Part shown: piece after piece, positions 1 to 54,880 of the stretch | How the letters are laid out: the number at the start of each line of letters is the position of its first letter | Numbering within the stretch: the first letter of the stretch is position 1 | IMG/VR virus record: IMGVR_UViG_3300032323_001970 | Span: 1 to 54,880 of that record | Source of the DNA: a virus | Length of the DNA: 54,880 bases | Direction: 5' to 3' (one strand) | Made by a program: the position numbers and the translations under genes | The notes under the pieces: model-generated | Database searches by the model: none | What the model saw: only the letters and a program-made list of their open reading frames with translations | What the model was told of the DNA's origin: nothing

Positions 1-135
1 GAGGAAGGCAATCCTGTCTACCAAGGCATCGACACCAGCTTCTTGGTGGCAACCCTCACCGCTGCAATCAAGGAGCAGCAAGCCCTCATCGAATCCCTGA
101 CCGCCCGTGTGGCACAACTTGAATCCAACCCCTGA
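1..135 (+). CDS. Tail fibre, C-terminal end (partial, S74-type chaperone tail)
   Basis: The frame is open from base 1 to a TGA at 133-135 and gives 44 residues. It reads YQGIDTSFLVATLTAAIK and then a heptad-like helix (QQALIESLTARVAQLE). A final long coiled-coil helix of this kind is typical of the intramolecular chaperone (peptidase S74) domain that ends many trimeric phage fibres; the domain helps the trimer fold and is then cut off. The body of the S74 domain is not in the window. The fibre gene open at the right edge (from 52953) is the obvious other part. A direct joining of the window ends would be out of frame, so some sequence is missing between them. The S74 assignment rests on this short tail only. 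Confidence 0.6.
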   Translation, partial: EEGNPVYQGIDTSFLVATLTAAIKEQQALIESLTARVAQLESNP

Positions 136-146
136 AAGGAAAAACC

Positions 147-473
147 ATGTCTGCAACTATCACTTGGACCGTCACCGCAATGGACTGCTACCCGCAAGAG
201 GATGGCAATACGGACGTTGTGTTCACCGTGCATTGGACCTGCGCTGGCGTGCAAGACGCCTACTCTGCATCGGTGTACAGCACCTGTGCTGTCCCGGCTC
301 CGGCTACGGGCGCTCCGTTCACCCCCTACGAGGACCTCACGCAGAACCAAGTGCTGGGCTGGATTTGGGCCAACGGCGTGGACCAGACGGCTACTGAGGC
401 CGCTGTGCAGCAGCAGATCGACAACCAAATCAACCCTCCGGTTGTTACGCCTCCCCTGCCCTGGGCGGCATAA
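147..473 (+). CDS. Small conserved phage protein downstream of the fibre
   Basis: This 108-residue acidic protein starts at an ATG preceded by GAAAGGA. The N-terminal half alternates beta-like strands (TITWTVTAMDC, DVVFTVHWTC). The C-terminal half carries a short helical stretch (YEDLTQNQVLGWIW) and ends PLPWAA. I recognise this layout only as a conserved hypothetical protein often found right after phage tail-fibre genes. It has no signal peptide or membrane segment. A small virion-associated or fibre-associated part is possible but not shown. Confidence 0.75.
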   Translation: MSATITWTVTAMDCYPQEDGNTDVVFTVHWTCAGVQDAYSASVYSTCAVPAPATGAPFTPYEDLTQNQVLGWIWANGVDQTATEAAVQQQIDNQINPPVVTPPLPWAA

Positions 474-485
474 TTTTAACGGGAA

Positions 486-512
486 GCCACCACCCGCTTT
501 TGGTGGCATTTT
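486..512 (+). terminator. Hairpin terminator after the fibre/small-protein unit
   Basis: GCCACCA (486-492) pairs with TGGTGGC (501-507) across an 8-nt loop and is followed by ATTTTG. It lies in the gap between the genes ending at 473 and starting at 527. The 7-bp stem plus short T run fits a modest Rho-independent terminator. Confidence 0.6.
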
Positions 513-526
513 GAAAAGGAAACATC

Positions 527-751
527 ATGGGAAACGAAAAAAAGACCCCTGTGAGTGTGAACGGCGTCGAGTACTTTTTTGAAGACCTGACTCAAGAGCA
601 GCAGACTCTCTTCAATCATGCAGTCGATTTGGATCGCAAACTGGCCTCTGCCCGTTTCAACGTTGACCAGCTGCAAGTTGGTCGCAATGCCTTTGGCAAC
701 ATGTTGGAAGCATCTTTGGCCGCAAAACCTGAAGAGCAAAAAGCGGAGTAA
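527..751 (+). CDS. Small conserved phage protein (DUF6447-like)
   Basis: This 74-residue protein begins MGNEKKTPVSVNGVEYFFED, followed by LTQEQQTLFNHAVDLDRKL and a helical region. The pattern of a short beta hairpin with NGVEY and then two long helices matches my recollection of the DUF6447 family of small phage proteins; no function is known to me. AAAAGGA precedes the ATG. It ends two bases before the next gene and leads into the lysis cassette. Confidence 0.75.
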   Translation: MGNEKKTPVSVNGVEYFFEDLTQEQQTLFNHAVDLDRKLASARFNVDQLQVGRNAFGNMLEASLAAKPEEQKAE

Positions 752-753
752 AA

Positions 754-966
754 ATGAGCGCGGACATCGACCCAGTCAAGTACGGAGTGCTATGGCAAAA
801 AGTTCAAGACCTTGACAAAAAGGTTGACAAACTTGAAGCCGGCATGGACGAACTATTGGCCCTTGCTAACAAAGGTCGTGGAGGTTTTTGGGCCGGCATG
901 GCATTGGTGTCCGCGCTCTCGTCTGCTGTCGGCTACTTCTCGCACTGGTTTCACGGAGGCAAGTGA
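754..966 (+). CDS. Small membrane protein, coiled coil plus one TM (holin-like accessory)
   Basis: This protein has 70 residues. Residues 12-38 form a charged coiled-coil segment (WQKVQDLDKKVDKLEAG) and residues 44-63 form one hydrophobic segment (FWAGMALVSALSSAVGYF), followed by a short tail. This layout resembles XhlA-type lysis accessory proteins, which associate with a holin at the inner membrane. It opens a four-gene run ending in an endolysin, with each stop overlapping the next start. A lysis-regulator or pinholin role is an inference from layout and position. Confidence 0.7.
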   Translation: MSADIDPVKYGVLWQKVQDLDKKVDKLEAGMDELLALANKGRGGFWAGMALVSALSSAVGYFSHWFHGGK

Positions 967-1235
967 TGAACTGGTCAGACGTACTAAAAGCAGTCATCCC
1001 CGTCATCGTTGCTTCTCTTGCTTGGCTCTTGGGGCAGGTAGCTGACTTTTCTAATCGCCTGACCAAGATTGAAGGCTCTATGCCCGCCCTTATCACTAAA
1101 GAAGGCATCCCAACAGACAGCCCTATTTCTGCTGAACGAAGAGCCGTTATGAAAGAGCAACTAATGCATCACATCAACGAGTTGCAGGTTAAAGTCAGGC
1201 TGCTTGAAGAACGCGAAAGGATGGTCAAAAAATGA
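966..1235 (+). CDS. Membrane-anchored coiled-coil protein of the lysis cassette
   Basis: I chose the ATG that overlaps the preceding stop (TGATG), giving 89 residues; a longer upstream reading would overrun the previous gene in another frame. Residues 8-27 are one hydrophobic segment (AVIPVIVASLAWLLGQVADF). The rest is polar, and residues 63-89 look coiled-coil (MKEQLMHHINELQVKVRLLE). The topology (N-terminal anchor, C-terminal coil) is the mirror image of the preceding gene product, so the two could pair. A spanin-like or holin-partner role is possible. It has no lipobox. Confidence 0.7.
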   Translation: MNWSDVLKAVIPVIVASLAWLLGQVADFSNRLTKIEGSMPALITKEGIPTDSPISAERRAVMKEQLMHHINELQVKVRLLEERERMVKK

Positions 1236-1750
1236 TACCAATTGTCGCGTCACTGTTGGGGACCCTTGCCGAAAACGGCTTGGGTCTTTTGTCGTCTGCA
1301 ATTCAAGCAAAAGGCAAGCAAGTTGTTGAGAACGCCCTGGGTGTCAAGATCAGCGACAATCCTGGCCCTGAAGAAGTGTCAAAGCTGCGCCAGCTGCAGT
1401 ATGACCATGAAGAACGCTTGCTTGAACTGGGCATTGAAAAAGCCAAGATTGAACAAGAAGAATTGAAAGCCTTGTTGGCTGCCCAAGCCAATCAGGAGGA
1501 CAATGTCAGCAAGCGCTGGCAGGCCGACATGGCTTCCGATTCTTGGTTGTCAAAGAATGTGCGTCCAGGCACCCTTGTTTATCTGTTGACCGCCTACTTG
1601 ATCTTTGCGCTGCTTGATGGCGCGGGGTACAAGATCAGCGAATCTTACGTTTCCTTGCTGGGCCAATGGGGCATGCTGGTCATGACCGCTTACTTTGGCG
1701 GGCGCACGGTCGAGAAGGTCATGGAGATGCGCAGGAAGGACAAAGAATGA
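1232..1750 (+). CDS. Holin of the 3-TM (GTA-holin) family
   Basis: The protein has 172 residues. It has an amphipathic N-terminus (MIPIVASLLGTLAENGLGLL), a helical charged middle that is probably coiled coil (about 45-100), and two clear membrane segments near 112-130 (PGTLVYLLTAYLIFALLDG) and 139-157 (YVSLLGQWGMLVMTAYFGG). The arrangement matches the holins named for gene-transfer-agent release, in which the N-terminal amphipathic stretch counts as a third membrane helix. It would permeabilise the inner membrane so that the endolysin can reach the peptidoglycan. It overlaps the genes on both sides by 4 nt or less, consistent with translational coupling. Confidence 0.75.
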   Translation: MIPIVASLLGTLAENGLGLLSSAIQAKGKQVVENALGVKISDNPGPEEVSKLRQLQYDHEERLLELGIEKAKIEQEELKALLAAQANQEDNVSKRWQADMASDSWLSKNVRPGTLVYLLTAYLIFALLDGAGYKISESYVSLLGQWGMLVMTAYFGGRTVEKVMEMRRKDKE

Positions 1751-2085
1751 GCCTCGCACAAGAACAAGCTGCATTCTTGCTGGACCTTTGCAAGCTGGTT
1801 CAGCATGCTACTGAGCAGGGCTGGATGGTCACAGGAGGTGAACTGGCCAGGACTCCTGAGCAACAAGCCATCTACTTTAAGACCGGCCGCAGCAAGACTA
1901 TGAACTCGATTCATTTGAAGCGCTGCGCCGCTGATTTGAACTTTTTCAAAGATGGCAAGATCATTTGGGACAAGGAAATGCTTGCCCCCTTGGGCGCCTA
2001 CTGGGAAGGCTTGCACCCTAAAAATCGTTGGGGCGGGAACTTTAAGAGCCTGGTGGACTGCCCCCACTTCGAGAGGAATGTGTAA
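1747..2085 (+). CDS. Endolysin, M15-family peptidoglycan peptidase
   Basis: I chose the ATG overlapping the holin stop (ATGA), giving 112 residues. It carries the zinc-peptidase pattern of the M15/VanY group: His56 in SIHLKR, Asp63 in AADLNFF and His107 in CPHFE, with WGG (95-97) before the last motif. Such enzymes cut the stem peptide of peptidoglycan (D-Ala-D-Ala or L-Ala-D-Glu bonds). It has no signal peptide, so it needs the holin for release. Length and motif spacing fit single-domain phage endolysins. The cassette order is accessory, accessory, holin, endolysin. Confidence 0.88.
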   Translation: MSLAQEQAAFLLDLCKLVQHATEQGWMVTGGELARTPEQQAIYFKTGRSKTMNSIHLKRCAADLNFFKDGKIIWDKEMLAPLGAYWEGLHPKNRWGGNFKSLVDCPHFERNV

Positions 2086-2738
2086 TGCCACAGGCAATGA
2101 CCTTTGCGTCGCTTCAAAACGACGTCCGCAGTTACCTGGAACGTGGAGCGTCTGCTGTCACTGACCCTTTGGTCTACGCGCAAATTCCGAGCCTGATCAA
2201 CTTTGCAGAGCGTCGCATCAGCCGTGACCTTAAGATTCAGGGCTTTCAGACCGTTGTGGTGACGAATCTGCAAACCGGTGTTGCCGTGCTTGCTAAGCCA
2301 GACCGCTGGCGCGAGACTATCTCGATGAACATCGGAACAGGTACAGGCAACAATACCCGCGTCCAACTATTCTCAAGGGCCTACGAGTATGTGAGAAGCT
2401 ACTGGCCCAATGATACCTTGGTGGATGAGCCTGTGTTTTACGCAGACTACAACTACACAAATTGGATCATTGCTCCTACGCCAGATGCAGCTTACCCGAT
2501 AGAGATCCTGTACTACGAGCTGCCAGTCCTGCTGGATGAAAACACCCAGACCAACTGGCTCACCCAGTACGCTCCCAACTTGCTGCTTTACGCGACCCTG
2601 CTGGAAGCCACTCCATTCTTGAAAAACGACGAACGCATCCCTGTCTGGCAAGGCATGTACGCATCAGCCGCCCAAGCGCTGCAAGGTGAAGACATGAGCA
2701 AGATCTTGGACCGCGGTGCCGTAAGAAACGAGGCCTAA
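2085..2738 (+). CDS. Head-tail adaptor (SU10/gp4-like)
   Basis: The protein has 217 residues and is mostly helical, with an N-terminal region reading VYAQIPSLINFAERRISRDL. The body holds short beta strands with YWPNDTLVDEPVFYADYNY and then ILYYELPVLLDENTQTNW, and the C-terminal helices contain YAPNLLLYATLLEATPFL. This pattern is typical of adaptor proteins that sit below the portal in short-tailed phages of the SU10/P22 gp4 kind. The next genes are fibre and nozzle proteins, which fits. A second adaptor-type gene lies at 49359. Start: ATG overlapping the endolysin stop (TAATG). Confidence 0.65.
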   Translation: MPQAMTFASLQNDVRSYLERGASAVTDPLVYAQIPSLINFAERRISRDLKIQGFQTVVVTNLQTGVAVLAKPDRWRETISMNIGTGTGNNTRVQLFSRAYEYVRSYWPNDTLVDEPVFYADYNYTNWIIAPTPDAAYPIEILYYELPVLLDENTQTNWLTQYAPNLLLYATLLEATPFLKNDERIPVWQGMYASAAQALQGEDMSKILDRGAVRNEA

Positions 2739-2739
2739 T

Positions 2740-3930
2740 ATGACCACTTACACCAACATCTTTGGGGGCAGCAACATCTCTCCTGCAGAGATCAGCTACG
2801 CCGCAGTAAGCCTTACGGCCAACACGACTTTTGACTGGGCGCTTGAGACCGCTCCTTCGACGAACCTGATTGCCGGCATCATGGATGTTACGGCAACAGC
2901 AGGTCCTTGGAGCCTGACTTTGCCAAGCGCTCTTGAGGCATCAACTGGCCAAGCTATCCTGTTTAACAACGTTGGCTCCAATTCCTTTATCATTAGGAAC
3001 GCTGCCGGAGTACAAGTAGCTGCCCCTGCTGCAGGCCAAGTTTGGCAGATCTACCTGACCAACAACACAACTGCAGGCGGCACCTGGCTTGCATTCCAGT
3101 TTGGCGCAGCCCTGTCCACAGCAAATGCCGCGTCTCTAGCAGGGACGGGCTTAATTGCCATTGGCTCCCTTTTGTCGCTGGCCATGCCTGTTACGTTCTT
3201 CGGAAGTAGCTTCACGGCTGGTGTTGACACTCGCGCAAGGACCTTGATTTGGAACGGGGGCGCGGGCACCTTGACCATGGCTACAGCAGGCACCCTTGGC
3301 GACAACTGGTTTTTCCAGCTTCGCAACGAGGGCACGGGCGCCTTGCTGGTTGATCCTCCTGGTTCTCAGACCATCAACGGTTTGTCAACCTTGACTTTTC
3401 AACCGGGCGATTCTGCCATCATTTTTACGGATGGTTTGAACTTCTACACGATTGGCTACGGTCAATCACCCGTTTTTGCGTTTGACTACACGTCAATCAA
3501 CGTAGCGGGATCGGGCAACTATGTGTTGTCGGGCAGCGAACTGAACCGCATTGCTTACAACTTTACCGGGGTCTTGACCGGCAACCGTACGATCATCGTG
3601 CCGCAGACGGTCCAGCAATACTGGGTTGCTAACAATACGACTGGTCCATACACCCTGACTATCAAGACGTCGATTGCCTCGGGTTACACGATCAACCAAG
3701 GCTCGCGGGCCATCTTGTACTCTGACGGCACCAACGTAGTTGCTGCGGATACTGGTGGCGTGGCTGTTCCAATTAGCGTGTCTGACGGCGGCACTGGCGC
3801 CACGACTGCAGGTAACGCGCTCATCAACCTGGGTGGTACGGCAACGGGTATTGCGATCTTTACGGCCGCTTCCCAAGCAGCCGCCCAAGTGGCGATCGGT
3901 TTGGATCCAATTCAAGGCGGAACCTACTAA
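2740..3930 (+). CDS. Tail fibre/appendage protein
   Basis: This 396-residue protein is rich in Gly, Ala, Thr and Asn with beta-strand patterning throughout, as expected for a trimeric fibre or a nozzle-attached appendage. Near residue 350 it carries VPISVSDGGTGATTAGNAL, a stretch widely seen in phage tail fibres, followed by NLGGTATGIAIFTAASQAAA. It starts 1 nt after the adaptor stop and overlaps the nozzle gene (TAATGG). It probably forms part of a host-contact or tail-side structure. The binding target cannot be read from sequence. Confidence 0.7.
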   Translation: MTTYTNIFGGSNISPAEISYAAVSLTANTTFDWALETAPSTNLIAGIMDVTATAGPWSLTLPSALEASTGQAILFNNVGSNSFIIRNAAGVQVAAPAAGQVWQIYLTNNTTAGGTWLAFQFGAALSTANAASLAGTGLIAIGSLLSLAMPVTFFGSSFTAGVDTRARTLIWNGGAGTLTMATAGTLGDNWFFQLRNEGTGALLVDPPGSQTINGLSTLTFQPGDSAIIFTDGLNFYTIGYGQSPVFAFDYTSINVAGSGNYVLSGSELNRIAYNFTGVLTGNRTIIVPQTVQQYWVANNTTGPYTLTIKTSIASGYTINQGSRAILYSDGTNVVAADTGGVAVPISVSDGGTGATTAGNALINLGGTATGIAIFTAASQAAAQVAIGLDPIQGGTY

Positions 3931-5576
3931 TGGCAACCACCCCGGTCATCATCAAGTCGTTGCCGGGTATCAAGCGAGATGGTACCAGGTTCGAGGGAGA
4001 CTACCACGTTGACGGACAATGGGTCCGTTGGCAGCGTGGCCTTCCTCGCAAGGTAGGCGGATATTCCGTTGTCAACCGCTACCTGACCGAGATCAGCCGT
4101 GGCGTAAAGACTTTCACCGAAAATAGCCAGACCTACTTTCACTCTGGAAGTGCCAACTTCCTAGAGAGATTTACCCTGGACCCCAGTGGCAATTCGAGCC
4201 TGATCACGGATCGCACCCCGATCACCTACAACGCCAACGACGACAATCTTTGGCAGTTTGACGTGATCTATGACACGCAGTCAATCCCGGCTGCAAACAT
4301 GCTCGTGGCTCAGGTCGCTCCAAACGCCAATTGCCTCTGCAATACGGGCGGTGGCCAATTGTTCATTGGCTCCATGACCGGAGCTGATCGCCTGACTGAA
4401 GTCACAACGTTTCCGGCTGGCGTGAGCGTGACGGGCGGCGTGGTGTCCCTGCATCCTTATCTGATGTATTTCGGCAATGACGGCACGATTGGATGGTCGG
4501 TGGCCGGAGCCCCAACAAACCTGACGGGCGTAGGATCAGGGAATGCGCGCGTAGCAGGTCAAAAGATCGTTCGTGGTCTTCCCCTTAGGGGCGGTCCAGG
4601 AAACGCGCCAGCGGGCCTCTTTTGGAGCGCAGACGCTGTTATCCGGGCCTCCTTTGTAGGTGGCCAGGAAGTCTTTCAGTTTGACACAATTAGCCCGTAT
4701 TCCAGCATCCTGTCTGCCAATTCCGTTATCGAGTACGACGGCCAGTACTTCTGGCTGGGAACAGACCGGATGCTGATGTTCAACGGCGTGGTCCGCGAGA
4801 TCCCCAACAACCTGAACATCAACTACTTCTATGACGGCTTGAACCGTGAAGCCGCCCAGCGAGTTTGGGCATTCAAGGTTCCCCGGTACGGCGAGATCTG
4901 GTGGTGCTACCCGAGGGGCAACGCTACCGAGTGCACTCACGCCATCATCTACAACATTCGCGAAAACACCTGGTACGACACCGAGCTGCCTAATGGCGGC
5001 AGGACTGCGGGCGAATGGTCTCCCCTGTATGCTGCTCCGCTTTTGTGCGGCATCCAACAATCTACCTTTATCGCCAACAACCGCGTGACCGAGAACGGCG
5101 ACTTGCGGATCACCCAGGACGGCGACCAGCGGATTGTGGTTCCTGAGGAAGGCTATAAGGTCTGGCAGCACGAGCGCGGAGTAAACGAGATCGACGGTCA
5201 GTTCATCACGGCGGTTCCGTCGTTCTTCGAGACGGCCGACATGAGCTACGTGGCAGCTCCCGGAAACGCCCGCGACAAATATATCCGGGTCGAGTTCCTT
5301 GAGCCTGACTTTGTCCAGTCTGGCAACATGACCGTCCAACTGACCGGAAGGGCCAATGCCAAGTCCCTGGAAGTCAACGGACCAGAGCGCGTGATTTTTG
5401 CAAACCCGTCCACTCCTTACGAGCAAGTGGTCTTTTTCAAGGAAGAACGGCGCGAACTGCGGTTTAAGTTTGGCTCAAACACCATCAACGGCGACTACCA
5501 GATGGGCCAGGTCATTGCCCACCTTGGCGAAGCCGATGGAACCGTGCTCGGCGGCCTCAAAGAAAGTTCCACGTGA
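3930..5576 (+). CDS. Tail nozzle/hub protein (P22 gp10-like)
   Basis: This 548-residue protein opens IKSLPGIKRDGTRFEGDYHV followed by GQWVRWQRGLPRKVGGY, a beginning I associate with the DNA-stabilisation/tail-hub proteins of short-tailed phages. Repeated blade-like strands follow (YFHSGSANFLERF, LHPYLMYFGNDGTIGWSV, DGQYFWLGTDRMLMFNGVV, WWCYPRGNATECTHAIIY), consistent with a beta-propeller. The C-terminal part is a further beta domain. The protein would close the tail channel after packaging. It sits between adaptor/fibre genes and ejection proteins. The family call is by pattern, not alignment. Confidence 0.7.
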   Translation: MATTPVIIKSLPGIKRDGTRFEGDYHVDGQWVRWQRGLPRKVGGYSVVNRYLTEISRGVKTFTENSQTYFHSGSANFLERFTLDPSGNSSLITDRTPITYNANDDNLWQFDVIYDTQSIPAANMLVAQVAPNANCLCNTGGGQLFIGSMTGADRLTEVTTFPAGVSVTGGVVSLHPYLMYFGNDGTIGWSVAGAPTNLTGVGSGNARVAGQKIVRGLPLRGGPGNAPAGLFWSADAVIRASFVGGQEVFQFDTISPYSSILSANSVIEYDGQYFWLGTDRMLMFNGVVREIPNNLNINYFYDGLNREAAQRVWAFKVPRYGEIWWCYPRGNATECTHAIIYNIRENTWYDTELPNGGRTAGEWSPLYAAPLLCGIQQSTFIANNRVTENGDLRITQDGDQRIVVPEEGYKVWQHERGVNEIDGQFITAVPSFFETADMSYVAAPGNARDKYIRVEFLEPDFVQSGNMTVQLTGRANAKSLEVNGPERVIFANPSTPYEQVVFFKEERRELRFKFGSNTINGDYQMGQVIAHLGEADGTVLGGLKESST

Positions 5577-5800
5577 TCACGCAGCCCGTTATAATTGGTT
5601 TGCGCGATTGGGCCGACCAGATCGTTATGGACCTGTCCACCTATGGCGCACTCGCAAGGCTAGACGATGAAGACAAGTGGCAAGAATGGGCACTGCAATT
5701 CTGCGTTATCTCGGGATTGAGCCAGAAAAACATTCCAGATCCATTTGACTTTGCTGACTGGCGCAGTTGGGCGCAACGCTTCGTACAAATGGTGGACTAA
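5573..5800 (+). CDS. Small protein of unknown function upstream of the ACP
   Basis: The protein has 75 residues. It starts at a GTG that overlaps the nozzle stop (GTGA) and ends by overlapping the ACP start (TAATG). It is helical and Trp-rich (DWADQIVMDLSTYGALARL, WQEWALQFCVISGLSQ, FADWRSWAQRFVQMVD). I do not recognise the family. Its tight coupling to both neighbours suggests co-translation with the nozzle and the acyl carrier protein. Confidence 0.7.
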   Translation: MITQPVIIGLRDWADQIVMDLSTYGALARLDDEDKWQEWALQFCVISGLSQKNIPDPFDFADWRSWAQRFVQMVD

Positions 5801-6090
5801 TGACCGATCAAGAATTTATTCAGCTACTGAATGACGTAGCTAAAAAAGCCAAGCCGTTTAACCGCGAGCTTAAACAAATTGACTCCATGGACATGGTCCT
5901 TAAGGAGACTGGCCTAGACAGCCTAGACATGCTGATGTGCACCGTCTATCTGTGCGAAATCTACAACGTAGAAGATGAAAAAAGCAAGGAAATGCAGGGC
6001 GAGACCCCGCAAGACCTGTTTAATTTCTTGAAGGAATGGGGGCGCAGACAGCCCACTGACCTGGCCCAGGCCAAGGAGTGGTTTGTATGA
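5800..6090 (+). CDS. Acyl carrier protein
   Basis: I chose the ATG overlapping the previous stop, giving 96 residues. It is acidic and helical, with the ACP signature: ETGLDSLDMLMCTVYLCEIY, in which Ser41 of the DSLD motif matches the serine that carries 4'-phosphopantetheine. Helix III and IV equivalents follow (TPQDLFNFLKEW). A 16-residue C-terminal extension goes beyond a usual 75-80-residue ACP. The next gene encodes a ketoacyl synthase and overlaps this one by 4 nt, so this is a carrier/condensing-enzyme pair. A phosphopantetheinyl transferase is not seen, so loading would rely on the host AcpS. Placement among tail genes is unusual. Confidence 0.82.
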   Translation: MTDQEFIQLLNDVAKKAKPFNRELKQIDSMDMVLKETGLDSLDMLMCTVYLCEIYNVEDEKSKEMQGETPQDLFNFLKEWGRRQPTDLAQAKEWFV

Positions 6091-7208
6091 GAATCTTCCT
6101 CACCGAAAGCCGCACTGCGTGCACTGAGGACACGATTCTCTTCGAGAACCATACTTTTCCCCAAAAAGTCCACCTGTTTCCAGAGACCTATAACCGGGTC
6201 AAGACAGGCCTGGTCAATCCGGCTCACCAAGTAGCCGAAAAAGTCTTAGATCCTGACCTTCTGAAGCGCCTTCGGGAGACCCAGACCGGCAAGACTGCCT
6301 TCCTCCTGGCCGCTGGAAACAGCAATTTTGCCAACGAAGGCTCCAAGCTCAACCGCGAGAATGAATGGACCTACAACTACAAGGTCCTTCCGCTGTCCCT
6401 GACCCAGATCTATGCCGGTCGGGTTGCCGCGCAGTGCGGAGAAATTGACCACACGGCTACGGATGCTACCGCCTGTACTTCTAGCCTCAAGGTCTTGATG
6501 GACGTCCAAACCCTCATCAAGTTCTACGGCTTCGACCGGGTCATCGTACTGGCCGTCGAGGACCAGGTGAACAACATGACCCTCCAGTTCTTTGGAGAAG
6601 CCAAGGCGACTTTGACAGAAAGCATGGCCGAGGCTCACCAGGTGAGCCCCAGTGCATTCGATTCCAAGAACTTTGGGTTTTATATAGGTCAAGGCGCCGT
6701 GTTGGCCGTATTTGAGTCAGAAGAAGCCGTAAGGCGCGGCACTTTTCCTGCTAGGGCAGAACTTGTGTCGGCCTGGACGGCAACCGAAGTGGCTACAAAT
6801 GCTATCGGTCAACGAGAAGACGGGCAAGGGTTTAGACGAGCCATCGAGGGCGCGCTGAAACTTTGTCAAGTTTCTTCAGAACAAATTAAAATCGTGAAAA
6901 CTCATGGCACCGGTACCCGGTCTAACAATGATGCCGAAAAGGCGGCTTTGGAAAGGTGCTTGAGTGGGTTTGTAGCGACATCGTATAAGCAACGAATCGG
7001 CCATACGATGGGAGCGAGCGGACTGTTAGAGACCCTCTTGCTGTTCAATGATTTAGAAAAGGGAACTGTCCCTGGGATCTTGAATCGGACTGAAGAGGAT
7101 CATGTGTTCCTCTCTGAAGCGGTTGAAGCACCTAAAGGGATGGTGTTAAGCTTGAGTGCTGGCATGGGCAACGTGTTCAGTGCTGCGCTTTTCAACATGA
7201 GGATCTAA
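6087..7208 (+). CDS. Beta-ketoacyl-ACP synthase (KAS/FabF-like)
   Basis: This 373-residue protein has a thiolase-fold condensing-enzyme layout. The nucleophile is Cys130 in TDATACTSSLK. His273 lies in KTHGTGTRSNNDAE. Lys301 and His306 lie in YKQRIGHTMGASGLLE, with the five-residue K-to-H spacing of FabF. GQGAVLAVFE (about 201-210) matches the GAG strand of the family. All Cys-His-His-Lys residues are kept, so it should be able to condense acyl thioesters. Differences are a short N-terminus compared with about 410 residues in FabF, and LSAGMGNVFSAALF in place of the usual GFGGTN gating loop, suggesting an altered acyl substrate. The ATG at 6087 overlaps the ACP stop with AAGGAG upstream; a GTG nine bases earlier is possible. 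The next gene encodes an unrecognised protein. Confidence 0.85.
   Translation: MRIFLTESRTACTEDTILFENHTFPQKVHLFPETYNRVKTGLVNPAHQVAEKVLDPDLLKRLRETQTGKTAFLLAAGNSNFANEGSKLNRENEWTYNYKVLPLSLTQIYAGRVAAQCGEIDHTATDATACTSSLKVLMDVQTLIKFYGFDRVIVLAVEDQVNNMTLQFFGEAKATLTESMAEAHQVSPSAFDSKNFGFYIGQGAVLAVFESEEAVRRGTFPARAELVSAWTATEVATNAIGQREDGQGFRRAIEGALKLCQVSSEQIKIVKTHGTGTRSNNDAEKAALERCLSGFVATSYKQRIGHTMGASGLLETLLLFNDLEKGTVPGILNRTEEDHVFLSEAVEAPKGMVLSLSAGMGNVFSAALFNMRI
6632..6648. repeat. 17-bp perfect palindrome inside the KS gene, shared with the 33.25-kb intergenic region
   Basis: GGCTCACC, a central A, then GGTGAGCC. Together with flanking bases, a 23-nt stretch (6631-6653) recurs at 33254-33276 with a single difference. 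The coding phase here reads AEAHQVSPS. The role is unknown; it could be an operator or processing hairpin. Confidence 0.6.
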
Positions 7209-7210
7209 CT

Positions 7211-7669
7211 ATGCCGCTCGTAGACAGCAGACAACAAATGCTTGACCTTGGCGAGCTACTGAAGGTAGCAGCTGAGAACACAAAATCCGAGTACCCGATG
7301 GAATTCGTGTACGCCACCTTTGTCAAGGAGGTGCAGATGCCGGACAGCAAGTTCTACCGCTACGGCAACACTGTCTACGTCGTGCATGGTTCGGAAAAAA
7401 CTCCTCGCAAGGGCATGTTTAGAGCACTGAACGCAGACACCGCCCCAAATTTTCTAGCTTCAGGTTTTGCTTTTGTCGTCGACGCCTACAAGGCCGGTTT
7501 CGACACGCTGGTCACCCAGTTCAGTGACCAAAGCCTGTTGAACATCTTCCGCAACGTTGCAAAGAACCCGCCAAACCCTGGCATGGGCTACAACGTCACC
7601 ATGCTGGCCGATGGCCAATACCAGGTGGCTTTGCAACTCGGACAAAAACGTGAAGGAGCACGGCAATGA
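7211..7669 (+). CDS. Unknown protein following the KS gene (possible acyltransferase-like fold)
   Basis: This 152-residue alpha/beta protein starts 2 nt after the KS stop and overlaps the next start (ATGA). The middle runs VYATFVKEVQMPDSKFYRYG, NTVYVVHGSEKTPRKGMFRA, and a helix with FAFVVDAYKAGFDTLVTQFS, then LLNIFRNVAKNPPNPGMGYN and a final beta hairpin. The order of strands and the GFD helix faintly recall GNAT acyltransferases, which would suit a KS/ACP neighbour. No acetyl-CoA loop motif (R/Q-x-x-G-x-G/A) is visible, so I do not assign it. Similar-sized genes often precede ejection proteins, so a virion role is the alternative. Confidence 0.7.
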   Translation: MPLVDSRQQMLDLGELLKVAAENTKSEYPMEFVYATFVKEVQMPDSKFYRYGNTVYVVHGSEKTPRKGMFRALNADTAPNFLASGFAFVVDAYKAGFDTLVTQFSDQSLLNIFRNVAKNPPNPGMGYNVTMLADGQYQVALQLGQKREGARQ

Positions 7670-9735
7670 GTGCTGTAGTAGATTTTGTTGAAGACGTTGT
7701 TGGCGGCGTAGTTGAAGCCGTCGGCGATGTTGTTGATAGCGTCGTTGACGTTGTCAAAGACGTTGGCAGGGCCATCGACGATTACGTCATTCAGCCTATC
7801 CTAGATGATCCGCTATCGGCAATCGCAACCGTAGCCGGCGCATATTTCCTTGGGCCTGCAGCAGCCAGTATGTTTGGCACGTCGGCAACTGTTGGGGCCG
7901 GCATTGCTGCTGGCGCGGCAAACACGGCCGCCGGCCTTGTGCAAGGCGAAGATTTTGATGAGGCGCTCAAGGGCGGTATTGCTGCTGGCGTCGGCACTTG
8001 GGCCGGAGGAGAACTGACCAACGCGCTTACTGGGGGTTCTTCGGCTGCAGCCACTCCAACGGATCCGCTTGATGATTTCCTGGCAGCCAACAATAACTTT
8101 GTTGACGTGCCGATGGACGTTGCTGTAACTCCTCCTGCATCGGCAGTGGCAAGCCCTGTGGACTTGACCACTCCAATGGGAACTGATCTTCCTCCTCTTG
8201 GAGGTGAGGTGCCTGCAGCTTCTCCTGCCGCGATGACGCCTGCGTCGGCAACCCCTGTGTCTACTTCGCCGCTTGAGTCACTTGCGCCTCCGGCTGACGC
8301 GGCCGCTGCAGCAGCAACTCAAAGTCCTTTGCAGTCGCTGGGTACTGCAGTTCCTACTGTAGACGTGCCCACGTTTACTTCGGGCCTAGACACTTCGTTT
8401 GCTCCTAACTACGACCTGTCAGCTGGCATCAAACCTTCTACTGGTCTGCAGGTTCCGCAGTTTACGGGCGGCGACGCCTTTGACATCTACGGCAATCCCA
8501 GCTACAGCGTAACCCCTCCAGGTGTGTCAGGCGGTCCTGGCCTGCAATTTCCAGATGCTCCTAACCTCGCTCGCATGGGAGGCGGTCAGGGCATCACTGC
8601 AGACGTTAGCGGCATGCCTGAGTTCCGCTACAGCGAGGCCTCACTTGATCCTTCACTCCGTGGTCAGACTGATACCTGGCAAAGCGGCGGCAAGACTTAC
8701 GGGGCTGCAACACCTGACGTCACGATCAGCTCAAGCGGCATTACGCCAACGCCAGATACGATCACCTACGACCCCACGACCAACATGGGTACTCCCAGCG
8801 CTTGGGATCAGTTGACAAGCGGAAACGTTGTGGACGCGGCAAAGACGGTCGGCAGCAACGCTGTTGATTGGGTCAAAGCAAACCCATGGACGGCAGCAAG
8901 CACGGCTCTTACGGCTACCAGCTTGCTTGGCGGTCCTGGCGCTCCTTCTAATCAGGCACCGGCCACAAGAGGTTCTACTCAAGACAAGAACTTCAACAAG
9001 TCGCTTGACCTGTATGAGTACATGCGCGACAAGACCAACTATGCCGGAGATTTGGCCAAGTACGGCCAAATAGGCCAAGGAACTCCTGGCGAGCACCAGT
9101 TCTTCCAGAACACTCGCTTTGTGCCAATACCGATTCCCGGTCAAACGCCCACTCCTGCAAAGATGGGTGGCCTGATCCAGATGAAGCATTACGCTCAAGG
9201 CGGTCAAGTTCAAGGCATGCAAGATCCTCGTCGCGCTCAGCTGATGGCAGCCATGGCGCAGCAACGTCCTGCCGGTCAAGGTGGTCCTTTGGGCATGGCT
9301 CAAGGGCGTCCTCCCATGACTCAGGGCGGGATGATGCCTGGTCGCCCGATGCAGCCGCAAAACGCACAAGGCATGCAGCAACAAGCTCGTCCTCAAGCGC
9401 CTCAGCGTTCTCGCGATCCTAAGATGGCCTACTACCAGTATGGCAATCCTCCTGCTCAAGCGAAAGCCATGGGCGGACTTAGCCAAGTGCAAAGTATGCG
9501 GATTGGCGGAGGTGCCGATGGTCGCTCTGATGACGTGAACGCAGTCTTGTCTGACGGCGAATACGTGATGGACGCGGAGACAGTGGCGATGCTTGGCAAC
9601 GGCTCCTCTAAGGCCGGGGCCAAAAAACTTGACGACATGCGCTCTAAGTTGCGTCAACACAAAGGCAAGAATCTTGCAAGCGGCAAGATCAGCCCTGACG
9701 CCAAGAGTCCGCTGGCTTATTTGAAGGGAGCTTGA
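7666..9735 (+). CDS. Internal virion/ejection protein I
   Basis: The protein has 689 residues. The first 40 residues are an amphipathic valine-rich repeat (VVEAVGDVVDSVVDVVKDVG), then an Ala/Gly-rich membrane-active-looking segment to about residue 95. Next is a low-complexity Pro/Ala/Thr linker (about 115-230). The C-terminal 80 residues form a compact domain (GRSDDVNAVLSDGEYVMD, then ETVAMLGNGSSKAGAKKL) that I have seen repeatedly in internal proteins of short-tailed aquatic phages. A Met/Gln/Gly-rich stretch (about 510-590) precedes it. This fits a protein packed in the capsid and ejected with the DNA. Four such genes follow one another. Confidence 0.65.
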   Translation: MSAVVDFVEDVVGGVVEAVGDVVDSVVDVVKDVGRAIDDYVIQPILDDPLSAIATVAGAYFLGPAAASMFGTSATVGAGIAAGAANTAAGLVQGEDFDEALKGGIAAGVGTWAGGELTNALTGGSSAAATPTDPLDDFLAANNNFVDVPMDVAVTPPASAVASPVDLTTPMGTDLPPLGGEVPAASPAAMTPASATPVSTSPLESLAPPADAAAAAATQSPLQSLGTAVPTVDVPTFTSGLDTSFAPNYDLSAGIKPSTGLQVPQFTGGDAFDIYGNPSYSVTPPGVSGGPGLQFPDAPNLARMGGGQGITADVSGMPEFRYSEASLDPSLRGQTDTWQSGGKTYGAATPDVTISSSGITPTPDTITYDPTTNMGTPSAWDQLTSGNVVDAAKTVGSNAVDWVKANPWTAASTALTATSLLGGPGAPSNQAPATRGSTQDKNFNKSLDLYEYMRDKTNYAGDLAKYGQIGQGTPGEHQFFQNTRFVPIPIPGQTPTPAKMGGLIQMKHYAQGGQVQGMQDPRRAQLMAAMAQQRPAGQGGPLGMAQGRPPMTQGGMMPGRPMQPQNAQGMQQQARPQAPQRSRDPKMAYYQYGNPPAQAKAMGGLSQVQSMRIGGGADGRSDDVNAVLSDGEYVMDAETVAMLGNGSSKAGAKKLDDMRSKLRQHKGKNLASGKISPDAKSPLAYLKGA

Positions 9736-9736
9736 T

Positions 9737-11305
9737 ATGGGTGTTCTGGACTTTTTGTTCCAGGGGGCACCACCTCCGTCGGTCACGACGTATGGTGAGA
9801 CGACTTCCAACGTTCCCGCCTGGTATTCTGACTACACGCAGGGCTTGATCAGCAGGGCGAACGCCATTGCGGCAGAGCCTTATCAGCCGTACACCCAGGC
9901 CAGGATTGCCGGTTACGACCCGCTTCAGACAAGGGCGTATGAGAACACGTCCAATCTTGCGGGAACGTACCAGCCGCTGATGGACATGTCAAGAAATGCC
10001 ATCTACAACGCAGGAGCTGGCAGCTCTGTTGGTGCTGCTCAACCTTACATCACTCAGGCTCTTCAGTACAACCCGTACAACGCAGCTTCTGGTGCCATTG
10101 GCCAAGCAAGCAATTTGATTGGTCAGAGCTATGGCGACACGAGCTCCCTGGCTCAGCCCTACTTCAATCAGGCCAATCAGTTGACTGGTCAGGCGATGCA
10201 GTCGGCAGCTGGCTTGGCTACGCCTTATTTGAATCAGGCGGCTATGGGTGCAGCACAAGCAGGTTCTGCCAATACGGCAGGCCTTGCTCAGCCCTACATG
10301 CAGCAAGCATCTCAGCTCTCGAGCCAAGGTGCTCAGACTGGTTTGGGCGGCATCCAGGACTACATGAATCCCTACCAGGAGCAAGTGGTCAACCGCATTG
10401 GCGATTTGGCAAGCCGCAACCTGCGTGAGAACTTGCTGCCCAACATCCAAGACCGCGCCATTCAAGCGGGTACGTTTGGCGGCAGCCGTAGTGGTGAGGC
10501 CATCGGACGCGCTTTGCGAGACACCCAAGAATCTACACTTGCTCAACAGACTGCGGCCCTCCAACAGGGCTACACGCAAGCTGGTCAGCAACTGCAAGCC
10601 GATCGAGCCCGTCAGTTGCAAGCTGCCCAACAGCAGGCTGGTTTTGGTCAACAGGCGGCCGGCATGTCGGCTGCAGATCAAGCGCGCCTGCTTCAGGCAA
10701 GCGGCCAACTGGCCGGTATCGGTCAAACCACCGCAGGCCTTACGGCAGCAGACTACCAACGCATGTTGGCAGGAGCCCAGCAACAGGCGGCCATGGGTCA
10801 ATCGGCAGCAGGCTTGAAAGGTGCAGACCTTGCAAGATACGGTCAGGCCGGCGCTCAAATGGGTGCCCTTGGTCAGATGCAAGGCAACTTGGCAGGCGCA
10901 GCAGGAACCCAAAATCTGCAAGCCGCCCAACAAATGGGTGCCCTGTCTAATCAAGACTTTGCTCGCATGCTGCAGTCTGGTCAAGCTATGGGTGCCCTTG
11001 GTCAACAAACCCAGCAGATGGGCCTGCAAAACATTGCAGCTCTTGAGGCTGCGGGCGCGGGTCAGCAACAGCAAACCCAGCGTTCGTTGGATCAGGCTTA
11101 CCAAGACTTCTTGAATCAACGCGAATACGACCGCAACAACATCGCTTTCCTGAATGCGGCTGTTCGCGGTCTGACTGTTCCGACCTCTACAACTACGGCT
11201 TCAACGGGTCCTGCAAGCGTGTATCAGCCATCTCCATTGTCGCAATTCGGCTCTGCTCTGGCTACAGGCTACGGTTTCAACAAGATGTTTGGCGGCGGAA
11301 GATAA
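9737..11305 (+). CDS. Internal virion/ejection protein II, Gln/Ala-rich repeats
   Basis: This 522-residue protein starts MGVLDFLFQGAPPPSVTTYG, then SNVPAWYSDYTQGLISRANA. Much of it is long helical Gln/Ala/Gly repeats with recurring AAGL, GQAM and MGALGQ units (about 100-200 and 300-440). Between them is a non-repetitive block (DYMNPYQEQVVNRIGDLASR, then PNIQDRAIQAGTFGGSRSGE) that looks like a conserved core. The repeats would form extended helices or coiled coils, as in core proteins that line an ejection channel. No enzyme motif is seen. Confidence 0.65.
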   Translation: MGVLDFLFQGAPPPSVTTYGETTSNVPAWYSDYTQGLISRANAIAAEPYQPYTQARIAGYDPLQTRAYENTSNLAGTYQPLMDMSRNAIYNAGAGSSVGAAQPYITQALQYNPYNAASGAIGQASNLIGQSYGDTSSLAQPYFNQANQLTGQAMQSAAGLATPYLNQAAMGAAQAGSANTAGLAQPYMQQASQLSSQGAQTGLGGIQDYMNPYQEQVVNRIGDLASRNLRENLLPNIQDRAIQAGTFGGSRSGEAIGRALRDTQESTLAQQTAALQQGYTQAGQQLQADRARQLQAAQQQAGFGQQAAGMSAADQARLLQASGQLAGIGQTTAGLTAADYQRMLAGAQQQAAMGQSAAGLKGADLARYGQAGAQMGALGQMQGNLAGAAGTQNLQAAQQMGALSNQDFARMLQSGQAMGALGQQTQQMGLQNIAALEAAGAGQQQQTQRSLDQAYQDFLNQREYDRNNIAFLNAAVRGLTVPTSTTTASTGPASVYQPSPLSQFGSALATGYGFNKMFGGGR

Positions 11306-11314
11306 GGACACAAC

Positions 11315-14300
11315 ATGGCACTAGAAGACGACGAGTCTGGCCTGGAAGTCAGTTCTACTGACCAAACCAGCGGAGCTCAGACGCTTGGTTACACCTCCTC
11401 GCGAGGTGCGGCCAATCCGTATACTGGGCAGCTTCAAACCCTACTCAAGAAATACCTTGAAAACACTGACAAAGCAGCGACTGATAAACAAGCCTTGTTG
11501 GATAAGGCGCGTGAGCGGGTCATGGCTAGGTCCGCTGGTCCGGATCAGGCAGAGATGGCGTTCCGTCTTGCGGCTGCTCTCGGTAAGCCTACTCGCACTG
11601 GTAGCTTTGGCGAGACAATTGGTAACGTTGCCGAAGCGACTGGCGAGGCTCTTGCTCAGCGCCGTAAAGCGTCGCAAGAACTAGAAGAGCTTAACCTCAA
11701 GTACCAGCTGGCGGCGGCCGATACCAAAGGCGAAGGTCAAAGAGCGCAGATCAGTGCCCTGTCTGCTCTGGCTAAGTCGACTCCTAAAGATCGCCTGACT
11801 GAGATTGAGAAGCTTCAAGAGATCATTGAGGATCCCAAAGCTTCTGAGAGCGCCAAAAAGAATGCGCAAGCCCGTATCACCTTTTTGACCGTTCGTCCTT
11901 CTGCTGTCAAGACCACTGAGATCGAGCAGCTGCTCGAAAAAATCAACGACCCAAATGTGTCGCCGGCAAACAAGAGGGTCTACCAGCAGCGACTCAACAA
12001 GCTGAACTACATTGCACCTGAAGCTAAGGCAGATCGAGATGCTGGTAAGCCGCAATCGCCTGCTGGCAAGATTGCTGTTGACGAAGGATTTGTTCCCGGG
12101 ACCCCTGATTATCAGAAGCGCGTCAAGGCTTTGACCGGTGATGGTAAGGGGGTGACCCTGAGCGCCACCGAGCAAAAAGAACTGTTTGAGGCTCAAGACG
12201 TTGTCAACGCCAGTAAGTCCGTGCTCCTCAACTTGAGCAAGGCCCTGGAGCTGAACGACAAGGCCTATTCTGGTTTTGCAGCAGGGGCCCGCAGAACTAT
12301 CGCCCGTAACATTCCTGGCGTCAGCGAATCGGAAGGCGTTACTGCAACGACCGAAATTGAATCCTTGGTCATCACCAATTCGCTTGACCAGTTGAAAGCC
12401 ATCTTTGGTGGAGCCCCAACCGAAGGCGAACGCAAGATCTTGCTCGACATCCAAGGCTCGATCAACATGAGCCCTGCCGAACGCAAAAAAGTTTGGGAGA
12501 GCGCCATGCAGGCCGCGGCTCGCCGCATGAGGTCCAGCGAAGCCAAGATGGCCAACATTCGCAAGGGGGCGTACAGCCGGGTTGTGCCTGAAGGCAACGC
12601 CGATGGCGGCCTGGTCGGTTATGCCGACGGCGGACCTGTGCACATGTCCAACGGCGGCGAGTTCTCGATGGCAAACCTGGGCCGCGCAGTTGGTCAGGGC
12701 TTGGGCCTTGGTTTTGGCGACGAGGCCATCGCCCGTGTTCGCGCCAAGATGGAAGGACGTCCCTACGAAGACGTGGTCCGTGAGGAACGTGAAGCCTACC
12801 AACGCTTCCAGGAAAAAAATCCGTTTATCGCCCTTGGCACCGAGCTAGTGTCTGGCATTGTTCCAACCGTCGGCATGGCGCTGATTCCAGGAGCAGGTAC
12901 TCCAGGAGCCGTGGCCGGGTCTGCTCGCATGGGAATGGCGGCCCAGAAGCTTGCTCAATATATGCCCGGGTTCATGAAGGGTTCGATGGGCAAAGCTGCT
13001 GGCACCGCGGCTGCAACAGGTGCCGTGGCAGGAGCCGGTTCTGCAACTGAAGGCCAACGCACTTCTGGGGCTGTCACTGGCGGCGCAACTGGTGCGGTCC
13101 TTGGCCCCACGGTTGCAAAGACCGTTCAGCTGGGCGGACAAGGCGTCAAGGCCGTCAAGAACGCGATTCAGCCATCTCCAAATGCCGTGGAGCAACGCGC
13201 GACCAATAAGGTATTGGAAGCCATGGGCCGGGACGAGATGGGCGTCCAGGAACTTCGTGACCGCATGCTGGCAGACCAGAAGCTTGGCGTGCAGTCCACT
13301 ATTATGGATGCAACGCCGTCCCTGTCTACGCTTGGTGAAGCCGTAGTGACTCGCCCGGGACCAGGTCGCAAGATCTTGGGAGAAGGCCTGAATGAACGCC
13401 TGGAAACGGGCCGCGAATCAGCTGCTGCCAGGGCCCTGAAGGACGTTGGAAAAGGCGTGGATTACACGGCACAAGAAGACAAGCTGATTGGAACCTTGCG
13501 CGCCAATGCCAACAACCTCTACGACAAGGCCTACGCTCATGGTTCTGTGGATGATACCCGCATCCTGAAGGTCTTGGAAGACGACACCTTCAAAAGGGCG
13601 TTCAGGGAAGCTCAGGCCATTGCCAGCAAAGAAGCACGGGCAGCAGAACTTCGTGGCGAAGACGCTAGCCGCTTCAAGTTGAACGACATCTATGATGTCG
13701 ATGACAAGGGCAACCTGATCACCGTTGGCAAGATCCCTGACGTCCGCACCCTTGACTACATCAAGCGGGGCATCGATGCCATCATCGACAAGGGCTACAA
13801 AGGCGAAGGCATGTCCAAGGCCGAAGCCAATGCGCTTAAGGACCTTAAGAAAGCCTTCGTTAGTGTCATCGACGAGAACGTGCCGGAATACGCAGGGGCA
13901 CGAGCTAGGTATGCCGGCGACATAGAAGTTTTGGACGCTCTTCGTTTAGGTCGTACAGACTACCTTACTCCGAAGATGCTGCCGGCAGAAGCCAAAAAGC
14001 TGGTTGACGGCATGTCTGATGCCGAGCGCGACGCCTTGCGTGCGGGTGTGGCTCAGTCGCTTTTGACCAAGGTTCTTGACGCGCCCCAGCAAGTCAATGC
14101 GGCCCAGCGAATCATTGGAGCCCCGGCGACTCGCAAACGTTTGGAGGCCTTGTTCCAAGACCCCAACGAGTACAAACTGTTTGAGGCGGCCCTGCAGCGC
14201 GAGTCCGAGTTGTTCCGCAACGCCCAGGACATTGCTCGTGGAAGCCGCACGGCCAATAAGACGGCTGCCCTGGCCGACCTCAAGGCTGGCAATGGCATCT

Positions 14301-14665
14301 TCGACATCGCTGGCGAAGCAGTTGACATTGCAACGGGTTCACCCGGCTCTGTGGTCGGACGCGTCTTGAAGTACCTGCAGGCTCGCACATCTCTTGACGA
14401 GAAGACTGCCGGCGAAGTGGCTAAGATGCTGAAGTCAGGTACGATGCAGGAGGTCGATGATACCCTGAAGCGGCTTGAATCTAGCAGTGCCAGGTTCTTG
14501 GAAGAAAAGAAGGCCTCAGCAGGTCGCTTAAGAACAACCGCCGGCGCAGTTGGTGCCGCGGCTCCGACTACTGACCGGGCCGCTTCAGAATCAGAGGCCC
14601 CGGTTGATGAGGACGAGGACGCTAGGCTCCAAAGGCTCTTGGAAAAGTACAACATAGAGGAATAA
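11315..14665 (+). CDS. Internal virion/ejection protein III
   Basis: The protein has 1116 residues and is mostly helical and charged. A glycine-rich hinge near 425-445 (DGGLVGYADGGPVHMSNGGE) separates two halves. After it comes GLGFGDEAIARVRAKMEGRP and then a hydrophobic, glycine-zipper-like stretch (about 500-600: VSGIVPTVGMALIPGAG, AATGAVAGAGSATEG) that could insert in membranes. The remainder is helical with no catalytic motif. The C-terminus is acidic (DEDEDARLQRLLEKYNIEE). Size, hydrophobic zipper and position argue for an ejected internal protein. It starts 9 nt after the previous gene; AAGGA precedes the ATG. Confidence 0.62.
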   Translation: MALEDDESGLEVSSTDQTSGAQTLGYTSSRGAANPYTGQLQTLLKKYLENTDKAATDKQALLDKARERVMARSAGPDQAEMAFRLAAALGKPTRTGSFGETIGNVAEATGEALAQRRKASQELEELNLKYQLAAADTKGEGQRAQISALSALAKSTPKDRLTEIEKLQEIIEDPKASESAKKNAQARITFLTVRPSAVKTTEIEQLLEKINDPNVSPANKRVYQQRLNKLNYIAPEAKADRDAGKPQSPAGKIAVDEGFVPGTPDYQKRVKALTGDGKGVTLSATEQKELFEAQDVVNASKSVLLNLSKALELNDKAYSGFAAGARRTIARNIPGVSESEGVTATTEIESLVITNSLDQLKAIFGGAPTEGERKILLDIQGSINMSPAERKKVWESAMQAAARRMRSSEAKMANIRKGAYSRVVPEGNADGGLVGYADGGPVHMSNGGEFSMANLGRAVGQGLGLGFGDEAIARVRAKMEGRPYEDVVREEREAYQRFQEKNPFIALGTELVSGIVPTVGMALIPGAGTPGAVAGSARMGMAAQKLAQYMPGFMKGSMGKAAGTAAATGAVAGAGSATEGQRTSGAVTGGATGAVLGPTVAKTVQLGGQGVKAVKNAIQPSPNAVEQRATNKVLEAMGRDEMGVQELRDRMLADQKLGVQSTIMDATPSLSTLGEAVVTRPGPGRKILGEGLNERLETGRESAAARALKDVGKGVDYTAQEDKLIGTLRANANNLYDKAYAHGSVDDTRILKVLEDDTFKRAFREAQAIASKEARAAELRGEDASRFKLNDIYDVDDKGNLITVGKIPDVRTLDYIKRGIDAIIDKGYKGEGMSKAEANALKDLKKAFVSVIDENVPEYAGARARYAGDIEVLDALRLGRTDYLTPKMLPAEAKKLVDGMSDAERDALRAGVAQSLLTKVLDAPQQVNAAQRIIGAPATRKRLEALFQDPNEYKLFEAALQRESELFRNAQDIARGSRTANKTAALADLKAGNGIFDIAGEAVDIATGSPGSVVGRVLKYLQARTSLDEKTAGEVAKMLKSGTMQEVDDTLKRLESSSARFLEEKKASAGRLRTTAGAVGAAAPTTDRAASESEAPVDEDEDARLQRLLEKYNIEE

Positions 14666-14668
14666 GCC

Positions 14669-17600
14669 ATGCCCTACGATCCACAAGGCGTCTTTTACGG
14701 ATCTGCTGAAGACCTGGAGGCCTTAGAGGCAAAGTACAACAAACCTGACTTGGCCTCGCGGATTCCGGGTCAGGCTTCTACCTCTAAGCCTGAAGAATCA
14801 AGGTCTTTGCGCGACAGGGCCGCTTCAGTCCTTGTTCAGGCCAATCCTCTGATGATGGCAAAGTCATTGCAGGATATGACCAGGACCCTGGTTGGCGGCG
14901 CGGCACTTCCTGTTGTTGCGCCCATCAGCGCGGGTGTTCAGGCCCTGAATGCCTTGCCTGGCAACATCTATCGTCGTTCACGCGGCGAAGAAGAGGTCAA
15001 GACTCCCTCAGCAGAAGAGCTGATGCGAAAATACGGAGAGGCCATCTCTCCTCAAACACCAGCAGGTCAAAACTTCCAAGAGGGCGTGGCAAAGCTCATG
15101 GATACCCTCAAGGTACCTGCTGCTTGGCCAGTGACTCCGAATGTCCCTAGGCGCCCTCTGGTGACTCCTACTGATGTTCGAGTAGGGGCAGGTCAAGTTA
15201 AACAGCTGGCCAAGGAATTGCGGGAAACTCCTGCAGATTTCCGCGCTGCCCAATCAGGCCTGAAACGCCAAAACCTGTATGGTGAAGACACCATCGGCGT
15301 GAAAGCCCAGGCGGCTGCTGATGCTCTTGGCGATACTCTCGAGCGCCGCAGGTCTGCCGGCCTTTCAGCTGTTCCGGGCGTTCCTCAGGTCCTGACTCCT
15401 GACACCAAGATGTATGCCGTGCGACCCAAGGGAACACGGATGGTTCAGCCAAAGGTGCCTGAATCTGCTGGGGGATACGCTCCTGAATTTAATGTTCTCA
15501 ATGACCTGATCGACAACGTCTATGGCGACACGCCAGCCAGCAAGATGCAGCCGGAGACGATCATGCTGGAGTACTCCGATCGCTATCTGCCACCTGACTC
15601 TGAATTCCGCCAAGCCTTTACCAACTACGAGCGGCTCAAGGCCCAAGAAATGTTCCCAGATGCCCCAACACCCCAAGACGCCCAACGCGCTTATGAGGTG
15701 TTGTACAGCGACAGAACTGAGAAAAGCAAGAAGCGGTTGGCGGACCTTGAGGAATTCCTTACTGTCGTGATCCCTGAATATGGCCAGACAATTCCAACTC
15801 CTTCTGAATTTATGCGCCGCATGGCCGAAGCCGAGCGCGTCATCAAGGGTCCGTTCACAACCTACATCAGCAAGAATGTTGGAGCTGAGGGTGATCCAAC
15901 CGTCAAGCTTGCTCGCCAGGGCATCACCTTTGAGGACCCAGCGGTTCTTGCAGAAGCGGCGCAATTTGCGAATGCAGATTCGCTTGCGCAAAAACGTATT
16001 GAGGCAGGCTTTCCTGCCAGGGGCAGCTTTTATAAAGAACGCCTAGCCAAGACCGGCGAGCTTGACCGGCTCAATGACGAGATTCAGGCCCTTGAAGATG
16101 CCCGCAGACCCTTGTTTGATCGGGCACACGCGGAAGGTATCGATCCCGCTTCAATTCCAGAATATGCGGCGACCACAAACCCTTTGCGTCAGAAGCTTCG
16201 TCAACGCGAGCAACTTCAAGGCGAGCTTGAAAACATCAGGTTGGCCTCTGACGTTGAAAACATCAGCGACTACGCCGTTGCGCCAAGGACAAAGAAAAAT
16301 CTCCTCGAGGCGATACCTTTTACGGAAAAGCAGTTTTTCCCCAGCGTGTCTCGCGCGGGCGAAGATGAGACGCTGTACATAGGAGGAATGGGGCGCCTGG
16401 AGGAACTTGGTTTCAAAAAGTTAGGTAAGCAGCTTGTAGAAGACATTCTGACTGGGAAGGCAGGAGACACGTCTAAGCTGACCATTGAGAACTACATGCG
16501 CGAAAAAGGCTTGTCGCGTATAGAGGCCGAAAAAGCCGCTAAGCTTCAAGAGCAGCAGTATCGCACGGCCCTGCAAAACAGTCTGCTAGAGCGCATTCGG
16601 AATGACCAGAATGTCAAGACTTTTGGCAACGCTGCCATCATCACGCTTGATTCAAATACGCCTAGAGACGTGGCTATGCGAGACATGAGCGCTGACACGG
16701 TGGTCTTGGACCACTGCGTTGGCCAATGCGGAACGGCACCTCAAGGCCGCAAGAACATCTTGACTGGCAAGCAGCAGTACTACGAGCCCGTCATCGATCC
16801 GATTACAGGCGAACGTTCTAGCAGAGCAAAGGACGACACCAGCTACGTCAAGCAGCTAGAGTATGGCCATCAACTTGTCAGCGTCCGCGATGTCAAGACA
16901 GGCTTGCCTGCTGCGACCCTTGAATTGATTCCTGCAACTGACGGCAGCAGTAGTGGCAAGTTCCGTATTGGATACGCTTCGGGCGCCAAAAACGGAGCAA
17001 TCGACCCCGCCTACGTTCCAGCCCTCCGCGACTACCTAAACAGTCGGGCTGCGGATATTTATAGTCCTGGCAGCAACCTGGCCGACAACGCAGGCATTTT
17101 TGACAGTACCAGCCCGGCTGAATTTAAAAGAGCGGCAGCAGAAGCCGGTCTTACGCGCGACCAGATCAAGGCCACCGACTGGGGCGATCTTCCCAGGTTT
17201 GTCACGGTTGACGACATTAAGGCCGCGGCCGCTCAAATTGTTGAGCCCAGGGCCCTTGCTGTTCAGCAGCCGGCGCAAGAAGTTGCTCCGGTCACGCTCA
17301 GCACTCGCGACTACGAGTTGATGAGGTCGGATTTTGACACTGCTTGGGACAACGCAAGGGAATCAGCCCTTGAGAACTCAGCCTATCGCCGTCCTGAAGC
17401 CGTTGCAAGTGGCTTCGATAGGATTGTCGCCGACACATTCAGGCTGCATCTGAATGATCAGGTTGCGTTTAGTGAAGAAGGTGTTACCAGACTTCGGCGC
17501 GTGGAACGGGACCTTACAGATAGGGCTGCGTCCGCTTACGCCCAGCAGACCGACCTTGAGAATGAGATCGGCAGCGCTCTTGATGACTTCGTGATCGATG

Positions 17601-18865
17601 TCCGCGGTATTCGTAGCAACATCGAACGTCGATTGTTGGCAAACGAAGCCAGGGAGCGTGAACAAGTCCAGGCGGTTGCCCCTGTCAACCAAGGCGCCCC
17701 CATGCCGGAAATGAGTGCGGACGAACTTTTGGCGGCTCATGGGGACCGCATGACACAAGAACAGCGCGATTGGCTGAGCGACTTCTCTCGTCGTTGGGAG
17801 GACGACATTGCCAACTTCCAAGAAAATGGCGTTACTCGTCAACCTAGGCTTGAGGCTGAATACAACCAGTGGCTTGCTCAAAACCGCCTGCAGCCTGATC
17901 CGTTAGCCAACTTGTTCGATGACATTGAGCCCGATGATACAGCGGCGGCTAACAACCCGATGCTGCAGTATAACCCTCAAACCAGGGAGTTGGCCCTGCA
18001 ATACAACATCCCGCCAGTGACTGTGCGGGAAATACAGGCAAGATTTAGGGACCCTGAGGTAACTGTCGCCAACCTGAGCATGCTCCGCGACAACGCGCGT
18101 GCCGGGGTTCAGGGCACTATTTTTGAGAATTTGCCGCAAGAAGTCCGTGACGGAGCTGCTCGGATGATCACGGAAGAGATCACCAGGAGGGTGCCAGCTC
18201 GCCAGCAGCCAGTTGAGCCGGCTGCGCAGGTGGCCGAAAGGAATCCGGTACCGCGCAACATTCAGACAATGGCAATTGGGAACCTGGTCAATGACATGAG
18301 CCCGGCCTGGCGGTTCCAAGCGCAAGAACTGGCCGACATGTATTTCAACGACAACTTGATCGACGGCAACAACGTCACCATCGGAGCCCTGACCAGCATG
18401 CTCAGGGACTACCGCGTAGGGCCCCACGCGGATGCTCCAGCAGAAGTGCGTGAACTTGCAGCCCGCAAGTTGGAAGGCCTGCACACAGAAGCTATGCAAA
18501 GCGCCGAGCAACTGGCTGACTCGTTGAACGAAGCGTTTTACGTGGACATGGACCCAGAAGAAGCCGTGGATCAAATAACGCGTGACATCCGCATGATTAG
18601 AGAAAACGGCGAGAACGCGTGGGAAGACTTAGTTGGACCAATGGCCGTAGACTTCCCTTGGAACAGGAATGTTCAGCAGCACCTGATCAGGTATCTTCAA
18701 GAAATTGCCAACAACTACGGAAACCAACGGGAACAGGGATACGCCAAAGGCGGCATGGTCAAGAAGAAACGCAAGGCCAAGAAGGCTAGAGCACCCATGG
18801 TTGTCACTAGGAAGTCCCCAGAGCTCGCCGAGATGCAGTATCGATATGGTGGCATAGTCTGTTGA
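14669..18865 (+). CDS. Giant internal virion protein IV with a PcfJ-like core
   Basis: With 1398 residues this is the largest product in the window. The first 100 residues hold a hydrophobic stretch (LVGGAALPVVAPISAGVQAL). Around residues 672-730 it reads DMSADTVVLDHCVGQCG, then GHQLVSVRDVKTGLPAATLE, which resembles the CVG...SLRD...TLE core of PcfJ-type proteins from plasmids and phages (function unknown). The C-terminal 35 residues are very basic (KGGMVKKKRKAKKARAPM), suggesting DNA binding in the capsid. It closes the late operon; an approximately 300-bp control region follows. No RNA-polymerase motif was found, so it does not look like an N4-type virion polymerase. Confidence 0.62.
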   Translation: MPYDPQGVFYGSAEDLEALEAKYNKPDLASRIPGQASTSKPEESRSLRDRAASVLVQANPLMMAKSLQDMTRTLVGGAALPVVAPISAGVQALNALPGNIYRRSRGEEEVKTPSAEELMRKYGEAISPQTPAGQNFQEGVAKLMDTLKVPAAWPVTPNVPRRPLVTPTDVRVGAGQVKQLAKELRETPADFRAAQSGLKRQNLYGEDTIGVKAQAAADALGDTLERRRSAGLSAVPGVPQVLTPDTKMYAVRPKGTRMVQPKVPESAGGYAPEFNVLNDLIDNVYGDTPASKMQPETIMLEYSDRYLPPDSEFRQAFTNYERLKAQEMFPDAPTPQDAQRAYEVLYSDRTEKSKKRLADLEEFLTVVIPEYGQTIPTPSEFMRRMAEAERVIKGPFTTYISKNVGAEGDPTVKLARQGITFEDPAVLAEAAQFANADSLAQKRIEAGFPARGSFYKERLAKTGELDRLNDEIQALEDARRPLFDRAHAEGIDPASIPEYAATTNPLRQKLRQREQLQGELENIRLASDVENISDYAVAPRTKKNLLEAIPFTEKQFFPSVSRAGEDETLYIGGMGRLEELGFKKLGKQLVEDILTGKAGDTSKLTIENYMREKGLSRIEAEKAAKLQEQQYRTALQNSLLERIRNDQNVKTFGNAAIITLDSNTPRDVAMRDMSADTVVLDHCVGQCGTAPQGRKNILTGKQQYYEPVIDPITGERSSRAKDDTSYVKQLEYGHQLVSVRDVKTGLPAATLELIPATDGSSSGKFRIGYASGAKNGAIDPAYVPALRDYLNSRAADIYSPGSNLADNAGIFDSTSPAEFKRAAAEAGLTRDQIKATDWGDLPRFVTVDDIKAAAAQIVEPRALAVQQPAQEVAPVTLSTRDYELMRSDFDTAWDNARESALENSAYRRPEAVASGFDRIVADTFRLHLNDQVAFSEEGVTRLRRVERDLTDRAASAYAQQTDLENEIGSALDDFVIDVRGIRSNIERRLLANEAREREQVQAVAPVNQGAPMPEMSADELLAAHGDRMTQEQRDWLSDFSRRWEDDIANFQENGVTRQPRLEAEYNQWLAQNRLQPDPLANLFDDIEPDDTAAANNPMLQYNPQTRELALQYNIPPVTVREIQARFRDPEVTVANLSMLRDNARAGVQGTIFENLPQEVRDGAARMITEEITRRVPARQQPVEPAAQVAERNPVPRNIQTMAIGNLVNDMSPAWRFQAQELADMYFNDNLIDGNNVTIGALTSMLRDYRVGPHADAPAEVRELAARKLEGLHTEAMQSAEQLADSLNEAFYVDMDPEEAVDQITRDIRMIRENGENAWEDLVGPMAVDFPWNRNVQQHLIRYLQEIANNYGNQREQGYAKGGMVKKKRKAKKARAPMVVTRKSPELAEMQYRYGGIVC

Positions 18866-18878
18866 TCCGTGGTCCCCT

Positions 18879-19045
18879 ATCAAATTCCCTATAGATGAGT
18901 TTTTAGGCCAAAACAGAGTGTATCAGTACTCTCTGTTTTGTCTTCGCGGATCCTTATGCTATCGAGCGAACGATAGCTTCTAGAGTTCTTTTTTGTACCA
19001 GTACACTCTGTTTTGGCTCTAAAAACACTCTATAGGATTTTTGGC
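18879..19045. promoter_or_regulatory. Inverted-arm control element, copy A (upstream of early operon)
   Basis: Two 41-nt arms (18889-18929 and 18995-19035) are near-perfect inverted copies, differing at about four or five positions. Each arm runs from CTATAG at the outer end through GCCAAAACAGAGTGTA to an inner GTAYYRRTAC. Outside the CTATAG boxes the sequence reads GGRATTTTTGG or close to it in both directions, so the arms extend about 10 nt further. The 65-nt centre has a hairpin, GCTATCG-AGCGAA-CGATAGC (18958-18977), and an extra CTCTGTTTTG (18931-18940). The whole element recurs at 37143-37305. It could be an operator pair, a replication origin, or back-to-back promoters. Confidence 0.75.
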
Positions 19046-19088
19046 TCTTTGGGCTGGTAAAAGTCCTAGCAACTATTTGCAAAAAACT

Positions 19089-19117
19089 GCGCGCTGCGTG
19101 GTTTTCTGCGCTAGAAT
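19089..19117 (+). promoter_or_regulatory. Early promoter P1 (GCGCGC-N17-TAGAAT)
   Basis: GCGCGC (19089-19094) is followed after exactly 17 nt by TAGAAT (19112-19117). The block from about 19075 to the ATG at 19174, including ATGCACAGCA near the expected start point and the leader AGAAAGAAGAAAG, matches the region 33376-33474 closely. It drives the DUF932-to-helicase operon. The -35 position does not look like TTGACA. Confidence 0.7.
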
Positions 19118-19173
19118 GCAACCATGCACAGCAATCCTGCTGGCATAAACAGAAAGAAGAAAGAGAGAAAATC

Positions 19174-20160
19174 ATGGCTCACGAAGTTGAAACGATGGCT
19201 TACGCCAATGAGACCCCTTGGCATGGCCTTGGCACCCCCGTCGCTGACAACCTGACCCCCGCCCAGATGCTTGATGCAGCTGGCCTCAACTGGAAAGTTC
19301 AAAAGAAGGCTCTGGTCGTTGACGACCTTGACCACGTCCTGACCAGCCACTACGCCCTGGTTCGCGACACGGACAGCAAGATCCTGGGCGTCTGCGGCAG
19401 CGAATACACGCCTACGCAAAACAGCGACGTCTTCGAGTTCTTCGAAAAGTTCTGCAAGGCCGGCGACATGAAGATGGAAACCGCCGGTTCCCTTTGCGAA
19501 GGCAAGCGCGTTTGGGGCCTTGCCAAGATCAACGGCGGCTTCATGCTGGGCGGCAAAGACGAAGTCGAGGGCTACATCCTCCTTGACAACCCCCACATCT
19601 GGGGCCGCAGCCTGCAGATCCTGTTCACCCCGATCCGCGTGGTTTGCAACAACACGCTGACGGCCGCTCTTCGGAACAATACGAACAAGGAAAACACTTT
19701 CCGCATGTCGCACGATCGCGCGTTTGACGACGAGATCAAGCAAACGGCAGCAGAAAAAGTCGGCCTTGCCATGAAGTCGCTAGACGTCTTCAAGCAGCAG
19801 GCCGAGTTCCTGTCCAAGAAGAAGGCCACGGACCAAAAGGTCATGGAGTTCTTCAGCAACTTGGTCAATCCCACCCAGTACCAAGCCGCTCTGGTCGATT
19901 CAGAAGCCGGCGAAGTCAACCGCGCAGATCTTGGCCGCACGGTCAACCGCCTGCTCGACATCGTGCACACCCAACCAGGAGCTGATCTGAAGACTTCAGC
20001 CGGAACCTGGTGGGGAGCATTCAACGCCGTGACGTACTACTACGACCACGTCGCCGGAACTGATCAGGACAAGCGTCTGACAAGCGCATGGTTTGGTTCA
20101 GCCGCCACCCGTAAGCGCCAAGCACTTGACCTCGCCGTCGAGTTCGCCGAAGCAGCCTAA
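19174..20160 (+). CDS. DUF932 / phage-plasmid-like protein (TIGR03299 type)
   Basis: This 328-residue protein opens with the family's usual beginning: MAYANETPWHGLGTPVADNL. Further family-like stretches are SHYALVRDTDSKILGVCGSE followed by YTPTQNSDVFEFFEKF, and ILFTPIRVVCNNTLTAAL. Members occur as early, highly expressed genes in many phages and plasmids. The biochemical role is not established; links to recombination or anti-restriction have been proposed. It is the first gene after promoter P1 and is followed by a UUCG hairpin, so it probably makes its own abundant transcript. SD-like AAAGAGAGAAA precedes the ATG. Confidence 0.88.
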   Translation: MAHEVETMAYANETPWHGLGTPVADNLTPAQMLDAAGLNWKVQKKALVVDDLDHVLTSHYALVRDTDSKILGVCGSEYTPTQNSDVFEFFEKFCKAGDMKMETAGSLCEGKRVWGLAKINGGFMLGGKDEVEGYILLDNPHIWGRSLQILFTPIRVVCNNTLTAALRNNTNKENTFRMSHDRAFDDEIKQTAAEKVGLAMKSLDVFKQQAEFLSKKKATDQKVMEFFSNLVNPTQYQAALVDSEAGEVNRADLGRTVNRLLDIVHTQPGADLKTSAGTWWGAFNAVTYYYDHVAGTDQDKRLTSAWFGSAATRKRQALDLAVEFAEAA

Positions 20161-20164
20161 AACC

Positions 20165-20182
20165 TAGGGGCTTCGGCCCCTA
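20165..20182 (+). terminator. UUCG-capped hairpin after DUF932
   Basis: TAGGGGC-TTCG-GCCCCTA forms a 7-bp GC stem with a UUCG tetraloop, directly after the stop codon. No T tract follows, so it may act as a partial terminator or an mRNA 3'-end stabiliser rather than a full stop. Confidence 0.6.
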
Positions 20183-20202
20183 CCTTCCCACTCTAGGAGA
20201 AC

Positions 20203-21060
20203 ATGATGGCAAACGCCAGAGGAAAGACCATTGACAACACGCACCTGAGCATTGATCAGGCTGAAGAACGCGGCTTCATTCACCGCGACTACATCGCCCA
20301 CTGCCTTCGCTGGACGCACGTGGCTAAGTGGATGGGCAACCCCAAGAACCGCAAGGACTGCAACCTGCTCGACATCGGCTGCGGCAAAGATGTGCCGCTG
20401 GCCAAGATGCTGATGACCAGCCGCATGGCTTCCGATGGCCTGAACTACATCGGCATTGACTACAACAAGCTCGAAATGCCGAAGGCCTTCGAGAATACCA
20501 AGTTCAAGCCGACCCTGATTGGCAACGTGGCTTTTCCAGATTGCACGCTGCCCGTTGAGAAGTTCAATGTCATCACCTGTTTTGAGGTGCTTGAGCATGT
20601 CGAGCCATTGCATGCCTACAAGATGCTTGAAGGCATCAAGGCGCGCCTTGCAGACGATGGTGTGGCTTTCATCAGTACTCCTGTCTATGACGAAAAGGTT
20701 GGCGCAGCAGACAACCACGTCAACGAGATGAGCTACGGCGCCATGCAGCTGATGCTGCACAAGGTCGGCTTGGAAGTTGACGCCCACTACGGCACTTTTG
20801 CCTCAATCAAAGACTACAAGCAGATGGTCGAAAAGGAAGACATCGATGGAGTGTTCAATCGCCTGCGTGATTACTACGACAGCAACTACTTGGCAACTAT
20901 CTTTGCCCCGCTTTACCCGAGCCGCTCACGCAACGTGCTCTGGCGAGTCAAATTGCCGACTAGTCAAGAGATGTTTGCGCCCGCAAAGTTTGTCGACATC
21001 CCCCACCCGCTCTCAAGCAGCGACGCCTGGCAGCCACTCTTTGACTACCTTGGAGAGTGA
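20203..21060 (+). CDS. Class I SAM-dependent methyltransferase
   Basis: The protein has 285 residues. SAM-binding motif I is LLDIGCGKD (about 55-63). An acidic strand end follows (YIGIDYNK), then the UbiE-like motif NVITCFEVLEHVEP (post-II/III) and DDGVAFISTPVYDEK (motif IV region). No DPPY/NPPY motif or target-recognition domain is present, so it is unlikely to be a DNA adenine/cytosine methylase of the restriction type. A small molecule, nucleotide, RNA or protein substrate is more likely. Two ATGs occur (20203, 20206); the second has better spacing from AGGAGA. It lies in a nucleotide-metabolism block. Confidence 0.85.
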   Translation: MMANARGKTIDNTHLSIDQAEERGFIHRDYIAHCLRWTHVAKWMGNPKNRKDCNLLDIGCGKDVPLAKMLMTSRMASDGLNYIGIDYNKLEMPKAFENTKFKPTLIGNVAFPDCTLPVEKFNVITCFEVLEHVEPLHAYKMLEGIKARLADDGVAFISTPVYDEKVGAADNHVNEMSYGAMQLMLHKVGLEVDAHYGTFASIKDYKQMVEKEDIDGVFNRLRDYYDSNYLATIFAPLYPSRSRNVLWRVKLPTSQEMFAPAKFVDIPHPLSSSDAWQPLFDYLGE

Positions 21061-21062
21061 GC

Positions 21063-21452
21063 ATGGACTTGTTCAACATGGTGGCGGCCTTCCACGAGAA
21101 GTTTGGCCTGGAGCCTACCAACCAGCCTGACTTTCCGATCAAGGAGATCGCCGAGCTCAAGAACGTCCACATGCAAGAAGAGCTCGATGAGATTAAGAAG
21201 GCGCTTGCCGAGGGAAACCTTGAGGAGTATTTCGACGGCCTGATTGATCTGATCTATGTTGCTCTTGGTGCTGCCTATTTAGGCGGCCTTCCATTCAACG
21301 AAGGCTTCAAGCGGGTCCACGAAGCCAACATGAAAAAAGTGCGCGCCTTGAGGCAAGAAGATAGCAAACGAGGTTCGACCTATGATATAGTGAAGCCTCC
21401 AGGATTCGTGGCTCCAACGCTTACGGACCTGATCAGAAAGGAGAAAGAATGA
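21063..21452 (+). CDS. MazG-like nucleotide pyrophosphohydrolase
   Basis: This 129-residue all-helical protein carries the metal-binding pattern of the MazG/all-alpha NTP-PPase superfamily: MQEELDEIKKAL (Glu39, Glu40, Glu43) and EEYFDGLIDLIYVALGAAYL (Glu54, Asp58, Asp62), then FKRVHEANMKKV. Such enzymes hydrolyse (d)NTPs to NMPs and pyrophosphate. Next to a kinase, a TS homologue and a dCMP deaminase it would help trim or redirect host nucleotide pools. I chose the ATG at 21063 because GGAG lies 7 nt upstream; an in-frame GTG at 21057 is too close to it. The product has a C-terminal extension of about 30 residues. Confidence 0.8.
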   Translation: MDLFNMVAAFHEKFGLEPTNQPDFPIKEIAELKNVHMQEELDEIKKALAEGNLEEYFDGLIDLIYVALGAAYLGGLPFNEGFKRVHEANMKKVRALRQEDSKRGSTYDIVKPPGFVAPTLTDLIRKEKE

Positions 21453-22441
21453 AAGGACTCATAGTCATTGATGGCTGCGATGGCACAGGCAAGACGACGC
21501 TTGCTCAAGCTATTTGCGACCGCCTTGGTGGTGTCTACATTCACAACACATACCGCTGGCCCAGCAAGATGCCGCTGTACCATACAGCCGCCTTGCATCG
21601 CGCGTTGAAGCTTGCACGCACGCAGCTTGTGGTCATCGATCGTTTGTGGATGAGTGAAGCCATCTACGCTGACGTGTATCGTGGTGGCAGCCCCTGGCCT
21701 CACATGGGTCGCATGATGGATCGCATGATCCGCAAGGTCGGTGGCGTCTACATCTTGGCTCAATCACCAGCCAATCATGCTGAGAAGTTTGAGCAGCTCA
21801 AGAGCGAGCGCGAAGAGATGTATGACAACGTCGATGAAGTGCGCAAGCGCTTTGACGTGTTGTTTGAAGGCGGTTACGCTGGCCACGATCGTGACTACGT
21901 TCAGCAGCTGTCTGTCTTTGGAATGCGCCGTCGAGATGATGTGCTGCCGTATCGCTTTGACGTAGAGGGTCGTGATCTGGATGTCTACATCGGCATGGTG
22001 TACTCTGTCCTTGAATCACGTTGGCAGAAGCAGTACGAGCCGGCCCTGCATCTGCACACGCAAAACTTTGCAGGCCACCTGCATGAAGCCAACATCATCT
22101 TCGTAGGTGACAAGGCCAATAGCAAGATGCGTGCAATCAGCTGGCCTTTCTATGACTTTGGCCATTGCAGCGAATTCTTTGCTGATGTGCTGCATGAGCT
22201 GTTGTTTGATGAGACTAAGGCTGTCTACATCAACGCGCACGATGGCAATGGTCCGTTGTACGTCAACGACTGTTTGCGTGCTAAGCCTTACATGAAGGTT
22301 GTTTGCCTTGGCAATGACGCTTACAACACCATGACTCAGTTTACGCGTCGTATTTACAAAGTCATGCACCCATCATTTGCAAAGCGCTTCAACAAGCGCA
22401 ATGAGTTCAAGCAAGAACTTCAGGAGATTCTCAATGGTTAA
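21449..22441 (+). CDS. P-loop (d)NMP-kinase-like protein fused to a uracil-DNA-glycosylase-like fold
   Basis: The protein has 330 residues. Residues 1-190 resemble thymidylate kinase: Walker A GCDGTGKTT (9-17), a VVIDRLWMSEAIYADVYRGG segment like the DRx motif, and GGVYILAQSP. Residues from about 210 resemble the family 4 UDG fold: IIFVGDKANSK (216-226, in place of GEAPG), FDETKAVYINAHDGNG, MKVVCLGNDAYNTM and MHPSF (306-310). The glycosylase-type catalytic site is not clearly preserved, so the second half could be a nucleotide- or base-recognition domain. With the adjacent TS homologue it probably phosphorylates a (modified) deoxynucleoside monophosphate. Start ATG overlaps the MazG-like stop; AAAGGAG precedes it. 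Confidence 0.72.
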   Translation: MKGLIVIDGCDGTGKTTLAQAICDRLGGVYIHNTYRWPSKMPLYHTAALHRALKLARTQLVVIDRLWMSEAIYADVYRGGSPWPHMGRMMDRMIRKVGGVYILAQSPANHAEKFEQLKSEREEMYDNVDEVRKRFDVLFEGGYAGHDRDYVQQLSVFGMRRRDDVLPYRFDVEGRDLDVYIGMVYSVLESRWQKQYEPALHLHTQNFAGHLHEANIIFVGDKANSKMRAISWPFYDFGHCSEFFADVLHELLFDETKAVYINAHDGNGPLYVNDCLRAKPYMKVVCLGNDAYNTMTQFTRRIYKVMHPSFAKRFNKRNEFKQELQEILNG

Positions 22442-23228
22442 CACTACCAACATGAACTGGCAAGGCCTGCTTGACGTCATTAGCCAGCATGGTCAGTTGA
22501 CGAGCCCAAGAGGCAAGAAGACAAAAGAGCTGCTTGGTTTTAAGTCGATGATCGACATGAACCAGCCTGTCATCACTATCAAGGAGCGCAATCTTGGCTA
22601 CAAGTTCATGGCAGCTGAAGCAGCTTGGATCATGTCAGGTGATAACCGCGTCAGCACCATCGCCCCTTTTAGTAAGGCGATCAGCAACTTCTCTGACGAC
22701 GGCATTCTTTTCTTTGGAGCCTATGGTCCACGCATTCGCGACCAGCTGGGCCACGTGGTGCAGTCCTTACTTGCAGATCAAGATTCACGTCAGGCGGTCA
22801 TCACCATCTGGCGTCCAAACCCTCGAGCTTCTAAAGACATCCCTTGCACCATCAGTTGCCAGTTTGTCATTCGCAATGACCTGATCCATTGCTTCATGAA
22901 CATGCGTTCGTCTGATGCTTGGCTTGGTGTGCCGTATGACTGGTTCAACTTCAGCATGCTGTCGGCGGGTGTTGCCTTGTTGCTGCGTCAGAAGGGCCTG
23001 AACGTCAAACTTGGAGCCTTGCATTTTTATGCTGCAAGCCAGCACCTCTATGAGGACAACTGGCACAAGGTCGATGCGTGTTTGACAGGCGAGATTCTTG
23101 GCGACTATGCCCCCATCAATCTTGACTACTTCAACGACTACGACCACCTTGTCAATCATCTTTGGACGTTGGCTCATGGTCATGTGCACAACGGATTTTT
23201 GAAAGAAGCTTCATCATGGAAAGGCTAA
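22434..23228 (+). CDS. Thymidylate-synthase homologue, predicted dCMP (hydroxymethyl)transferase
   Basis: The protein has 264 residues. TS landmarks are Glu62 in AEAAWIMSGDN, the YG turn in FGAYGPR, nucleophile Cys138 in IPCTISCQF, the phosphate-binding Arg158 in MRSSDAWLG, and HLY (204-206). The residue that in thymidylate synthase is the Asn of GLPFN (recognising uracil) is Asp169 here, in GVPYD. In T4 dCMP hydroxymethylase the same position is Asp, and Asn-to-Asp changes switch TS toward dCMP. The usual TS C-terminus (APVAI-type), needed for the methyl-forming step, is absent. I therefore infer dCMP as substrate, with 5-hydroxymethyl-dCMP as the likelier product. AGGAG lies 7 nt before the ATG. 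Confidence 0.78.
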   Translation: MVNTTNMNWQGLLDVISQHGQLTSPRGKKTKELLGFKSMIDMNQPVITIKERNLGYKFMAAEAAWIMSGDNRVSTIAPFSKAISNFSDDGILFFGAYGPRIRDQLGHVVQSLLADQDSRQAVITIWRPNPRASKDIPCTISCQFVIRNDLIHCFMNMRSSDAWLGVPYDWFNFSMLSAGVALLLRQKGLNVKLGALHFYAASQHLYEDNWHKVDACLTGEILGDYAPINLDYFNDYDHLVNHLWTLAHGHVHNGFLKEASSWKG

Positions 23229-23722
23229 GCAAAGATGAATACTTTTCGGAATTGGCTCTACTCGTTGCTCGGCGAAGTACTTGCGCTCGGAGGAGTGTGG
23301 GCTGCGTTCTCGTATCTCATCGTGGGCATATTCTCGGTACTGGTTATAACGGGGTGCCTCGTGGTCATACTCACTGCACTGACGTTCGCTGTCCCGGTGC
23401 TGCTTTGCCTTCGGGGACTGGCCTGGATGTATGTGAAGCTATTCATGCGGAACAAAACGCGCTCCTCCAGTGTAAGGACGTTGAGCAAATAGAAACGGCC
23501 TACGTGACTGCTATGCCCTGCATGACTTGCACAAAGCTTTTGCTGAACACAAGCTGCAGGCGCATCGTGTACGTTGAGCCGTACCCTCATGACGCCGCAA
23601 AACAACTATGGACAAAACATGGACGCATCATCGTATCAACCGCCGAAGCACTTTCCAAACCTGCTGCTCGCGAAACGTATAGCTATCGATTGCGAGACTC
23701 GCGACCCGAACTTAATGACTAA
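23216..23722 (+). CDS. dCMP deaminase
   Basis: The protein has 168 residues. The zinc-deaminase motifs are HAEQNAL (His77, Glu79) and PCMTC (Cys102, Cys105). N-terminal family features are SVGCVLV and GTGYNGVPRG, and HCTDVRCPG may give a second metal site as in T4-type dCMP deaminase. It converts dCMP to dUMP. The start at 23216 lies inside the TS-homologue gene (13-nt overlap). The C-terminal approximately 35 residues overlap the start of the polymerase gene in another frame; the last 28 residues are beyond the usual fold. An 85-codon membrane-like reading inside it in another frame is taken as a shadow. Confidence 0.87.
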   Translation: MERLSKDEYFSELALLVARRSTCARRSVGCVLVSHRGHILGTGYNGVPRGHTHCTDVRCPGAALPSGTGLDVCEAIHAEQNALLQCKDVEQIETAYVTAMPCMTCTKLLLNTSCRRIVYVEPYPHDAAKQLWTKHGRIIVSTAEALSKPAARETYSYRLRDSRPELND

Positions 23723-25481
23723 GGGACCGGGTGGCGTACGCAAGGATGGCTACATCGTTGGCTTTTCCGTTGCGACAGATGATGGCTTTGCCGAATACTA
23801 TCCGGTGCGTCATGCAGCTGGCGGGAATCTGAATCCTGACAACGCGTTTGCTTGGCTTCGCGACATGCTGAAGACAGACATTCCAAAGATCGGTGCCAAC
23901 CTGCCGTACGACCTCGAGTGGCTGCTGACAGAGGGCGTGAAGGTCGGAGGCCCTAAGTACGACGTACAAATCGCCGAACCTTTGCTGGATGAAGACCGCA
24001 TCACCTACAGGCTTGATGCCTTGGCAGAAGCTTATCTTGGCGAGCATAAGGACGAGACCGAGCTGATTGCTGCAGCAGTTCGCCGCGGTATCCATCCAAG
24101 CAAGGTCAAAGAAAGCCTCTGGCAGTTTCACGCAGGTGAAGTGGCGCCCTACGGACGCAAGGACGCAGACCTACCAATCCGCATCTTTGCCCAACAAGAG
24201 GTGTTGCTGCACGACGAGAAGTTGTGGGAAGTCTTCGACATCGAGACGCAGCTGGTTGACGTGCTGGTCGCCATGCGCCAAAAGGGGGTTCCTGTGGACC
24301 TTGATCGCGCCCACAAGGTCAAGACTCAACTACTTGATGAGCAAAGCCAGCTGATGGAGCGCCTGAAGAAGGTTGCTGAGCGGGATGTAGACATCTGGTC
24401 TGGTGATGATATACAGGCAGCCAGTGATGCACTGAAGCTGGATTACCCAAAGACTGAAAAGGGGAATGCTAGTTTTCCCAGTGAGTTTCTTGAAGCTAGT
24501 GAGCATGAGTTTTTCTCCTTGATTTCTAAGGTCCGGAAGCTCGACCGGGCCGGTGGAGTATTTATCGACAGCAAGATCATTCAGATGGAAAAAGATGGCA
24601 AGATTTATCCGACGTTCAGGCAGGTCAGAGACGACCGAGGAGGCACAAAGTCGGGGCGTTTTGCGTCGGCTAACCCGAACATGCAACAGGTACCAGCTCG
24701 AGATCCGGTGCTGGCGCCTCTTATCAGAAGCATCTTTGTACCCGAAGAAGGTTGCCAATGGGGTGTCTTCGACTACTCCCAACAGGAGCCTCGCGTCACG
24801 GTTCACTACAGCTATCTACGGGGCTTCCCTGGAGCTGAGACTGCGCGCAATCGGTATCTGGACGACCCTGATACTGACTACCATCAGCTGGTTGCAGACA
24901 TGGCTGGAATCAGTCGAAAAAATGCGAAGGTCTTGAATCTGGGTTTGGCCTACGGTATGGGGGCTGCTAAGGCAGCGACTCAACTGGGCTTGCCACCAGC
25001 AGAAGCCAAGCGTGTCTACGAGCAGTATCACGCCAACGTGCCATTCATCAAGGCACTCGGTGAGGAATGCACACGGATCGCAACCAACAGGGGCTATGTC
25101 AAGACGTTCTTGGGTCGCCGCCGCAGGTTCCAGTTGTTTGGGCCACCCAAGTACAGCCCTGGCCTGATTCCGTTGAAGAAAGATCTGGCTGAAGAAAAGT
25201 ATGGGCTCCCATTAAAGCGTTACTTCGTCCACAAGGCGATGAATGCGGTGATCCAGGGGTCATCGGCAGACATGATCAAGCTTGCGATGATCAATCTGTT
25301 CAAAAAAGGCGAAGTTCCTCATCTGACTATTCATGATGAATTGGACTTCAGTGTTCGTGACTTGGATCATGCGCGCATGATTCGACAGGAGATGTTGACA
25401 TGCGTGGACTTGGTAGTGCCATTAAAAGTCGATTGCGAGCTTGGGCCCAATTGGGGAGAAGCGGTGGAGGTGAAGCTATGA
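23619..25481 (+). CDS. polA: DNA polymerase, family A, with 3'-5' exonuclease
   Basis: This is a 620-residue product. Exonuclease residues are Asp24 and Glu26 in IAIDCETRDP, Asp98 in NLPYDLEW, and Tyr178/Asp182 in YGRKDAD. Polymerase motif A is FDYSQQEPR (Asp385). The O-helix motif B is RKNAKVLNLGLAYG, with Lys437 and Tyr445 and Leu441 at the position of E. coli Phe762. Motif C is IHDELDF (His572-Asp573). It replicates the phage genome with the AEP primase and helicases downstream. The start is uncertain: ATG 23619 gives the shortest overlap with the deaminase; ATG 23589 and TTG 23574 are also in frame. None has a clear SD, so translational coupling is likely. Confidence 0.93.
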   Translation: MDASSYQPPKHFPNLLLAKRIAIDCETRDPNLMTKGPGGVRKDGYIVGFSVATDDGFAEYYPVRHAAGGNLNPDNAFAWLRDMLKTDIPKIGANLPYDLEWLLTEGVKVGGPKYDVQIAEPLLDEDRITYRLDALAEAYLGEHKDETELIAAAVRRGIHPSKVKESLWQFHAGEVAPYGRKDADLPIRIFAQQEVLLHDEKLWEVFDIETQLVDVLVAMRQKGVPVDLDRAHKVKTQLLDEQSQLMERLKKVAERDVDIWSGDDIQAASDALKLDYPKTEKGNASFPSEFLEASEHEFFSLISKVRKLDRAGGVFIDSKIIQMEKDGKIYPTFRQVRDDRGGTKSGRFASANPNMQQVPARDPVLAPLIRSIFVPEEGCQWGVFDYSQQEPRVTVHYSYLRGFPGAETARNRYLDDPDTDYHQLVADMAGISRKNAKVLNLGLAYGMGAAKAATQLGLPPAEAKRVYEQYHANVPFIKALGEECTRIATNRGYVKTFLGRRRRFQLFGPPKYSPGLIPLKKDLAEEKYGLPLKRYFVHKAMNAVIQGSSADMIKLAMINLFKKGEVPHLTIHDELDFSVRDLDHARMIRQEMLTCVDLVVPLKVDCELGPNWGEAVEVKL

Positions 25482-25885
25482 AGGAGAGCCAGTTCTGGGC
25501 TCTGGTCAAAGGCAAGCTGCATGGCCACGTGGAGCGTGTAGAGAACGCCTTGACAAGGGGAACTCCTGACGTGAACATGTGTCATGAGGGCACCGAGTTC
25601 TGGCTTGAGCTGAAAGTGCTAGATGCCAAGGGCAAATGCGAGTTGCGGCCAGAACAATACCTGTGGCACCGTAGGCGCCAAGAAAGCGGCGGACGTGTGT
25701 TCGTACTAGCTCGCAACGAAAATGTCCTAAAAGTCCTCCAGGTTCAACGAGACATGGATCTTTATGAGATCTGGACTTGCAGCAAGCCTTTTGATTGGGA
25801 GAACATGAACAACTTGCTTTTTAACGTTCCGCCTTTTTGCACTGAATACGTTGTGCGTCATGCACAAGTTGGAGGAAAACAATGA
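25478..25885 (+). CDS. VRR-NUC endonuclease
   Basis: This 135-residue protein starts at the ATG overlapping the polymerase stop. It has the PD-(D/E)XK-type core of the VRR-NUC family: RGTPDVNM (Asp31), FWLELK (Glu44, Lys46) and LRPEQYLWHRR (Gln60). Phage members are thought to act as structure-specific or Holliday-junction nucleases during replication and packaging. The position between polymerase and SSB/primase genes fits. Confidence 0.85.
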   Translation: MKESQFWALVKGKLHGHVERVENALTRGTPDVNMCHEGTEFWLELKVLDAKGKCELRPEQYLWHRRRQESGGRVFVLARNENVLKVLQVQRDMDLYEIWTCSKPFDWENMNNLLFNVPPFCTEYVVRHAQVGGKQ

Positions 25886-26199
25886 CCGTTTATGTCGTAC
25901 AAGAATCGCCGAAGTTCAATCTGCTGCCTGCAGCCGATTACGGCGACCTGCAAACGCTGCTGCCACCAGGCCAAGTGATGATGGCAACAGCGCCAACAAT
26001 CCGTATCTTGCGTGACAAGCTGCGGAATTTTTCGGACAGCGATTACCTGTTGGCTATTGGTGACCCCATTGCCATCGGCATGTCCGTCGCAATTGCTGCT
26101 GGCTTCAATAGCGGCAAGATCAGGATGCTCAAGTGGGATCGCCAAGAGCATCGTTACTACGCCCTTGAGGCAGACCTTACAGGAGCAAGAAATGCTTGA
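25882..26199 (+). CDS. Conserved phage protein of unknown function
   Basis: The 105-residue protein runs MTVYVVQESPKFNLLPAADY, then LQTLLPPGQVMMATAPTIRI and LRNFSDSDYLLAIGDPIAIG, ending RMLKWDRQEHRYYALEADL. I know similar small proteins from replication modules of aquatic podoviruses but no function. It looks like a compact alpha/beta domain with no metal ligands. Its ATG overlaps the nuclease stop, and its end overlaps the next start by 8 nt. Confidence 0.78.
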   Translation: MTVYVVQESPKFNLLPAADYGDLQTLLPPGQVMMATAPTIRILRDKLRNFSDSDYLLAIGDPIAIGMSVAIAAGFNSGKIRMLKWDRQEHRYYALEADLTGARNA

Positions 26200-26740
26200 A
26201 CAGGAAATGTTGGCCGACAGTCAGATGCCATCTGACCAAGGCCTCGGCAAGATCAGTACGCTTGCAGAGCGCTACACAGATCTTGATGAAGAGATCACAG
26301 AAGTTGAAAAACGACTGAAGTCTCTGAAGGAACAGGCCCGGGAGATTGCTGAAAAGCAGTTGCCTGAAGCCATGGCAGAAATTGGTGTTGCAAAGTTTAC
26401 GCTTACAGACGGCAGCGAAGTGACCGTCAAACCGTACTACAGCGCCAAGATCAGTGACGAGAAACGTGACGAGTGCTTTACCTGGTTGCAAGACCATGGT
26501 CACGAAGCGCTGATTAAAGACGAAGTCGTCCTGACATTCAATCGCGGTGAACACGACAAGGCAGAAGAATTCAAAGCCCGGCTGGAAGAGCAGGGACTGG
26601 AATATTCTGGCAAGATGGGTGTTCATCCTCAGACTTTGACAGCATTCGTCAAAGAGCAAGTGGAAAGCGGAGCCGAATTTCCCCTTGAACTTTTCAACGT
26701 GTACATCGGCCAAATCGCCAAAGTCAAAAGGAGTAAGTGA
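26192..26740 (+). CDS. Coiled-coil protein of the replication operon (possibly Gam-like)
   Basis: This 182-residue protein starts at an ATG with AGGAG 6 nt upstream, inside the end of the previous gene. Residues 28-62 form a coiled coil (DEEITEVEKRLKSLKEQA). A mixed alpha/beta domain follows (AKFTLTDGSEVTVKPYYSAK, then CFTWLQDHGHEALIKDE) with a Gly-rich PQTLTAFVKEQVESGAEF near the end. The helix-then-small-beta-domain layout recalls phage Gam-type or DUF7173-type proteins. I would not go beyond an accessory role in replication or protection of DNA ends. It overlaps the SSB-like gene by 1 nt. Confidence 0.72.
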   Translation: MLEQEMLADSQMPSDQGLGKISTLAERYTDLDEEITEVEKRLKSLKEQAREIAEKQLPEAMAEIGVAKFTLTDGSEVTVKPYYSAKISDEKRDECFTWLQDHGHEALIKDEVVLTFNRGEHDKAEEFKARLEEQGLEYSGKMGVHPQTLTAFVKEQVESGAEFPLELFNVYIGQIAKVKRSK

Positions 26741-27510
26741 TGGTTAAGAAAACTGAAGTGGCTGTCGCACAGTCAACCGCCGTTGTGGCATTCGCAGACG
26801 ACATGATGGCAGACGCAGGTCTCGGTTTCGAGAACGTGTCCGCAAACGATGTCGCTATTCCGTACCTCAAGGTGTTGCAGGCCTTGTCGCCTGAACTTCG
26901 TGGAGTCACCAAGGTTGCTGGTGCTGAAGAGGGCCTGATCATCAACACCGTCACGGGTCAGTTGATGAAAGAGGCTCGCATCATCCCTTGCGCCTTTAAG
27001 AAGAGCTACGTTGAGTGGACTCCTCGTGAGGCCGGCGGCGGTTTGGTCAAGGAACACACGGATGAGCGCATCCTTGAAAAGACCAAGAAAAACGAACGCA
27101 ATCAAGACGTGCTGCCCAACGGCAACTTGATCGTCACGACTGCCTACCACTACGTGTTGGTGTTGGCCGAAGGCGGTTTTGAGCGCGCCCTGATTGCAAT
27201 GTCTTCGACGCAGCTGAAGAAGTCGCGCCGCTGGTTGGGCCAGATGATGAGCCTTCAAGTCAAGGTCGGCGACAAGTCGTTCACTCCGCCTCCCTTTAGC
27301 CATAGCTACCATGTGGGAACCGGCATGGAGACGAAAGACGCCAACAGCTGGTATGGCTGGCTGATCAACGATCCTAAGATGGTGCAAGACCGTGGCATCT
27401 ACGAGGCAGCTAAGAAGTTTGGCCAAGACGTAACTGCCGGCCTCGTTAAGGTCGCTGAGCCGCCTGCAGATGCTCCGACGGCGGCAGGAGAAGACGATGT
27501 CCCATATTAA
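26740..27510 (+). CDS. Single-stranded DNA-binding-like protein
   Basis: The protein has 256 residues. Central strands are beta-rich with aromatic residues (ARIIPCAFKKSYVEWTPRE, LIVTTAYHYVLVLAEGGFER). A basic segment (SSTQLKKSRRWLGQM) and a C-terminal acidic tail ending AGEDDVPY follow. A short acidic tail ending in an aromatic is typical of phage and bacterial SSBs, where it recruits polymerase or primase. Its place between polymerase and primase supports this. A classic OB-fold alignment could not be made by eye, so the call is by layout. AAAAGGAG precedes the ATG. Confidence 0.65.
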   Translation: MVKKTEVAVAQSTAVVAFADDMMADAGLGFENVSANDVAIPYLKVLQALSPELRGVTKVAGAEEGLIINTVTGQLMKEARIIPCAFKKSYVEWTPREAGGGLVKEHTDERILEKTKKNERNQDVLPNGNLIVTTAYHYVLVLAEGGFERALIAMSSTQLKKSRRWLGQMMSLQVKVGDKSFTPPPFSHSYHVGTGMETKDANSWYGWLINDPKMVQDRGIYEAAKKFGQDVTAGLVKVAEPPADAPTAAGEDDVPY

Positions 27511-27733
27511 AGACATCTTTCCGAGCCTTGGCATGGACCTTGGTAAGTCCGACGAACGGAATCCAAGCTCCACTAAAAAGGGCCCTGGACGCAAACACGC
27601 GCAAGGTGCGACAAAAGGTAAGTCCAAGGGATCTACCTACTTCAAGCGCTCTGCCGTGAATAGGGTCAAGGTCGCCCAGCAGACTGACAACGTGACGAAT
27701 ACTCCGTTGAAAGCTGCAACGCGCGGCGGTTAA
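27497..27733 (+). CDS. Small basic protein
   Basis: This 78-residue protein is Lys/Gly/Ser-rich (KKGPGRKHAQGATKGKSKGS), with a short helix at the start (MSHIKDIFPSLGMDLGKSD). It may bind nucleic acid. I do not recognise the family. The ATG has AGGAG upstream and overlaps the SSB-like gene by 14 nt. A UUCG hairpin follows the stop. Confidence 0.7.
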   Translation: MSHIKDIFPSLGMDLGKSDERNPSSTKKGPGRKHAQGATKGKSKGSTYFKRSAVNRVKVAQQTDNVTNTPLKAATRGG

Positions 27734-27736
27734 GTT

Positions 27737-27758
27737 GGGGGCGGCTTCGGCCGCTCCT
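27737..27758 (+). terminator. UUCG-capped hairpin upstream of the primase
   Basis: GGGGCGGC-TTCG-GCCGCTCC gives an 8-bp stem (one G-T pair) with a UUCG loop, right after the small basic protein. There is no T tract. It probably limits read-through or protects the upstream mRNA end. Confidence 0.55.
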
Positions 27759-27784
27759 CCTATCAACAACAACGAGAAAGAATT

Positions 27785-29308
27785 ATGCTTGCACAAAGAT
27801 TCATGGCGCTATTTTCCGGGCACACAGGTGCTTACGGGACCTATGACATCGATGGCAAGAATACTGGCCTGAAGGTTCAGGGGACAGCAGTCACAAAACG
27901 AGCAGCAGTAACAGAGCAGCTCTGGGACGGACACCTAGCTGGAACAAAGGGAATCGGTATTGTGCCAATCAGAGAGGACAACACATGCCTCTTTGGTGCG
28001 ATTGACATTGATGAATACAAGAATTTTGACCTGAAAGATGCCGTTGACGCTTGCGCCAAGGCCAAGGCACCGGTTGCAGTCTGCCGCAGCAAGTCTGGCG
28101 GCGCCCACATCTACATGTTTTTCAGCGAGCCGATACCGGCTGCTGATGTCAAACGAAAGCTTGGTGAATTGGCCAGCGTGATCGGCCACCCGAGTTGCGA
28201 GATTTTCCCTAAGCAAGATCAAGTGTTGTCTGAACGCGGTGACGTCGGCAACTGGATCAACATGCCTTACTTCGAAGGCGACCAGACCAGTCGCTATGGG
28301 GTTGCTGAAAACGGCAGCCCGATGCAGATCGAAGATTTTCTTACCTTTGCCGAAGGGCTCAAGCTTACCAGAGCCAACTTCGTGCGCCTTAAGTTTGCAG
28401 AAGCCAAGAGCAAGAAGCGGGCATTCAAGGATGCACCTCCATGTATCGAGAAACTGGCTCAGACAGGCTTCCCAGAAGGCACCCGCAACAACGGCCTGTT
28501 TAATCTGTGTGTGCTGGCACGCAAGATGAAACCCGATGATTGGCAGCCGCTGGTCATGCAGATGAACATCGATGTCATGGACCCGCCGCTTCCTGAATCT
28601 GAAGCCATGGGCGTCATCCAGTCCATGCAGAACAGCGACTATCAATACACGTGCAGCAGGCCTCCGTTACGGCCTAACTGCAATGCCGGCATGTGCCGCA
28701 TGCGCAAGTATGGCGTGGGCCAGCAGCAAGGGGCTCCAAGGCTTTCATCACTGAGCAAATACAACACCGAACCGCCGATCTGGTTCCTTGACATGGACAA
28801 CGGCATGCGCTTGTCACTGTCTACTGAGGACTTGCAGAACCAGTCAGGTTTCCAGAAGCGCTGCATGGAGGCCATGAACTACATGCCTCCCAAGATGAAC
28901 CTGACGCAGTGGAATCAGATGATCCAGGCTCTTCTTGCAGACGTGGTCGTCATTGAGGCTCCTGAGGACGCAAGCCCCAAGGGCCAGTTTATCGACCTGC
29001 TGGAACGTTTCTGCACCGGCAAGGCGCAGGCCAAGCACCTTGATGAGATCTTGCTGGGTAAACCGTTCCACGACCGTGACGAAAACCGCCACTTGTTTAG
29101 GCTGGCAGACTTCATCAATTTCCTCGACAAGCAGAAGTTCAAGGAGTTCAAGCTGAATCAGATCAGCTCAGCCATTCGTGACTACGGCGGCGAGACTCAC
29201 ACCTACAAGCTGAATGGCAAGCGGGCAACGGTCTGGTCTGTTCCTGCATTCTCATTCCAAGACAAAGGCCATCAGACTCCGGACTTTAACAGTGGAAGCC
29301 TCATCTAA
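27785..29308 (+). CDS. AEP-type primase
   Basis: This 507-residue protein has archaeo-eukaryotic primase catalytic features: CLFGAIDIDEYKNF (Asp74, Asp76), CRSKSGGAHIYMFF (SxSGGxH, His108), and EIFPKQDQV as the third acidic region. Residues around 285-310 contain a cysteine cluster (YTCSRPPLRPNCNAGMCRMR), probably a zinc-binding module. The C-terminal 150 residues are helical and could be a PriCT-like part. It would lay primers for the family A polymerase. The presence of an AEP primase instead of a T7-like primase-helicase defines the replisome type. AACGAGAAAGAA precedes the ATG. Confidence 0.82.
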   Translation: MLAQRFMALFSGHTGAYGTYDIDGKNTGLKVQGTAVTKRAAVTEQLWDGHLAGTKGIGIVPIREDNTCLFGAIDIDEYKNFDLKDAVDACAKAKAPVAVCRSKSGGAHIYMFFSEPIPAADVKRKLGELASVIGHPSCEIFPKQDQVLSERGDVGNWINMPYFEGDQTSRYGVAENGSPMQIEDFLTFAEGLKLTRANFVRLKFAEAKSKKRAFKDAPPCIEKLAQTGFPEGTRNNGLFNLCVLARKMKPDDWQPLVMQMNIDVMDPPLPESEAMGVIQSMQNSDYQYTCSRPPLRPNCNAGMCRMRKYGVGQQQGAPRLSSLSKYNTEPPIWFLDMDNGMRLSLSTEDLQNQSGFQKRCMEAMNYMPPKMNLTQWNQMIQALLADVVVIEAPEDASPKGQFIDLLERFCTGKAQAKHLDEILLGKPFHDRDENRHLFRLADFINFLDKQKFKEFKLNQISSAIRDYGGETHTYKLNGKRATVWSVPAFSFQDKGHQTPDFNSGSLI

Positions 29309-30800
29309 ACCCAAGATCATCCTGGGACCGCCCGGAACCGGCAAGACGACTACGTTGATGAACATCATCGAGTCGCTGCTGGAGAAGGGCGTTCGGCCTG
29401 AAGACATTGGCTTCATTAGCTTCACCAAGAAAGCTACAAATGAGGCTAGGGATAAGGCTCGTTCCCGGTTTGGTTTTGATGCAGATAGGCTTCCATTCTT
29501 CAGGACGATCCACAGCCTTGCGTTCAGGCAGCTGGGACTGAGTAGGCAGCAGGTCATGCAGCACAACCACTACCAAGAACTTTGCGATGAGCTGGGGGTT
29601 GAGATCACAGGGCGCCAAACTGGCGAAGACGGCACGTTGGTTGGTATGGCACAGGGTGACAAGCTGCGTTTTGTCGAAGGCATGGCAAGGATCCGGTGTG
29701 TGCCACTCAAGCAGCAGTGGGAAGAGTTAAATGACGACGATCTTGGCTGGTTTGAGCTGGAGCAGTTTGCAAAGGCTCTCAAGGAATACAAGGACAACTC
29801 TGGCCTGATCGACTACACTGACATGCTTGAGTTGATGCGGTCAGAAGGCTTCGTACCTAAATTAAAGGCTCTGCTGGTTGATGAGGCACAAGACCTATCA
29901 AAGCTGCAATGGTCCGTTGTTGAACGAATGATGGAGAAGGCAGATGAGACCTATATTGCTGGAGACGACGATCAGGCAATCTTTAGATGGGCTGGAGCAG
30001 ACGTTGATCACTTCATTGGCCTCGACGGGGACGTGCGTGTACTCGATCAGTCTTACCGGATCCCCTCCGTTGTTCACGATTTGTCCTTTGACATTATCAA
30101 AGCTGTATCTCGACGACGAGAAAAGCAATTCAAGCCAGCAGCCCATGAAGGATCTATCACCTACCACAACGACATCGAACACGTAGACATGGGCCAAGGA
30201 ACATGGCTCCTGCTTGCTAGGAATGTCTATATGCTCAGGGAAATGGTTGAGTTATGCCATCGTGAGGGCTACGCATACGAGTGTCAAGGAATGAGCCCTC
30301 GTAAGTCTGAGGCACTGCTGGCCATCAGGAGCTGGGAGAAGCTTCGCAAGGGCGACTTCATCCAAGCAGATCAACTGAAGCTGGTCTATGCTCACATGTC
30401 AAAGCGGATGGTCGATCACGGTCATCTGTCCTTGAAGACGTTGACAGAAGACATGGTCAACATGGACCTGCTGCAGCAGAAGTACGGGCTGCAGACCAAG
30501 GCCATCTGGCACACGGCTCTTGACCGCATCAGCGACGAGGAAAAGGAATACTTCCTTGCAGCCTTAAGACAAGGCGAATCGTTGTCAGGAGATCCACGGA
30601 TTACCATCAGCACGATCCACGGATCTAAAGGTGGTGAGGCTGACAACGTATTGCTGGTCACTGACATCAGTCCCAAGACCTACAACAGCTACCAAGAGAA
30701 TCAAGACGATGAGGTTCGCGTGTTTTACGTGGCAGCAACGCGGACCAAGAAGAACTTGCACATCATCACGCCGCGCACACAAAGGTACTTTGACTTATGA
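29292..30800 (+). CDS. Superfamily 1 (UvrD/Rep-like) DNA helicase
   Basis: The product is about 502 residues starting from a GTG inside the end of the primase gene; no ATG is available nearby. Motifs in order are Walker A LGPPGTGKTT (11-20), motif Ia GFISFTKKATNEARD, motif II LLVDEAQDLSKLQW (about 194-207), motif III AGDDDQAIFRWAGAD, motif IV LDQSYRIP, motif V STIHGSKGGEADNV and motif VI VAATRTKKNLHI. All catalytic motifs are intact. It unwinds DNA ahead of the fork or in recombination. It is shorter than E. coli UvrD (720), as is common for phage forms. Confidence 0.88.
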   Translation: MEASSKPKIILGPPGTGKTTTLMNIIESLLEKGVRPEDIGFISFTKKATNEARDKARSRFGFDADRLPFFRTIHSLAFRQLGLSRQQVMQHNHYQELCDELGVEITGRQTGEDGTLVGMAQGDKLRFVEGMARIRCVPLKQQWEELNDDDLGWFELEQFAKALKEYKDNSGLIDYTDMLELMRSEGFVPKLKALLVDEAQDLSKLQWSVVERMMEKADETYIAGDDDQAIFRWAGADVDHFIGLDGDVRVLDQSYRIPSVVHDLSFDIIKAVSRRREKQFKPAAHEGSITYHNDIEHVDMGQGTWLLLARNVYMLREMVELCHREGYAYECQGMSPRKSEALLAIRSWEKLRKGDFIQADQLKLVYAHMSKRMVDHGHLSLKTLTEDMVNMDLLQQKYGLQTKAIWHTALDRISDEEKEYFLAALRQGESLSGDPRITISTIHGSKGGEADNVLLVTDISPKTYNSYQENQDDEVRVFYVAATRTKKNLHIITPRTQRYFDL

Positions 30801-31432
30801 GCTTCCTAGTCGCAAACATCCCTCCCATAAAGTGCTTTGTTCGCAAAGAGTTTCTTTACAACCACGAATCCGGACATGGTGAGCTTGAGCCATGCGTGTG
30901 GATGACGGCCAAGGCCATCAAGGGCCAGGCATTCAGGATTGAATCCATGCTGACGAACTACGGAGCCTTGTATGACAAGCTCCCTATCAGCGCATACGTG
31001 TGGAAGCCGGTCGAAGAGCCGCTACCGCTTGACTTCCTGCAGATCTGGGATTGCTTGTCGTATGACATGGCAGTCATCGAGAAGTCAAACCTGCGGGGAC
31101 TCAAGGTCAAGTTCTTTGGCAAGGACAAGCAGTTCCATTTCGGCAACTACCTGTTCACCATTGACTTTGCAGCACCTGACACCAACCGCATCGACACCAG
31201 CTTCAGCGAAGGGGTTCAAGAGCATAAGAGCTACAACTTCATCCAGCTCGACAACGGCCAGTTCGCTTGCCAGCCCAACAACCGCTGCCTGTGGTACGAC
31301 GTGTCATTGGTCCCTGCAACCCTGAAGACCCCTGACTTCAAGATCCCGACCCAGGTCTACAGCGTCGAGAACCACGCCAAGTGGTCTGCCAAGGATGAGT
31401 GGTTCTACAGCTTCGAGGAGCTCAACAAGTGA
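30797..31432 (+). CDS. Unknown protein between the two helicases
   Basis: This 211-residue alpha/beta protein is rich in aromatic residues: PCVWMTAKAIKGQAFRIES, PISAYVWKPVEEPLPLDFLQ, FHFGNYLFTIDFAAPDTNRI, WYDVSLVPATLKTPDFKIPT. I do not recognise the family and see no catalytic signature. It overlaps helicase genes at both ends (ATGA and GTGA), so it is translated with them and may be a helicase partner. Confidence 0.78.
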   Translation: MSFLVANIPPIKCFVRKEFLYNHESGHGELEPCVWMTAKAIKGQAFRIESMLTNYGALYDKLPISAYVWKPVEEPLPLDFLQIWDCLSYDMAVIEKSNLRGLKVKFFGKDKQFHFGNYLFTIDFAAPDTNRIDTSFSEGVQEHKSYNFIQLDNGQFACQPNNRCLWYDVSLVPATLKTPDFKIPTQVYSVENHAKWSAKDEWFYSFEELNK

Positions 31433-32865
31433 TCGAATACAAGTACAAGACCAAGCCATTTGGTCATCAAGACATCGACTTCAAGCTCAGCCGGGACATG
31501 GACGAGTTCGCCTTGTTCTGGGAGATGGGCCTTGGCAAGTCAAAGACCACGGTCGACACTGCAGCATGGTTGTACGCGACGGGCAAGATCGACGCCGTGT
31601 TCATCCTGGGCAACAAGGGTTCATACCGCAACTGGGTGACCAAGGAGCTGCCAGAGCACATGCCTGACTACATCCAGTGGGTCGGCACGTACTGGGACAG
31701 CGCAGCAAACACCGAGCTCAAAAAGAGCTACGACCTGCTGCTAACGCCGATGGAACCCCTTAAGATCTTCGTCATGAACATCGAGGCCTTGGCTTTTGAC
31801 CGCAGCTACAAGATTGCCGAATCTTTTGTCAACTGCCACCGGACCCTGATGGTCATTGACGAATCGACCACGATCAAGAACAGGGACGCGAAGCGCACGA
31901 AGGCTGCAGTCAAGATCGGCCGCAAGGCCAACTATCGTCGGATCCTGACAGGGTCTCCAGTGACCAACAATCCCCTAGACCTGTTCAGCCAGGCCTGGTT
32001 CCTCAACCCTCACCTGCTGGGCTTCACCAGCTACTACACGTTTAGGGCAAAGTATGCAGAGATGGTCAAGATCACGGCGGGCAATCGCGCCTTCACTAAG
32101 GTCAAAGGTTTCAAGAACCTCGATGAGCTTACCCGGTCGATTCAGCGCTGGTCTTCGCGCCGCACCAAGCTTGAGTGTCTCGACCTTCCGGAAAAGATCT
32201 ACCAATACTACGAGGTTGAGCTTACAGACGAGCAGAAGAAGCACTACAAGACTCTTCGCGAGAAGGCTATGGCTGAACTGGAAGGCCAGTTGGTTTCAGC
32301 ACCGATCGTTCTTACGAAGCTGCTTCGATTGCACCAGTTGGTCTGCGGGCACCTCACAACGGACGATGGAACGATTGTTCCCGTCGAGAATAATCGGATG
32401 AAGGCACTCATGGAGGTGCTTGAAGAGGCCAGCGGCAAGGTCATCATCTGGGCCAACTACCGTCCAGACATTCAAGCCATTGAGGCAAAGCTGCAGGAAG
32501 AGTACGGCAAGAAGGCCGTCGTGTCTTACTACGGCAGCACGTCTAGCGAAGATAGGGCTGAAGCCGTTCGCAGATTTCAGCAGGACCCCGAATGCATCTA
32601 CTTTGTCAGCAACGCCCAGACCGGCGGCTTTGGCAATACGCTGACAGAAGGCACCAACGTGGTCTACTACTCCAACAGCTACAACCTAGAACACAGGCTG
32701 CAGTCAGAGGACCGTGCTCACCGTATCGGCCAAAAGCACGCGGTAACCTACGTGGACTTGATCAGCCGCAAGACCGTCGACGAGAAGATCGTCAAGGCCC
32801 TTCGCGACAAGAAGATGCTGTCATCCCAGGTGCTGGGTGACGAATGGAAGGAGTGGCTGAGTTAG
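31429..32865 (+). CDS. Superfamily 2 (Snf2-like) helicase
   Basis: This 478-residue product starts from a GTG overlapping the previous stop, with CGAGGAG upstream. Motifs are I WEMGLGKSKT (31-40), II VIDESTTIKN (about 142-151), III RILTGSPVTNNP, a long C-terminal RecA lobe with KVIIWANYRPDIQAIE, V SNAQTGGFGNTL, and VI SEDRAHRIGQKHAVTYVDLI. These mark the Snf2/Rad54-like group, which translocates on duplex DNA and remodels protein-DNA complexes. In phages it likely aids replication restart or recombination. It ends the long early operon. Confidence 0.88.
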   Translation: MIEYKYKTKPFGHQDIDFKLSRDMDEFALFWEMGLGKSKTTVDTAAWLYATGKIDAVFILGNKGSYRNWVTKELPEHMPDYIQWVGTYWDSAANTELKKSYDLLLTPMEPLKIFVMNIEALAFDRSYKIAESFVNCHRTLMVIDESTTIKNRDAKRTKAAVKIGRKANYRRILTGSPVTNNPLDLFSQAWFLNPHLLGFTSYYTFRAKYAEMVKITAGNRAFTKVKGFKNLDELTRSIQRWSSRRTKLECLDLPEKIYQYYEVELTDEQKKHYKTLREKAMAELEGQLVSAPIVLTKLLRLHQLVCGHLTTDDGTIVPVENNRMKALMEVLEEASGKVIIWANYRPDIQAIEAKLQEEYGKKAVVSYYGSTSSEDRAEAVRRFQQDPECIYFVSNAQTGGFGNTLTEGTNVVYYSNSYNLEHRLQSEDRAHRIGQKHAVTYVDLISRKTVDEKIVKALRDKKMLSSQVLGDEWKEWLS

Positions 32866-32957
32866 GTGTTGGTGGCTCCCATGAAGCAGGGTGGGGGCCG
32901 CAATTGAACAACTTAAAGACCCCACGGGGCTAATCCGTTTTCCACCAACGTTTGGCA
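32866..32957. other. Structured gap between convergent genes
   Basis: Outer inverted repeat GTTGGTGG (32868-32875) and CCACCAAC (32942-32949) enclose 66 nt. Inside, GTGGGG pairs with CCCCAC, CCC pairs with GGG around ATGAAGCA, and ACGG-GGCTAAT-CCGT is followed by TTTT. The pattern suggests a branched RNA or a two-way terminator between the rightward helicase gene and the leftward 62-residue gene. It lacks the T-loop consensus of a tRNA. Confidence 0.45.
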
Positions 32958-33146
32958 TTATTCCTTGATCCGCAGGAAAAAGGACATGAAAATGTCATTG
33001 TCCATAGTGCGCAGTGCGCTGCCAGGGAAGAACTGGTCAGGCCAGCCTTGCTCCTTGTCACTGAGGATGTACAGACGCATGTCGTTGTTGTACTCCAGGG
33101 ACATACCGTTCTCTTGGGCGATCTTTTTTGCTACAGCTACACGCAT
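32958..33146 (-). CDS. Small leftward protein of unknown function
   Basis: The protein has 62 residues: MRVAVAKKIAQENGMSLEYN, then NDMRLYILSDKEQGWPDQFF and a short C-terminal part. The start is supported by a perfect GAAAGGAG 6 nt upstream and by promoter P3. It is one of only two leftward genes, which suggests control separate from the early operon. I do not recognise the family. Confidence 0.75.
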   Translation of the reverse strand: MRVAVAKKIAQENGMSLEYNNDMRLYILSDKEQGWPDQFFPGSALRTMDNDIFMSFFLRIKE

Positions 33147-33168
33147 GGTGGGCTCCTTTCAAGCCCGC

Positions 33169-33197
33169 ATTTTACTACGTACTGCAGCAGTGCGCGC
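33169..33197 (-). promoter_or_regulatory. Leftward promoter P3 (GCGCGC-N17-TAAAAT)
   Basis: On the minus strand, GCGCGC (33197-33192) is followed after 17 nt by TAAAAT (33174-33169) and then GC, the same layout as P1 and P2. It is placed just upstream of the SD of the 62-residue leftward gene. Confidence 0.65.
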
Positions 33198-33394
33198 AAA
33201 TCTATATGTTTTTTACCTCATGTTATGCTGCCCAAGGGCACCGGATGGCACCCAGGCTCATCAGGTGAGCCCCAGTCATGATGGAATGGCTTGCGAATAG
33301 CAATCAATGGGCCATGAACAGAAAGCATCTCTGGGATCATCTAGGAGGACGGACCATTGCTAGTATTTGTCCCTGCAAATATTTTGCGACGAAT
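33198..33394. other. Intergenic core between divergent promoters P3 and P2
   Basis: No gene is visible here. It holds the 17-bp imperfect palindrome GGCTCATCAGGTGAGCC (33255-33271), also found inside the KS gene, and an AT-rich run (TATATGTTTTTTACC). The palindrome sits between the two divergent promoters, where an operator would be expected. Confidence 0.5.
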
Positions 33395-33423
33395 GCGCGC
33401 AGTGCGTAGTTTTGCACTAGAAT
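33395..33423 (+). promoter_or_regulatory. Rightward promoter P2 (GCGCGC-N17-TAGAAT)
   Basis: GCGCGC (33395-33400), 17 nt, then TAGAAT (33418-33423). The downstream block (ATGCACGGCA, then AAGAAAGAAGAAAG before the ATG) matches the P1 leader over about 100 nt. It drives the small-gene operon 33475-36559. Confidence 0.7.
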
Positions 33424-33474
33424 GCAGCTCATGCACGGCACCCCGCCTTGCTAAGAAAGAAGAAAGGTTTCATC

Positions 33475-33636
33475 ATGACTATCAATCAACAAGTCGTCGC
33501 CGAACTCAAAGAGCTGAAGAAGCTTGGTGTTCGCGTCAAGGCCAGCGTCATTAAGTCTGCAGAGACTGCCGACTTGAGCGAGTACGACAACATGCGCGTC
33601 AGCGAGATCGCAGATCTCTTGATCATGTTGGGCTAA
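33475..33636 (+). CDS. Small protein, first gene of the accessory operon
   Basis: The protein has 53 residues (MTINQQVVAELKELKKLGVR, ...YDNMRVSEIADLLIMLG), helical and amphipathic. The ATG follows the conserved purine-rich leader. I do not recognise the family. The length and first position after a strong promoter suggest an early host-takeover type product, but that is only positional. Confidence 0.7.
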   Translation: MTINQQVVAELKELKKLGVRVKASVIKSAETADLSEYDNMRVSEIADLLIMLG

Positions 33637-33646
33637 GGAGTACGAC

Positions 33647-33820
33647 ATGGAAATCACCGTCCGCATCACGTCTGTCTACGGCCAAAAGACCGTTTATCCA
33701 GTCTGCGAGACTGCAAAGATCTTCGCCGACATCGCTGGCACCAAGACTCTGAAGCCAACTACCATCAACTCGATCAAGGCTCTTGGCTACAAGATCGTCG
33801 TCGCACAAGAGGAGCTGTGA
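33647..33820 (+). CDS. Small protein, 57 residues
   Basis: The protein begins MEITVRITSVYGQKTVYPVC and continues ETAKIFADIAGTKTLKPTTI, then a basic end (KALGYKIVV). AAGGAG lies 6 nt upstream of the ATG. It probably has a beta hairpin followed by two helices. A related layout occurs in many phages, with function unknown. Confidence 0.7.
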   Translation: MEITVRITSVYGQKTVYPVCETAKIFADIAGTKTLKPTTINSIKALGYKIVVAQEEL

Positions 33821-33822
33821 TC

Positions 33823-34203
33823 ATGGAAGAACTGAAAAACTGGGAAGACATGACTCCCTTAGAGCAGGCGCAATGCACCTATTGGGACATGTACAAAGAC
33901 GCTCACGGCGTTCGACCCCGTGGTGTTGACACCAGCAGCTGGTCCCTGAAGGACTTCGAGATTGAATTTGACCGCCTTGGCAAGATCATCGAGGAAGACG
34001 AGCAGCAGCGCAAACAAGATGAGGCTGCCGCGATCGTAAGGTTTGAAGAGCGAGTGAAATCATTCATCGCAGCGGGCGCAAAAGATCGCGAGACCGTTCT
34101 CCGCTGGTTTCATGAAGCCGAACGGACCGACGGAGATGAAGAATTTCTTTGCTATTGCCTCGGCCTGCCTTATGGCTATTTCAAAAGATTGGAGACAGTA
34201 TGA
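33823..34203 (+). CDS. Conserved acidic helical phage protein
   Basis: This 126-residue protein reads TPLEQAQCTYWDMYKDAHGV, then RPRGVDTSSWSLKDFEIEFD and a long charged helix (GKIIEEDEQQRKQDEAAAIV). The YWDMYKDAHG/RP segment is familiar from small early proteins of aquatic podoviruses; function is not known to me. I chose the ATG with GAGGAG upstream over a GTG 6 nt before it. It overlaps the next start (ATGA). Confidence 0.78.
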   Translation: MEELKNWEDMTPLEQAQCTYWDMYKDAHGVRPRGVDTSSWSLKDFEIEFDRLGKIIEEDEQQRKQDEAAAIVRFEERVKSFIAAGAKDRETVLRWFHEAERTDGDEEFLCYCLGLPYGYFKRLETV

Positions 34204-34970
34204 GAATCGTTTGGACAAGAGATGAAAAGCGCGCGATGCGCGAGTGCATGATTGACTTGTGCTACGTGACGCCAAGTCTTAGCAACATAGGCCTGCTGCA
34301 GCATGCTCAAGAAGAGGTCATACCGTACGAGCGCCGCGTCAAAGTCAATCACCAGCGCGTCTTCAACTACAAGAAGTTGATCAACGAGGCGCGTGCAGCA
34401 GCTGACCAGCTTCGCCAAGCCGAGGCCAAGAAGCCAGTAGAAGCGCTAAAGAAGCCTGAGCCGCCGGCAGAGCCGCCGGCCCGCAAGCTAGATACGCTGG
34501 GCGAGGTCTTTGAGCTGTTCGTCGATGCCCTCGCTGACCGAATCATCCGGCGCCTTGAGGCCCGCCCGTTAGCAGCAAGGCCCGATGAGCCTCGCGAGCA
34601 CAAGCTTGAGGACTTTTTCGGCGGCGACCCAATGGAGCAGCTAGACAGGGTCTTCGACAGTCTGTATCCGCCCCTCAAGAAGGCGCCGATTCAGCCCCGC
34701 AAGCCCACCGTCCTGGTTATCGGCCTCAACGGCCACCAAATGGAGTGCATCAAGCAGTCGCGACCTGAGATAGACTTCACGTTCGTGACTGGCGAACAAG
34801 GCCTAAGCCACCAGACGCTGAACAAGGACCATACGATCCTGATGACCAAGTTCATCAATCACTCGGTTCAAGCTAAGTATCGCAAGCATCCCAACCTGCA
34901 CTACTGCAATGGCGGCGTCAGCGAACTGAAGCACATGCTGCAGATCATCTTCCACAAGGAGTACGCATGA
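34200..34970 (+). CDS. Two-domain protein with a Rossmann-like C-terminus
   Basis: This 256-residue protein has a helical N-terminal part with basic residues. A Pro/Ala/Lys linker follows (KKPEPPAEPPARKL), then an acidic helical piece (LEDFFGGDPMEQLDRVFDSL). The C-terminal approximately 85 residues (PTVLVIGLNGHQMECIKQSR, DHTILMTKFINHSVQAKYRK, LHYCNGGVSELKHML) resemble small Rossmann-like domains such as DUF2325, which often bind or sense nucleotides. The resemblance is by pattern only. Start ATG overlaps the preceding stop. Confidence 0.7.
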   Translation: MRIVWTRDEKRAMRECMIDLCYVTPSLSNIGLLQHAQEEVIPYERRVKVNHQRVFNYKKLINEARAAADQLRQAEAKKPVEALKKPEPPAEPPARKLDTLGEVFELFVDALADRIIRRLEARPLAARPDEPREHKLEDFFGGDPMEQLDRVFDSLYPPLKKAPIQPRKPTVLVIGLNGHQMECIKQSRPEIDFTFVTGEQGLSHQTLNKDHTILMTKFINHSVQAKYRKHPNLHYCNGGVSELKHMLQIIFHKEYA

Positions 34971-35137
34971 AGTACCTTAAAGCCTTTGCCCTCTGGGTCC
35001 TGCAAGGGACTATTGGCCTGATCTTGATGGGCTTCTTTGTCGTGATGGTCATGGAGTGGGCTGCCGGCTGCGGCGAGACGTATGTGGACTCCAAAGGCGT
35101 CACGCATCAGAACGAATGCATCTTCCTTAAGCGATGA
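34967..35137 (+). CDS. Small membrane protein, 56 residues
   Basis: One hydrophobic segment (about 6-30: AFALWVLQGTIGLILMGFFV) is followed by a short tail with three Cys (AAGCGETY, NECIFL). The tail would lie outside if the N-terminus is inside, and might form a disulphide. It has ATGA overlaps with both neighbours. No recognised family. Confidence 0.7.
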   Translation: MKYLKAFALWVLQGTIGLILMGFFVVMVMEWAAGCGETYVDSKGVTHQNECIFLKR

Positions 35138-35583
35138 ATGCGTTTCAGTACGGCGTCTTGAACGGACTTGGATGGATCGCTGTCTTAGTTGACGGCTGGA
35201 TCCTCCATACGCACTGGCTGGCAGCAGCCGGGTTTTTATTGCTCATTTGGAGCGCTTGGAAACTAATGAAGGAAGCAGACATGGCAGCAATCAATTCAGG
35301 ACTTAACGGAACAACGGCAGAAGACTTGGCTCAGGCAGCAAGCCCGTCGTACACATTTACAAGGACCAAGATGCCAGTCGGCGACATCAAGGTCTACGAG
35401 GGCGAGAAGTACTACAAGTTTGTGCCGAAAGAAGATATGACCGGTCAGGAAGCCGGCTGGATCTGCATGCTGTTCACGACTGCAGCCATCAGCAGCAGAG
35501 GAGTTGGCATCACGGACTACGACTACATGGGCTTTGTGCGGGCTCATGGACTCGAGCGCCATTTTGAGGAAGAGCTGTCGTGA
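35134..35583 (+). CDS. Membrane-anchored protein of unknown function
   Basis: The protein has 149 residues. The N-terminal 45 residues hold one or two membrane segments (YGVLNGLGWIAVLVDGWILH, WLAAAGFLLLIWSAWKL). The rest is soluble, with IKVYEGEKYYKFVPKEDMTG and a Trp/Cys-containing helix (GWICMLFTTAAISSRGV). An internal ATG (MAAINSGLNG, at 35281) has GAAGCAGAC upstream and could give a soluble 100-residue form. Function unknown. Confidence 0.7.
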   Translation: MNAFQYGVLNGLGWIAVLVDGWILHTHWLAAAGFLLLIWSAWKLMKEADMAAINSGLNGTTAEDLAQAASPSYTFTRTKMPVGDIKVYEGEKYYKFVPKEDMTGQEAGWICMLFTTAAISSRGVGITDYDYMGFVRAHGLERHFEEELS

Positions 35584-35813
35584 GGGGCCGCCGCTTTGAC
35601 GAAGACTATGACCCGGACCCGTATCCCGATGAGGGAGGCAAGTCTGGCTACTGCGCCCACTGCGGAGATGCTTGCACGGCCACCTTCATCGACGAAGGGA
35701 TCGGTCACTACGAGTATTGGGGAGCCAAAGGGGTTGACATCCAGCTCGTGGAGGTCAGTCCATGCTGCGAGGCCGAAGTGCTTGATGAACCACCTGAGGA
35801 GGACGAGGAATGA
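35580..35813 (+). CDS. Small acidic zinc-ribbon-like protein
   Basis: The protein has 77 residues from a GTG overlapping the preceding stop. Two cysteine pairs, YCAHCGDAC and SPCCEAE, could bind one zinc ion. Both ends are very acidic (DEDYDPDPYPDEGG, EPPEEDEE). It may mimic nucleic acid or bind a basic partner; function unknown. Confidence 0.68.
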   Translation: MRGRRFDEDYDPDPYPDEGGKSGYCAHCGDACTATFIDEGIGHYEYWGAKGVDIQLVEVSPCCEAEVLDEPPEEDEE

Positions 35814-36022
35814 CCCGAGAAGACATCCTGCGCATGGCACAAGAGGCTGACTACAACCCAAGAGACGGGGGAGTGTACAAGTTCGACAACTTTGACCTTG
35901 AACGCTTCGCCGCCCTTGTCGCCGCAGCAGAGCGCGAGGCGTGTGCGAAGGTGGTTGAAGATTCCGACACGCGATGGCTTGGCGTTATTGCCGCCGCCAT
36001 CCGAGCAAGGGGGCAAGCATGA
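35810..36022 (+). CDS. Small helical protein ending RARGQA
   Basis: This 70-residue protein reads MTREDILRMAQEADYN, then LERFAALVAAAEREACAKVV, and ends in IRARGQA. The middle helix pattern (ERFAALVAAAEREACAKV) is common in small phage and prophage proteins of Burkholderiales and relatives. It ends in the 21-nt repeat shared with the next gene. Confidence 0.72.
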   Translation: MTREDILRMAQEADYNPRDGGVYKFDNFDLERFAALVAAAEREACAKVVEDSDTRWLGVIAAAIRARGQA

Positions 36023-36192
36023 CAGATCGTTGCAACCACGATTGGGCACGCTACAACCGTTTTTGGTTTGATGGGCGAATTTGTTACAGATGCTTCAAGT
36101 GCGGCGAAGAGGTGACAGAAATTGAAGGGAAAGAGATACCGCAAATTGAAGCCAAGATCGTCGAGGCCCGTCGAGCAAGGGGGCAAGCATGA
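36002..36192 (+). repeat. 21-nt direct repeat at two gene junctions
   Basis: The stretch beginning CGAGCAAGGGGGCAAGCATG occurs at 36002-36022 and again, identical over 21 nt, at 36172-36192, exactly 170 nt apart. Each copy encodes the end RARGQA plus the next gene's overlapping ATGA. The repeats bracket one complete small gene like a cassette. Confidence 0.8.
36019..36192 (+). CDS. Small zinc-finger-like protein ending RARGQA
   Basis: The protein has 57 residues (MTDRCNHDWARYNRFWF, then ICYRCFKCGEEVTEIEGK). Cys5/His7 and CxxCxxC could bind zinc. The C-terminus ARRARGQA is shared with the preceding, otherwise unrelated gene. The stop overlaps the next ATG. Confidence 0.7.
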   Translation: MTDRCNHDWARYNRFWFDGRICYRCFKCGEEVTEIEGKEIPQIEAKIVEARRARGQA

Positions 36193-36299
36193 ACACTTGG
36201 CCCTTCCCACCCCCAACGGGTCCTGTCCCATGGACACCTAAACAGAAGCAAGAATACGAGCGCAAGCAGCGTCAACAACTACCAGAGGCCCCACTATGA
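36189..36299 (+). CDS. Very small proline-rich protein, 36 residues
   Basis: It reads MNTWPFPPPTGPVPWTPKQK and then a charged helix (EYERKQRQQ). It has ATGA overlaps at both ends. The WPFPPP/GPVPWTP style recurs in small phage proteins near terminase modules. No function known. Confidence 0.6.
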   Translation: MNTWPFPPPTGPVPWTPKQKQEYERKQRQQLPEAPL

Positions 36300-36559
36300 A
36301 AGACTGGATCAAACGAATCTTTGGCGGTGAGGAAATCCCTGACCCGGCACCAAACACGGACCTGTCGGCAACCGACGACTACGTTGTGGTCAAGAAAAAG
36401 GATCTGGACGACCTGATCGCCGAGCTGCAAAACCTGCGAAACCAAAAGGTCGACACCGACGCCAGGGAACTAGACATGATGGTGGCCGAACTTGAGCATG
36501 AAAATAAGCTGCTGCGAGCCAGAAACGAACGCCTGGAGGCTGAAGCCAAGCTACAATGA
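36296..36559 (+). CDS. Coiled-coil protein, last gene of the accessory operon
   Basis: The protein has 87 residues. A short amphipathic N-terminus (MKDWIKRIFGGEEIPDPAP) precedes a strong coiled coil (about 33-87: KKKDLDDLIAELQNLRNQK, ELEHENKLLRARNERLEAEA). It is probably oligomeric. A strong terminator follows 36 nt downstream. Confidence 0.72.
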   Translation: MKDWIKRIFGGEEIPDPAPNTDLSATDDYVVVKKKDLDDLIAELQNLRNQKVDTDARELDMMVAELEHENKLLRARNERLEAEAKLQ

Positions 36560-36595
36560 ACCACCGGGAATAGCAGTTGCCGGTAGCCAAACTTT

Positions 36596-36621
36596 AAGGG
36601 GGCCTCACAGCCCCCTTTTTT
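36596..36621. terminator. Strong Rho-independent terminator between converging units
   Basis: AAGGGGGC-CTCACA-GCCCCCTT is an 8-bp stem followed by TTTT. It stops the rightward accessory operon; its tail overlaps the stop codon of the leftward regulator gene, so it may serve both directions. Confidence 0.85.
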
Positions 36622-37060
36622 ATTCCTCGCGGTCGCGTACCTTGCAGCCAAGATCTACCGGATCCATCTTGAGGTAACTGAAGACGGCCTTACGACGTTG
36701 GTCTGACTTAGCCGTGCCGCAGTTGGGGCAGCCATGACCGCACACCGAGCAAAAAGCCGGTGGACTTTCAAAAGCGCGGATCACCCGACGCTTATGCTCC
36801 TCACGGCAATGCTCAAGCCACTTGGCCCTCCAGCCACGAATCGCGATCAGCTCATCGATCTTATCAATCACGTGCTGCGTGACCTTCCGGCCCTTGATGG
36901 CGTTAAAGAAGGTGCCGCGACTGAGGTCTAAGCCGTCCTCAGCTTCCTTGTCGTACAAGCGGCTGATGTTCGGCTGCCCGGTTCCATGCTCACTGGCCCA
37001 GACGATGATCTTGACGGTGTCGAGGTCAAGGGGAGATGTTGCTTCGATTGGTCGGCTCAT
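36620..37060 (-). CDS. Leftward putative DNA-binding regulator with a Cys4 motif
   Basis: The protein has 146 residues, starting MSRPIEATSPLDLDTVKIIV (ATG at 37060; AGAAAGAAG upstream, the same leader as in P1 and P2). Residues about 30-70 (NISRLYDKEAEDGLDLSRGT, then FFNAIKGRKVTQHVIDKIDE) look like a helix-turn-helix region. A basic patch follows (WLEHCREEHKRRVIR) and then Cys104-x2-Cys107-x3-Cys111-x2-Cys114, likely a zinc site. Divergent placement next to inverted-arm element B suggests it controls that element and perhaps its twin at 18.9 kb. The assignment as regulator is an inference. Confidence 0.68.
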   Translation of the reverse strand: MSRPIEATSPLDLDTVKIIVWASEHGTGQPNISRLYDKEAEDGLDLSRGTFFNAIKGRKVTQHVIDKIDELIAIRGWRAKWLEHCREEHKRRVIRAFESPPAFCSVCGHGCPNCGTAKSDQRRKAVFSYLKMDPVDLGCKVRDREE

Positions 37061-37093
37061 GATGCATTCTTCTTTCTGAGTGGTTGGGATTAG

Positions 37094-37099
37094 ATTATA
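37094..37099 (-). promoter_or_regulatory. Possible -10 box of the regulator gene
   Basis: TATAAT on the minus strand, 34 nt upstream of the regulator's ATG. There is no clear -35 at 17 nt, so an activator or the neighbouring element B may be needed. Confidence 0.4.
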
Positions 37100-37142
37100 C
37101 AGCAATCTGTGCAAGTTATGCTATGTTCGGGGAGCCAGGAGG

Positions 37143-37305
37143 ACCAAAAAAGCTATAGATGATTTTTAGAGCCAAAACAGAGTGTATTGATACAACCTTT
37201 TTGCAGACGCGAGATTTAGAGACGAGCGAACGATAGTAGAAATAGTTTTTAATTGTATTGATACACTCTGTTATGGTCTAGAAATCATACTATAGGGAAT
37301 TTGGG
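37143..37305. promoter_or_regulatory. Inverted-arm control element, copy B (upstream of terminase)
   Basis: Arms 37153-37193 and 37255-37295 are imperfect inverted copies with CTATAG at the outer ends, AACAGAGTGTAT inside and TGTATTGATACA at both inner ends (37183-37194 and 37254-37265). The centre contains CGAGCGAACGATAG, identical to the 14-mer at 18963-18976 in copy A. Outside the right arm CTATAGGGAATTTG matches the outward reading of the left arm of copy A. It lies between the leftward regulator and the packaging operon. Confidence 0.75.
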
Positions 37306-37312
37306 CCGCTAT

Positions 37313-37341
37313 GTACGCGGTTGCGCAGCTCGATCTAGAAT
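37313..37341 (+). promoter_or_regulatory. Candidate late promoter P4 (GTACGC-N17-TAGAAT)
   Basis: TAGAAT (37336-37341) with GTACGC exactly 17 nt upstream, a weaker form of the P1/P2 layout. It is followed by AGAAAGAAC and the TerS ATG at 37372. Confidence 0.5.
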
Positions 37342-37371
37342 AGAAAGAACATAGAAACCTGGGGTATTTGC

Positions 37372-37698
37372 ATGCCATTCCAAAAAGGTGTGAAGCCGGA
37401 AGGCTCTGGGCGCAAAAAAGGTAGCCAGAACAAGCGCAACATTCAACGGCAAGAGATCTTTGACCGGATCGTCGAGAAGCATGGTGACCCACTCGAGGCA
37501 CTGGCTGAGATGGCCTTTGACCCGAACCACGACCTGCTGGTCCGCAAAGACTGCCTCAAGGAGCTGGTGCAGTATGGCCACGCCAAGAAGAAGTCGGTCG
37601 AGATTACCGGACCTGATGGCGGTCCCATCGAGGCGCGGCTCGAGCTGGTCGGCCAGATCACCGACCTCATCGGCAAGCTGAACGCTGGCGGCAAATGA
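37372..37698 (+). CDS. terS: Terminase small subunit
   Basis: This 108-residue protein opens MPFQKGVKPEGSGRKKGSQN, a basic AT-hook-like stretch common in phage small terminases. Helices follow (RQEIFDRIVEKHGDPLEALA, DLLVRKDCLKELVQYGHAKK). The gene overlaps the large-subunit gene by 4 nt, the usual pairing. It would recognise the packaging start site on concatemeric DNA. The packaging type cannot be decided here. Confidence 0.78.
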   Translation: MPFQKGVKPEGSGRKKGSQNKRNIQRQEIFDRIVEKHGDPLEALAEMAFDPNHDLLVRKDCLKELVQYGHAKKKSVEITGPDGGPIEARLELVGQITDLIGKLNAGGK

Positions 37699-39170
37699 TC
37701 CTTTCTAAGGCCGAGCTAACCACCATCCAGTCCAACCTTTCGGTGCTGGAGCTGGAGGACCTTGCCCATATCGCCTGGAAGCTGAAGTGGAAAGCAACGG
37801 CTCGTGAGCAGCAGATCACGCCGCCTGGTGATTGGGGCATCTGGTTGATCTTGGCGGGTCGTGGCTTTGGCAAGACCAGGACAGGAGCCGAGGACATCGG
37901 GAACTATGCTGCGGACAATCCTGGGGTTCGCTGTGGAGTTATTGCACCAACGTCTGCTGACATTAGGGGCGTTTGCTTTGAGGGTGACTCGGGACTCATG
38001 GGGGTCATCCCTCATTACCTGATTGACAACTACAACAGGTCCATCGGCGAGATCACCCTGAAGAACGGGTCATCGATCCGCGGCTTCTCAGCCGAAGAGC
38101 CCAGTCGTTTGCGCGGTCCCCAGTTCCACCGCGTTTGGTGCGATGAGCTGGCTGCTTGGCAGTACTGCGAAGAGACCTGGGACATGATGCGGTTCGGTCT
38201 TCGCTTGGGCGACGATCCACGGGTCATCATCACCACGACTCCAAAGCCCATCGAGCTAGTCCGTAAGCTGTTGAAGGATGCTGAGAAAAAGAACAGCCGC
38301 GTCATCGTTACCAGGGGATCTACCTATGACAATGCAGCGAACCTCGCAAAGTCCTTCCTTGCTGAAATCACACAGTACGAAGGCACGCAGCTCGGACGAC
38401 AAGAGATCCATGCCGAGGTTATTGATCCCGAAGAGACCGGCATCATCAAGCGAAGTTGGTTCAAGCTCTGGCCAGCCGATAAGCCTTTGCCCGCCCTTGA
38501 CTACATCGTCATGAGCCTTGACACGGCGTTCACGGAGAAGTCCGTCGACCGCAAGAGCCACGATCCAGATCCAACCGCGTGCTCGGTCTGGGGCGTCTTC
38601 CGCCACGAAAAGAAGCCAGCCTTCCTGCTGCTTGACTGCTGGCAAGACCACCTTGGACTGCCGGCCCTGATCGAACGGGTCAAAAAGGAATGGCAGGTCA
38701 GGTACGGCGACGAGGACTTCAGGCCGATAATCAAGCCCCTGGTCGGGCCAAAACAGTCCATGTTCGGCGGTAAAGCCCCAGACCTAATGATCATCGAGGA
38801 CAAGGGATCTGGTATTAGCCTGCGCCAGATGCTGGCCCGTGAGGACATCCTGGCATACCCATACAATCCGGGCCGCGCGGATAAGCTGCAACGGCTCCAC
38901 GCGGTATCGCATTTATTTGCACACGGATTTGTTTGGGTTGTAGAATCTGATAAACGGCCTGGGAATCCACGTTCCTGGGCTGACCCATTAATCTCGCAGC
39001 TGTGCAGTTTCCACGGTGAAGGCTCAATTAAGCATGACGACTTTGTTGATTCGACGACTCAAGCACTCAGGTTGCTTGCCGATCGCAATAGTCTCTCAGT
39101 CACCAGGAAAGTGCCAGACAAAATTGAACGGGACAGCAGGCCGAAGCTTGTGAACCCTTACGCGATCTAA
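37695..39170 (+). CDS. terL: Terminase large subunit
   Basis: This 491-residue packaging motor has ATPase Walker A LAGRGFGKTRTG (53-64), Walker B HRVWCDELAAW (Asp150, Glu151) and coupling motif TTTPKP (180-185). The nuclease domain starts at VMSLDTAF (Asp276), with acidic residues later near IIEDKGSG. It uses ATP to pump DNA through the portal and cuts concatemers. The length is typical. It is first among the late genes with TerS. Confidence 0.93.
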   Translation: MILSKAELTTIQSNLSVLELEDLAHIAWKLKWKATAREQQITPPGDWGIWLILAGRGFGKTRTGAEDIGNYAADNPGVRCGVIAPTSADIRGVCFEGDSGLMGVIPHYLIDNYNRSIGEITLKNGSSIRGFSAEEPSRLRGPQFHRVWCDELAAWQYCEETWDMMRFGLRLGDDPRVIITTTPKPIELVRKLLKDAEKKNSRVIVTRGSTYDNAANLAKSFLAEITQYEGTQLGRQEIHAEVIDPEETGIIKRSWFKLWPADKPLPALDYIVMSLDTAFTEKSVDRKSHDPDPTACSVWGVFRHEKKPAFLLLDCWQDHLGLPALIERVKKEWQVRYGDEDFRPIIKPLVGPKQSMFGGKAPDLMIIEDKGSGISLRQMLAREDILAYPYNPGRADKLQRLHAVSHLFAHGFVWVVESDKRPGNPRSWADPLISQLCSFHGEGSIKHDDFVDSTTQALRLLADRNSLSVTRKVPDKIERDSRPKLVNPYAI

Positions 39171-39182
39171 CCGGAGCACTGA

Positions 39183-41711
39183 ATGGCTGAAAACGAACAA
39201 GAATACGGGGAGATGTACGAGGTCGAAGATGACTCCAAGGTCCGTGACACCGAAGACGGTGGCGCGATGGTCACGCTCGATGACTCGCCCACTCCAGCCG
39301 AATCCGAGTTCTACGCCAACCTGGCCGAGACAATGCCGAGTTGGGAGCTGTCAAACCTAGGCTCCGAACTGTGTGACATCCTAGAAAAAGACAAAGAAGC
39401 ACGCAAGAAGCGTGACGAGCAATACGAAGAAGGCCTGCGTCGAACAGGCCTTGGTGATGATGCCCCAGGCGGCGCGTCGTTCACCGGAGCCAGCAAGGTC
39501 GTGCACCCGATGCTGACTCAAGGATGCGTGGACTTCTCTGCCCGCGTCATGAAAGAACTCTTCCCACCTGACGGACCAGCCCGCGACAAAATCATCGGTG
39601 AAGTCACCCTTGAGAAACAGGAAAAAGCCGATCGCCTTGTCAAGTTCATGAACTGGCAGATGACTCAGCAGATGCCCGAGTTCAGGTCTGAGCTCGAGCA
39701 GTTGTCCACCCAGCTGCCTTTGGGCGGCGGCCAATATCTCAAGATCACTTGGGATCAAAACAAGAAGCGTCCTCTGCCCCAGTTCGTGGCCATTGACGAC
39801 GTCTACCTGCCCTTTGCGGCAACGAACTTTTACTCAGCCGAGCGCAAGACTCATGTGCAATACATCACGCGCATTGAGTATCAGAAGCGTGTTGAGTCAG
39901 GCATGTACATGGACGTGGACCTCATGGCCAGTCCGCTGCCTCCTGACGAATCGAAGGCCGAGACCGCCAACAACAAGATCGAAGGCCGTCAGACCGACAG
40001 CTACAACATCGATGGCCTTCGCACCATCTTTGAGTGCTACATCATCCATGACTTCGGCGACGAGTATGGCCTGGCTCCGTACATCATCAGCCTGGATAAG
40101 GCAACTCAGTCGGTGCTGTCCATTTATCGCAACTGGGAAGAGGACGACGACACCAAGCAAGAGATGCAATGGATGGTTGAATTCCCATTCGTGCCTTGGC
40201 GTGGTGCTTACCCGATCGGCCTGACGCACATGATTGGCGGCCTAAGTGCCGCTGCAACAGGCGCTTTGCGGGCCTTGCTAGACTCTGCCCACATCAACAA
40301 CTTCCCTGGCTTGCTGAAGCTTAAGTCAGGAACCGGCGGTCAGACAGACCGTGTTGATCCAACCGAGGTCAAGGAGATCGAAGGTTCGTTTGGTCAGGAT
40401 GACATCCGCAAGATGCTCATGCCGATGCCTTACAACCCGCCAAGCCAAGTGCTGTTTGCGCTGCTCGGCTTCCTGGTTGACGCCAGCCAAAACGTTGTTC
40501 GCACCACGTTCGAAGAACTGGCAGACAGCAACGCCAATACGCCTGTTGGAACCACCTTGGCTCGCATTGAGCAAGGCATGGTGGTGTTCTCAGCGATCCA
40601 CGCGCGCCTGCACGACTCCATGGGCCGTGTGCTGAAGCTGCTGTTCCGCCTGAACAAGACCTACCTGACCGAAGAAGAAGTCTACGACGAGACCGGCGAG
40701 CTGCTTGTCAAGCGCAGCGACTTTGAAGGCCCGATGAACGTCGTGCCTGTCAGCGATCCCAACATCTTCAGCGAAGCCCAACGGTTTGCCCAAGTGCAGG
40801 CCGTGATGCAGCGTGCCAAGGAGATGCCGCAGCTGTATGACCTCCGCAAGGTTGAGGTCATGTTCCTTGAGCGCTTGAAAGTGCCCCAAGGCAAGGACCT
40901 GCTGCTGCCTGCACCGAAGCCATTGGAGCTGAATGCAGTCAACGAGAATATCGCGATGACGATGCGCCGTCCTGTTGTGGCATTCCCTGAGCAGGATCAC
41001 TTGGCTCACCTGCAGGTGCACCTGGACTTCTTGACCAATCCGATGTTCGGTGGCAACAAGGCCATTGGCCCCGCATTCGTGCCCATGATGCTTGACCACA
41101 TCAAGGAGCACATGGTCCTTTGGTACGCGACTCAGATTTACCAGGAAGCTTCTGATGCTGCGCAAGTCGACATTGGCGAGATCCAAAAGGACGCGACCGT
41201 CGAAGAGAAGCAATCGCTTGACAAGCTGCTGGCAACGACTAGCCAGGTGGTGACCAAGCAAAGCCAAGAGGCCTTTGGTCAGATCCCCCAGATCATCGAG
41301 CAGGCTATCCAGACCTTGCAGCAGATGCAACCGCCGCCTCCGCAAGATCCGTCTGTCCAGATTGCCCAGCAGCAACTGCAGAATCAACAGGCCCGGGATC
41401 AAGCCAACGCCCAAAACGCGCAGGCCAAATTGGCCCAAGATGCCCAGCTCAAGCAGGCTGCAATGCAGCAACGCGGCCAAGAGAAGCAGATGGAGATCCA
41501 AGGTCGGATTCAAGAATTGCAGGCCGAACTCGAACGCGAGATCATGCGTCAGAGGGCCGAAGACGAACGCACTCGCGCCCAGATCCAAGCCCGCCTGGAG
41601 ATGAACGAGTCCGACAACCAAACAGCCAAGCAGCTTGCGGCCCTCGAGGTTGCAACAGGCGAAAGAATCGGTGTCTCAACCGGCACTGGTATCAACCCCA
41701 ATCCACGTTAA
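39183..41711 (+). CDS. Portal protein
   Basis: This 842-residue protein has an acidic N-terminus, then helices and a core with SFTGASKVVHPMLTQGCVDF, SARVMKELFPPDGPARDKII, and GGGQYLKITWDQ. Later come PFVPWRGAYPIGLTHMIGGL and VRTTFEELADSNANTPVGTT, typical of the large portals of short-tailed phages. The last 170 residues are a Gln-rich coiled coil (QIAQQQLQNQQARDQANAQN), like the barrel extension in P22-type portals. It forms the dodecameric ring for packaging and exit. Position after TerL supports the call. Confidence 0.85.
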   Translation: MAENEQEYGEMYEVEDDSKVRDTEDGGAMVTLDDSPTPAESEFYANLAETMPSWELSNLGSELCDILEKDKEARKKRDEQYEEGLRRTGLGDDAPGGASFTGASKVVHPMLTQGCVDFSARVMKELFPPDGPARDKIIGEVTLEKQEKADRLVKFMNWQMTQQMPEFRSELEQLSTQLPLGGGQYLKITWDQNKKRPLPQFVAIDDVYLPFAATNFYSAERKTHVQYITRIEYQKRVESGMYMDVDLMASPLPPDESKAETANNKIEGRQTDSYNIDGLRTIFECYIIHDFGDEYGLAPYIISLDKATQSVLSIYRNWEEDDDTKQEMQWMVEFPFVPWRGAYPIGLTHMIGGLSAAATGALRALLDSAHINNFPGLLKLKSGTGGQTDRVDPTEVKEIEGSFGQDDIRKMLMPMPYNPPSQVLFALLGFLVDASQNVVRTTFEELADSNANTPVGTTLARIEQGMVVFSAIHARLHDSMGRVLKLLFRLNKTYLTEEEVYDETGELLVKRSDFEGPMNVVPVSDPNIFSEAQRFAQVQAVMQRAKEMPQLYDLRKVEVMFLERLKVPQGKDLLLPAPKPLELNAVNENIAMTMRRPVVAFPEQDHLAHLQVHLDFLTNPMFGGNKAIGPAFVPMMLDHIKEHMVLWYATQIYQEASDAAQVDIGEIQKDATVEEKQSLDKLLATTSQVVTKQSQEAFGQIPQIIEQAIQTLQQMQPPPPQDPSVQIAQQQLQNQQARDQANAQNAQAKLAQDAQLKQAAMQQRGQEKQMEIQGRIQELQAELEREIMRQRAEDERTRAQIQARLEMNESDNQTAKQLAALEVATGERIGVSTGTGINPNPR

Positions 41712-41720
41712 GGAGCAATC

Positions 41721-41948
41721 ATGGTAGCAATCAGTCTACACAAACAGATGGCCATGGGTAAAGGTTACCCTAAGGCCAAGAAGATCGCCAGCGATCCTTC
41801 GCCCACCCCTGGTTTGCCCGACGCAAACTACAAAACCGTGCCCAAGATGAAGATCGAAAAGGTCCAAGGCGAAGGCAACGGTGGCACCAATAGCCAGCGT
41901 GGCCGTGGCCCCAACCTGATTTCCACAGTCATGGGTGGTCGCAGGTAA
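41721..41948 (+). CDS. Small basic protein after the portal
   Basis: The protein has 75 residues (MVAISLHKQMAMGKGYPKAK, then PTPGLPDANYKTVPKMKIEK) with an Arg/Gly-rich end (SQRGRGPNLISTVMGGRR). It looks unstructured and basic, consistent with a minor head protein, but the family is not recognised. AAGGAG precedes the ATG. Confidence 0.7.
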   Translation: MVAISLHKQMAMGKGYPKAKKIASDPSPTPGLPDANYKTVPKMKIEKVQGEGNGGTNSQRGRGPNLISTVMGGRR

Positions 41949-42149
41949 ATGCTTGCAAAAATCATCTCGTCGATCCGAGCCGAGCAGCAGGCACTGGCAA
42001 TTGAGGCCATCAAGGTGCAGCCAGCTGAAGGCAAAGACATCAGCTTCGAATACGGAAAACGTCAGGGCGTCTACGCTGGCCTTGACCGCGCCGTCCAGTT
42101 GATTGAGCGGATCTATCGAGACCTTGAGAATGACCAACGAGATCTTTAA
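41949..42149 (+). CDS. Small helical protein, 66 residues
   Basis: It reads MLAKIISSIRAEQQALAIEA, then EYGKRQGVYAGLDRAVQLIE and RIYRDLEND. It starts directly after the previous stop (TAAATG). The YGKRQGVYAGLD..ALQLI pattern is common in small head-module proteins of phages, function unknown. Confidence 0.72.
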   Translation: MLAKIISSIRAEQQALAIEAIKVQPAEGKDISFEYGKRQGVYAGLDRAVQLIERIYRDLENDQRDL

Positions 42150-42170
42150 CCCCAGCATACGGAGAAGCGA

Positions 42171-42590
42171 ATGCTACTTGAAACCCCCATGTCCTTCAGC
42201 TATGCCTCATTGGACGAGGCCTTCCCAGCAGTCGATTGCGGCCATGAACCCCTGGGTTCCCGCGTGATTGTTCAAGTCCGCAAAGCCAAGAATCAAACGG
42301 CAGGCGGCATCTTTATCCCGGAAGAAGCGCGAAAGACGGAAGCCAGCAATACCCAGATCGCCAAAGTCGTGGCCATCGGTTCATTGGCTTACAAGAATCG
42401 GAACACCATGGAACCCTGGCCAGAAGGCTCCTGGTGCGAAGTTGGTGCCTACGTCCGTGCACCTAAATACGGCGGTGATCGTTGGACCGTGAGGTCTGGC
42501 GATGAGGAGGTCGAATTTGTGATGTTCAATGACTTAGACATTCTTGCCAAGGTCACTGGAGATCCCACTGCGATCCGTGCGTTTATCTAA
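42171..42590 (+). CDS. GroES-like co-chaperonin
   Basis: This 139-residue protein has a Cpn10 fold pattern: PLGSRVIVQVRKAKNQTAGG (27-46), whose TAGGIFIP (43-50) matches the mobile loop that docks on GroEL. Next come IAKVVAIGSLAY, EVGAYVRAPKYGGDRWTV and MFNDLDILAKV. It has an N-terminal addition of about 25 residues and insertions compared with the 97-residue host GroES. Phage co-chaperonins such as T4 gp31 replace GroES so that GroEL can fold the capsid protein. The location among head genes, upstream of scaffold and capsid protein, fits that role. Confidence 0.85.
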   Translation: MLLETPMSFSYASLDEAFPAVDCGHEPLGSRVIVQVRKAKNQTAGGIFIPEEARKTEASNTQIAKVVAIGSLAYKNRNTMEPWPEGSWCEVGAYVRAPKYGGDRWTVRSGDEEVEFVMFNDLDILAKVTGDPTAIRAFI

Positions 42591-42609
42591 CTGCTGAAAG
42601 GAGCAGGCA

Positions 42610-43608
42610 ATGGCCGGAGAAAACATGCTCATCGAAGATGATGAGGAACAAAAGGGCGGTAAGCCTCAGGAAGTCGAGTTTGTCCCCGTCGAGACTAAGG
42701 ACCCCAAAGGTTCTGACAACGACGGCGACGAAGACGACGACCACCCCGAGGACGCGCGTCTTTCGGAAGACAACGAAGACCGCGAAGAACTACGCCGTAA
42801 ACGCCGCGAAGAGAAGGCAGATCGCGCAGCGCGTAGAAAACAGGCAATTGAGCGAGACAAGACCGAGCTCAACTTCCTGAGGCAACGGAACGAAGACCTT
42901 GAGAAAAGGATGTTCCAGGTAGAGAAGTCTGTGGTCGGCAACACGATTTCTGGTATTGACGCCAAGATCGCCGATACTCTGGCAGAAGTTAAGGCCGCCG
43001 AGCGAATCATGGCCCAGGCCATTGAAGCCGGAAACGGTGAAGATGCTGCCAAGGCTATGCGGATCCGAGATGCGGCCATGCAAAAGGTCCAGCAGCTCCA
43101 GGTTCACAAGCACCAGCAAAACCAGGTCGCCCAGAACCTGCACCAGCAGTCGCAGGCGCCGGTTTCCCAGCCAGGTCCTGACCCCGAAGTCGCGAGCTTT
43201 GCCCAGGATTGGGTGGCCCGGAACAGCTGGTACGATCCGAATGCCAAAGACGAGGCATCGAAGATCGTGCTGGCGATAGATCAATCTCTTGTAGAAGCTG
43301 GCTATAATCCAAAAACAGAGGCATATTGGCGCGAGCTGGACAAGCGAGTGGCCAAGCGACTGCCAGACGTTAAAGGAGGCGGTAACTATGACGACAGTCA
43401 AGACGACGATCGCCGCGGACAGCGTAGAGGTCCGCCCGTTGGTTCCAGCAGGGACCAGGCTCCGCAGTCTTCCCGCCGTGAAGTATATATCTCCCCAGAA
43501 CGAAAGCAAGCCATGATCGATGCTGGTGTCTGGGAAGATGCTGTCCTACGTCAACGCTACTTGAAACAGTACGCGAAGTGGGACCGTGAAAACAATTCAT
43601 CTCGCTGA
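42610..43608 (+). CDS. Scaffold protein
   Basis: This 332-residue protein is very acidic at first (DNDGDEDDDHPEDARLSEDN), then basic and coiled-coil (EELRRKRREEKADRAARRKQ, LNFLRQRNEDLEKRMFQVEK) and Gln-rich in the middle. A C-terminal part has SFAQDWVARNSWYDPNAKDE and YWRELDKRVAKRLPDVKGGG. The YDP..KDE..I segment is a recurring feature of scaffolds in this phage type. It sits two genes before the capsid protein. It would guide procapsid assembly and leave before maturation. Confidence 0.75.
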   Translation: MAGENMLIEDDEEQKGGKPQEVEFVPVETKDPKGSDNDGDEDDDHPEDARLSEDNEDREELRRKRREEKADRAARRKQAIERDKTELNFLRQRNEDLEKRMFQVEKSVVGNTISGIDAKIADTLAEVKAAERIMAQAIEAGNGEDAAKAMRIRDAAMQKVQQLQVHKHQQNQVAQNLHQQSQAPVSQPGPDPEVASFAQDWVARNSWYDPNAKDEASKIVLAIDQSLVEAGYNPKTEAYWRELDKRVAKRLPDVKGGGNYDDSQDDDRRGQRRGPPVGSSRDQAPQSSRREVYISPERKQAMIDAGVWEDAVLRQRYLKQYAKWDRENNSSR

Positions 43609-43622
43609 AAGGAGTGAGGAAC

Positions 43623-44156
43623 ATGAACGACGAACGTTTGAAAAAATCCCCTGATCTTGTCCGCCAATCACGTGGAGCCACAGACCGCAATGTGACTGAA
43701 GACCGTGCTATTAGCGACGAAGATCGTGTTGAGATGTTTAGATCTCAATTTTTCCAAGACGCATTGCCAGATCTACCAAAGATCCCTGGCTTCCACACAT
43801 GTTGGTTGACCACCACTAACCCCCGAGATTCCATTCAACAACGGATCCGGTTGGGTTATCAACCTATTAAAGCCGAAGACGTGCCTGGCTGGGAATACGT
43901 AACCATTAAGACAGGCGAATGGCAAGGGTTTATTGGTGTCAACGAGATGCTCGCATTCAAGCTGCCAATGTCTCTGTATTCACGATTCATGCAAGAAGCT
44001 CACCATGACGCTCCTGCACGTGAAGATGAGAAACTTCTGTCAGTGCTTGACAGCATCAAAGAGTCAGCGGCTTCAGCTGGCGGGCGTGTGGTTGAAGGTG
44101 ATGGTATCGCTGCTTTGCGCGAAAGTCCTGGTCGGGCCAAATTTGAAGAGCTTTGA
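43623..44156 (+). CDS. Conserved head-module protein of unknown role
   Basis: The protein has 177 residues. The middle reads IPGFHTCWLTTTNPRDSIQQ and RIRLGYQPIKAEDVPGWEYV, then GVNEMLAFKLPMSLYSRFMQ and EAHHDAPAREDEKL. This arrangement recurs beside capsid genes in aquatic podoviruses, and the role is unknown to me. I chose the ATG at 43623 with GGAGTGAGGA upstream over a GTG 9 nt before it. Confidence 0.72.
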   Translation: MNDERLKKSPDLVRQSRGATDRNVTEDRAISDEDRVEMFRSQFFQDALPDLPKIPGFHTCWLTTTNPRDSIQQRIRLGYQPIKAEDVPGWEYVTIKTGEWQGFIGVNEMLAFKLPMSLYSRFMQEAHHDAPAREDEKLLSVLDSIKESAASAGGRVVEGDGIAALRESPGRAKFEEL

Positions 44157-44191
44157 CCATCCACCAATTTCTCTTATGAGGAAAAGCAAAC

Positions 44192-44758
44192 ATGTCTACC
44201 ACTAGCACACCGTTTGGCTTCCAGCCCGTATACCACGCAAGTGGTTTCGTGCGTCCGGCAGCCTTTACGCTGGCGAATAACGCGGCAGTGACCTTGTTGC
44301 AATACCAACCCGTCGCAATCAATACGACGACTGGTGTTGTGACTCCGGCTACCGTTGGCGACGCTTTCGTCGGCACTTTCATGGGTGTTGAATTCACTGA
44401 TGGCGATGGTCGCCGTCGTGTGTCCAACAAGTTCCTCGCGAACACCCCTGCAACTGATGTGACCGCGTACATCACGCGCGATCCCGCTATTGTTTATCAG
44501 ATCCAAGCCAATGGCTCTGTGAACATTAGCAACATCGGCAACCAATACAACTTTGGTTCGATCACCGCCGGTTCTACCGTCGTGGGTCTTAGCCAAGCTG
44601 TGCTGGACACGGCCTCAGTTGTGGCTTCAGGCGGCACCGCCCAGTTGCGCGTGATCGGCATTACGCCCGGTCCCGACAACGATTGGGGTGATGCTTTTAC
44701 GATTGTCCAAGTTCAGATCTCTGAGCATCAGGACGTTGCAACCATCAACGCTTATTAA
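44192..44758 (+). CDS. Probable capsid decoration protein
   Basis: This 188-residue beta-rich protein (FGFQPVYHASGFVRPAAFTL, VGTFMGVEFTDGDGRRRVSN, AIVYQIQANGSVNISNIGNQ) precedes the major capsid gene by 11 nt. Length, composition and position match head decoration or minor capsid proteins. No enzyme motif. ATGAGGA precedes the start by 8-9 nt. Confidence 0.62.
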   Translation: MSTTSTPFGFQPVYHASGFVRPAAFTLANNAAVTLLQYQPVAINTTTGVVTPATVGDAFVGTFMGVEFTDGDGRRRVSNKFLANTPATDVTAYITRDPAIVYQIQANGSVNISNIGNQYNFGSITAGSTVVGLSQAVLDTASVVASGGTAQLRVIGITPGPDNDWGDAFTIVQVQISEHQDVATINAY

Positions 44759-44769
44759 GGAGCTAAAAA

Positions 44770-45684
44770 ATGGCTGTCCCAATGCGCAGTACGGACTTTC
44801 GGTCCATCGTTGAGCCCATCCTGAACGAAGAGTTTGATGGCTTGTATAACCAACGCGCTGACGAGTGGAAACAAGTTTTCACCGAGCGTCAAGGTATCCC
44901 CCGTAACTACCACGAAGAACCCGTCCTGTACGGTTTCGGAGCGGCTCCTGAGTTGCCCGACGGCATGCCGGTGACCTACCAATCTGGTGGCGTCCTGTTC
45001 AATGCTCGTTACGTCTACAAGGTCTATGGTCTGGCTTTCGCCCTGACCAAGGTCCTGGTGGAAGACGGCGACCACATCTCAATCGGTCAGACTTATGCCA
45101 AACACCTGGCTCAGTCGCTGATTGAGACCAAGGAGACCCTGTGCGCCAACATCCTGAACCGCGCCTTCAACGGCTCGTATGCAGGTGGTGACGGCGTGTC
45201 GCTGGTTAACTCCGCGCACCCCATTGCTTCTGGCACATTCAGCAACGTGTTGACTACTGCAGCCAACCTGTCGCAGACCTCGCTTGAGCAGATGCTCATC
45301 CAAATCCGCAACGCCATTGACAACAACGGCAAGCGTATCCGTTTGACGCCTACCAAGCTGGTGCTGAGCCCTAGCAACGTGTTCCAAGGTGAAGTGCTGT
45401 TGAAGTCCGTCCTGCGCGCAGGCACTGGCAACAACGACATCAACCCGATCAACTCGATGGGCATGATTGACGGCGGCCAAGCCAACCTGTCTCGTCTGAC
45501 TTCTACCACTGCTTGGTGGGTGCAGACGGATGCTAAGGTCGGCCTGCAGCTGATGATGCGCCGTAAGCTTGAGAAGAGCATGGAAGGTGATTTCGAAACC
45601 GACTCTATGCGCTATAAAGCAACCGAGCGTTACATCCCTGGTTGGACTGATCCACGTACCGTCTACGGTACGCCTGGTCTGTAA
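44770..45684 (+). CDS. Major capsid protein
   Basis: The protein has 304 residues: MRSTDFRSIVEPILNEEFDG, then a region with VTYQSGGVLFNARYVYKVYG and LAFALTKVLVEDGDHI (E-loop and spine-helix-like), SLIETKETLCANILNRAFNG, VLSPSNVFQGEVLLKSVLRA, and an end TERYIPGWTDPRTVYGTPGL. Helix and strand order fits an HK97-fold coat of about 300 residues. It is followed by a strong hairpin terminator, as is common for highly expressed coat genes. The fold was not verified by structure. Confidence 0.82.
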   Translation: MAVPMRSTDFRSIVEPILNEEFDGLYNQRADEWKQVFTERQGIPRNYHEEPVLYGFGAAPELPDGMPVTYQSGGVLFNARYVYKVYGLAFALTKVLVEDGDHISIGQTYAKHLAQSLIETKETLCANILNRAFNGSYAGGDGVSLVNSAHPIASGTFSNVLTTAANLSQTSLEQMLIQIRNAIDNNGKRIRLTPTKLVLSPSNVFQGEVLLKSVLRAGTGNNDINPINSMGMIDGGQANLSRLTSTTAWWVQTDAKVGLQLMMRRKLEKSMEGDFETDSMRYKATERYIPGWTDPRTVYGTPGL

Positions 45685-45694
45685 GAACCAAAAA

Positions 45695-45731
45695 CGAAAG
45701 GGGACTTCGGTCCCCTTTCGCCCATTTTTAA
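45695..45731 (+). terminator. Terminator after the major capsid gene
   Basis: An 11-bp stem (CGAAAGGGGAC / GTCCCCTTTCG, 45695-45720) with a UUCG loop, followed by CCCATTTTTAATTT. This is the strongest hairpin in the window. Confidence 0.85.
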
Positions 45732-45760
45732 TTTGTCAAGCTTTTCAAGGAGAAGACAAC

Positions 45761-46504
45761 ATGCCTCAATATTCTGATGACCTCTTCCTGGGTTCCGCCG
45801 TTACCAACATGGGTATGAACCTGGGCGATCCCTCGCCTATGTCCCAAGGCGTGGGCCCTCTTGGCCGCATCTACGTCTGGGACGTGGTGCCTCTGACCAA
45901 GCAAACCAACAACATCTCTGCCGCTGCTACCTACACGGGCGGTGGCACTGCAACTCTTGCTGCTGGTACCGGTACGACCGTCGCGACCACCGCATCCGGC
46001 ACCCGAGTGATTCAGCTCGACTGCCCCCGTGCTGTGAGCATCACCATTGGCGCAGGTACCATCACTGACCGCGCTGTGACCGTGACCGGTTTTGACGTGT
46101 ACGGCCAAGCCATGTCTGAAGTGATCCAGACCGGCACCACTCAGTCGACCACCGTGAACGGCAAGAAAGCCTTTTTCCAAGTGGCCAGCGTGACCGTGGC
46201 AAACACCGTCGGCGGTACCCTGGCTGTTGGCACCACCGACATCCTTGGCTCTCCCGTGCGCATCACTACTGCAGACTACGTTGCTCGTGTGGGCTGGGCT
46301 GGTGCACTGGCTGAAGACGCCGGCACCTTTGTGGCCGCTGTGACAACCACTGCCACTACGACTTCTGGCGACGTTCGCGGAACCTACGTGCCTTCGTCTG
46401 CGCCCAACGGAACACGTCGTTTGGTGATGGGTATTCTGCTGCCTGCATTGGCTGTTGGTCCTAACGCGACTCGCACCGGCGCGCTCGGCGTGACTCAGGC
46501 CTAA
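45761..46504 (+). CDS. Head decoration / structural protein
   Basis: This 247-residue, Ala/Thr/Gly/Val-rich all-beta protein (VIQLDCPRAVSITIGAGTIT, VTVTGFDVYGQAMSEVIQTG) starts MPQYSDDLFLGSAVTNMGMN. AAGGAG lies 8 nt upstream of the ATG. The composition is like surface or fibre-type virion proteins, and its position after the capsid protein suggests a head-exterior or connector role. It is followed by a UUCG hairpin. Confidence 0.65.
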   Translation: MPQYSDDLFLGSAVTNMGMNLGDPSPMSQGVGPLGRIYVWDVVPLTKQTNNISAAATYTGGGTATLAAGTGTTVATTASGTRVIQLDCPRAVSITIGAGTITDRAVTVTGFDVYGQAMSEVIQTGTTQSTTVNGKKAFFQVASVTVANTVGGTLAVGTTDILGSPVRITTADYVARVGWAGALAEDAGTFVAAVTTTATTTSGDVRGTYVPSSAPNGTRRLVMGILLPALAVGPNATRTGALGVTQA

Positions 46505-46511
46505 TTAACCA

Positions 46512-46527
46512 GGGGGCTTCGGCCCCC
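46512..46527 (+). terminator. UUCG-capped hairpin
   Basis: GGGGGC-TTCG-GCCCCC, 6-bp GC stem, directly after the decoration-type gene; followed by GTCTTT only. Probably a partial terminator or 3'-end stabiliser. Confidence 0.6.
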
Positions 46528-46546
46528 GTCTTTAGGAGACTGAATT

Positions 46547-47323
46547 ATGGGAGTTTATTCCTCAGTAACACGCCAAGGACAGTTTGAACCTTTTGGGCTT
46601 CAAGTGTCTCGTAGACAAATTGATGGCCATAGCACGGTCATCGTATTTGGTTATAACCCAGATGTGGATACATCTGAAGAAACCGTGTGGCCCGATGGCG
46701 GCACGATACCCCACCCAACATCTGCATCGGTTTTAAAGATTAGTTCATCTAGCACCAACGACGCGTCAGCTGGCACAGGCGCACGAACCGTTTTTATTGA
46801 AGGCGTAGACGGCAACTTTAATGTGGTGAGCGAGACCGTGATATTGAACGGTCAAACAGCGGTAAACACCACAAACTCTTACCTGTATGTGAATAGTTTC
46901 TACGTTGTTACAGTGGGCTCTGGCGGGGCAAATGCAGGCAACATCAATGCAGGCACGGGCACCGTGACGTCAGGTGTTCCAGCTGTCTTGTATGACATCA
47001 TTGCGACTGGCTACAACAACCGCACCACCGGTCATTACTGCGTTCCAGCAGGCTACACGGGCTATATGACTGAGGGCTTGTTCTCTTCTGGTCAAGCATC
47101 TGGTACCACGTCTGTTACAGGCTTCCTGAAACAACACGGACCTGACAACATCTTGCGTGTTGGTGCAGTGACCACGGTGAACAACAGTGCCGCTGTATTT
47201 ATGTTTGAAGCACCTTACGTGATTCCCGAAAAGAACTGTGTTGGCGCAACTGCGATTGGTGCAGCGGCAAACAACGCTGTGAGTTCGTATTTCAACATCA
47301 TCTTGATCAAGAATCCGGATTAA
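46547..47323 (+). CDS. Virion structural protein
   Basis: The protein has 258 residues. The stretch ETVWPDGGTIPHPTSASVLK, ISSSSTNDASAGTGARTVFI and then EGVDGNFNVVSETVILNGQT is a pattern I associate with structural proteins of marine and freshwater phages (WP-GG...SSS-ND..GTGAR...G-D...E-V-LNG). It is all beta. It probably sits on the head or neck surface. TTTAGGAG precedes the ATG. Confidence 0.72.
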   Translation: MGVYSSVTRQGQFEPFGLQVSRRQIDGHSTVIVFGYNPDVDTSEETVWPDGGTIPHPTSASVLKISSSSTNDASAGTGARTVFIEGVDGNFNVVSETVILNGQTAVNTTNSYLYVNSFYVVTVGSGGANAGNINAGTGTVTSGVPAVLYDIIATGYNNRTTGHYCVPAGYTGYMTEGLFSSGQASGTTSVTGFLKQHGPDNILRVGAVTTVNNSAAVFMFEAPYVIPEKNCVGATAIGAAANNAVSSYFNIILIKNPD

Positions 47324-47326
47324 GCC

Positions 47327-47887
47327 ATGGCGAACTTAAAGATCACGGACTTACCTGCAGGCACTACGCTTGTTGGCACCGAGCTTTTTGAGTCGGTCCA
47401 ATCGGCTTCGTCAGTGAAGCTGTCTTCGGATCAAATCAGGAACTTTGTCAACGCAGCCCCAACGCTGCTTGCGGAGACTTCTAACACCAACACTCCGGCT
47501 ACTGCTGCGACCCTCTCGCACCAGACTTCCGGGATCCCTTCAGCTGGCATTGGTACAGGTCTTGATTTTGTTTGCAAAACGGCTGCTAGCAACACTGAAA
47601 TAGGGGCCAAGATCCAGGCCATCTCAACCAACGTTGGTTCTGGCACCGAGGCGTTTGACCTCCTCGTGCTGCTTATGACCGGCGGAGCTTCTCCAACGGA
47701 AGCTGCAAGGTTCAGAAGTTCTGGCAATTTTGGCATCAAGGGAAACACTCTCAACATCCCGATCACAAGGACTCCTGCATCGGCCGGAGCCCTTGGTACG
47801 ACGGGGGACATTTGTTGGGATTCGAACTTCATCTATGTCTGCGTAGCAACGGACACCTGGAAACGGGTGGCGATAGCAACATGGTAA
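47327..47887 (+). CDS. Small fibre/appendage-type structural protein
   Basis: This 186-residue protein has an N-terminus KITDLPAGTTLVGTELFESV, then SSVKLSSDQIRNFV, a common attachment-type start of phage fibre proteins (the same KISDLP motif begins the gene at 50656). The C-terminal part (EAARFRSSGNFGIKGNTLNI, then GDICWDSNFIYVCVATDTWK) is a repeat-like fibre end. It may be a short head fibre. Confidence 0.7.
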   Translation: MANLKITDLPAGTTLVGTELFESVQSASSVKLSSDQIRNFVNAAPTLLAETSNTNTPATAATLSHQTSGIPSAGIGTGLDFVCKTAASNTEIGAKIQAISTNVGSGTEAFDLLVLLMTGGASPTEAARFRSSGNFGIKGNTLNIPITRTPASAGALGTTGDICWDSNFIYVCVATDTWKRVAIATW

Positions 47888-48192
47888 ACGACCACAAATT
47901 TGGAAAAGGCGGCGGCACCCTGTTTGTAGCAAAGGGTGGCGCTGTCTGGGCGCGCAAAGAGGGACAAAATCCTAAAGGCGGCTTGAACCAAAAAGGTCGG
48001 GACGCTTACAACAGACAAACCGGCGGCAACTTGAAGCCGCCTGTCTCTGCAAAGCAAGCAGCAAAGAGCCCCAAAGCCGCCGGACGCCGCAACAGTTTTT
48101 GCGCGCGGATGTCCGGTATGCCGGGTCCAATGAAAGACGACAAAGGCCAACCAACTAGGAAAGCCCTTGCCCTTAAAAAGTGGGATTGCTGA
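47881..48192 (+). CDS. DUF6321-like small basic protein
   Basis: The protein has 103 residues. Lys/Gly-rich GGLNQKGRDAYNRQTGGNLK, then PPVSAKQAAKSPKAAGRRNS and FCARMSGMPGP, ending KALALKKWDC. This layout matches the DUF6321 family as I recall it, found in phages and unexplained. It begins inside the end of the preceding gene. Confidence 0.75.
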   Translation: MVNDHKFGKGGGTLFVAKGGAVWARKEGQNPKGGLNQKGRDAYNRQTGGNLKPPVSAKQAAKSPKAAGRRNSFCARMSGMPGPMKDDKGQPTRKALALKKWDC

Positions 48193-48193
48193 T

Positions 48194-48391
48194 ATGATGG
48201 GAAACAAGATGGCCTTCAAAGCTGGGGGCAAAGTAAAAGCACCTTGGGATAAACCAAGGCCAAAGGACCTACCAAAGCCTAAAAAACTGTCGTCGGCTGC
48301 AAAAGCTGGCGCGAAAGCTGCGGCAAAAGCGGCCGGACGCCCCTATCCCAATCTGGTAGACAACATGCGGGCAGCCGCAAAAAGGAACTGA
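48194..48391 (+). CDS. Small Lys/Ala-rich protein
   Basis: The protein has 65 residues (PWDKPRPKDLPKPKKLSSAA, then AKAAAKAAGRPYPNLVDNMR). It is strongly basic. The AAGRPYPNLVDNMRAA end is shared by small phage head-module proteins. It may bind DNA. Two ATGs in tandem (48194, 48197). Confidence 0.68.
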   Translation: MMGNKMAFKAGGKVKAPWDKPRPKDLPKPKKLSSAAKAGAKAAAKAAGRPYPNLVDNMRAAAKRN

Positions 48392-48392
48392 T

Positions 48393-49292
48393 ATGGGAAA
48401 AAATCTGAAATACGGCGAATTTTCATTTGCCCCGTCACCTGCTCGCCCCGCCGGGCGTGCGGTCTCAACTGCAAAGTCAACCAAAGGCATCCCGAAGGCC
48501 ATGTACGATGCACCGCACGCCATGAAAAAAGGCGGAATGTGCAAGTCCACTGATGCTTATGCTAAGGGCGGCCCAAAAATGCCAGCAAAACGCGAACCGG
48601 AAGCCATGGTTCGTAAGGAAGTGGCCCTTTTGCGCAAGGCAGGCGCCCCAAAGGCCCTGGTTCGCCACGAAGTGCGTGAAATGTCGGGCGAAATGGACAC
48701 TCCGGCCACCAAAAAAGCTGAAGTCGCCATGATGCGCAAGGCAAAAGCTCCCCTGACCATGCTGAAACATGAGATGTCGGAGCCAACCGGCATGAAAAAG
48801 GGCGGAGCCGCCAAGATGGACATGAAGATGGGCAAGGTCATGCGCGAGTACGGCCGCGGCGAGCTGCATTCTGGCTCAAAAACCGGCCCTGTCGTGGACA
48901 ATCCTAAGCAAGCCCTGGCAATTGCCTATTCTGAAGGCCGAAAAGCCAAGAAAATGAGTGAAGGCGGTCAAGCGATGACCGAAGGCGAACGGGCCAAGAT
49001 GGTTCAAGGAGCCGGTCTTACGGAAGGCGAACGGGCCCGCATGGCCCGCGGTCAATATGCAGCTGGAACTCGTTCCAAAATGGATGCCGAAGGCAAAGAA
49101 GTCAATAAGCAGGCCAAGAAGTTCGGCACCGAGACCCAAAAATACGCCAAAGGCGGCTCTGTCGAGGCAAAATTGAAAAAGCATGCTAGCATGCCTGCCA
49201 GCAAAGCCCACGGTTCCGGCGCAGTAGCCAAACTTGCAAAAGGTGGCGTGCCGTCGTTCTCCAGGGTGCCCAAATTTGGACAGATGAAGTAA
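48393..49292 (+). CDS. Lys-rich repeat protein with a DUF6496-like segment
   Basis: The protein has 299 residues. It holds two imperfect copies of an approximately 30-residue helical unit (PEAMVRKEVALLRKAGAPKA and KKAEVAMMRKAKAPLTMLKH), then VMREYGRGELHSGSKTGPVV followed by NPKQALAIAYSEGRKAKK, like DUF6496. TEGERAKM/TEGERARM repeats and a C-terminal KGG-rich tail follow. It is very basic overall. A protein packed with DNA or binding it during assembly is plausible, but not shown. Confidence 0.7.
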   Translation: MGKNLKYGEFSFAPSPARPAGRAVSTAKSTKGIPKAMYDAPHAMKKGGMCKSTDAYAKGGPKMPAKREPEAMVRKEVALLRKAGAPKALVRHEVREMSGEMDTPATKKAEVAMMRKAKAPLTMLKHEMSEPTGMKKGGAAKMDMKMGKVMREYGRGELHSGSKTGPVVDNPKQALAIAYSEGRKAKKMSEGGQAMTEGERAKMVQGAGLTEGERARMARGQYAAGTRSKMDAEGKEVNKQAKKFGTETQKYAKGGSVEAKLKKHASMPASKAHGSGAVAKLAKGGVPSFSRVPKFGQMK

Positions 49293-49358
49293 AATAAAAG
49301 CAATCCCCGGGTCTGCCACCTACGGCAAGCCGCAACTCAACAAATAGGAGCAGATTCG

Positions 49359-50351
49359 GTGGCAGTTTCAGGCACAGTCAGCATGACGGTTTTCGATACG
49401 CGTAAGGTCATTGACCACGCGTACCGTCGCTGCCGTATTCCTCCTGAAGGCATCTCGTCAGAGCAAATCAGTTTTGCTCTTGACACACTGTATCTGATTC
49501 TCAGCATGCTGGCCAATCGCGGCCTTCAGCTGTGGTGCATTCAGCGTTACTTGATGCCTCTCTATCAAGCGCAAGGCTTGATGACGTTGCCTAACGGCAT
49601 CGTTGACGTGCTCAACACCAACTTGCGCACGGTTGAAGTTGTCAACACAACTTCTATCAACACAACAACCTCAACCACCTACCAAACAATCTTCTCAACG
49701 GCGACGCAAGTTACGACTGTCGGGATTGAATGGTCAGGGGCTTCGACAGGTTATGCGCTAGAGACATCCTCAGATGGTGTCGTTTGGACCACGGTTGCAA
49801 CCGTAAGCAATCCAAATGCAGTTGCGAATGACGTAACATGGGTTGACATCCAGGGGTCCCTAGCGACCCTCTATTTCAGGGTGAGGGCCACTACCGGTAC
49901 GCTCAACCAAGCTCAAGTGCTGCTGGCCAACACGCCAAACGAGATCCCTATGGCTCGCTTGAATCGTGATGACTATGTCAACCTGCCCAACAAAGCGTTT
50001 GAAGGCCGTCCGCTGCAATTCTGGTGCGACCGTACGTTGAACAATCCGGTCTTGTATCTCTGGCCCGTACCGTCTGCTCAATTTGTTACTGCCCAAGTTG
50101 TTGTGTGGGTCAAGCGCTACATCATGGATGTTGGCATGATGACTCAAGAGATTGAAGTGCCCCAGCGCTGGTATGACGCCATCGTCTATTTGCTGGCTTC
50201 ACGCTTGGCCGAAGAGACTCCAACCGTAGATCCTCAGATGATCGCTATCTTGGACCAGAAGGCGCAACGTTCGCTGCTGGAAGCCGAGAACGAAGAACGC
50301 GACGATTCGCCGATTTATCTGACTCCCAACATTGCGGTGTACACGCGATGA
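49359..50351 (+). CDS. Head-completion adaptor (P22 gp4-like) with an inserted beta domain
   Basis: This 330-residue protein starts from a GTG with AGGAG 8 nt upstream. The N-terminal helices (RKVIDHAYRRCRIPPEGISS, ALDTLYLILSMLANRGLQLW) and the C-terminal part (PQRWYDAIVYLLASRLAEET) fit gp4-type portal-end adaptors. Between about residues 94 and 190 is a Thr/Ser-rich beta sandwich-like insert (GIEWSGASTGYALETSSDGV, TLYFRVRATTGTLNQAQVLL). The insert resembles small carbohydrate-binding-like domains and would decorate the neck. It is the second adaptor-type gene in the window. Confidence 0.7.
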   Translation: MAVSGTVSMTVFDTRKVIDHAYRRCRIPPEGISSEQISFALDTLYLILSMLANRGLQLWCIQRYLMPLYQAQGLMTLPNGIVDVLNTNLRTVEVVNTTSINTTTSTTYQTIFSTATQVTTVGIEWSGASTGYALETSSDGVVWTTVATVSNPNAVANDVTWVDIQGSLATLYFRVRATTGTLNQAQVLLANTPNEIPMARLNRDDYVNLPNKAFEGRPLQFWCDRTLNNPVLYLWPVPSAQFVTAQVVVWVKRYIMDVGMMTQEIEVPQRWYDAIVYLLASRLAEETPTVDPQMIAILDQKAQRSLLEAENEERDDSPIYLTPNIAVYTR

Positions 50352-50659
50352 GCATCTGGCTGGATACCCGAGGACGCAGCACGCTTGGCATTGCTGTTTG
50401 TGCTCGTTGCAGCCGCAAGATGAGCATTGACGAATTGTTCTCCGATCCAAACTCGCCCGGGCTGAGGGTGTGCCGCGAAGACCTCGATCAACTCGATCCG
50501 TACCGCCTGCCTGCTCGTCAGCCCGACAACATCACTTTGCCTTTTGTACGGCCGGACACCCCATTGAATAGCGATCCAGACGGCCTTGTCACAGAAGATG
50601 ACAACAGCTTCCTGATTAGCTCGAATAACGGCTATCTCTTCACGGATCCGCCGCAATGA
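50348..50659 (+). CDS. Small Cys-containing connector-region protein
   Basis: The protein has 103 residues. N-terminal Cys motifs ([20 protein letters not shown], then [20 protein letters not shown]) probably bind zinc, followed by a Pro/Asp-rich tail ([16 protein letters not shown]). This CxxC...PGLRVC..D.D..DPYRLP pattern recurs next to adaptor and fibre genes of short-tailed phages. Role unknown. ATGA overlaps on both sides. Confidence 0.75.
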
Positions 50660-52956
50660 CAACAGTTCCATCAAACCTTGTTCCAACGAAGATCAGCGAT
50701 CTTCCAGTGGCGCCTAATCCAACGTCGTCGGCTACGATGGTTTGCGTGATCGGCGGCATCACTTATCAGGTCCCATTCATTGATCTGCAATCGACCGTTT
50801 CGGTTCCAGCATCTCGCCTGATCAGTACGGGCGGAGGCCTGCAAGGCGGCGGGGATCTTTCGCAAGACCGTACCTTGAGCATTGCGACGGGCGGCGTGAC
50901 CAGCGACAAGCTTGCAAACAATGGCGTGGCAGCTGGTACGTATGGCTCTGGGACCACGATTCCCGTAGTCACAGTAGATGCCAAGGGACTGGTCACAAGT
51001 GTCTCTACGACCGCCCTAGTCATTTCTGGATATGTTCCCGACACCCGCCAAATCATTGCAGGCAGCGGTTTGACCGGCGGCGGTAACTTGCAGGCCGATC
51101 GGACGCTGTCCGTTGACTTTTCAGCAAATGCTCCGGCGGCCCTTGGAACAGCCTCGGCTGGATCTGCCGCGGCATCGTCTCGCGGTGACCACGTCCACCC
51201 GGCCCTTAACCTTGCAAACTTGACCGAATACACTGGCCTGCTTCCTTTGACGCGAGGCGGAACGGGGATGCAGGTCAACAACCTGACAGCTGGTTCGATT
51301 TGGTATAGCAACGGCAGCAACGGTTTCTTGCAGACAGCTCAAGGTATTGGCGGCCAAGTGCTAGTCTCCAACGGGGCTGCGGCTCCCTCTTGGGGATCTG
51401 CGCTTGTCGTGACTCCTCAGCCGGCCAATTACGTGTACGCAGGTCCTGCGTCTGGGGCTCCGGCTACAACAGCTTTCCGTTTGCTTGTGAATGACGACAT
51501 TCCAAGCACCTTGACCGGCAAGACAATAAGCGGAGCGCTCAACACGTTCAGCAACATTTCAAACGCTGCTTTGAGCAATAGTTCCATCAGCATTAACGGA
51601 AGCAGCGTCTCGCTTGGCGGCTCTATCGTGGTGACCGCCACGGCAACAAATGCCTTGACCATTGGCACAGGGTTGTCAGGAACCAGCTACAACGGCTCAA
51701 CCTCCGTGACCATCGAGATTGACAACACGGTTGCAACCCTGACGGGATCGCAAACCCTGACCAACAAGACAATCAACGGCAGCAGCAACACACTGAGCAA
51801 TATCGCAAACTCGTCGCTAACCAACAGCACGATTGTTTTGGGAACGACCACTATTGCCTTGGGTGGTACGTCACTTGCGCCCGCTGGCCTGACATCGGTC
51901 ACGGTGACCCAAGACCCTGTGTCCAATTTCCAGTTGGCCACCAAGCAGTACGTCGACACGCTTGTTTCTTCTGGCGTTCACTTCCATGAGCCAGTCCGTG
52001 TTGAATCGCCCATCAACCTAAATGCCACTTACAACAACGGGACTGCAGGTGTTGGCGCCACTTTGACTAACGCAGGGGCGCAGGCGGCTCTTGTCATTGA
52101 CGGCGTCACGGTAGCGGTAAATGACCGCGTCTTGGTGTACCAGCAAACAAACCAAACGCAAAACGGCGTGTACGTTGTGACGAACGTTGGTTCTGGCTCA
52201 ACTAACTGGGTCTTGACACGTTCTGCAGATACCAACACCTATGGGGTTGCTGGTCCAACCACCCTTAGTGAAGGTTCGACCTTTTTTGTTCAGCAGGGCA
52301 CGACAGGGGCAGGTGAAACTTATACTTGCAACACCGTTGGTACGATCGTGTTTGGCACGACCAACATCACGTTTGCCCAGATTGCAGCTGCCCAGATTTA
52401 TTCAGCCGGCACCGGCCTTACGCTGACAGGTACTCAGTTCAGCATCAACAATACGGCGGTAACCGCCGGATCTTACGGTTCGGCCACGCAAGTCGGCACG
52501 TTCTCTGTCAATGCTCAAGGCCAATTGACGGCTGCTGCAAATACTACGGTCACTCCAGCCGTTGGTTCCATCACCGGCTTGGGTACAGGCGTCGCCACGT
52601 TCCTTGCAACTCCGTCGTCTGCAAACCTTGCCGCGGCAGTTACAGACGAGACGGGTTCAGGCGCCCTTGTGTTTGCCACCTCGCCGACGCTGGTGACTCC
52701 TGCTCTTGGGACCCCGTCTTCTGGGGTATTGACAAATGCAACTGGCTTGCCTTTGACAACGGGGGTAACGGGAACCTTGCCAATTGCAAACGGTGGTACA
52801 AACGCTACGACCACTCCAACAGCTGGAGCTGTGGCCTATGGTACGGGCACGGCCTACGGCTTCAGCGCCGCCGGAACATCTGGCTATCTTTTAATCTCAG
52901 GGGGTACCGGTTCGCCCACCTGGACTGACACTATCCCTGGAGGAACTTACGCATGA
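50656..52956 (+). CDS. Long tail fibre, proximal
   Basis: The protein has 766 residues. The start has the attachment-type motif [20 protein letters not shown]. Repeats of the type [20 protein letters not shown] follow (about 60-160), then many short beta repeats ([40 protein letters not shown]) and an end module ([20 protein letters not shown], ending [13 protein letters not shown]). It has typical triple-helical or beta-helical fibre composition. The next fibre gene overlaps it (ATGA), suggesting a two-part fibre. Confidence 0.82.
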
Positions 52957-54880
52957 CCACTATCCTGATTAAGAAAAAGGACACTGCAGGGGCTCCTGCT
53001 GCGGGCGACTTGACTAATGCAGCCGGCGGTACTGAAATCGCAGTCAACACGGCTACAAAGCGTATCTATACCAAGGACGCCGGCGGCAACGTTGTTGAGC
53101 TGGGCACCAACGCCTCTGCTTCAACGATTGACCAGCTGACCGTTACCACGTCGGCCACCTTGTCTTACGGAACCTCCACTCAGGTTCAGTTCCTCAACGG
53201 CTCCAAGGTCCTGACTGGTTCGGCCAACCTGACTTTTGACGGGACAAACCTGACCTTGGGCGGCGGCACCGCCAACGGCGTGGCCTACCTCAACGGCAGC
53301 AAGGTGCTGACCACGGGGTCTGCGCTGACGTTTGATGGGACGAATTTGGGGGTTGGTACCGCAAGTCCAATCTCTAATTCTTATCTTGATGTTGTTTCTG
53401 GCGCGGCAACTTATCCAAGAGTTAGAAGCACTGCCGCAACTGCGGCTGGCACTTATTACCAAAACAGTGCAAGCGGCACAACCAATACTGATGGCCTTTT
53501 TGTTGGGATTGATGGCTCTCTAAATGGTTATTTCTACAACTATGAAAATGCGCCTCTGATTTTCGGAGTAAACAACGCCGAACAAATGCGCCTGACCAGC
53601 ACAGGGCTGGGCATTGGGACGAGTTCGCCAATAAGCAAACTGCAAAGCGCATCCGCAGTTTCTGCCCTGACCAGCAACGCTGGTTTTAGCTCACTGCCGC
53701 TAACGGTAACTGACACCACAGCTTTGGCGGCGAATACGGGCGGCGGCATTAACTTCAATGCGGTAATCACGGCTGGCGGGGCTTACAACTCAATTGCTGC
53801 GATTAAAGCTGGGCGCAATGTTGCCACAGCGTCTGATTTCAATGGGTATCTGTCTTTCTATACTGGAAGCAACAGCACCGGATACCCTGTTGAGCGCATG
53901 CGCCTTGACTCCTCAGGCAACCTCGGCTTGGGGGTGACGCCGAGTGCGTGGGGTAATGAGTTTGCGGCGATCCAGCTTGGGTTCTCCGGGGCTATTGCCA
54001 GCTACAAGGCAGGCACTGCCTCAGAGTTCAACAACTACCTGAGCAACGCCTACAACGACAACACCAACTGGCGTTACATCCGAGACGGCGCGGCTACTCG
54101 TTATCAGCAAACAGAGTCAGCGCATCAATGGTTCACTTCTGCCTCCGGCACAGCAGGCAACGCCATCACCTTCACGCAGGCCATGACGTTGGATGCGAGT
54201 GGGAATTTGGGGTTGAGCATTACCAGCCCTACGGCAAAGCTGCACATCTACGAGCCGACAGCAGCAGCGACACGTATTCGTGTTCTGGCAAACGGTGGGC
54301 AGCAAGCTGCATTGCAGTTGGCAGGCAACGGCACCACGTTTGGCTCTACCAGCTTTGATGTGTTCCAAGACGGGGGCAGTGATGCCTACGTTGCAAACCG
54401 TGCCAATGCCTCGCTGCAATTCTGGACTAACAACACCGAACGCGCCCGCATCGACTCCTCAGGCAACCTTGGCCTAGGGGTTGCGCCGAGTGCTTGGAGA
54501 AGCACTGACAGGGTGTTGCAAGTAAACCGTGTTTCGTTGTACGACGAGAACGGCAACTCGATGTACTTGGGCCACAACTTCTTTGAGAACTCCAGCGGCC
54601 AGTACATATACCTGAACACTGACTTTGCCAGCTATTACCAGCAAATCGACAGTCAGCACCGCTGGTACACCGCACCTTCTGGCACAGCAGGCAACGTTAT
54701 CACTTTCACCCAAGCGATGACGCTGCTTCAGAACGGCAACCTTGGCATTGGGGTGACTTCGCCTGCTGCTCTATTGCACCTTTCATCGGGTTCTGGAACC
54801 AAAGCAATTTGGGGAACGACTCGTAACTTTACGGTCAATCGGAACTGGCAGGTGGCAGTTGATGAATATGCCGAGGGGCA
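52953..54880 (+). CDS. Tail fibre, distal (partial, runs off the right edge)
   Basis: The frame stays open for 642 codons to the edge. An N-terminal attachment part ([20 protein letters not shown]) and FDGTNL-type repeats are followed by recurring modules with the line [18 protein letters not shown]: at about 53586, 53898, 54183, 54443 and 54718. A second unit, [20 protein letters not shown], recurs as [20 protein letters not shown]. Such SGNLGLG repeats are typical of fibres that end in an S74 chaperone domain. The likely end of that domain is at bases 1-135. This would be the receptor-contact part. Confidence 0.82.

What the first reader, a model, noticed from the sequence alone, without database searches (positions are those of the whole stretch)
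5800..7208. Acyl carrier protein and ketoacyl synthase pair inside the virion gene block
Two overlapping genes encode an ACP (DSLD serine kept) and a condensing enzyme with the full Cys130/His273/Lys301/His306 set. They lie between the tail nozzle gene and the ejection-protein genes, not with metabolic genes. No other fatty-acid genes are nearby, so the pair may draw on the host pathway to make one special acyl chain. Possible uses are acylating a virion protein so that it inserts into the membrane during DNA ejection, or changing host lipids late in infection. The altered gating loop (GMGNVF instead of GFGGTN) suggests a non-standard substrate. Co-translation with structural genes argues for a virion-linked role.
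Basis: partly seen in the sequence, partly recalled or inferred. Interest (0 to 1): 0.9.

Follow-up and report, generated by a model that had tools for sequence, protein, structure and literature searches.

The report
Phage enzyme pair building special acyl chains
A large group of mostly uncultured bacterial viruses carries its own carrier protein and chain-building enzyme of the fatty-acid type, usually right beside virion genes and a predicted acyl-transferring enzyme, which suggests that these viruses make their own lipid-like tag, perhaps for the proteins that carry DNA through the host membrane.

Summary
Window 5800-6090 encodes an acyl carrier protein (ACP) and 6087-7208 a ketosynthase (KS) with every catalytic residue. 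It is no artefact: 585 stretches in IMG/VR encode KS relatives. In 106 distinct full-length KS, Cys130, His273, Lys301, His306 and the altered gate Met360-Gly-Asn never vary. ACP lies directly upstream in 126 of 127 loci. These KS form one phage clade apart from 11 cellular KS.

The gene after that, an ejection-protein candidate, starts M-[S/G/A]-A-V-V in nearly all of 109 homologues, followed by an amphipathic helix.

Best reading: ACP-KS makes a dedicated acyl-ACP from host precursors and the GNAT-like protein moves the acyl group to a virion protein, perhaps that N-terminus. Enzymatic competence is well supported; product and acceptor are inferred. Against a strictly virion role: the cassette sits in early gene blocks in two relatives, is absent from the virion block in one lineage, and one clade lost KS but kept ACP. 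Host-lipid remodelling is the main rival.

The parts
5800..6090 (+). Acyl carrier protein (ACP), 96 aa; phosphopantetheine site Asp40-Ser41-Leu-Asp
   Evidence: D40 and S41 are the only invariant columns in 49 homologues; PDB profile search finds ACPs; present directly upstream of KS in 126 of 127 loci with enough sequence
6087..7208 (+). Ketosynthase (condensing enzyme, FabF-like fold family), 373 aa; Cys130, His273, Lys301, His306; gate loop A-G-Met360-G-N
   Evidence: Pfam PF00109/PF02801 above cut-off; catalytic residues invariant in 106 distinct full-length homologues; one phage clade against 11 cellular KS, support 100/100
7211..7669 (+). GNAT-fold protein, 152 aa, candidate acyltransferase; canonical CoA loop replaced by LNADTAxN
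   Evidence: AlphaFold2 pLDDT 91; Foldseek PDB matches with E <= 0.001 are GNAT-fold proteins; directly downstream of KS in 107 of 122 loci
7666..9735 (+). Ejection-protein candidate; conserved N-terminus M-S-A-V-V followed by an amphipathic helix; candidate acyl acceptor
   Evidence: N-terminal motif in 103 of 109 distinct homologues, 5 more with close variants; hydrophobic moment 0.5-0.65 over the first ~35 residues; position before the phrog_4287 ejection protein
5573..5800 (+). 75-aa protein of unknown function, conserved upstream neighbour
   Evidence: present in most loci, also where ACP-KS is absent from this place
3930..5576 (+). P22 gp10-like tail nozzle / stabilization protein
   Evidence: phrog_3287 virion structural protein 6.7e-32; homologue in MW202545 annotated 'phage stabilization protein'
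9737..11305 (+). DNA ejection protein
   Evidence: phrog_4287 'DNA ejection protein' 1.4e-6

Best explanation
The pair is an enzymatically competent phage-owned ACP-KS cassette. A host phosphopantetheinyl transferase converts the ACP to holo form (inferred). The ACP is loaded with malonyl and acyl groups from the host type II fatty-acid pathway, and the KS condenses them to a beta-ketoacyl-ACP that the host may reduce (inferred from the kept Cys-His-His-Lys set). The adjacent GNAT-fold protein then transfers the acyl group from the phage ACP, not from CoA, to a protein acceptor made in the same operon. The likeliest acceptor is the N-terminus M-[S/G/A]-A-V-V of the ejection protein encoded next, whose amphipathic N-terminal helix would thereby bind or cross the host membrane during DNA ejection. 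Shown here: genes, conservation, catalytic residues, purifying selection, linkage, GNAT fold prediction, conserved acceptor-like N-terminus. Inferred: chemistry, transfer step, acceptor, role in ejection.
For: Catalytic residues and the AGMGN gate invariant in 106 KS. ACP D-S invariant. ACP-KS linkage in 126 of 127 loci and GNAT-fold gene next in 107 of 122. GNAT model pLDDT 91 with acyltransferase matches. The CoA loop is missing, as CoA-binding elements are in ApxIC, an RtxC acyltransferase, a family that uses acyl-ACP (PMC8339906). A second lineage whose only detected similarity to the window is ACP and KS also has ACP-KS followed by a small protein with weak GNAT-like matches. After loss of KS in one clade the ACP stays next to the GNAT gene under purifying selection, dN/dS about 0.1, as expected if ACP serves the GNAT protein. 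In L103 the triplet ACP-KS-GNAT is recognisably conserved while the neighbouring tail proteins are not detected by BLAST. Downstream protein N-terminus conserved over otherwise divergent sequences and amphipathic.
Against: No biochemical or virion data. The GNAT-fold gene and the conserved N-terminus also occur where ACP-KS is absent from the block (L166, L176, L195-L205), so neither strictly needs the cassette. ACP-KS lies in early or replication blocks in L209 and L090, away from the GNAT gene. The p7211 and A6 families show no profile similarity to each other, and the A6 model is only moderately confident (pLDDT 75). GNAT folds are common in phages and may be structural.
Confidence: 0.38

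Rival explanations
1. Host lipid remodelling: the phage ACP and KS act as an auxiliary metabolic pair that raises or redirects chain elongation in the host fatty-acid pathway late in infection, changing membrane lipids for lysis or phage production. The virion-block position is only a convenient late-expressed insertion site.
For: The cassette is mobile and found in several settings, including early blocks; ACP, fabF and fabG occur in other phages and were read as metabolic (PMC8224337, PMC11705849). KS alone can stimulate elongation only with host FabG/FabZ/FabI, which hosts have (established knowledge).
Against: A phage needing more host-type elongation would be expected to carry a host-like FabF; this KS is a deep phage-only clade with an altered gate and a divergent ACP of its own. 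The recurring GNAT-fold neighbour is left unexplained.
Confidence: 0.33
2. Inhibition or decoy: phage ACP and KS sequester malonyl groups, phosphopantetheine or host partners (KS acting as a malonyl-ACP decarboxylase, for example) to stop host fatty-acid synthesis.
For: The KS retains both histidines needed for malonyl decarboxylation; the gate residue is changed.
Against: An inhibitor would not need its own ACP with a conserved phosphopantetheine serine; ACP persists after KS loss.
Confidence: 0.1
3. Small-molecule product: beta-ketoacyl-ACP from the pair is used by the GNAT-fold protein to acylate a metabolite (an acyl-amino acid or an acyl-homoserine-lactone-like signal).
For: AHL synthase TofI (3p2h) is among the Foldseek matches; 3-oxoacyl-ACP is a known donor for LuxI-type enzymes (established knowledge).
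Against: TofI ranks with generic GNAT matches and superposes poorly (rmsd 10 A); the GNAT gene sits with ejection genes even without ACP-KS.
Confidence: 0.08
4. Structural use: the proteins are virion or assembly components whose folds were co-opted and catalysis is irrelevant.
For: Placement among virion genes.
Against: All four KS catalytic residues and the ACP serine are invariant over very divergent sequences.
Confidence: 0.04

Closest known systems
FabF / KAS II beta-ketoacyl-ACP synthase (E. coli FabF; TIGR03150)
   Same: Same fold family, Cys-His-Lys-His set, best sequence relatives among solved structures
   Different: Distant in sequence, shorter N-terminal region, far below the FabF equivalog cut-off (111.5 against 493.75 bits), gate Phe400 replaced by Met in AGMGN, Ile108 replaced by Asn or Gly; separate phage clade
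Prophage fabG-acpP-fabF clusters in Rhodobacteraceae (PMC8224337)
   Same: ACP next to a ketosynthase in a phage genome
   Different: That cluster includes fabG in the order of the bacterial operon; here no reductase, ACP-KS is phage-specific and lies mostly in the virion block next to a GNAT-fold gene
ACP genes in other phages, e.g. Alteromonas phage R22Y gp30 (PMC11705849)
   Same: A phage-encoded ACP reported as an auxiliary metabolic gene
   Different: No KS partner mentioned in the passages read; sequence relation to this ACP not tested
RtxC toxin-activating acyltransferases (HlyC, ApxIC)
   Same: Works like: GNAT fold without CoA-binding elements, acyl-ACP donor, acylates a membrane-active protein encoded in the same operon (PMC8339906)
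   Different: No sequence relation claimed; to my knowledge they use the host ACP and have no dedicated KS
P22 and T7 pre-ejection genes (P22 gene 14, T7 gene 13)
   Same: Similar position just before ejection-protein genes (from memory); a DUF2824 phage protein appears among weak structural matches
   Different: No ACP or KS in those phages (from memory); no Pfam or PHROG match of the window's GNAT-fold protein

Membership tests
Beta-ketoacyl synthase superfamily (PF00109/PF02801) | Pfam domains above curated cut-off | tested here: met
   33.6 and 61.3 bits against 20.8
Beta-ketoacyl synthase superfamily (PF00109/PF02801) | Catalytic Cys-His-His with conserved Lys | tested here: met
   aligned to E. 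coli FabF C163/H303/K335/H340; invariant in 106 homologues and kept in two other phage groups
FabF (KAS II) equivalog | Score above TIGR03150 cut-off | tested here: not met
   111.5 against 493.75 bits
FabF (KAS II) equivalog | Gating loop GFGGTN with Phe400 | tested here: not met
   AGMGN in 106 of 106
Acyl carrier protein (PP-binding) | DSL serine for phosphopantetheine | tested here: met
   D40, S41 invariant
Acyl carrier protein (PP-binding) | Match to ACP family profile | tested here: inconclusive
   window protein alone has no PF00550 match; 19 of 49 homologues match weakly; reverse profile search finds PDB ACPs at 8e-5
Acyl carrier protein (PP-binding) | Phosphopantetheine attached in vivo | not testable with these tools
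   needs mass spectrometry
GNAT acyltransferase fold (gene 7211-7669) | GNAT fold | tested here: met
   pLDDT 91 model; 38 PDB matches with E <= 0.001, GNAT-fold proteins; TM-scores moderate, best about 0.57
GNAT acyltransferase fold (gene 7211-7669) | CoA pyrophosphate loop Q/RxxGxG/A | tested here: not met
   LNADTAxN at that place in the alignment
RtxC (HlyC-like) acyltransferase | Sequence homology and catalytic His/Ser set | not tested
   only a functional analogy is proposed
Fatty-acid auxiliary gene cluster (fabG-acpP-fabF) | fabG or other elongation genes present | tested here: not met
   no such domain in the window proteins scanned or in the part of MW202545 shown; small ORFs not scanned

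The most novel reading that the evidence does not exclude
Phages carry a dedicated acylation module (own ACP, own ketosynthase, GNAT-fold transferase) that lipid-tags the N-terminus of an ejection protein so that it enters the host membrane: a virus-encoded protein lipidation pathway with its own acyl carrier.
Probability: 0.27. Interest if true: 0.93.

Novelty: new variant of a known kind. Interest (0 to 1): 0.78.

Why it matters
How short-tailed phages get DNA and ejection proteins through the cell envelope is only partly understood. A phage-owned acyl-carrier module beside ejection genes would give those proteins a lipid anchor and would be a new kind of virus-directed protein modification. 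Even under the rival reading, a widespread phage-only ketosynthase clade with an invariant, unusual gate is a new enzyme family whose product can be tested directly in vitro.

Tried and rejected
Assembly artefact or chance: rejected, many independent contigs. Inactive pseudo-enzyme: rejected, residues invariant. Host-acquired FabF: not supported; a motif scan of 84,980 species genomes gave relatives in only three contigs, all phage-like, and the tree separates phage from cellular KS (only 11 cellular rows). Other hits in INPHARED at 22-28% identity are unannotated records in which the match is probably cellular FabF carried over (not followed up). Strict virion linkage: rejected by L209, L090, L195-L205. 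Sequence link between the two third genes (A4 against A6): none found. A scan with the L105 KS found no viral relatives. Literature searches found no report of this pair in a virion block. Prior mentions of fabF in phages: PMC7029224, PMC10653327, PMC12783922. L105 KS was left out of the second tree because of its long branch.

Full report
Observation. The window is a 54,880-base virus record. ACP is 5800-6090 and KS 6087-7208, both on the + strand, in a chain of overlapping or closely spaced genes: p5573 (5573-5800), ACP, KS, 7211-7669, 7666-9735. A promoter-pattern scan gave nothing above chance in 2000-12000. KS passes both Pfam ketoacyl synthase cut-offs; its PHROG, 35856 (1.9e-39), is of unknown function. 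It is FabF-like but far below the FabF equivalog cut-off. The ACP is too divergent for Pfam on its own, but its family profile retrieves PDB acyl carrier proteins with the phosphopantetheine serine aligned.

Spread. One protein query gave 56 IMG/VR loci; a profile query matched 588 stretches, 585 of them relatives (the best 80 were read). Together with later scans I read 134 distinct KS proteins, 106 full-length of the main clade. Cys130, Lys271, His273, Lys301, His306, Met360, Gly361 and Asn362 are present in all 106; residue 78, the counterpart of FabF Ile108, is Asn in 102. ACP is directly upstream in 126 of 127 loci with enough sequence: 114 by the strict rule, and 12 more in which only the mechanical choice of a longer KS reading frame shifted the distance. 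The exception is L105. Median dN/dS against the window is 0.077 for KS and 0.086 for ACP; synonymous sites are near saturation for some pairs.

The third gene. In 107 of 122 loci the next gene is a homologue of 7211-7669. The window protein has no Pfam or PHROG match. AlphaFold2 on 38 homologues gave pLDDT 91; PDB matches with E <= 0.001 are GNAT-fold proteins (best 9.0e-5, TM 0.57), and phage proteins match in BFVD. The loop that binds CoA pyrophosphate in GNATs is replaced by a conserved LNADTAxN. The RtxC acyltransferases, such as ApxIC, are a precedent for a GNAT fold without CoA elements in a family that takes acyl-ACP (PMC8339906).

The candidate acceptor. The gene after it (7666-9735) varies greatly, yet 103 of 109 distinct homologues start M-[S/G/A/T]-[mostly A]-[mostly V]-[V/A], and five others are close variants; the exception has an uncertain start. 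By comparison 41 of 2,266 internal Met positions match the same pattern. I defined the pattern after seeing it, and small residues at position 2 are common in bacteria, so this is a lead, not a test. The first 35 residues form a strongly amphipathic helix if helical (moment 0.5-0.65).

Natural variation. (a) In L119, L121, L123 and L145 the KS has been deleted, leaving a scar that still reads QIKMIKTHGA or close to it; a KS remnant with stops is also seen in the L122 record. ACP remains, with dN/dS about 0.1 within this clade, so it has a use without KS. (b) In L195-L205, and in L166 and L176, neither ACP nor KS lies between the p5573-like gene and the GNAT gene. The L202 record carries ACP-KS elsewhere, after an SNF2-like helicase on the other strand. 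(c) L090 has ACP-KS in an early block with a DNA methyltransferase and no GNAT gene next to it. (d) L104 and L180-L194, a lineage in which 25 window proteins find only ACP and KS (tested on L104 and the L191 record), have ACP-KS followed by a 110-132-residue protein; in L104 and L191 the portal gene follows. Catalytic residues are kept. That small protein gave a pLDDT 75 model with weak matches, mostly GNATs, AcrVA5 first at 0.018. (e) L105 has a lone KS near structural and lysis genes. ACP-KS is thus a mobile two-gene cassette that most often sits beside a GNAT-fold gene.

Origin. In 84,980 species genomes, motif-bearing relatives turned up in only three contigs, all phage-like. Twenty-seven phage KS form one side of a branch against 11 cellular KS with support 100/100. 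Cellular sampling is small, and the donor is unknown.

Mechanism. Shown: intact sites, selection, linkage, fold prediction. Inferred: holo-ACP by a host transferase, condensation with host malonyl and acyl groups, transfer by the GNAT-fold protein, an N-terminal acceptor, and a role in membrane passage. I put 0.38 on this chain as a whole and 0.33 on host-lipid remodelling; the two are not fully exclusive. The gate change (Phe to Met) and Asn/Gly for Ile108 suggest a substrate pocket unlike FabF's; which acyl chain fits cannot be told from sequence.

Limits. No host is known and no isolate was found; the one close GenBank record, MW202545, is from spring water with no host. Collections returned at most 80 loci per scan, closest first, so the loci read are not a random sample. 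Only two structures could be predicted, so KS and ACP folds rest on sequence. Small window ORFs were not scanned for fatty-acid genes.

Noticed in passing
L119 5672-6001, L121, L123, L145: KS deleted with a short scar of its own sequence left between ACP and the GNAT-fold gene; ACP kept under purifying selection.
   Followed up: yes
L209 6751-8156 (minus strand), record of L202: ACP-KS sits directly after an SNF2-like helicase gene instead of in the virion block.
   Followed up: partly
L090 5722-7115: ACP-KS in an early block with a C5-type DNA methyltransferase and a nuclease-like gene; no GNAT-fold gene next to it.
   Followed up: partly
L212 2234-5008 (minus strand); L187 from 8373: In the second lineage a long virion-type protein starts MGFI[S/A]SV followed by a hydrophobic stretch, reminiscent of an N-acylation site.
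   Followed up: partly
window 7666-9735 and homologues: N-terminal V/D/G/A repeats giving a long amphipathic helix, conserved although the rest of the protein diverges.
   Followed up: partly
window 11315-14665: Large protein matching PHROGs of unknown function, with sub-threshold chorismate mutase matches (residues 99-159).
   Followed up: no
window 19174-20160, 26012-27510: DUF932 gene and two genes like phage Pam3 gp33 and gp34 in the replication block; possible lead to the host.
   Followed up: no
window 27785-29308: TOTE-type archaeo-eukaryotic primase domain beside UvrD and SNF2 helicases.
   Followed up: no
MW202545.1 (L058): KS is annotated about 150 bases short at its start and ACP left as hypothetical protein in the public record.
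   Followed up: no

What the first reader, a model, noticed from the sequence alone, without database searches (positions are those of the whole stretch)
18879..19045. Duplicated long inverted-arm element, copy A
Arms of 41 nt or more face each other around a hairpin-bearing centre. Such size and symmetry are not explained by a simple promoter. Outward-reading ends (CTATAGGGAATTTG and CTATAGGATTTTTGG) look like transcription start regions in both directions, and inner GTAYYRRTAC palindromes look like operators. It lies at the boundary between the late and early regions.
Basis: seen in the sequence. Interest (0 to 1): 0.78.

Follow-up and report, generated by a model that had tools for sequence, protein, structure and literature searches.

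The report
Twin phage control sites (origin-like)
An uncultured freshwater phage family carries the same ~165-bp symmetric DNA control site at the start of its early genes and at the start of its late genes, with a small phage DNA-binding-type protein encoded beside one copy that evolves in step with both copies; it looks like a paired replication-origin/operator system, which has not been tested in the laboratory.

Summary
Element A (18881-19043) has two ~49-nt inverted arms with invariant CTATAG near their outer ends, a GTAYYRRTAC palindrome in each arm, and an off-centre core CGAGCGAACGA followed by an AT-rich stretch. Copy B lies at 37145-37303. All 22 close relatives checked have A, and complete relatives carry exactly two copies, at the same early/late boundaries. 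The symmetry is not a selected hairpin: arms pair with the other element's arms in the same genome as well as with their own. That points to a protein acting in trans. A previously unremarked leftward gene beside B (36620-37060, minus; 146 aa, probable HTH plus CxxC...CxxC zinc motif) is the best candidate. Gene and element occur together or not at all in 56 of 57 loci, and A's arms, 18 kb away, track this protein better than any of 37 other phage proteins tested. No T7-like polymerase was found; sigma70-like -10 boxes lie outside the arms. The elements are the AT-richest 60- and 120-nt windows of the genome. Best reading: a twin origin-plus-operator site working like SPP1 oriL/oriR. Operator-only is nearly as likely. 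Transcript starts and origin activity are untested.

The parts
18881..19043 (.). Element A, whole (arms + centre), between the late module (virion gene ending 18865) and the early module
   Evidence: present in all 22 close relatives at the same place
18881..18929 (-). Left arm of A (reads outward on minus): CTATAG at 18889-18894, palindrome GTATCAGTAC at 18920-18929
18995..19043 (+). Right arm of A: palindrome GTACCAGTAC at 18995-19004, CTATAG at 19030-19035
18963..18973 (+). Core CGAGCGAACGA, the best-conserved part; gives the element a direction
18974..18994 (.). AT-rich spacer between core and right arm, near-constant length, variable sequence
19112..19117 (+). Conserved -10-like TAGAAT of the early operon, outside the arm; no clear -35
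   Evidence: consensus match only
19174..20160 (+). First gene of the early module (DUF932 protein)
37145..37303 (.). Element B, whole, between a leftward operon and the terminase (late) operon
37145..37193 (-). Left arm of B: CTATAG 37153-37158, palindrome GTATTGATAC 37184-37193
37255..37303 (+). Right arm of B: palindrome GTATTGATAC 37255-37264, CTATAG 37290-37295
37223..37233 (+). Core CGAGCGAACGA of B
37234..37254 (.). AT-rich spacer of B; this stretch holds the AT-richest 22- and 60-nt windows of the genome
37312..37341 (+). Late-operon promoter-like site TGTACG-N18-TAGAAT (relatives mostly TTTACG-N18-TAMAAT)
   Evidence: consensus match only
37094..37099 (-). -10 (TATAAT) of the leftward operon, outside the left arm of B
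   Evidence: consensus match only
36620..37060 (-). Leftward gene, 146 aa, probable HTH N-terminus + CxxC-x3-CxxC zinc motif; candidate arm-binding protein; followed by a terminator-like hairpin
37372..37698 (+). Small terminase-like gene, first gene of the late operon

Best explanation
A and B are two copies of one compound DNA-binding site. The four inverted arms are sites for a phage protein acting in trans, most likely the 146-aa HTH/zinc protein encoded in the leftward operon that starts at B. The core (CGARCGAACGA) next to a near-constant-length, easily melted AT-rich stretch is the working centre, read by a second, more conserved factor. Most likely the pair are the phage's replication origins doubling as operators. 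The protein binds the arms, the AT-rich segment opens and the phage primase/helicases load, and the same binding controls the flanking promoters (early operon at A; late operon and its own operon at B). Shown by sequence: the two conserved copies, the arm symmetry without hairpin selection, linkage and co-variation with the protein gene, and the AT-rich centre. Inferred: binding itself, which factor reads the core, origin activity, and the direction of regulation.
For: Exactly two copies per complete relative genome, always at the two module boundaries. Arms of one element pair no better with each other than with the other element's arms in the same genome (own -49.0, cross -52.2 kcal/mol), as expected of four copies of a protein site and not of a hairpin. 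The HTH/zinc gene and the element co-occur: 46 loci with both, 10 with neither, 0 with the gene only, 1 with the element only (that contig, L111, stops inside the leftward operon). A's arms, 18 kb from the gene, correlate best with this protein among 38 phage proteins; the partial correlation controlling for the adjacent DUF932 protein is 0.60, p 0.0005 (n=10) and 0.47, p 0.005 (n=11). B's orientation changes 5 times on the TerL tree but only twice on the protein's own tree, so element and gene travel together. Core-to-right-arm distance is near-constant (mostly 68 nt) while the left side varies. The 22-nt stretch after the core is 79% AT (genome 46%), and the two elements are the AT-richest 60- and 120-nt windows in the genome. 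Orientation does not matter at B, and A's left arm has no promoter to serve.
Against: No direct evidence of replication start or of protein binding. GC-skew turning points lie 0-5 kb past A and about 1-5 kb past B, or elsewhere, and may only reflect module composition. The protein matches no curated HTH or initiator family; the HTH reading rests on the sequence pattern and weak hits to a phage 'transcriptional repressor' family. The co-variation test uses 10-11 related genomes and the margin over the next gene is modest (0.65 vs 0.58). No known origin has this core, to my knowledge.
Confidence: 0.45

Rival explanations
1. Operator/enhancer only. The HTH/zinc protein binds the arms at A and B and switches the early operon, the late operon and its own operon, somewhat like lambda OL/OR or pLS20 Rco operators. 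There is no origin function; the AT-rich centre is ordinary regulatory DNA.
For: At B the element lies between divergent conserved -10 boxes (leftward TATAAT, rightward TAMAAT with TTTACG at -35), and at A it lies upstream of a conserved TAGAAT; several have weak -35s, as activator-dependent promoters do. The regulator gene adjoins B. pLS20 precedent: HTH regulator, divergent promoters, two operators (PMC4207663).
Against: Does not explain the core, which is more conserved than the arms, the near-constant AT-rich spacer, A's left arm, or the free orientation of the centre. Arm-to-arm spacing shows no helical phasing (resultant 0.09), against a short rigid loop.
Confidence: 0.35
2. Back-to-back promoters of a T7-like phage RNA polymerase starting at CTATAG.
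For: CTATAGGG resembles the T7 promoter initiation region and is invariant at all four arm ends of the window.
Against: No single-subunit RNA polymerase found: PF00940 search of the record empty (its control genomes did not ring either), and no Pfam match to one in any protein of 600 aa or more that was scanned. Half of the predicted transcripts would be antisense. Sigma70-like -10 boxes lie further out.
Confidence: 0.06
3. The arms act as one long hairpin (RNA terminator/processing site, or DNA cruciform).
For: Very stable predicted folds; own-partner pairing beats partners taken from other genomes.
Against: That advantage disappears against the other element of the same genome, so it reflects a shared protein site or common ancestry. 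No intrinsic terminator was found by the scan. The small central stem shows no consistent covariation.
Confidence: 0.06
4. A MITE-like or invertible mobile element.
For: Terminal inverted repeats with fixed ends (CAAAA...TTTTG); two copies per genome; the element at B is found in both orientations.
Against: Position is fixed in every relative, never elsewhere, never more than two copies; no transposase or recombinase was identified among the genes scanned; orientation follows the linked gene's clade.
Confidence: 0.04

Closest known systems
Bacillus phage SPP1 oriL/oriR with origin-binding protein gp38 (PMC6316719, PMC3485210)
   Same: Two origins of similar organisation per genome, ~12-13 kb apart (here ~18 kb); each with repeats plus an AT-rich unwinding element; one phage protein binds both; one origin lies in or by that protein's gene; oriR lies in a long intergenic region.
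   Different: Repeats in SPP1 are direct, here mainly inverted arms; no gp38 or DnaB-type helicase homolog seen here (this phage has an AEP primase, UvrD-like and SNF2 helicases and PolA); no experimental proof here.
pLS20 Rco switch (PMC4207663) and lambda OL/OR
   Same: HTH-type regulator encoded beside divergent promoters, with paired distant operators.
   Different: Rco operators are separated by 75 bp with required phasing; here there is no phasing and the two elements are 18 kb apart; no integrase or lysogeny gene was noticed.
P2 Ogr/Delta zinc activators (from memory)
   Same: Small zinc protein; sites upstream of promoters with weak -35.
   Different: No match to the Ogr_Delta family; Ogr has no separate HTH domain.
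Phage DSL-LC04 (OR003939) intergenic long inverted repeat
   Same: CTATAG-ended inverted arms with an ACACTCTCT motif, 215 bp, in a long non-coding gap; related AEP primase.
   Different: Arm motif in the opposite sense, no shared core, single copy seen; analogous at most.

Membership tests
SPP1-type paired phage origins | Two similarly organised sites per genome | tested here: met
SPP1-type paired phage origins | AT-rich unwinding-type segment beside repeats | tested here: met
   composition and spacing only
SPP1-type paired phage origins | One phage origin-binding protein binds both | tested here: inconclusive
   linkage and co-variation support it; binding not testable
SPP1-type paired phage origins | Replication initiates there | not testable with these tools
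   no reads or cultures; GC skew inconclusive
SPP1-type paired phage origins | gp38/gp39/gp40 homologs | not tested
   no specific search run; none surfaced among the gene hits seen
T7-like phage promoter | Genome encodes a single-subunit RNA polymerase | tested here: not met
   (one search's control genomes did not ring, so it is weak on its own)
Intrinsic terminator / functional hairpin | Own-arm pairing maintained beyond that with the other element | tested here: not met
   terminator scan empty
Mobile element (MITE) | Variable insertion sites between relatives | tested here: not met
Classical HTH_3 repressor-operator system | Regulator matches the HTH_3 family | tested here: not met
   (PF01381 no match); weak PHROG 'transcriptional repressor' hits in 18 of 38 members, best E 4.5e-4
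Ogr/Delta late activators | Matches Ogr_Delta | tested here: not met

The most novel reading that the evidence does not exclude
A new class of phage replication origin: paired, orientation-independent sites (inverted arms + ACGA-repeat core + AT-rich segment) opened by a new family of HTH/zinc initiators that also controls early/late transcription, in phages using an AEP (TOTE-type) primase and no DnaB-type helicase that was seen.
Probability: 0.3. Interest if true: 0.75.

Novelty: new variant of a known kind. Interest (0 to 1): 0.55.

Why it matters
It gives a concrete, testable candidate for where replication starts and how the early/late switch is controlled in an uncultured freshwater phage family with an AEP primase, whose origins are, as far as I know, uncharacterised. 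It also names the candidate binding protein, missed because it lies on the minority strand. The within-genome cross-pairing test is a simple general way to tell protein-bound inverted repeats from real hairpins.

Tried and rejected
Hairpin/cruciform/RNA structure: strong folds, but rejected by the cross-element test; a first identity-based version had two misplaced arms and its repair failed, so it was replaced by the energy test. Central stem: no consistent covariation. T7-like promoters: no polymerase. Rfam: nothing. GC skew: turning points near but not at the elements, inconclusive. Collection-wide pattern scan: 78 stretches, not followed up one by one; many are probably chance. Distant relative G017, RLK and MW202545: no comparable inverted repeat in the stretches scanned. 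Search for the HTH/zinc protein in bacterial genomes and named phages: none. PDB profile search: only insignificant hits.

Full report
The element. Element A (18881-19043) and copy B (37145-37303) share one plan: CAAAA-N3-CTATAG at the left end, an arm of about 49 nt ending in the palindrome GTAYYRRTAC, a centre holding CGAGCGAACGA, an AT-rich stretch, then the same arm inverted, ending CTATAG-N3-TTTTG. The inverted repeat is the strongest of its kind in the window (32/42; next unrelated 27; one shuffled control at most 25). CTATAG occurs nowhere else in the window, and the core is found only in the two elements.

Conservation. Profile searches find A upstream of the DUF932 gene in all 22 close relatives (82-96% DUF932 identity) and B upstream of the terminase genes in about 50 loci. 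In the complete or near-complete relatives there are exactly two copies, always at the two module boundaries. CTATAG and the core are the most constant parts. The core-to-right-arm distance is nearly constant (mostly 68 nt) whereas the left side varies; the total spacing shows no 10.5-bp phasing. More distant DUF932 relatives (under about 51%) lack A in the sequences read.

Not a hairpin. The element folds very stably on paper, and own-arm pairing beats arms from other genomes. But when each arm is paired with the arms of the OTHER element of the same genome, pairing is as good or better (own -49.0, cross -52.2 kcal/mol over 10 genomes). The four arms are therefore four copies of one sequence-specific site, which points to a protein acting in trans.

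A candidate protein. A conservation scan of all frames exposed a minus-strand gene beside B (36620-37060). It encodes 146 aa with an HTH-like stretch (LSRGTFFNAxKGRxVTxxVIDKIDELI) and an invariant CxxC-x3-CxxC motif. It has its own TATAAT -10 and a terminator-like hairpin after the stop. It matches no curated family; weak matches are to a phage transcriptional repressor and DksA-like zinc fingers. Among 57 terminase loci with enough upstream sequence, 46 have both element and gene, 10 have neither, none has the gene alone, and the one with the element alone stops inside the leftward operon. In some genomes other genes precede it in the leftward operon.

Co-variation. A is 18 kb from this gene, so linkage alone should not make them match. 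Among 38 phage proteins, this one tracks A's arm sequence best (rank correlation 0.65; next 0.58; DUF932 beside A 0.33; TerL beside B 0.22). Controlling for DUF932 the partial correlation is 0.60, p 0.0005, or 0.47, p 0.005 with an eleventh genome; the reverse partial is about 0.1. A's centre shows little such relation. The sample is small and related, so this is support, not proof. B exists in both orientations; orientation changes five times on the TerL tree but only twice on the protein's tree, so element and gene move as a cassette. All members with the reversed B, other than the two distant ones, carry G/S in place of S/N around the presumed recognition helix.

Origin or operator. For an origin: a repeated core beside an AT-rich stretch of near-constant length (79% AT against 46% for the genome), the two elements being the AT-richest 60- and 120-nt windows of the genome, indifference to orientation, and an A-left arm that faces no promoter. 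SPP1 is a close working parallel: two origins of similar organisation with repeats and an AT-rich unwinding element, bound by one phage protein, with the late origin proposed to stall forks (PMC6316719, PMC3485210). For an operator: conserved sigma70-like -10 boxes lie just outside three of the four arms and the candidate regulator adjoins B, as in pLS20 (PMC4207663). The two are compatible, since initiators often regulate their own genes. GC skew turns near A and B in several genomes but not exactly there and decides nothing. I put origin-plus-operator at 0.45 and operator-only at 0.35.

Limits. No binding, transcript or replication data exist for this phage here. Promoter assignments are consensus reading plus conservation; the scan tool itself reported no rightward promoter at A or B above its threshold.

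Noticed in passing
window 36620-37060 (-): Conserved minority-strand gene (HTH-like + zinc motif) hidden in a genome otherwise read on the plus strand; became part of the explanation.
   Followed up: yes
OR003939 (DSL-LC04) 20556-20770, L276:8557-8771: Long inverted repeat with CTATAG ends and ACACTCTCT in a ~640-bp non-coding gap; a possible analogous control site in a phage with a related AEP primase.
   Followed up: partly
window 6078-7208 (+): Protein with beta-ketoacyl synthase domains inside the structural/tail module, also annotated at a similar position in MW202545; odd place for a lipid-synthesis enzyme fold.
   Followed up: no
window 30797-31432 (+): PHROG 'ferredoxin' gene with patchy distribution: 95-97% identical in G014 and G015, 60-63% in G002 and G017, no match in the other relatives scanned, suggesting recent exchange.
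   Followed up: no
window 42171-42590 (+): GroES-like co-chaperonin in the capsid gene cluster.
   Followed up: no
L245-L247 (G009, 57746 bases): Record ends share a 123-base direct repeat, consistent with a circular or circularly permuted genome map in this family.
   Followed up: no
window 53892-54767: Degenerate direct repeats of 33-91 nt, 273-546 nt apart, near the window's end, probably a repetitive tail-fibre gene.
   Followed up: no

What the first reader, a model, noticed from the sequence alone, without database searches (positions are those of the whole stretch)
22434..23228. Thymidylate-synthase homologue rewired toward dCMP
Asp169 stands where thymidylate synthase has the uracil-recognising Asn. 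The same Asp is found in T4 dCMP hydroxymethylase, and Asn-to-Asp substitutions in TS switch preference to dCMP. The C-terminal tail needed for the reductive methyl step is missing, which favours hydroxymethyl-dCMP as product. The phage DNA may therefore carry modified cytosine.
Basis: partly seen in the sequence, partly recalled or inferred. Interest (0 to 1): 0.75.

Follow-up and report, generated by a model that had tools for sequence, protein, structure and literature searches.

The report
Phage cytosine-modifying enzyme and gene cassette
This virus carries an enzyme that almost certainly makes a modified form of cytosine for its DNA; it sits in a conserved five-gene set that phages from different lineages share, one of whose lab-isolated carriers has DNA that nearly all cutting enzymes tested fail to cut.

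Summary
The ORF at 22434-23228 encodes a 264-residue thymidylate-synthase homologue with Asp169 at the uracil-recognising Asn position (E. coli N177, T4 gp42 Asp179). Asp135, three residues before catalytic Cys138, matches T4 Asp145, which activates the hydroxylating water; TS has Leu there. 228 of 231 TS sequences examined carry both Asps. The exceptions are E. coli ThyA and two 5hmU-type enzymes. Predicted activity: dCMP to 5-hydroxymethyl-dCMP.

The gene lies in an overlapping five-gene operon: class I methyltransferase, MazG/PRA-PH NTP-pyrophosphohydrolase, TMK-like kinase fused to a UDG-fold domain, this enzyme, dCMP deaminase. The same cassette occurs in isolated phage AXL3, whose DNA resisted 35 of 37 restriction enzymes; only AATT and TTAA cutters worked. 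That fits modified cytosine and not 5hmU.

The methyltransferase is nearly exclusive to these cassettes. In relatives lacking it the set can hold a carbamoyltransferase, of the type shown to act on 5hmC, or other genes. It is therefore probably a tailoring enzyme for 5hmC; product unknown.

dCMP hydroxymethylases with PRA-PH and dCMP deaminase are already known, so the enzyme is a new member of a known kind. The methyltransferase cassette is the new variant.

The parts
22434..23228 (+). dCMP hydroxymethylase (TS superfamily, D-C-D type), 264 aa
   Evidence: Pfam/PHROG TS; nearest PDB sequence relatives are MilA CMP 5-hydroxymethylase, 2e-22; residue alignment
22938..22940 (+). Asp169 codon, at EcTS N177 / T4 gp42 D179 / MilA D186: cytosine selector
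   Evidence: alignment; invariant in A1
22836..22838 (+). Asp135 codon, three before the catalytic Cys, at T4 gp42 D145 (EcTS L143): hydroxymethylase marker
   Evidence: alignment; mechanism from PMC6400193
22845..22847 (+). Cys138 codon, catalytic nucleophile (EcTS C146, T4 C148)
   Evidence: invariant
21449..22441 (+). TMK-like P-loop kinase (res. 1-191) fused to UDG-fold domain (res. ~205-330); likely hm-dCMP kinase plus a domain of unknown role
   Evidence: AF2 pLDDT 93.7; TMK Z 13.5, rmsd 3.1, 163 aligned; UdgX and TthUDG Foldseek hits; Pfam UDG 6e-4
21057..21452 (+). PRA-PH/MazG-like NTP pyrophosphohydrolase; likely dCTPase (role of T4 gp56)
   Evidence: Pfam PF01503 5.7e-13, PHROG 671 1.8e-25; role inferred
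20203..21060 (+). class I SAM methyltransferase, likely tailoring enzyme for hmC
   Evidence: Pfam PF13489 6.8e-15; AF2 pLDDT 88.6; Z 18.9 to CmoM and ChlM; linkage to TS-D
23216..23722 (+). dCMP deaminase
   Evidence: Pfam PF00383 4.1e-22, PHROG 174 9.5e-38
23574..25481 (+). family A DNA polymerase, next gene; would incorporate the modified nucleotide (upstream limit uncertain: overlaps the deaminase by 149 nt in this ORF call)
   Evidence: Pfam PF00476 4.4e-57

Best explanation
The gene is a phage dCMP hydroxymethylase. Asp169 binds and protonates the cytosine ring, Cys138 attacks C6, 5,10-methylene-THF gives the one-carbon unit, and a water activated by Asp135 adds to the methylene, giving 5-hydroxymethyl-dCMP. 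The neighbours complete a T4-like pathway. The PRA-PH enzyme destroys dCTP to dCMP, the TMK-like domain phosphorylates hm-dCMP, host NDP kinase makes hm-dCTP, the phage polymerase incorporates it, and dCMP deaminase feeds thymidylate. The adjacent methyltransferase then probably decorates the hydroxymethyl group, taking the place that glucosyl- or carbamoyltransferases have in other phages. Shown here: residues, fold family, operon, conservation, linkage. Inferred: every enzyme activity, the order of steps and the final base.
For: D169, D135, C138, E62, Y97 and D161 align with T4 gp42 catalytic residues (mechanism). Two-residue code: ThyA L/N, SP8 hmU enzyme D/N, T4 and MilA D/D, window D/D; 228/231 sequences D-C-D. 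The residues that give MilA its ribose preference (K133, A176) are R119 and S159 here, as in deoxy-specific enzymes. Cassette genes overlap by 4, 4, 8 and 13 nt. The same five genes occur in AXL3, PW916 and MW202621. AXL3 DNA resisted 35 of 37 enzymes, cut only by TasI and Tru1I; reference resistance is 81.9% for 5hmC, 94.3% for glucosyl-hmC, 89.9% for 5mC and 8.3% for 5hmU DNA. TS Asp177 with PRA-PH and dCMP deaminase is associated with modified-cytosine contigs in MetaGPA. The methyltransferase is in 5 of 50,697 phage records, all TS-D phages, and 48 of 50 methyltransferase loci carry TS-D. 0 of 101 methyltransferase loci also carry a carbamoyltransferase or the family-X genes, against 9 of 23 loci without it.
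Against: No biochemical or mass-spectrometric data for this virus or any cassette member. T4 Ser94, proposed as part of the hydroxymethylase signature, is Gly95 here, although the SP8 hmU enzyme has Ala and still makes hmU. Restriction resistance of AXL3 could come from modified guanine or another system; a second S. maltophilia phage, DLP4, resists a similar panel and its genes were not examined here. Locus sampling was by similarity to the window and AXL3, so the linkage counts are inflated by kinship. The methyltransferase substrate is unknown and its fold is shared by hundreds of small-molecule and tRNA methyltransferases.
Confidence: 0.87

Rival explanations
1. dCMP methylase of the Xp12 type: same Asp, but hydride transfer gives 5-methyl-dCMP and the DNA carries 5mC.
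For: Asn-to-Asp in TS alone yields a dCMP methylase (Liu & Santi 1992, cited). Xp12 DNA shows 89.9% restriction resistance, close to AXL3.
Against: Asp135 replaces the Leu that TS uses, Trp83 is Phe86, and the TS tail is absent. D145N abolishes hydroxymethylation in T4. A methylase yields DHF and leaves no hydroxyl for the carbamoyltransferase found in sister cassettes.
Confidence: 0.07
2. Ordinary thymidylate synthase, as annotated in AXL3 and in the Pelagibacter phages, working with dCMP deaminase and the TMK-like kinase to make dTTP.
For: Database names; the deaminase-TS-TMK neighbourhood fits on its face.
Against: N177 and L143 are both replaced in every family member; no TS tail; AXL3 already has a ThyX, which its authors remarked on.
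Confidence: 0.03
3. dUMP hydroxymethylase giving 5hmU DNA, as PW916 is annotated.
For: SP8 is a relative in the alignment and also has Asp at the C-3 site.
Against: SP8 and Montesquieu keep Asn; 5hmU DNA is resistant to only 8.3% of enzymes, AXL3 to 95%.
Confidence: 0.03
4. The methyltransferase has no part in base modification; it is a passenger or acts on RNA or small molecules. (This concerns the tailoring step only and is compatible with the hydroxymethylase reading.)
For: Fold neighbours include tRNA and small-molecule methyltransferases.
Against: Near-exclusive linkage in more than one gene order, and other enzymes in its stead in relatives.
Confidence: 0.35

Closest known systems
T4 gp42 dCMP hydroxymethylase and the T4 hmC pathway (gp56 dCTPase, gp42, gp1 kinase, cd deaminase, glucosyltransferases)
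   Same: Catalytic Asp/Asp/Cys set, no TS tail, same set of supporting activities
   Different: Only remote sequence similarity (phmmer 3e-6); Gly for Ser94; different pyrophosphohydrolase and kinase families; methyltransferase instead of glucosyltransferase; compact operon
MilA, CMP 5-hydroxymethylase of mildiomycin biosynthesis (5b6d)
   Same: Best sequence match in PDB; same two Asps
   Different: Arg119 and Ser159 replace the Lys and Ala that give MilA its ribose preference; no MilA C-terminal helical domain
MetaGPA Asp177 TS + carbamoyltransferase contigs (PMC8670742)
   Same: Asp177, PRA-PH and dCMP deaminase neighbours; two sister loci, L058 and L064, have that carbamoyltransferase
   Different: Window has a methyltransferase and a kinase-UDG fusion in place of the carbamoyltransferase and short kinase
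SPO1/SP8 dUMP hydroxymethylase
   Same: Asp at the C-3 site, Phe at the Trp83 site, Gln at R127
   Different: Asn at 177, so uracil

Membership tests
dCMP hydroxymethylase (T4 gp42 type) | Asp at EcTS N177 position | tested here: met
   D169
dCMP hydroxymethylase (T4 gp42 type) | Asp or Glu three residues before catalytic Cys | tested here: met
   D135, C138; criterion from PMC6400193
dCMP hydroxymethylase (T4 gp42 type) | Ser or Thr two residues before the catalytic Tyr (Ser94-x-Tyr96) | tested here: inconclusive
   Tyr97 present but Gly95, invariant in the family; SP8 hmU enzyme has Ala, so Ser is not required in all hydroxymethylases
dCMP hydroxymethylase (T4 gp42 type) | No TS-type C-terminal tail | tested here: met
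   C-terminus of similar length but unrelated sequence
dCMP hydroxymethylase (T4 gp42 type) | hm-dCMP produced from dCMP; 5hmC-derived base in DNA | not testable with these tools
   needs enzyme assay and LC-MS
Thymidylate synthase ThyA | Asn at position 177 | tested here: not met
   Asp169
Thymidylate synthase ThyA | Leu143, Trp83 and closing C-terminal tail | tested here: not met
   Asp135, Phe86, unrelated C-terminus
CMP hydroxymethylase MilA | Lys133 and Ala176 (ribose preference) | tested here: not met
   R119 and S159 at those positions
dCMP methylase (Xp12) | residues of the Xp12 enzyme at 143, 83 and tail | not tested
   Xp12 record MT664984 is not in the collection
UDG superfamily (C-terminal domain of 21449-22441) | UDG fold with an HP motif | tested here: met
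   Foldseek UdgX 1.7e-4, TthUDG 7e-4; HP-x-x-x-K-R-F motif conserved
UDG superfamily (C-terminal domain of 21449-22441) | uracil-excising activity | not testable with these tools
   no assay

The most novel reading that the evidence does not exclude
The cassette makes a previously undescribed DNA base in which a SAM-dependent methyltransferase modifies 5-hydroxymethylcytosine (for example 5-methoxymethylcytosine), with the UDG-fold domain on the kinase acting in base handling or in removal of unmodified nucleotides.
Probability: 0.35. Interest if true: 0.8.

Novelty: new variant of a known kind. Interest (0 to 1): 0.55.

Why it matters
It offers an explanation for the restriction-resistant DNA of isolated phage AXL3, published in 2020 with unknown modification, and for its apparently redundant thymidylate synthase next to ThyX. 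It also points to a methyltransferase as a new tailoring enzyme for 5hmC, testable on existing phages. Similar cassettes occur in many viral contigs, so cytosine replacement may be commoner outside T4-like phages than annotation suggests, since these genes are usually called thymidylate synthase.

Tried and rejected
Label 'aGPT-PPlase' for the ~330-400 aa gene in seven methyltransferase-less loci: first given from a remembered motif, then not confirmed (BLASTP E 0.012 to the Montesquieu protein, no profile or Pfam/PHROG match), so it is called family X; its neighbour is a PLP enzyme (PF00291 1.7e-9). Idea that the UDG-like domain always goes with the methyltransferase: rejected, it is detected in 73 of 101 methyltransferase loci and also in 4 of 7 family-X loci. 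Idea that the separate 'G:T/U glycosylase' of MW202510 is the same domain: no profile match. A ThyX in the window genome: none found. Xp12 as a methylase control: record not held. Literature search for 5-methoxymethylcytosine in phage: nothing in the library. Iyer 2013 and the thymidine-hypermodification paper are not held. Tree: the careful search did not finish; the quick tree is used only for the 99%-supported cassette clade, and the places of T4, ThyA, SP8 and MilA in it are not reliable.

Full report
Observation. The ORF at 22434-23228 starts with ATG, overlaps the stop of the upstream gene by 8 nt, and encodes 264 aa. It belongs to the thymidylate synthase superfamily. Its nearest solved relatives by sequence are not thymidylate synthases but MilA, a CMP 5-hydroxymethylase (2e-22; ThyA enzymes follow at 1e-12 or weaker). 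Alignment with E. coli ThyA, T4 gp42 and SP8 puts Asp169 exactly on N177/D179. The claim about the tail is right in substance but not in form: the C-terminus is about as long as in ThyA but unrelated in sequence.

A second marker. Park et al. (PMC6400193) showed that T4 Asp145, three residues before the catalytic Cys, activates the water that makes the product hydroxymethyl instead of methyl; ThyA has Leu. The window has Asp135 there. The pair of positions reads as a code: ThyA L/N (methyl, uracil), SP8 D/N (hydroxymethyl, uracil), T4 and MilA D/D (hydroxymethyl, cytosine), window D/D. Across 231 distinct TS sequences gathered here (some are overlapping fragments of one contig), 228 are D-C-D; the exceptions are ThyA, SP8 and the Glutamicibacter phage Montesquieu enzyme. 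Ser94 of T4 is Gly95 here; SP8, which makes hmU, has Ala, so this does not count strongly against. Arg119 and Ser159 stand where MilA has the Lys and Ala behind its preference for ribose, so dCMP is expected and not CMP.

The cassette. Five genes overlap start to stop: methyltransferase (20203-21060), PRA-PH/MazG-like pyrophosphohydrolase (21057-21452), kinase-UDG fusion (21449-22441), the hydroxymethylase, and dCMP deaminase (23216-23722), followed by DNA polymerase A. The window is a whole virus record. Most functions of the T4 hmC pathway have a counterpart: dCTP removal, hydroxymethylation, monophosphate kinase, deaminase. Roles of the individual enzymes are inferred from family and position.

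Conservation. Of 174 non-redundant loci, 124 have more than 5 kb upstream; 101 of these carry the methyltransferase, 2 a carbamoyltransferase, 7 a family-X gene, usually with a PLP enzyme, and 14 neither, T4 among them. No locus has the methyltransferase together with the carbamoyltransferase or family X. The two carbamoyltransferase loci (Pfam PF16861 and PF02543) have a short kinase without the UDG-like part. One further locus, L124, has a weak match to the T4 alpha-glucosyltransferase family (3e-4, under the cut-off), and L112, L124, L170 and L207 have C5-cytosine methylases. The pyrophosphohydrolase, kinase, hydroxymethylase and deaminase thus look like a common core with interchangeable tailoring genes, though some loci keep only part of it. 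In the reverse test, 48 of 50 methyltransferase loci with at least 4 kb downstream carry the hydroxymethylase, in more than one gene order; one of the two exceptions, L250, comes from the same contig as L083, which has the gene. In the phage collection the methyltransferase occurs in 5 of 50,697 records, all of phages with this hydroxymethylase. These samples were drawn by similarity, so the figures describe linkage and are not independent events.

Wet-lab anchor. Stenotrophomonas phage AXL3 has the same five genes in the same order. Its DNA resisted 35 of 37 restriction enzymes; only TasI (AATT) and Tru1I (TTAA) cut (PMC7504290). Its authors named gp28 a thymidylate synthase, remarked on the additional ThyX, and left the modification unknown. 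Flodman et al. (PMC7653180) give the yardstick: resistance 81.9% for 5hmC, 94.3% for glucosyl-5hmC, 89.9% for 5mC, 8.3% for 5hmU, with AATT and TTAA enzymes cutting T4 DNA fully. AXL3 fits a fully modified cytosine, and its extent of resistance is nearer to a decorated base than to plain 5hmC, but enzyme panels differ and modified guanine is not excluded. MetaGPA (PMC8670742) independently links Asp177 TS, PRA-PH and dCMP deaminase domains to modified-cytosine contigs and proved 5hmC carbamoylation.

Structures. The kinase-UDG model (pLDDT 93.7) has a thymidylate-kinase fold in residues 1-191 (Z 13.5, rmsd 3.1, 163 aligned) and a C-terminal part that Foldseek matches to UdgX and Thermus UDG; its role is unknown. 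The methyltransferase model (pLDDT 88.6) is class I; the tied best matches are CmoM (Z 18.9, rmsd 3.9, 218 aligned) and ChlM (Z 18.9, rmsd 2.6, 188 aligned). That both methylate side-chain carboxyl groups, CmoM on a C5-linked group of a tRNA uridine, is my own knowledge. This is suggestive only; many unrelated methyltransferases score within two or three units.

Judgement. As an enzyme it is a new member of a known kind. The methyltransferase-bearing cassette with a kinase-UDG fusion was not found described in the literature that could be searched here; it is a new variant, and its final base is open.

Noticed in passing
window 6078-7208 (+): Beta-ketoacyl synthase homologue (Pfam PF02801 1e-16; NCBIfam fabF 4e-32) encoded among structural genes of the phage; unusual cargo.
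   Followed up: no
window 30797-31432 (+) and 42171-42590 (+): PHROG matches to a 'ferredoxin' family (1.7e-85) and to a GroES co-chaperonin (7e-12).
   Followed up: no
window 27785-29308 (+): Primase of the TOTE-type archaeo-eukaryotic primase family near a Pam3 gp34-like protein (26737-27510).
   Followed up: no
L056, L065, L070, L116, L164, L176, L177: TS-D loci with a conserved ~330-400 aa protein family without a significant Pfam or PHROG match in the members scanned, with a PLP enzyme and a second conserved gene; possible further hmC tailoring route.
   Followed up: partly
L112, L124, L170, L207: C5-cytosine DNA methylase genes near TS-D genes in loci without the methyltransferase; odd if cytosine C5 is already substituted.
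   Followed up: no
L208, L209 (Pelagibacter phages HTVC200P, HTVC119P): Isolated marine phages carry the D-C-D enzyme annotated as thymidylate synthase, with only a short kinase beside it; possible hmC phages.
   Followed up: partly
L213 (Bacillus phage G gp319), L214 (Agathobaculum phage AB434P2): More distant D-C-D enzymes annotated as thymidylate synthase or deoxyuridylate hydroxymethyltransferase.
   Followed up: no

What the first reader, a model, noticed from the sequence alone, without database searches (positions are those of the whole stretch)
37143..37305. Second copy of the inverted-arm element beside a divergent regulator
Copy B shares the outer CTATAG boxes, the AACAGAGTGTAT arms and an identical CGAGCGAACGATAG centre with copy A 18 kb away. 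Here TGTATTGATACA is repeated exactly at both inner arm ends. It sits between a leftward gene with an HTH-like and Cys4 motif and the packaging operon. The two copies could let one regulator switch early and late transcription, or could mark the ends of a recombining or replicating unit.
Basis: partly seen in the sequence, partly recalled or inferred. Interest (0 to 1): 0.78.

Follow-up and report, generated by a model that had tools for sequence, protein, structure and literature searches.

The report
Paired control sites for phage regulator
A little-known family of uncultured tailed phages carries two copies of a 160-base two-armed DNA site at the borders between its early and late genes, and the sites have evolved in step with one phage DNA-binding protein, which makes that protein the likely reader of both sites although what they switch on is not yet shown.

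Summary
Copy B (37145-37304) and copy A (18881-19044) are one element: two outward-facing arms around a CG-rich core. All ten genomes holding both module borders have exactly two copies, at the same two borders, 16-21 kb apart. The arm is an operator (GTAYYRATACACTCTGTTWTGG) plus an invariant TATAG-N4-TTTG box, about 33 bp apart. Only the operator varies with the 146-aa HTH/zinc protein (REG, 36623-37060, minus strand): REG divergence predicts operator divergence at B and at A, 18 kb away (partial r 0.64, p 0.0005), unlike 14 other genes. Near relatives lacking REG lack the element; a 32%-identical REG keeps the architecture with changed operators. So 'one regulator reads both copies' is well supported. 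Recombination between copies is not: gene order never changes. My best mechanism (0.43) is REG-dependent outward promoters, serving the early operon (A right), the late operon (B right) and the reg operon (B left). The conserved left arm of A faces a convergent gene end in all 22 loci, which this does not explain. A pair of replication origins bound by REG is the main rival (0.30). DNA binding, transcription and replication were not measured.

The parts
37145..37304 (.). Element B as a whole (CAAAAA...TTTTG-type ends, two outward arms, core), between the leftward reg gene and terS
37145..37202 (-). B left arm, reads outward to the left: box CTATAG 37153-37158, operator core TGTATTGATACA 37183-37194, CACTCTGTTTTGG (minus strand) 37172-37184
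   Evidence: R1 half-site match 37142-37204 minus, E 2e-20; logo
37223..37236 (+). Core repeat CGAGCGAACGATAG, identical to A; an ACGAACGA-type core is kept even in relatives with a 32% identical REG
37253..37304 (+). B right arm, reads outward to terS: operator core TGTATTGATACA 37254-37265, CACTCTGTTATGG 37264-37276, box CTATAG 37290-37295
   Evidence: R1 match 37240-37306 plus, E 2e-15
18881..18940 (-). A left arm, outward to the left, box CTATAG 18889-18894; near-perfect palindrome AAAACAGAGTGTATCAGTACTCTCTGTTTT 18910-18939
18963..18976 (+). A core repeat CGAGCGAACGATAG
18993..19044 (+). A right arm, outward to the early operon: TGTACCAGTACA 18994-19005, CACTCTGTTTTGG 19004-19016, box CTATAG 19030-19035
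36620..37060 (-). reg: 146-aa protein, XRE/POU-like HTH N-terminal domain plus CxxC...CxxC zinc motif; inferred binder of all four arms
   Evidence: AlphaFold2 pLDDT 87.5; co-evolution; presence/absence
36596..36617 (+). Intrinsic-terminator-like hairpin closing the early operon, convergent with reg
37372..37698 (+). Small terminase-like gene (first late gene, phrog_15261)
   Evidence: position just before terL
37695..39170 (+). Large terminase
19174..20160 (+). DUF932 / TIGR03299 gene, first gene of the early operon, right of A

Best explanation
The element is a two-copy, two-armed control site for the phage protein REG. Shown by sequence comparison: each arm joins a REG-specific operator to an invariant outward TATAG-N4-TTTG box at fixed spacing (about 33 bp centre to centre, within 1 bp). 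Inferred: a REG dimer binds the operator through its HTH domain. It then recruits or positions host RNA polymerase on the TATAG box (about -10 to +1, which would put the operator near -43), so that each copy is a pair of divergent REG-dependent promoters. B right serves the late/packaging operon, B left the reg operon itself (autoregulation), and A right the early operon. In this way one protein coordinates both halves of the genome. The A left arm would make an antisense or primer transcript.
For: Exactly two elements, each with two outward arms, in all ten genomes that hold both borders. Logo: TATAG and TTTG are 100% conserved, with the operator at fixed distance. REG divergence best predicts operator divergence at A (partial r 0.64, permutation p 0.0005) and at B (0.85) among 16 tblastn frames shared by 10 genomes; small terminase 0.10/0.16, TerL and DUF932 negative. 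In 38 loci, REG partial r is 0.60 (p 0.0005) given TerS and TerL. REGs with GRGTF[FY][GS] in the HTH helix go with TGTAT operators, and SRGTFFN REGs with other, mostly GTT-type, operators at B. TATAG boxes, unlike operators, are not genome-specific, so a constant factor reads them. REG has an XRE/POU-like HTH fold, and a distant REG hits a DksA-like zinc finger (E 0.004). The three arms B left, B right and A right point at operons. In relatives B left points at a leftward p208-reg gene pair.
Against: The A left arm faces the 3' end of a convergent large gene in all 22 A loci, sometimes overlapping its stop codon, yet stays conserved. TATAG[GC] is a poor sigma-70 -10 hexamer, and no -35 is conserved. 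Separate -10-like sequences (TAGAAT, TACAAT) lie downstream of A and B at varying distances. No transcript data exist.
Confidence: 0.43

Rival explanations
1. A and B are a pair of bidirectional replication origins. REG is the origin-binding initiator that binds the inverted arms and opens the AT-rich DNA outward on both sides; the CGAACGA core takes a second factor.
For: A and B are the two least stable 160-bp stretches of the whole genome in 6 of 7 genomes (in the seventh B is first and A third). Both arms are kept at A where no gene could use the left one. Core orientation is free. The initiator-like gene lies beside one copy. ICP1 is a precedent for two origins, one late and near the packaging site (PMC7145576).
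Against: Fourfold-site GC skew shows no step at A, and only a modest change at B. REG matches no known initiator family. No DnaA boxes were seen by eye; not scanned systematically.
Confidence: 0.3
2. REG is a repressor. Bound at A and B, it shuts early, late and reg promoters (immunity or timing); the operator blocks RNA polymerase at the -35 region.
For: XRE/lambda-repressor-like HTH; operator sits where a -35 would be; same spacing at all arms implies the same effect at all.
Against: No integrase or other lysogeny gene was seen among the proteins scanned. No REG relative was found in 84,980 bacterial and archaeal genomes with the patterns used.
Confidence: 0.13
3. Packaging (pac/cos) site recognised by the small terminase.
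For: B lies just upstream of the small terminase-like gene, a common place for such sites (general knowledge; position).
Against: TerS divergence does not follow element divergence (partial r 0.10/0.16; 0.08 in 38 loci); a second full copy lies 18 kb away; REG fits far better.
Confidence: 0.06
4. Recombination or inversion element, or a mobile MITE-like repeat.
For: Inverted arms; the B core is reversed in a sublineage (G005, G016, L023, L041, L046).
Against: Same two positions in all relatives, never elsewhere; gene order never inverted; all 27 stretches carrying the type-I half-site pattern among 2.9 million viral contigs lie on contigs of this family by contig identity.
Confidence: 0.04
5. 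RNA hairpin or cruciform formed by the arms.
For: 24-nt arms are 88% complementary in B.
Against: Arms within one element are no more alike than arms of different elements in the same genome (0.276 vs 0.258), so no pairing constraint; no Rfam match for A.
Confidence: 0.02

Closest known systems
Activator-dependent phage promoters (class II activators; phi29 p4 early/late switch)
   Same: A phage DNA-binding protein with inverted operators at fixed distance from a start-site box, next to early and late operons and its own gene (comparison from general knowledge)
   Different: Here four identical outward arms form two mirror-image elements; the box is TATAG-N4-TTTG, not TATAAT; one arm has no gene to serve; REG is unrelated by sequence to known families
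Lambda-type replication origin (O protein, iterons, AT-rich tract; PMC7466680)
   Same: Phage-encoded binder near its own gene, repeated sites, AT-rich easily melted DNA
   Different: Inverted outward arms instead of iterons, two copies per genome, no initiator homology, no skew switch at A
T7-like single-subunit RNA polymerase promoters (TATAGGG box)
   Same: CTATAGGG box with AT-rich upstream part
   Different: No single-subunit RNA polymerase found in the genome; extra co-evolving operator upstream
ICP1 replication (theta origin plus a late origin near the packaging end; PMC7145576)
   Same: Two proposed start regions, one near packaging genes
   Different: No sequence relation tested; ICP1 start regions were inferred from read depth, ours are not mapped

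Membership tests
Activator-dependent (class II) phage promoter | Operator at fixed distance upstream of the -10 box | tested here: met
   About 33 bp centre to centre, within 1 bp, in the aligned half-sites
Activator-dependent (class II) phage promoter | Recognisable -10 hexamer (TATAAT-like) | tested here: inconclusive
   TATA invariant but followed by G and G/C, no T at position 6; consensus scan finds none of the boxes
Activator-dependent (class II) phage promoter | Cognate activator binds the operator | tested here: inconclusive
   Co-evolution and co-occurrence with REG; binding itself not testable here
Activator-dependent (class II) phage promoter | Transcript starts just downstream of the box | not testable with these tools
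   No RNA data
XRE/lambda-repressor-like HTH regulators (REG) | Five-helix HTH fold | tested here: inconclusive
   AlphaFold2 pLDDT 87.5; best PDB matches are POU-specific/XRE domains, Z 3-4.8 over about 65 residues; no Pfam, PHROG or NCBIfam hit for the window protein
Phage replication origin | AT-rich, least stable DNA next to binding sites | tested here: met
   A and B are the two least stable 160-bp stretches in 6 of 7 genomes
Phage replication origin | Skew switch at the site | tested here: not met
   No step at A, modest change at B in fourfold-site skew
Phage replication origin | Copy-number peak or autonomous replication | not testable with these tools
   No reads or plasmids
Terminase pac/cos site | Recognised by TerS (co-evolution expected) | tested here: not met
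   Partial r 0.10/0.16 and 0.08
T7-like RNAP promoter | Single-subunit RNA polymerase encoded by the phage | tested here: inconclusive
   No family hit in the proteins scanned and no motif in the large proteins; the PF00940 whole-genome search had silent controls
Invertible or recombining element | Rearranged forms among relatives | tested here: not met
   TerL and DUF932 keep the same relative strand in 10/10 genomes; only the B core is reversed in one lineage

The most novel reading that the evidence does not exclude
A and B are paired bidirectional replication origins of a new kind: mirror-image arms bound by a new HTH/zinc initiator (REG), one at the head of the early genes and one beside the packaging genes, possibly with outward transcripts priming both directions.
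Probability: 0.28. Interest if true: 0.7.

Novelty: new variant of a known kind. Interest (0 to 1): 0.5.

Why it matters
It gives a likely binding partner (REG) and a defined, family-wide DNA target to a group of uncultured phages known from metagenomes, whose gene control and replication are unknown. The natural swap of REG helix type together with operator type, also at the unlinked copy, gives a ready set of REG/operator pairs for testing how an HTH protein changes specificity. The strict two-copy, mirror-image design at both genome-module borders is unusual and makes a sharp test possible: promoter pair or origin pair.

Tried and rejected
Single-subunit RNA polymerase promoters: no polymerase found (the PF00940 search had silent controls, so absence is not proven). 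RNA hairpin/cruciform: no pairing constraint between arms of one element and no Rfam match for A. Packaging site: TerS does not co-evolve. MITE or mobile element: fixed positions, family-restricted half-site pattern. Invertible segment: never inverted. GC skew as origin evidence: total skew is higher in the early arm in 7/7 genomes, but binned fourfold-site skew shows no step at A, so it is not used as support. L038 first looked like an element without reg; its leftward p208 gene normally sits between B and reg, and the contig ends before reg would start. A first half-site pattern had the wrong spacing; two distance scripts failed before the working one, and one gave invalid values. In one search some right-arm extractions (L015, L022, L030, L042) picked the wrong place, which adds noise to that test. 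REG search of bacterial genomes: none. REG in cultured phage records: none. Foldseek against PDB gave no significant match. Literature searches found no description of such an element. Contigs without the element (G012-G015) have TerL at 73% and no REG, so they cannot say what replaces it.

Full report
The window is a whole IMG/VR virus record of 54,880 bases. It is a tailed phage. Genes 19174-36559 form a replication/nucleotide operon (DUF932, PolA, Pam3-like proteins, AEP primase, UvrD-like and SNF2-like helicases). The packaging/structural operon starts at 37372 and runs through the record's end to 18865 (terminase, portal, capsid, tail, ejection-like proteins). Apart from reg, the recognisable genes lie on the plus strand.

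CTATAG is found only at the four stated places, and the shared arms and core are there. Their similarity is far above shuffles. The two copies sit exactly at the two borders between the operons: A between the end of the late operon and the first early gene, B between the reg gene and the small terminase-like gene.

Relatives. A TerL scan brought in 80 loci, a DUF932 scan 79 and REG scans 24 and 48. A 65-position half-site model finds exactly two elements of two outward arms in each of ten genomes that hold both borders (G000, the window itself, and G001, G002, G004, G005, G006, G009, G011, G016, G018). Across 66 sources it gives 142 matches, including some partial inner ones. The arm consensus is GTAYYRATACACTCTGTTWTGGCT-AAAAA-CTATAG[CG]G-TTTTG; TATAG and TTTG are invariant. 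In A the left arm is close to a full palindrome. The length between the two boxes varies by several bases, so the arms do not keep a fixed helical phase to each other.

REG and the element. REG is beside B, or separated from it by a leftward p208 gene, in every element-bearing locus where the contig is long enough. The element-free contigs with TerL at 73% lack it. Two contigs with a REG only 32% identical (L064, L066) keep the two TATAG-type boxes and an ACGAACGA core with quite different operators.

Co-evolution. For 16 tblastn frames shared by 10 genomes, the divergence matrix of each was compared with that of the operators, with the mean of the other frames held constant. REG ranks first for A (partial r 0.64, permutation p 0.0005) and for B (0.85). 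The second-ranked frame (36822-37079) is the antisense frame of REG itself, so 15 independent genes were compared. A lies 18 kb from reg, and the gene next to A (DUF932) shows nothing, so linkage does not explain it. With 38 loci, REG remains significant given TerS and TerL (0.60, p 0.0005), while TerS and TerL do not. All seven REGs with GRGTF[FY][GS] in the predicted HTH helix go with TGTAT operators, while SRGTFFN REGs go with other, mostly GTT-type, operators at B. In G005 and G016 the change is also present at A. One partial exception: A of G004 has TGTAT with an SRGTFFN REG. The TATAG boxes do not follow this pattern, so something constant reads them. The numbers are modest (10 genomes) and pairwise distances are not independent; the permutation p is conditional on that.

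REG fold. AlphaFold2 on 36 relatives gives pLDDT 87.5. Foldseek finds weak HTH/XRE matches in BFVD, and one near-identical uncultured phage protein; VIA-align gives POU-specific/XRE domains at Z up to 4.8, which is weak. The zinc part of the distant REG hits a DksA-like zinc finger at E 0.004, also weak.

What it does. Three of four arms point at operons: A right at the early operon, B right at the late operon, B left at reg (or p208-reg). An operator at fixed distance from an invariant outward box is what an activator-dependent promoter looks like, and this is my best explanation at 0.43. Against it, the A left arm faces the end of a convergent large gene in all 22 A loci and even overlaps its stop codon in some, yet stays conserved. 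Also the box is a poor sigma-70 -10, and other -10-like sequences lie downstream at varying distances. A mirror-symmetric role such as a replication origin would explain the A left arm, the free core orientation, and why A and B are the least stable DNA of the genome in 6 of 7 genomes. But fourfold-site GC skew gives no step at A, and REG resembles no initiator found here. I put the origin reading at 0.30.

Readings set aside are listed with evidence under rivals and Tried and rejected: repressor, packaging site, recombination element, RNA hairpin.

Novelty. The type-I half-site pattern occurs in 27 stretches among 2.9 million viral contigs, all on contigs of this family. REG is absent from annotated cultured phages at the sensitivity used, and literature searches found no description. 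It is a new variant of a known kind (phage regulator with its sites), with an unusual two-copy mirror design. What is shown is co-evolution and conserved anatomy; binding, transcription and replication are inferred.

Noticed in passing
L009 start, L013 start; also L007, L011, L014, L028, L034, L052, L054: Contig ends cluster within or close to element B; two different contigs start one base apart in the right arm. It may be an assembly artefact of the repeats or AT-rich DNA, or real DNA ends.
   Followed up: no
B core in L112 (G005), L099 (G016), L023, L041, L046: The core between the arms of B is reversed relative to other relatives and, where A is known (G005, G016), to A of the same genome, in the lineage with GRGTF[FY][GS] REG.
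   Followed up: partly
19049-19116: Between A and DUF932 a conserved CTGGTAnAAGTCCYAGC inverted repeat and a TAGAAT -10-like hexamer with no clear -35; function unknown.
   Followed up: no
L018:3739-4362 (minus) and relatives: A 208-aa leftward gene (p208) lies between B and reg in many relatives but is missing there in the window; it also occurs in element-free relatives (L072-L074, L076, L113, L116).
   Followed up: partly
14669-18862: The 1398-aa last late gene evolves very fast among relatives (30-60% identity where DUF932 is above 80%), and in some relatives the frame running into A ends inside its left arm.
   Followed up: no
30797-31429: Strong match to the PHROG family annotated as ferredoxin (phrog_3704, E 2e-85) inside the replication operon.
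   Followed up: no
34149-34967: 273-aa early protein whose N-terminus looks, by eye, like a DNA-binding domain; no Pfam, PHROG or NCBIfam hit.
   Followed up: no
L099-L101 (G016): TerL is split over both ends of the 57,746-base contig with about 40 residues repeated, so the assembly is circular or terminally redundant.
   Followed up: no
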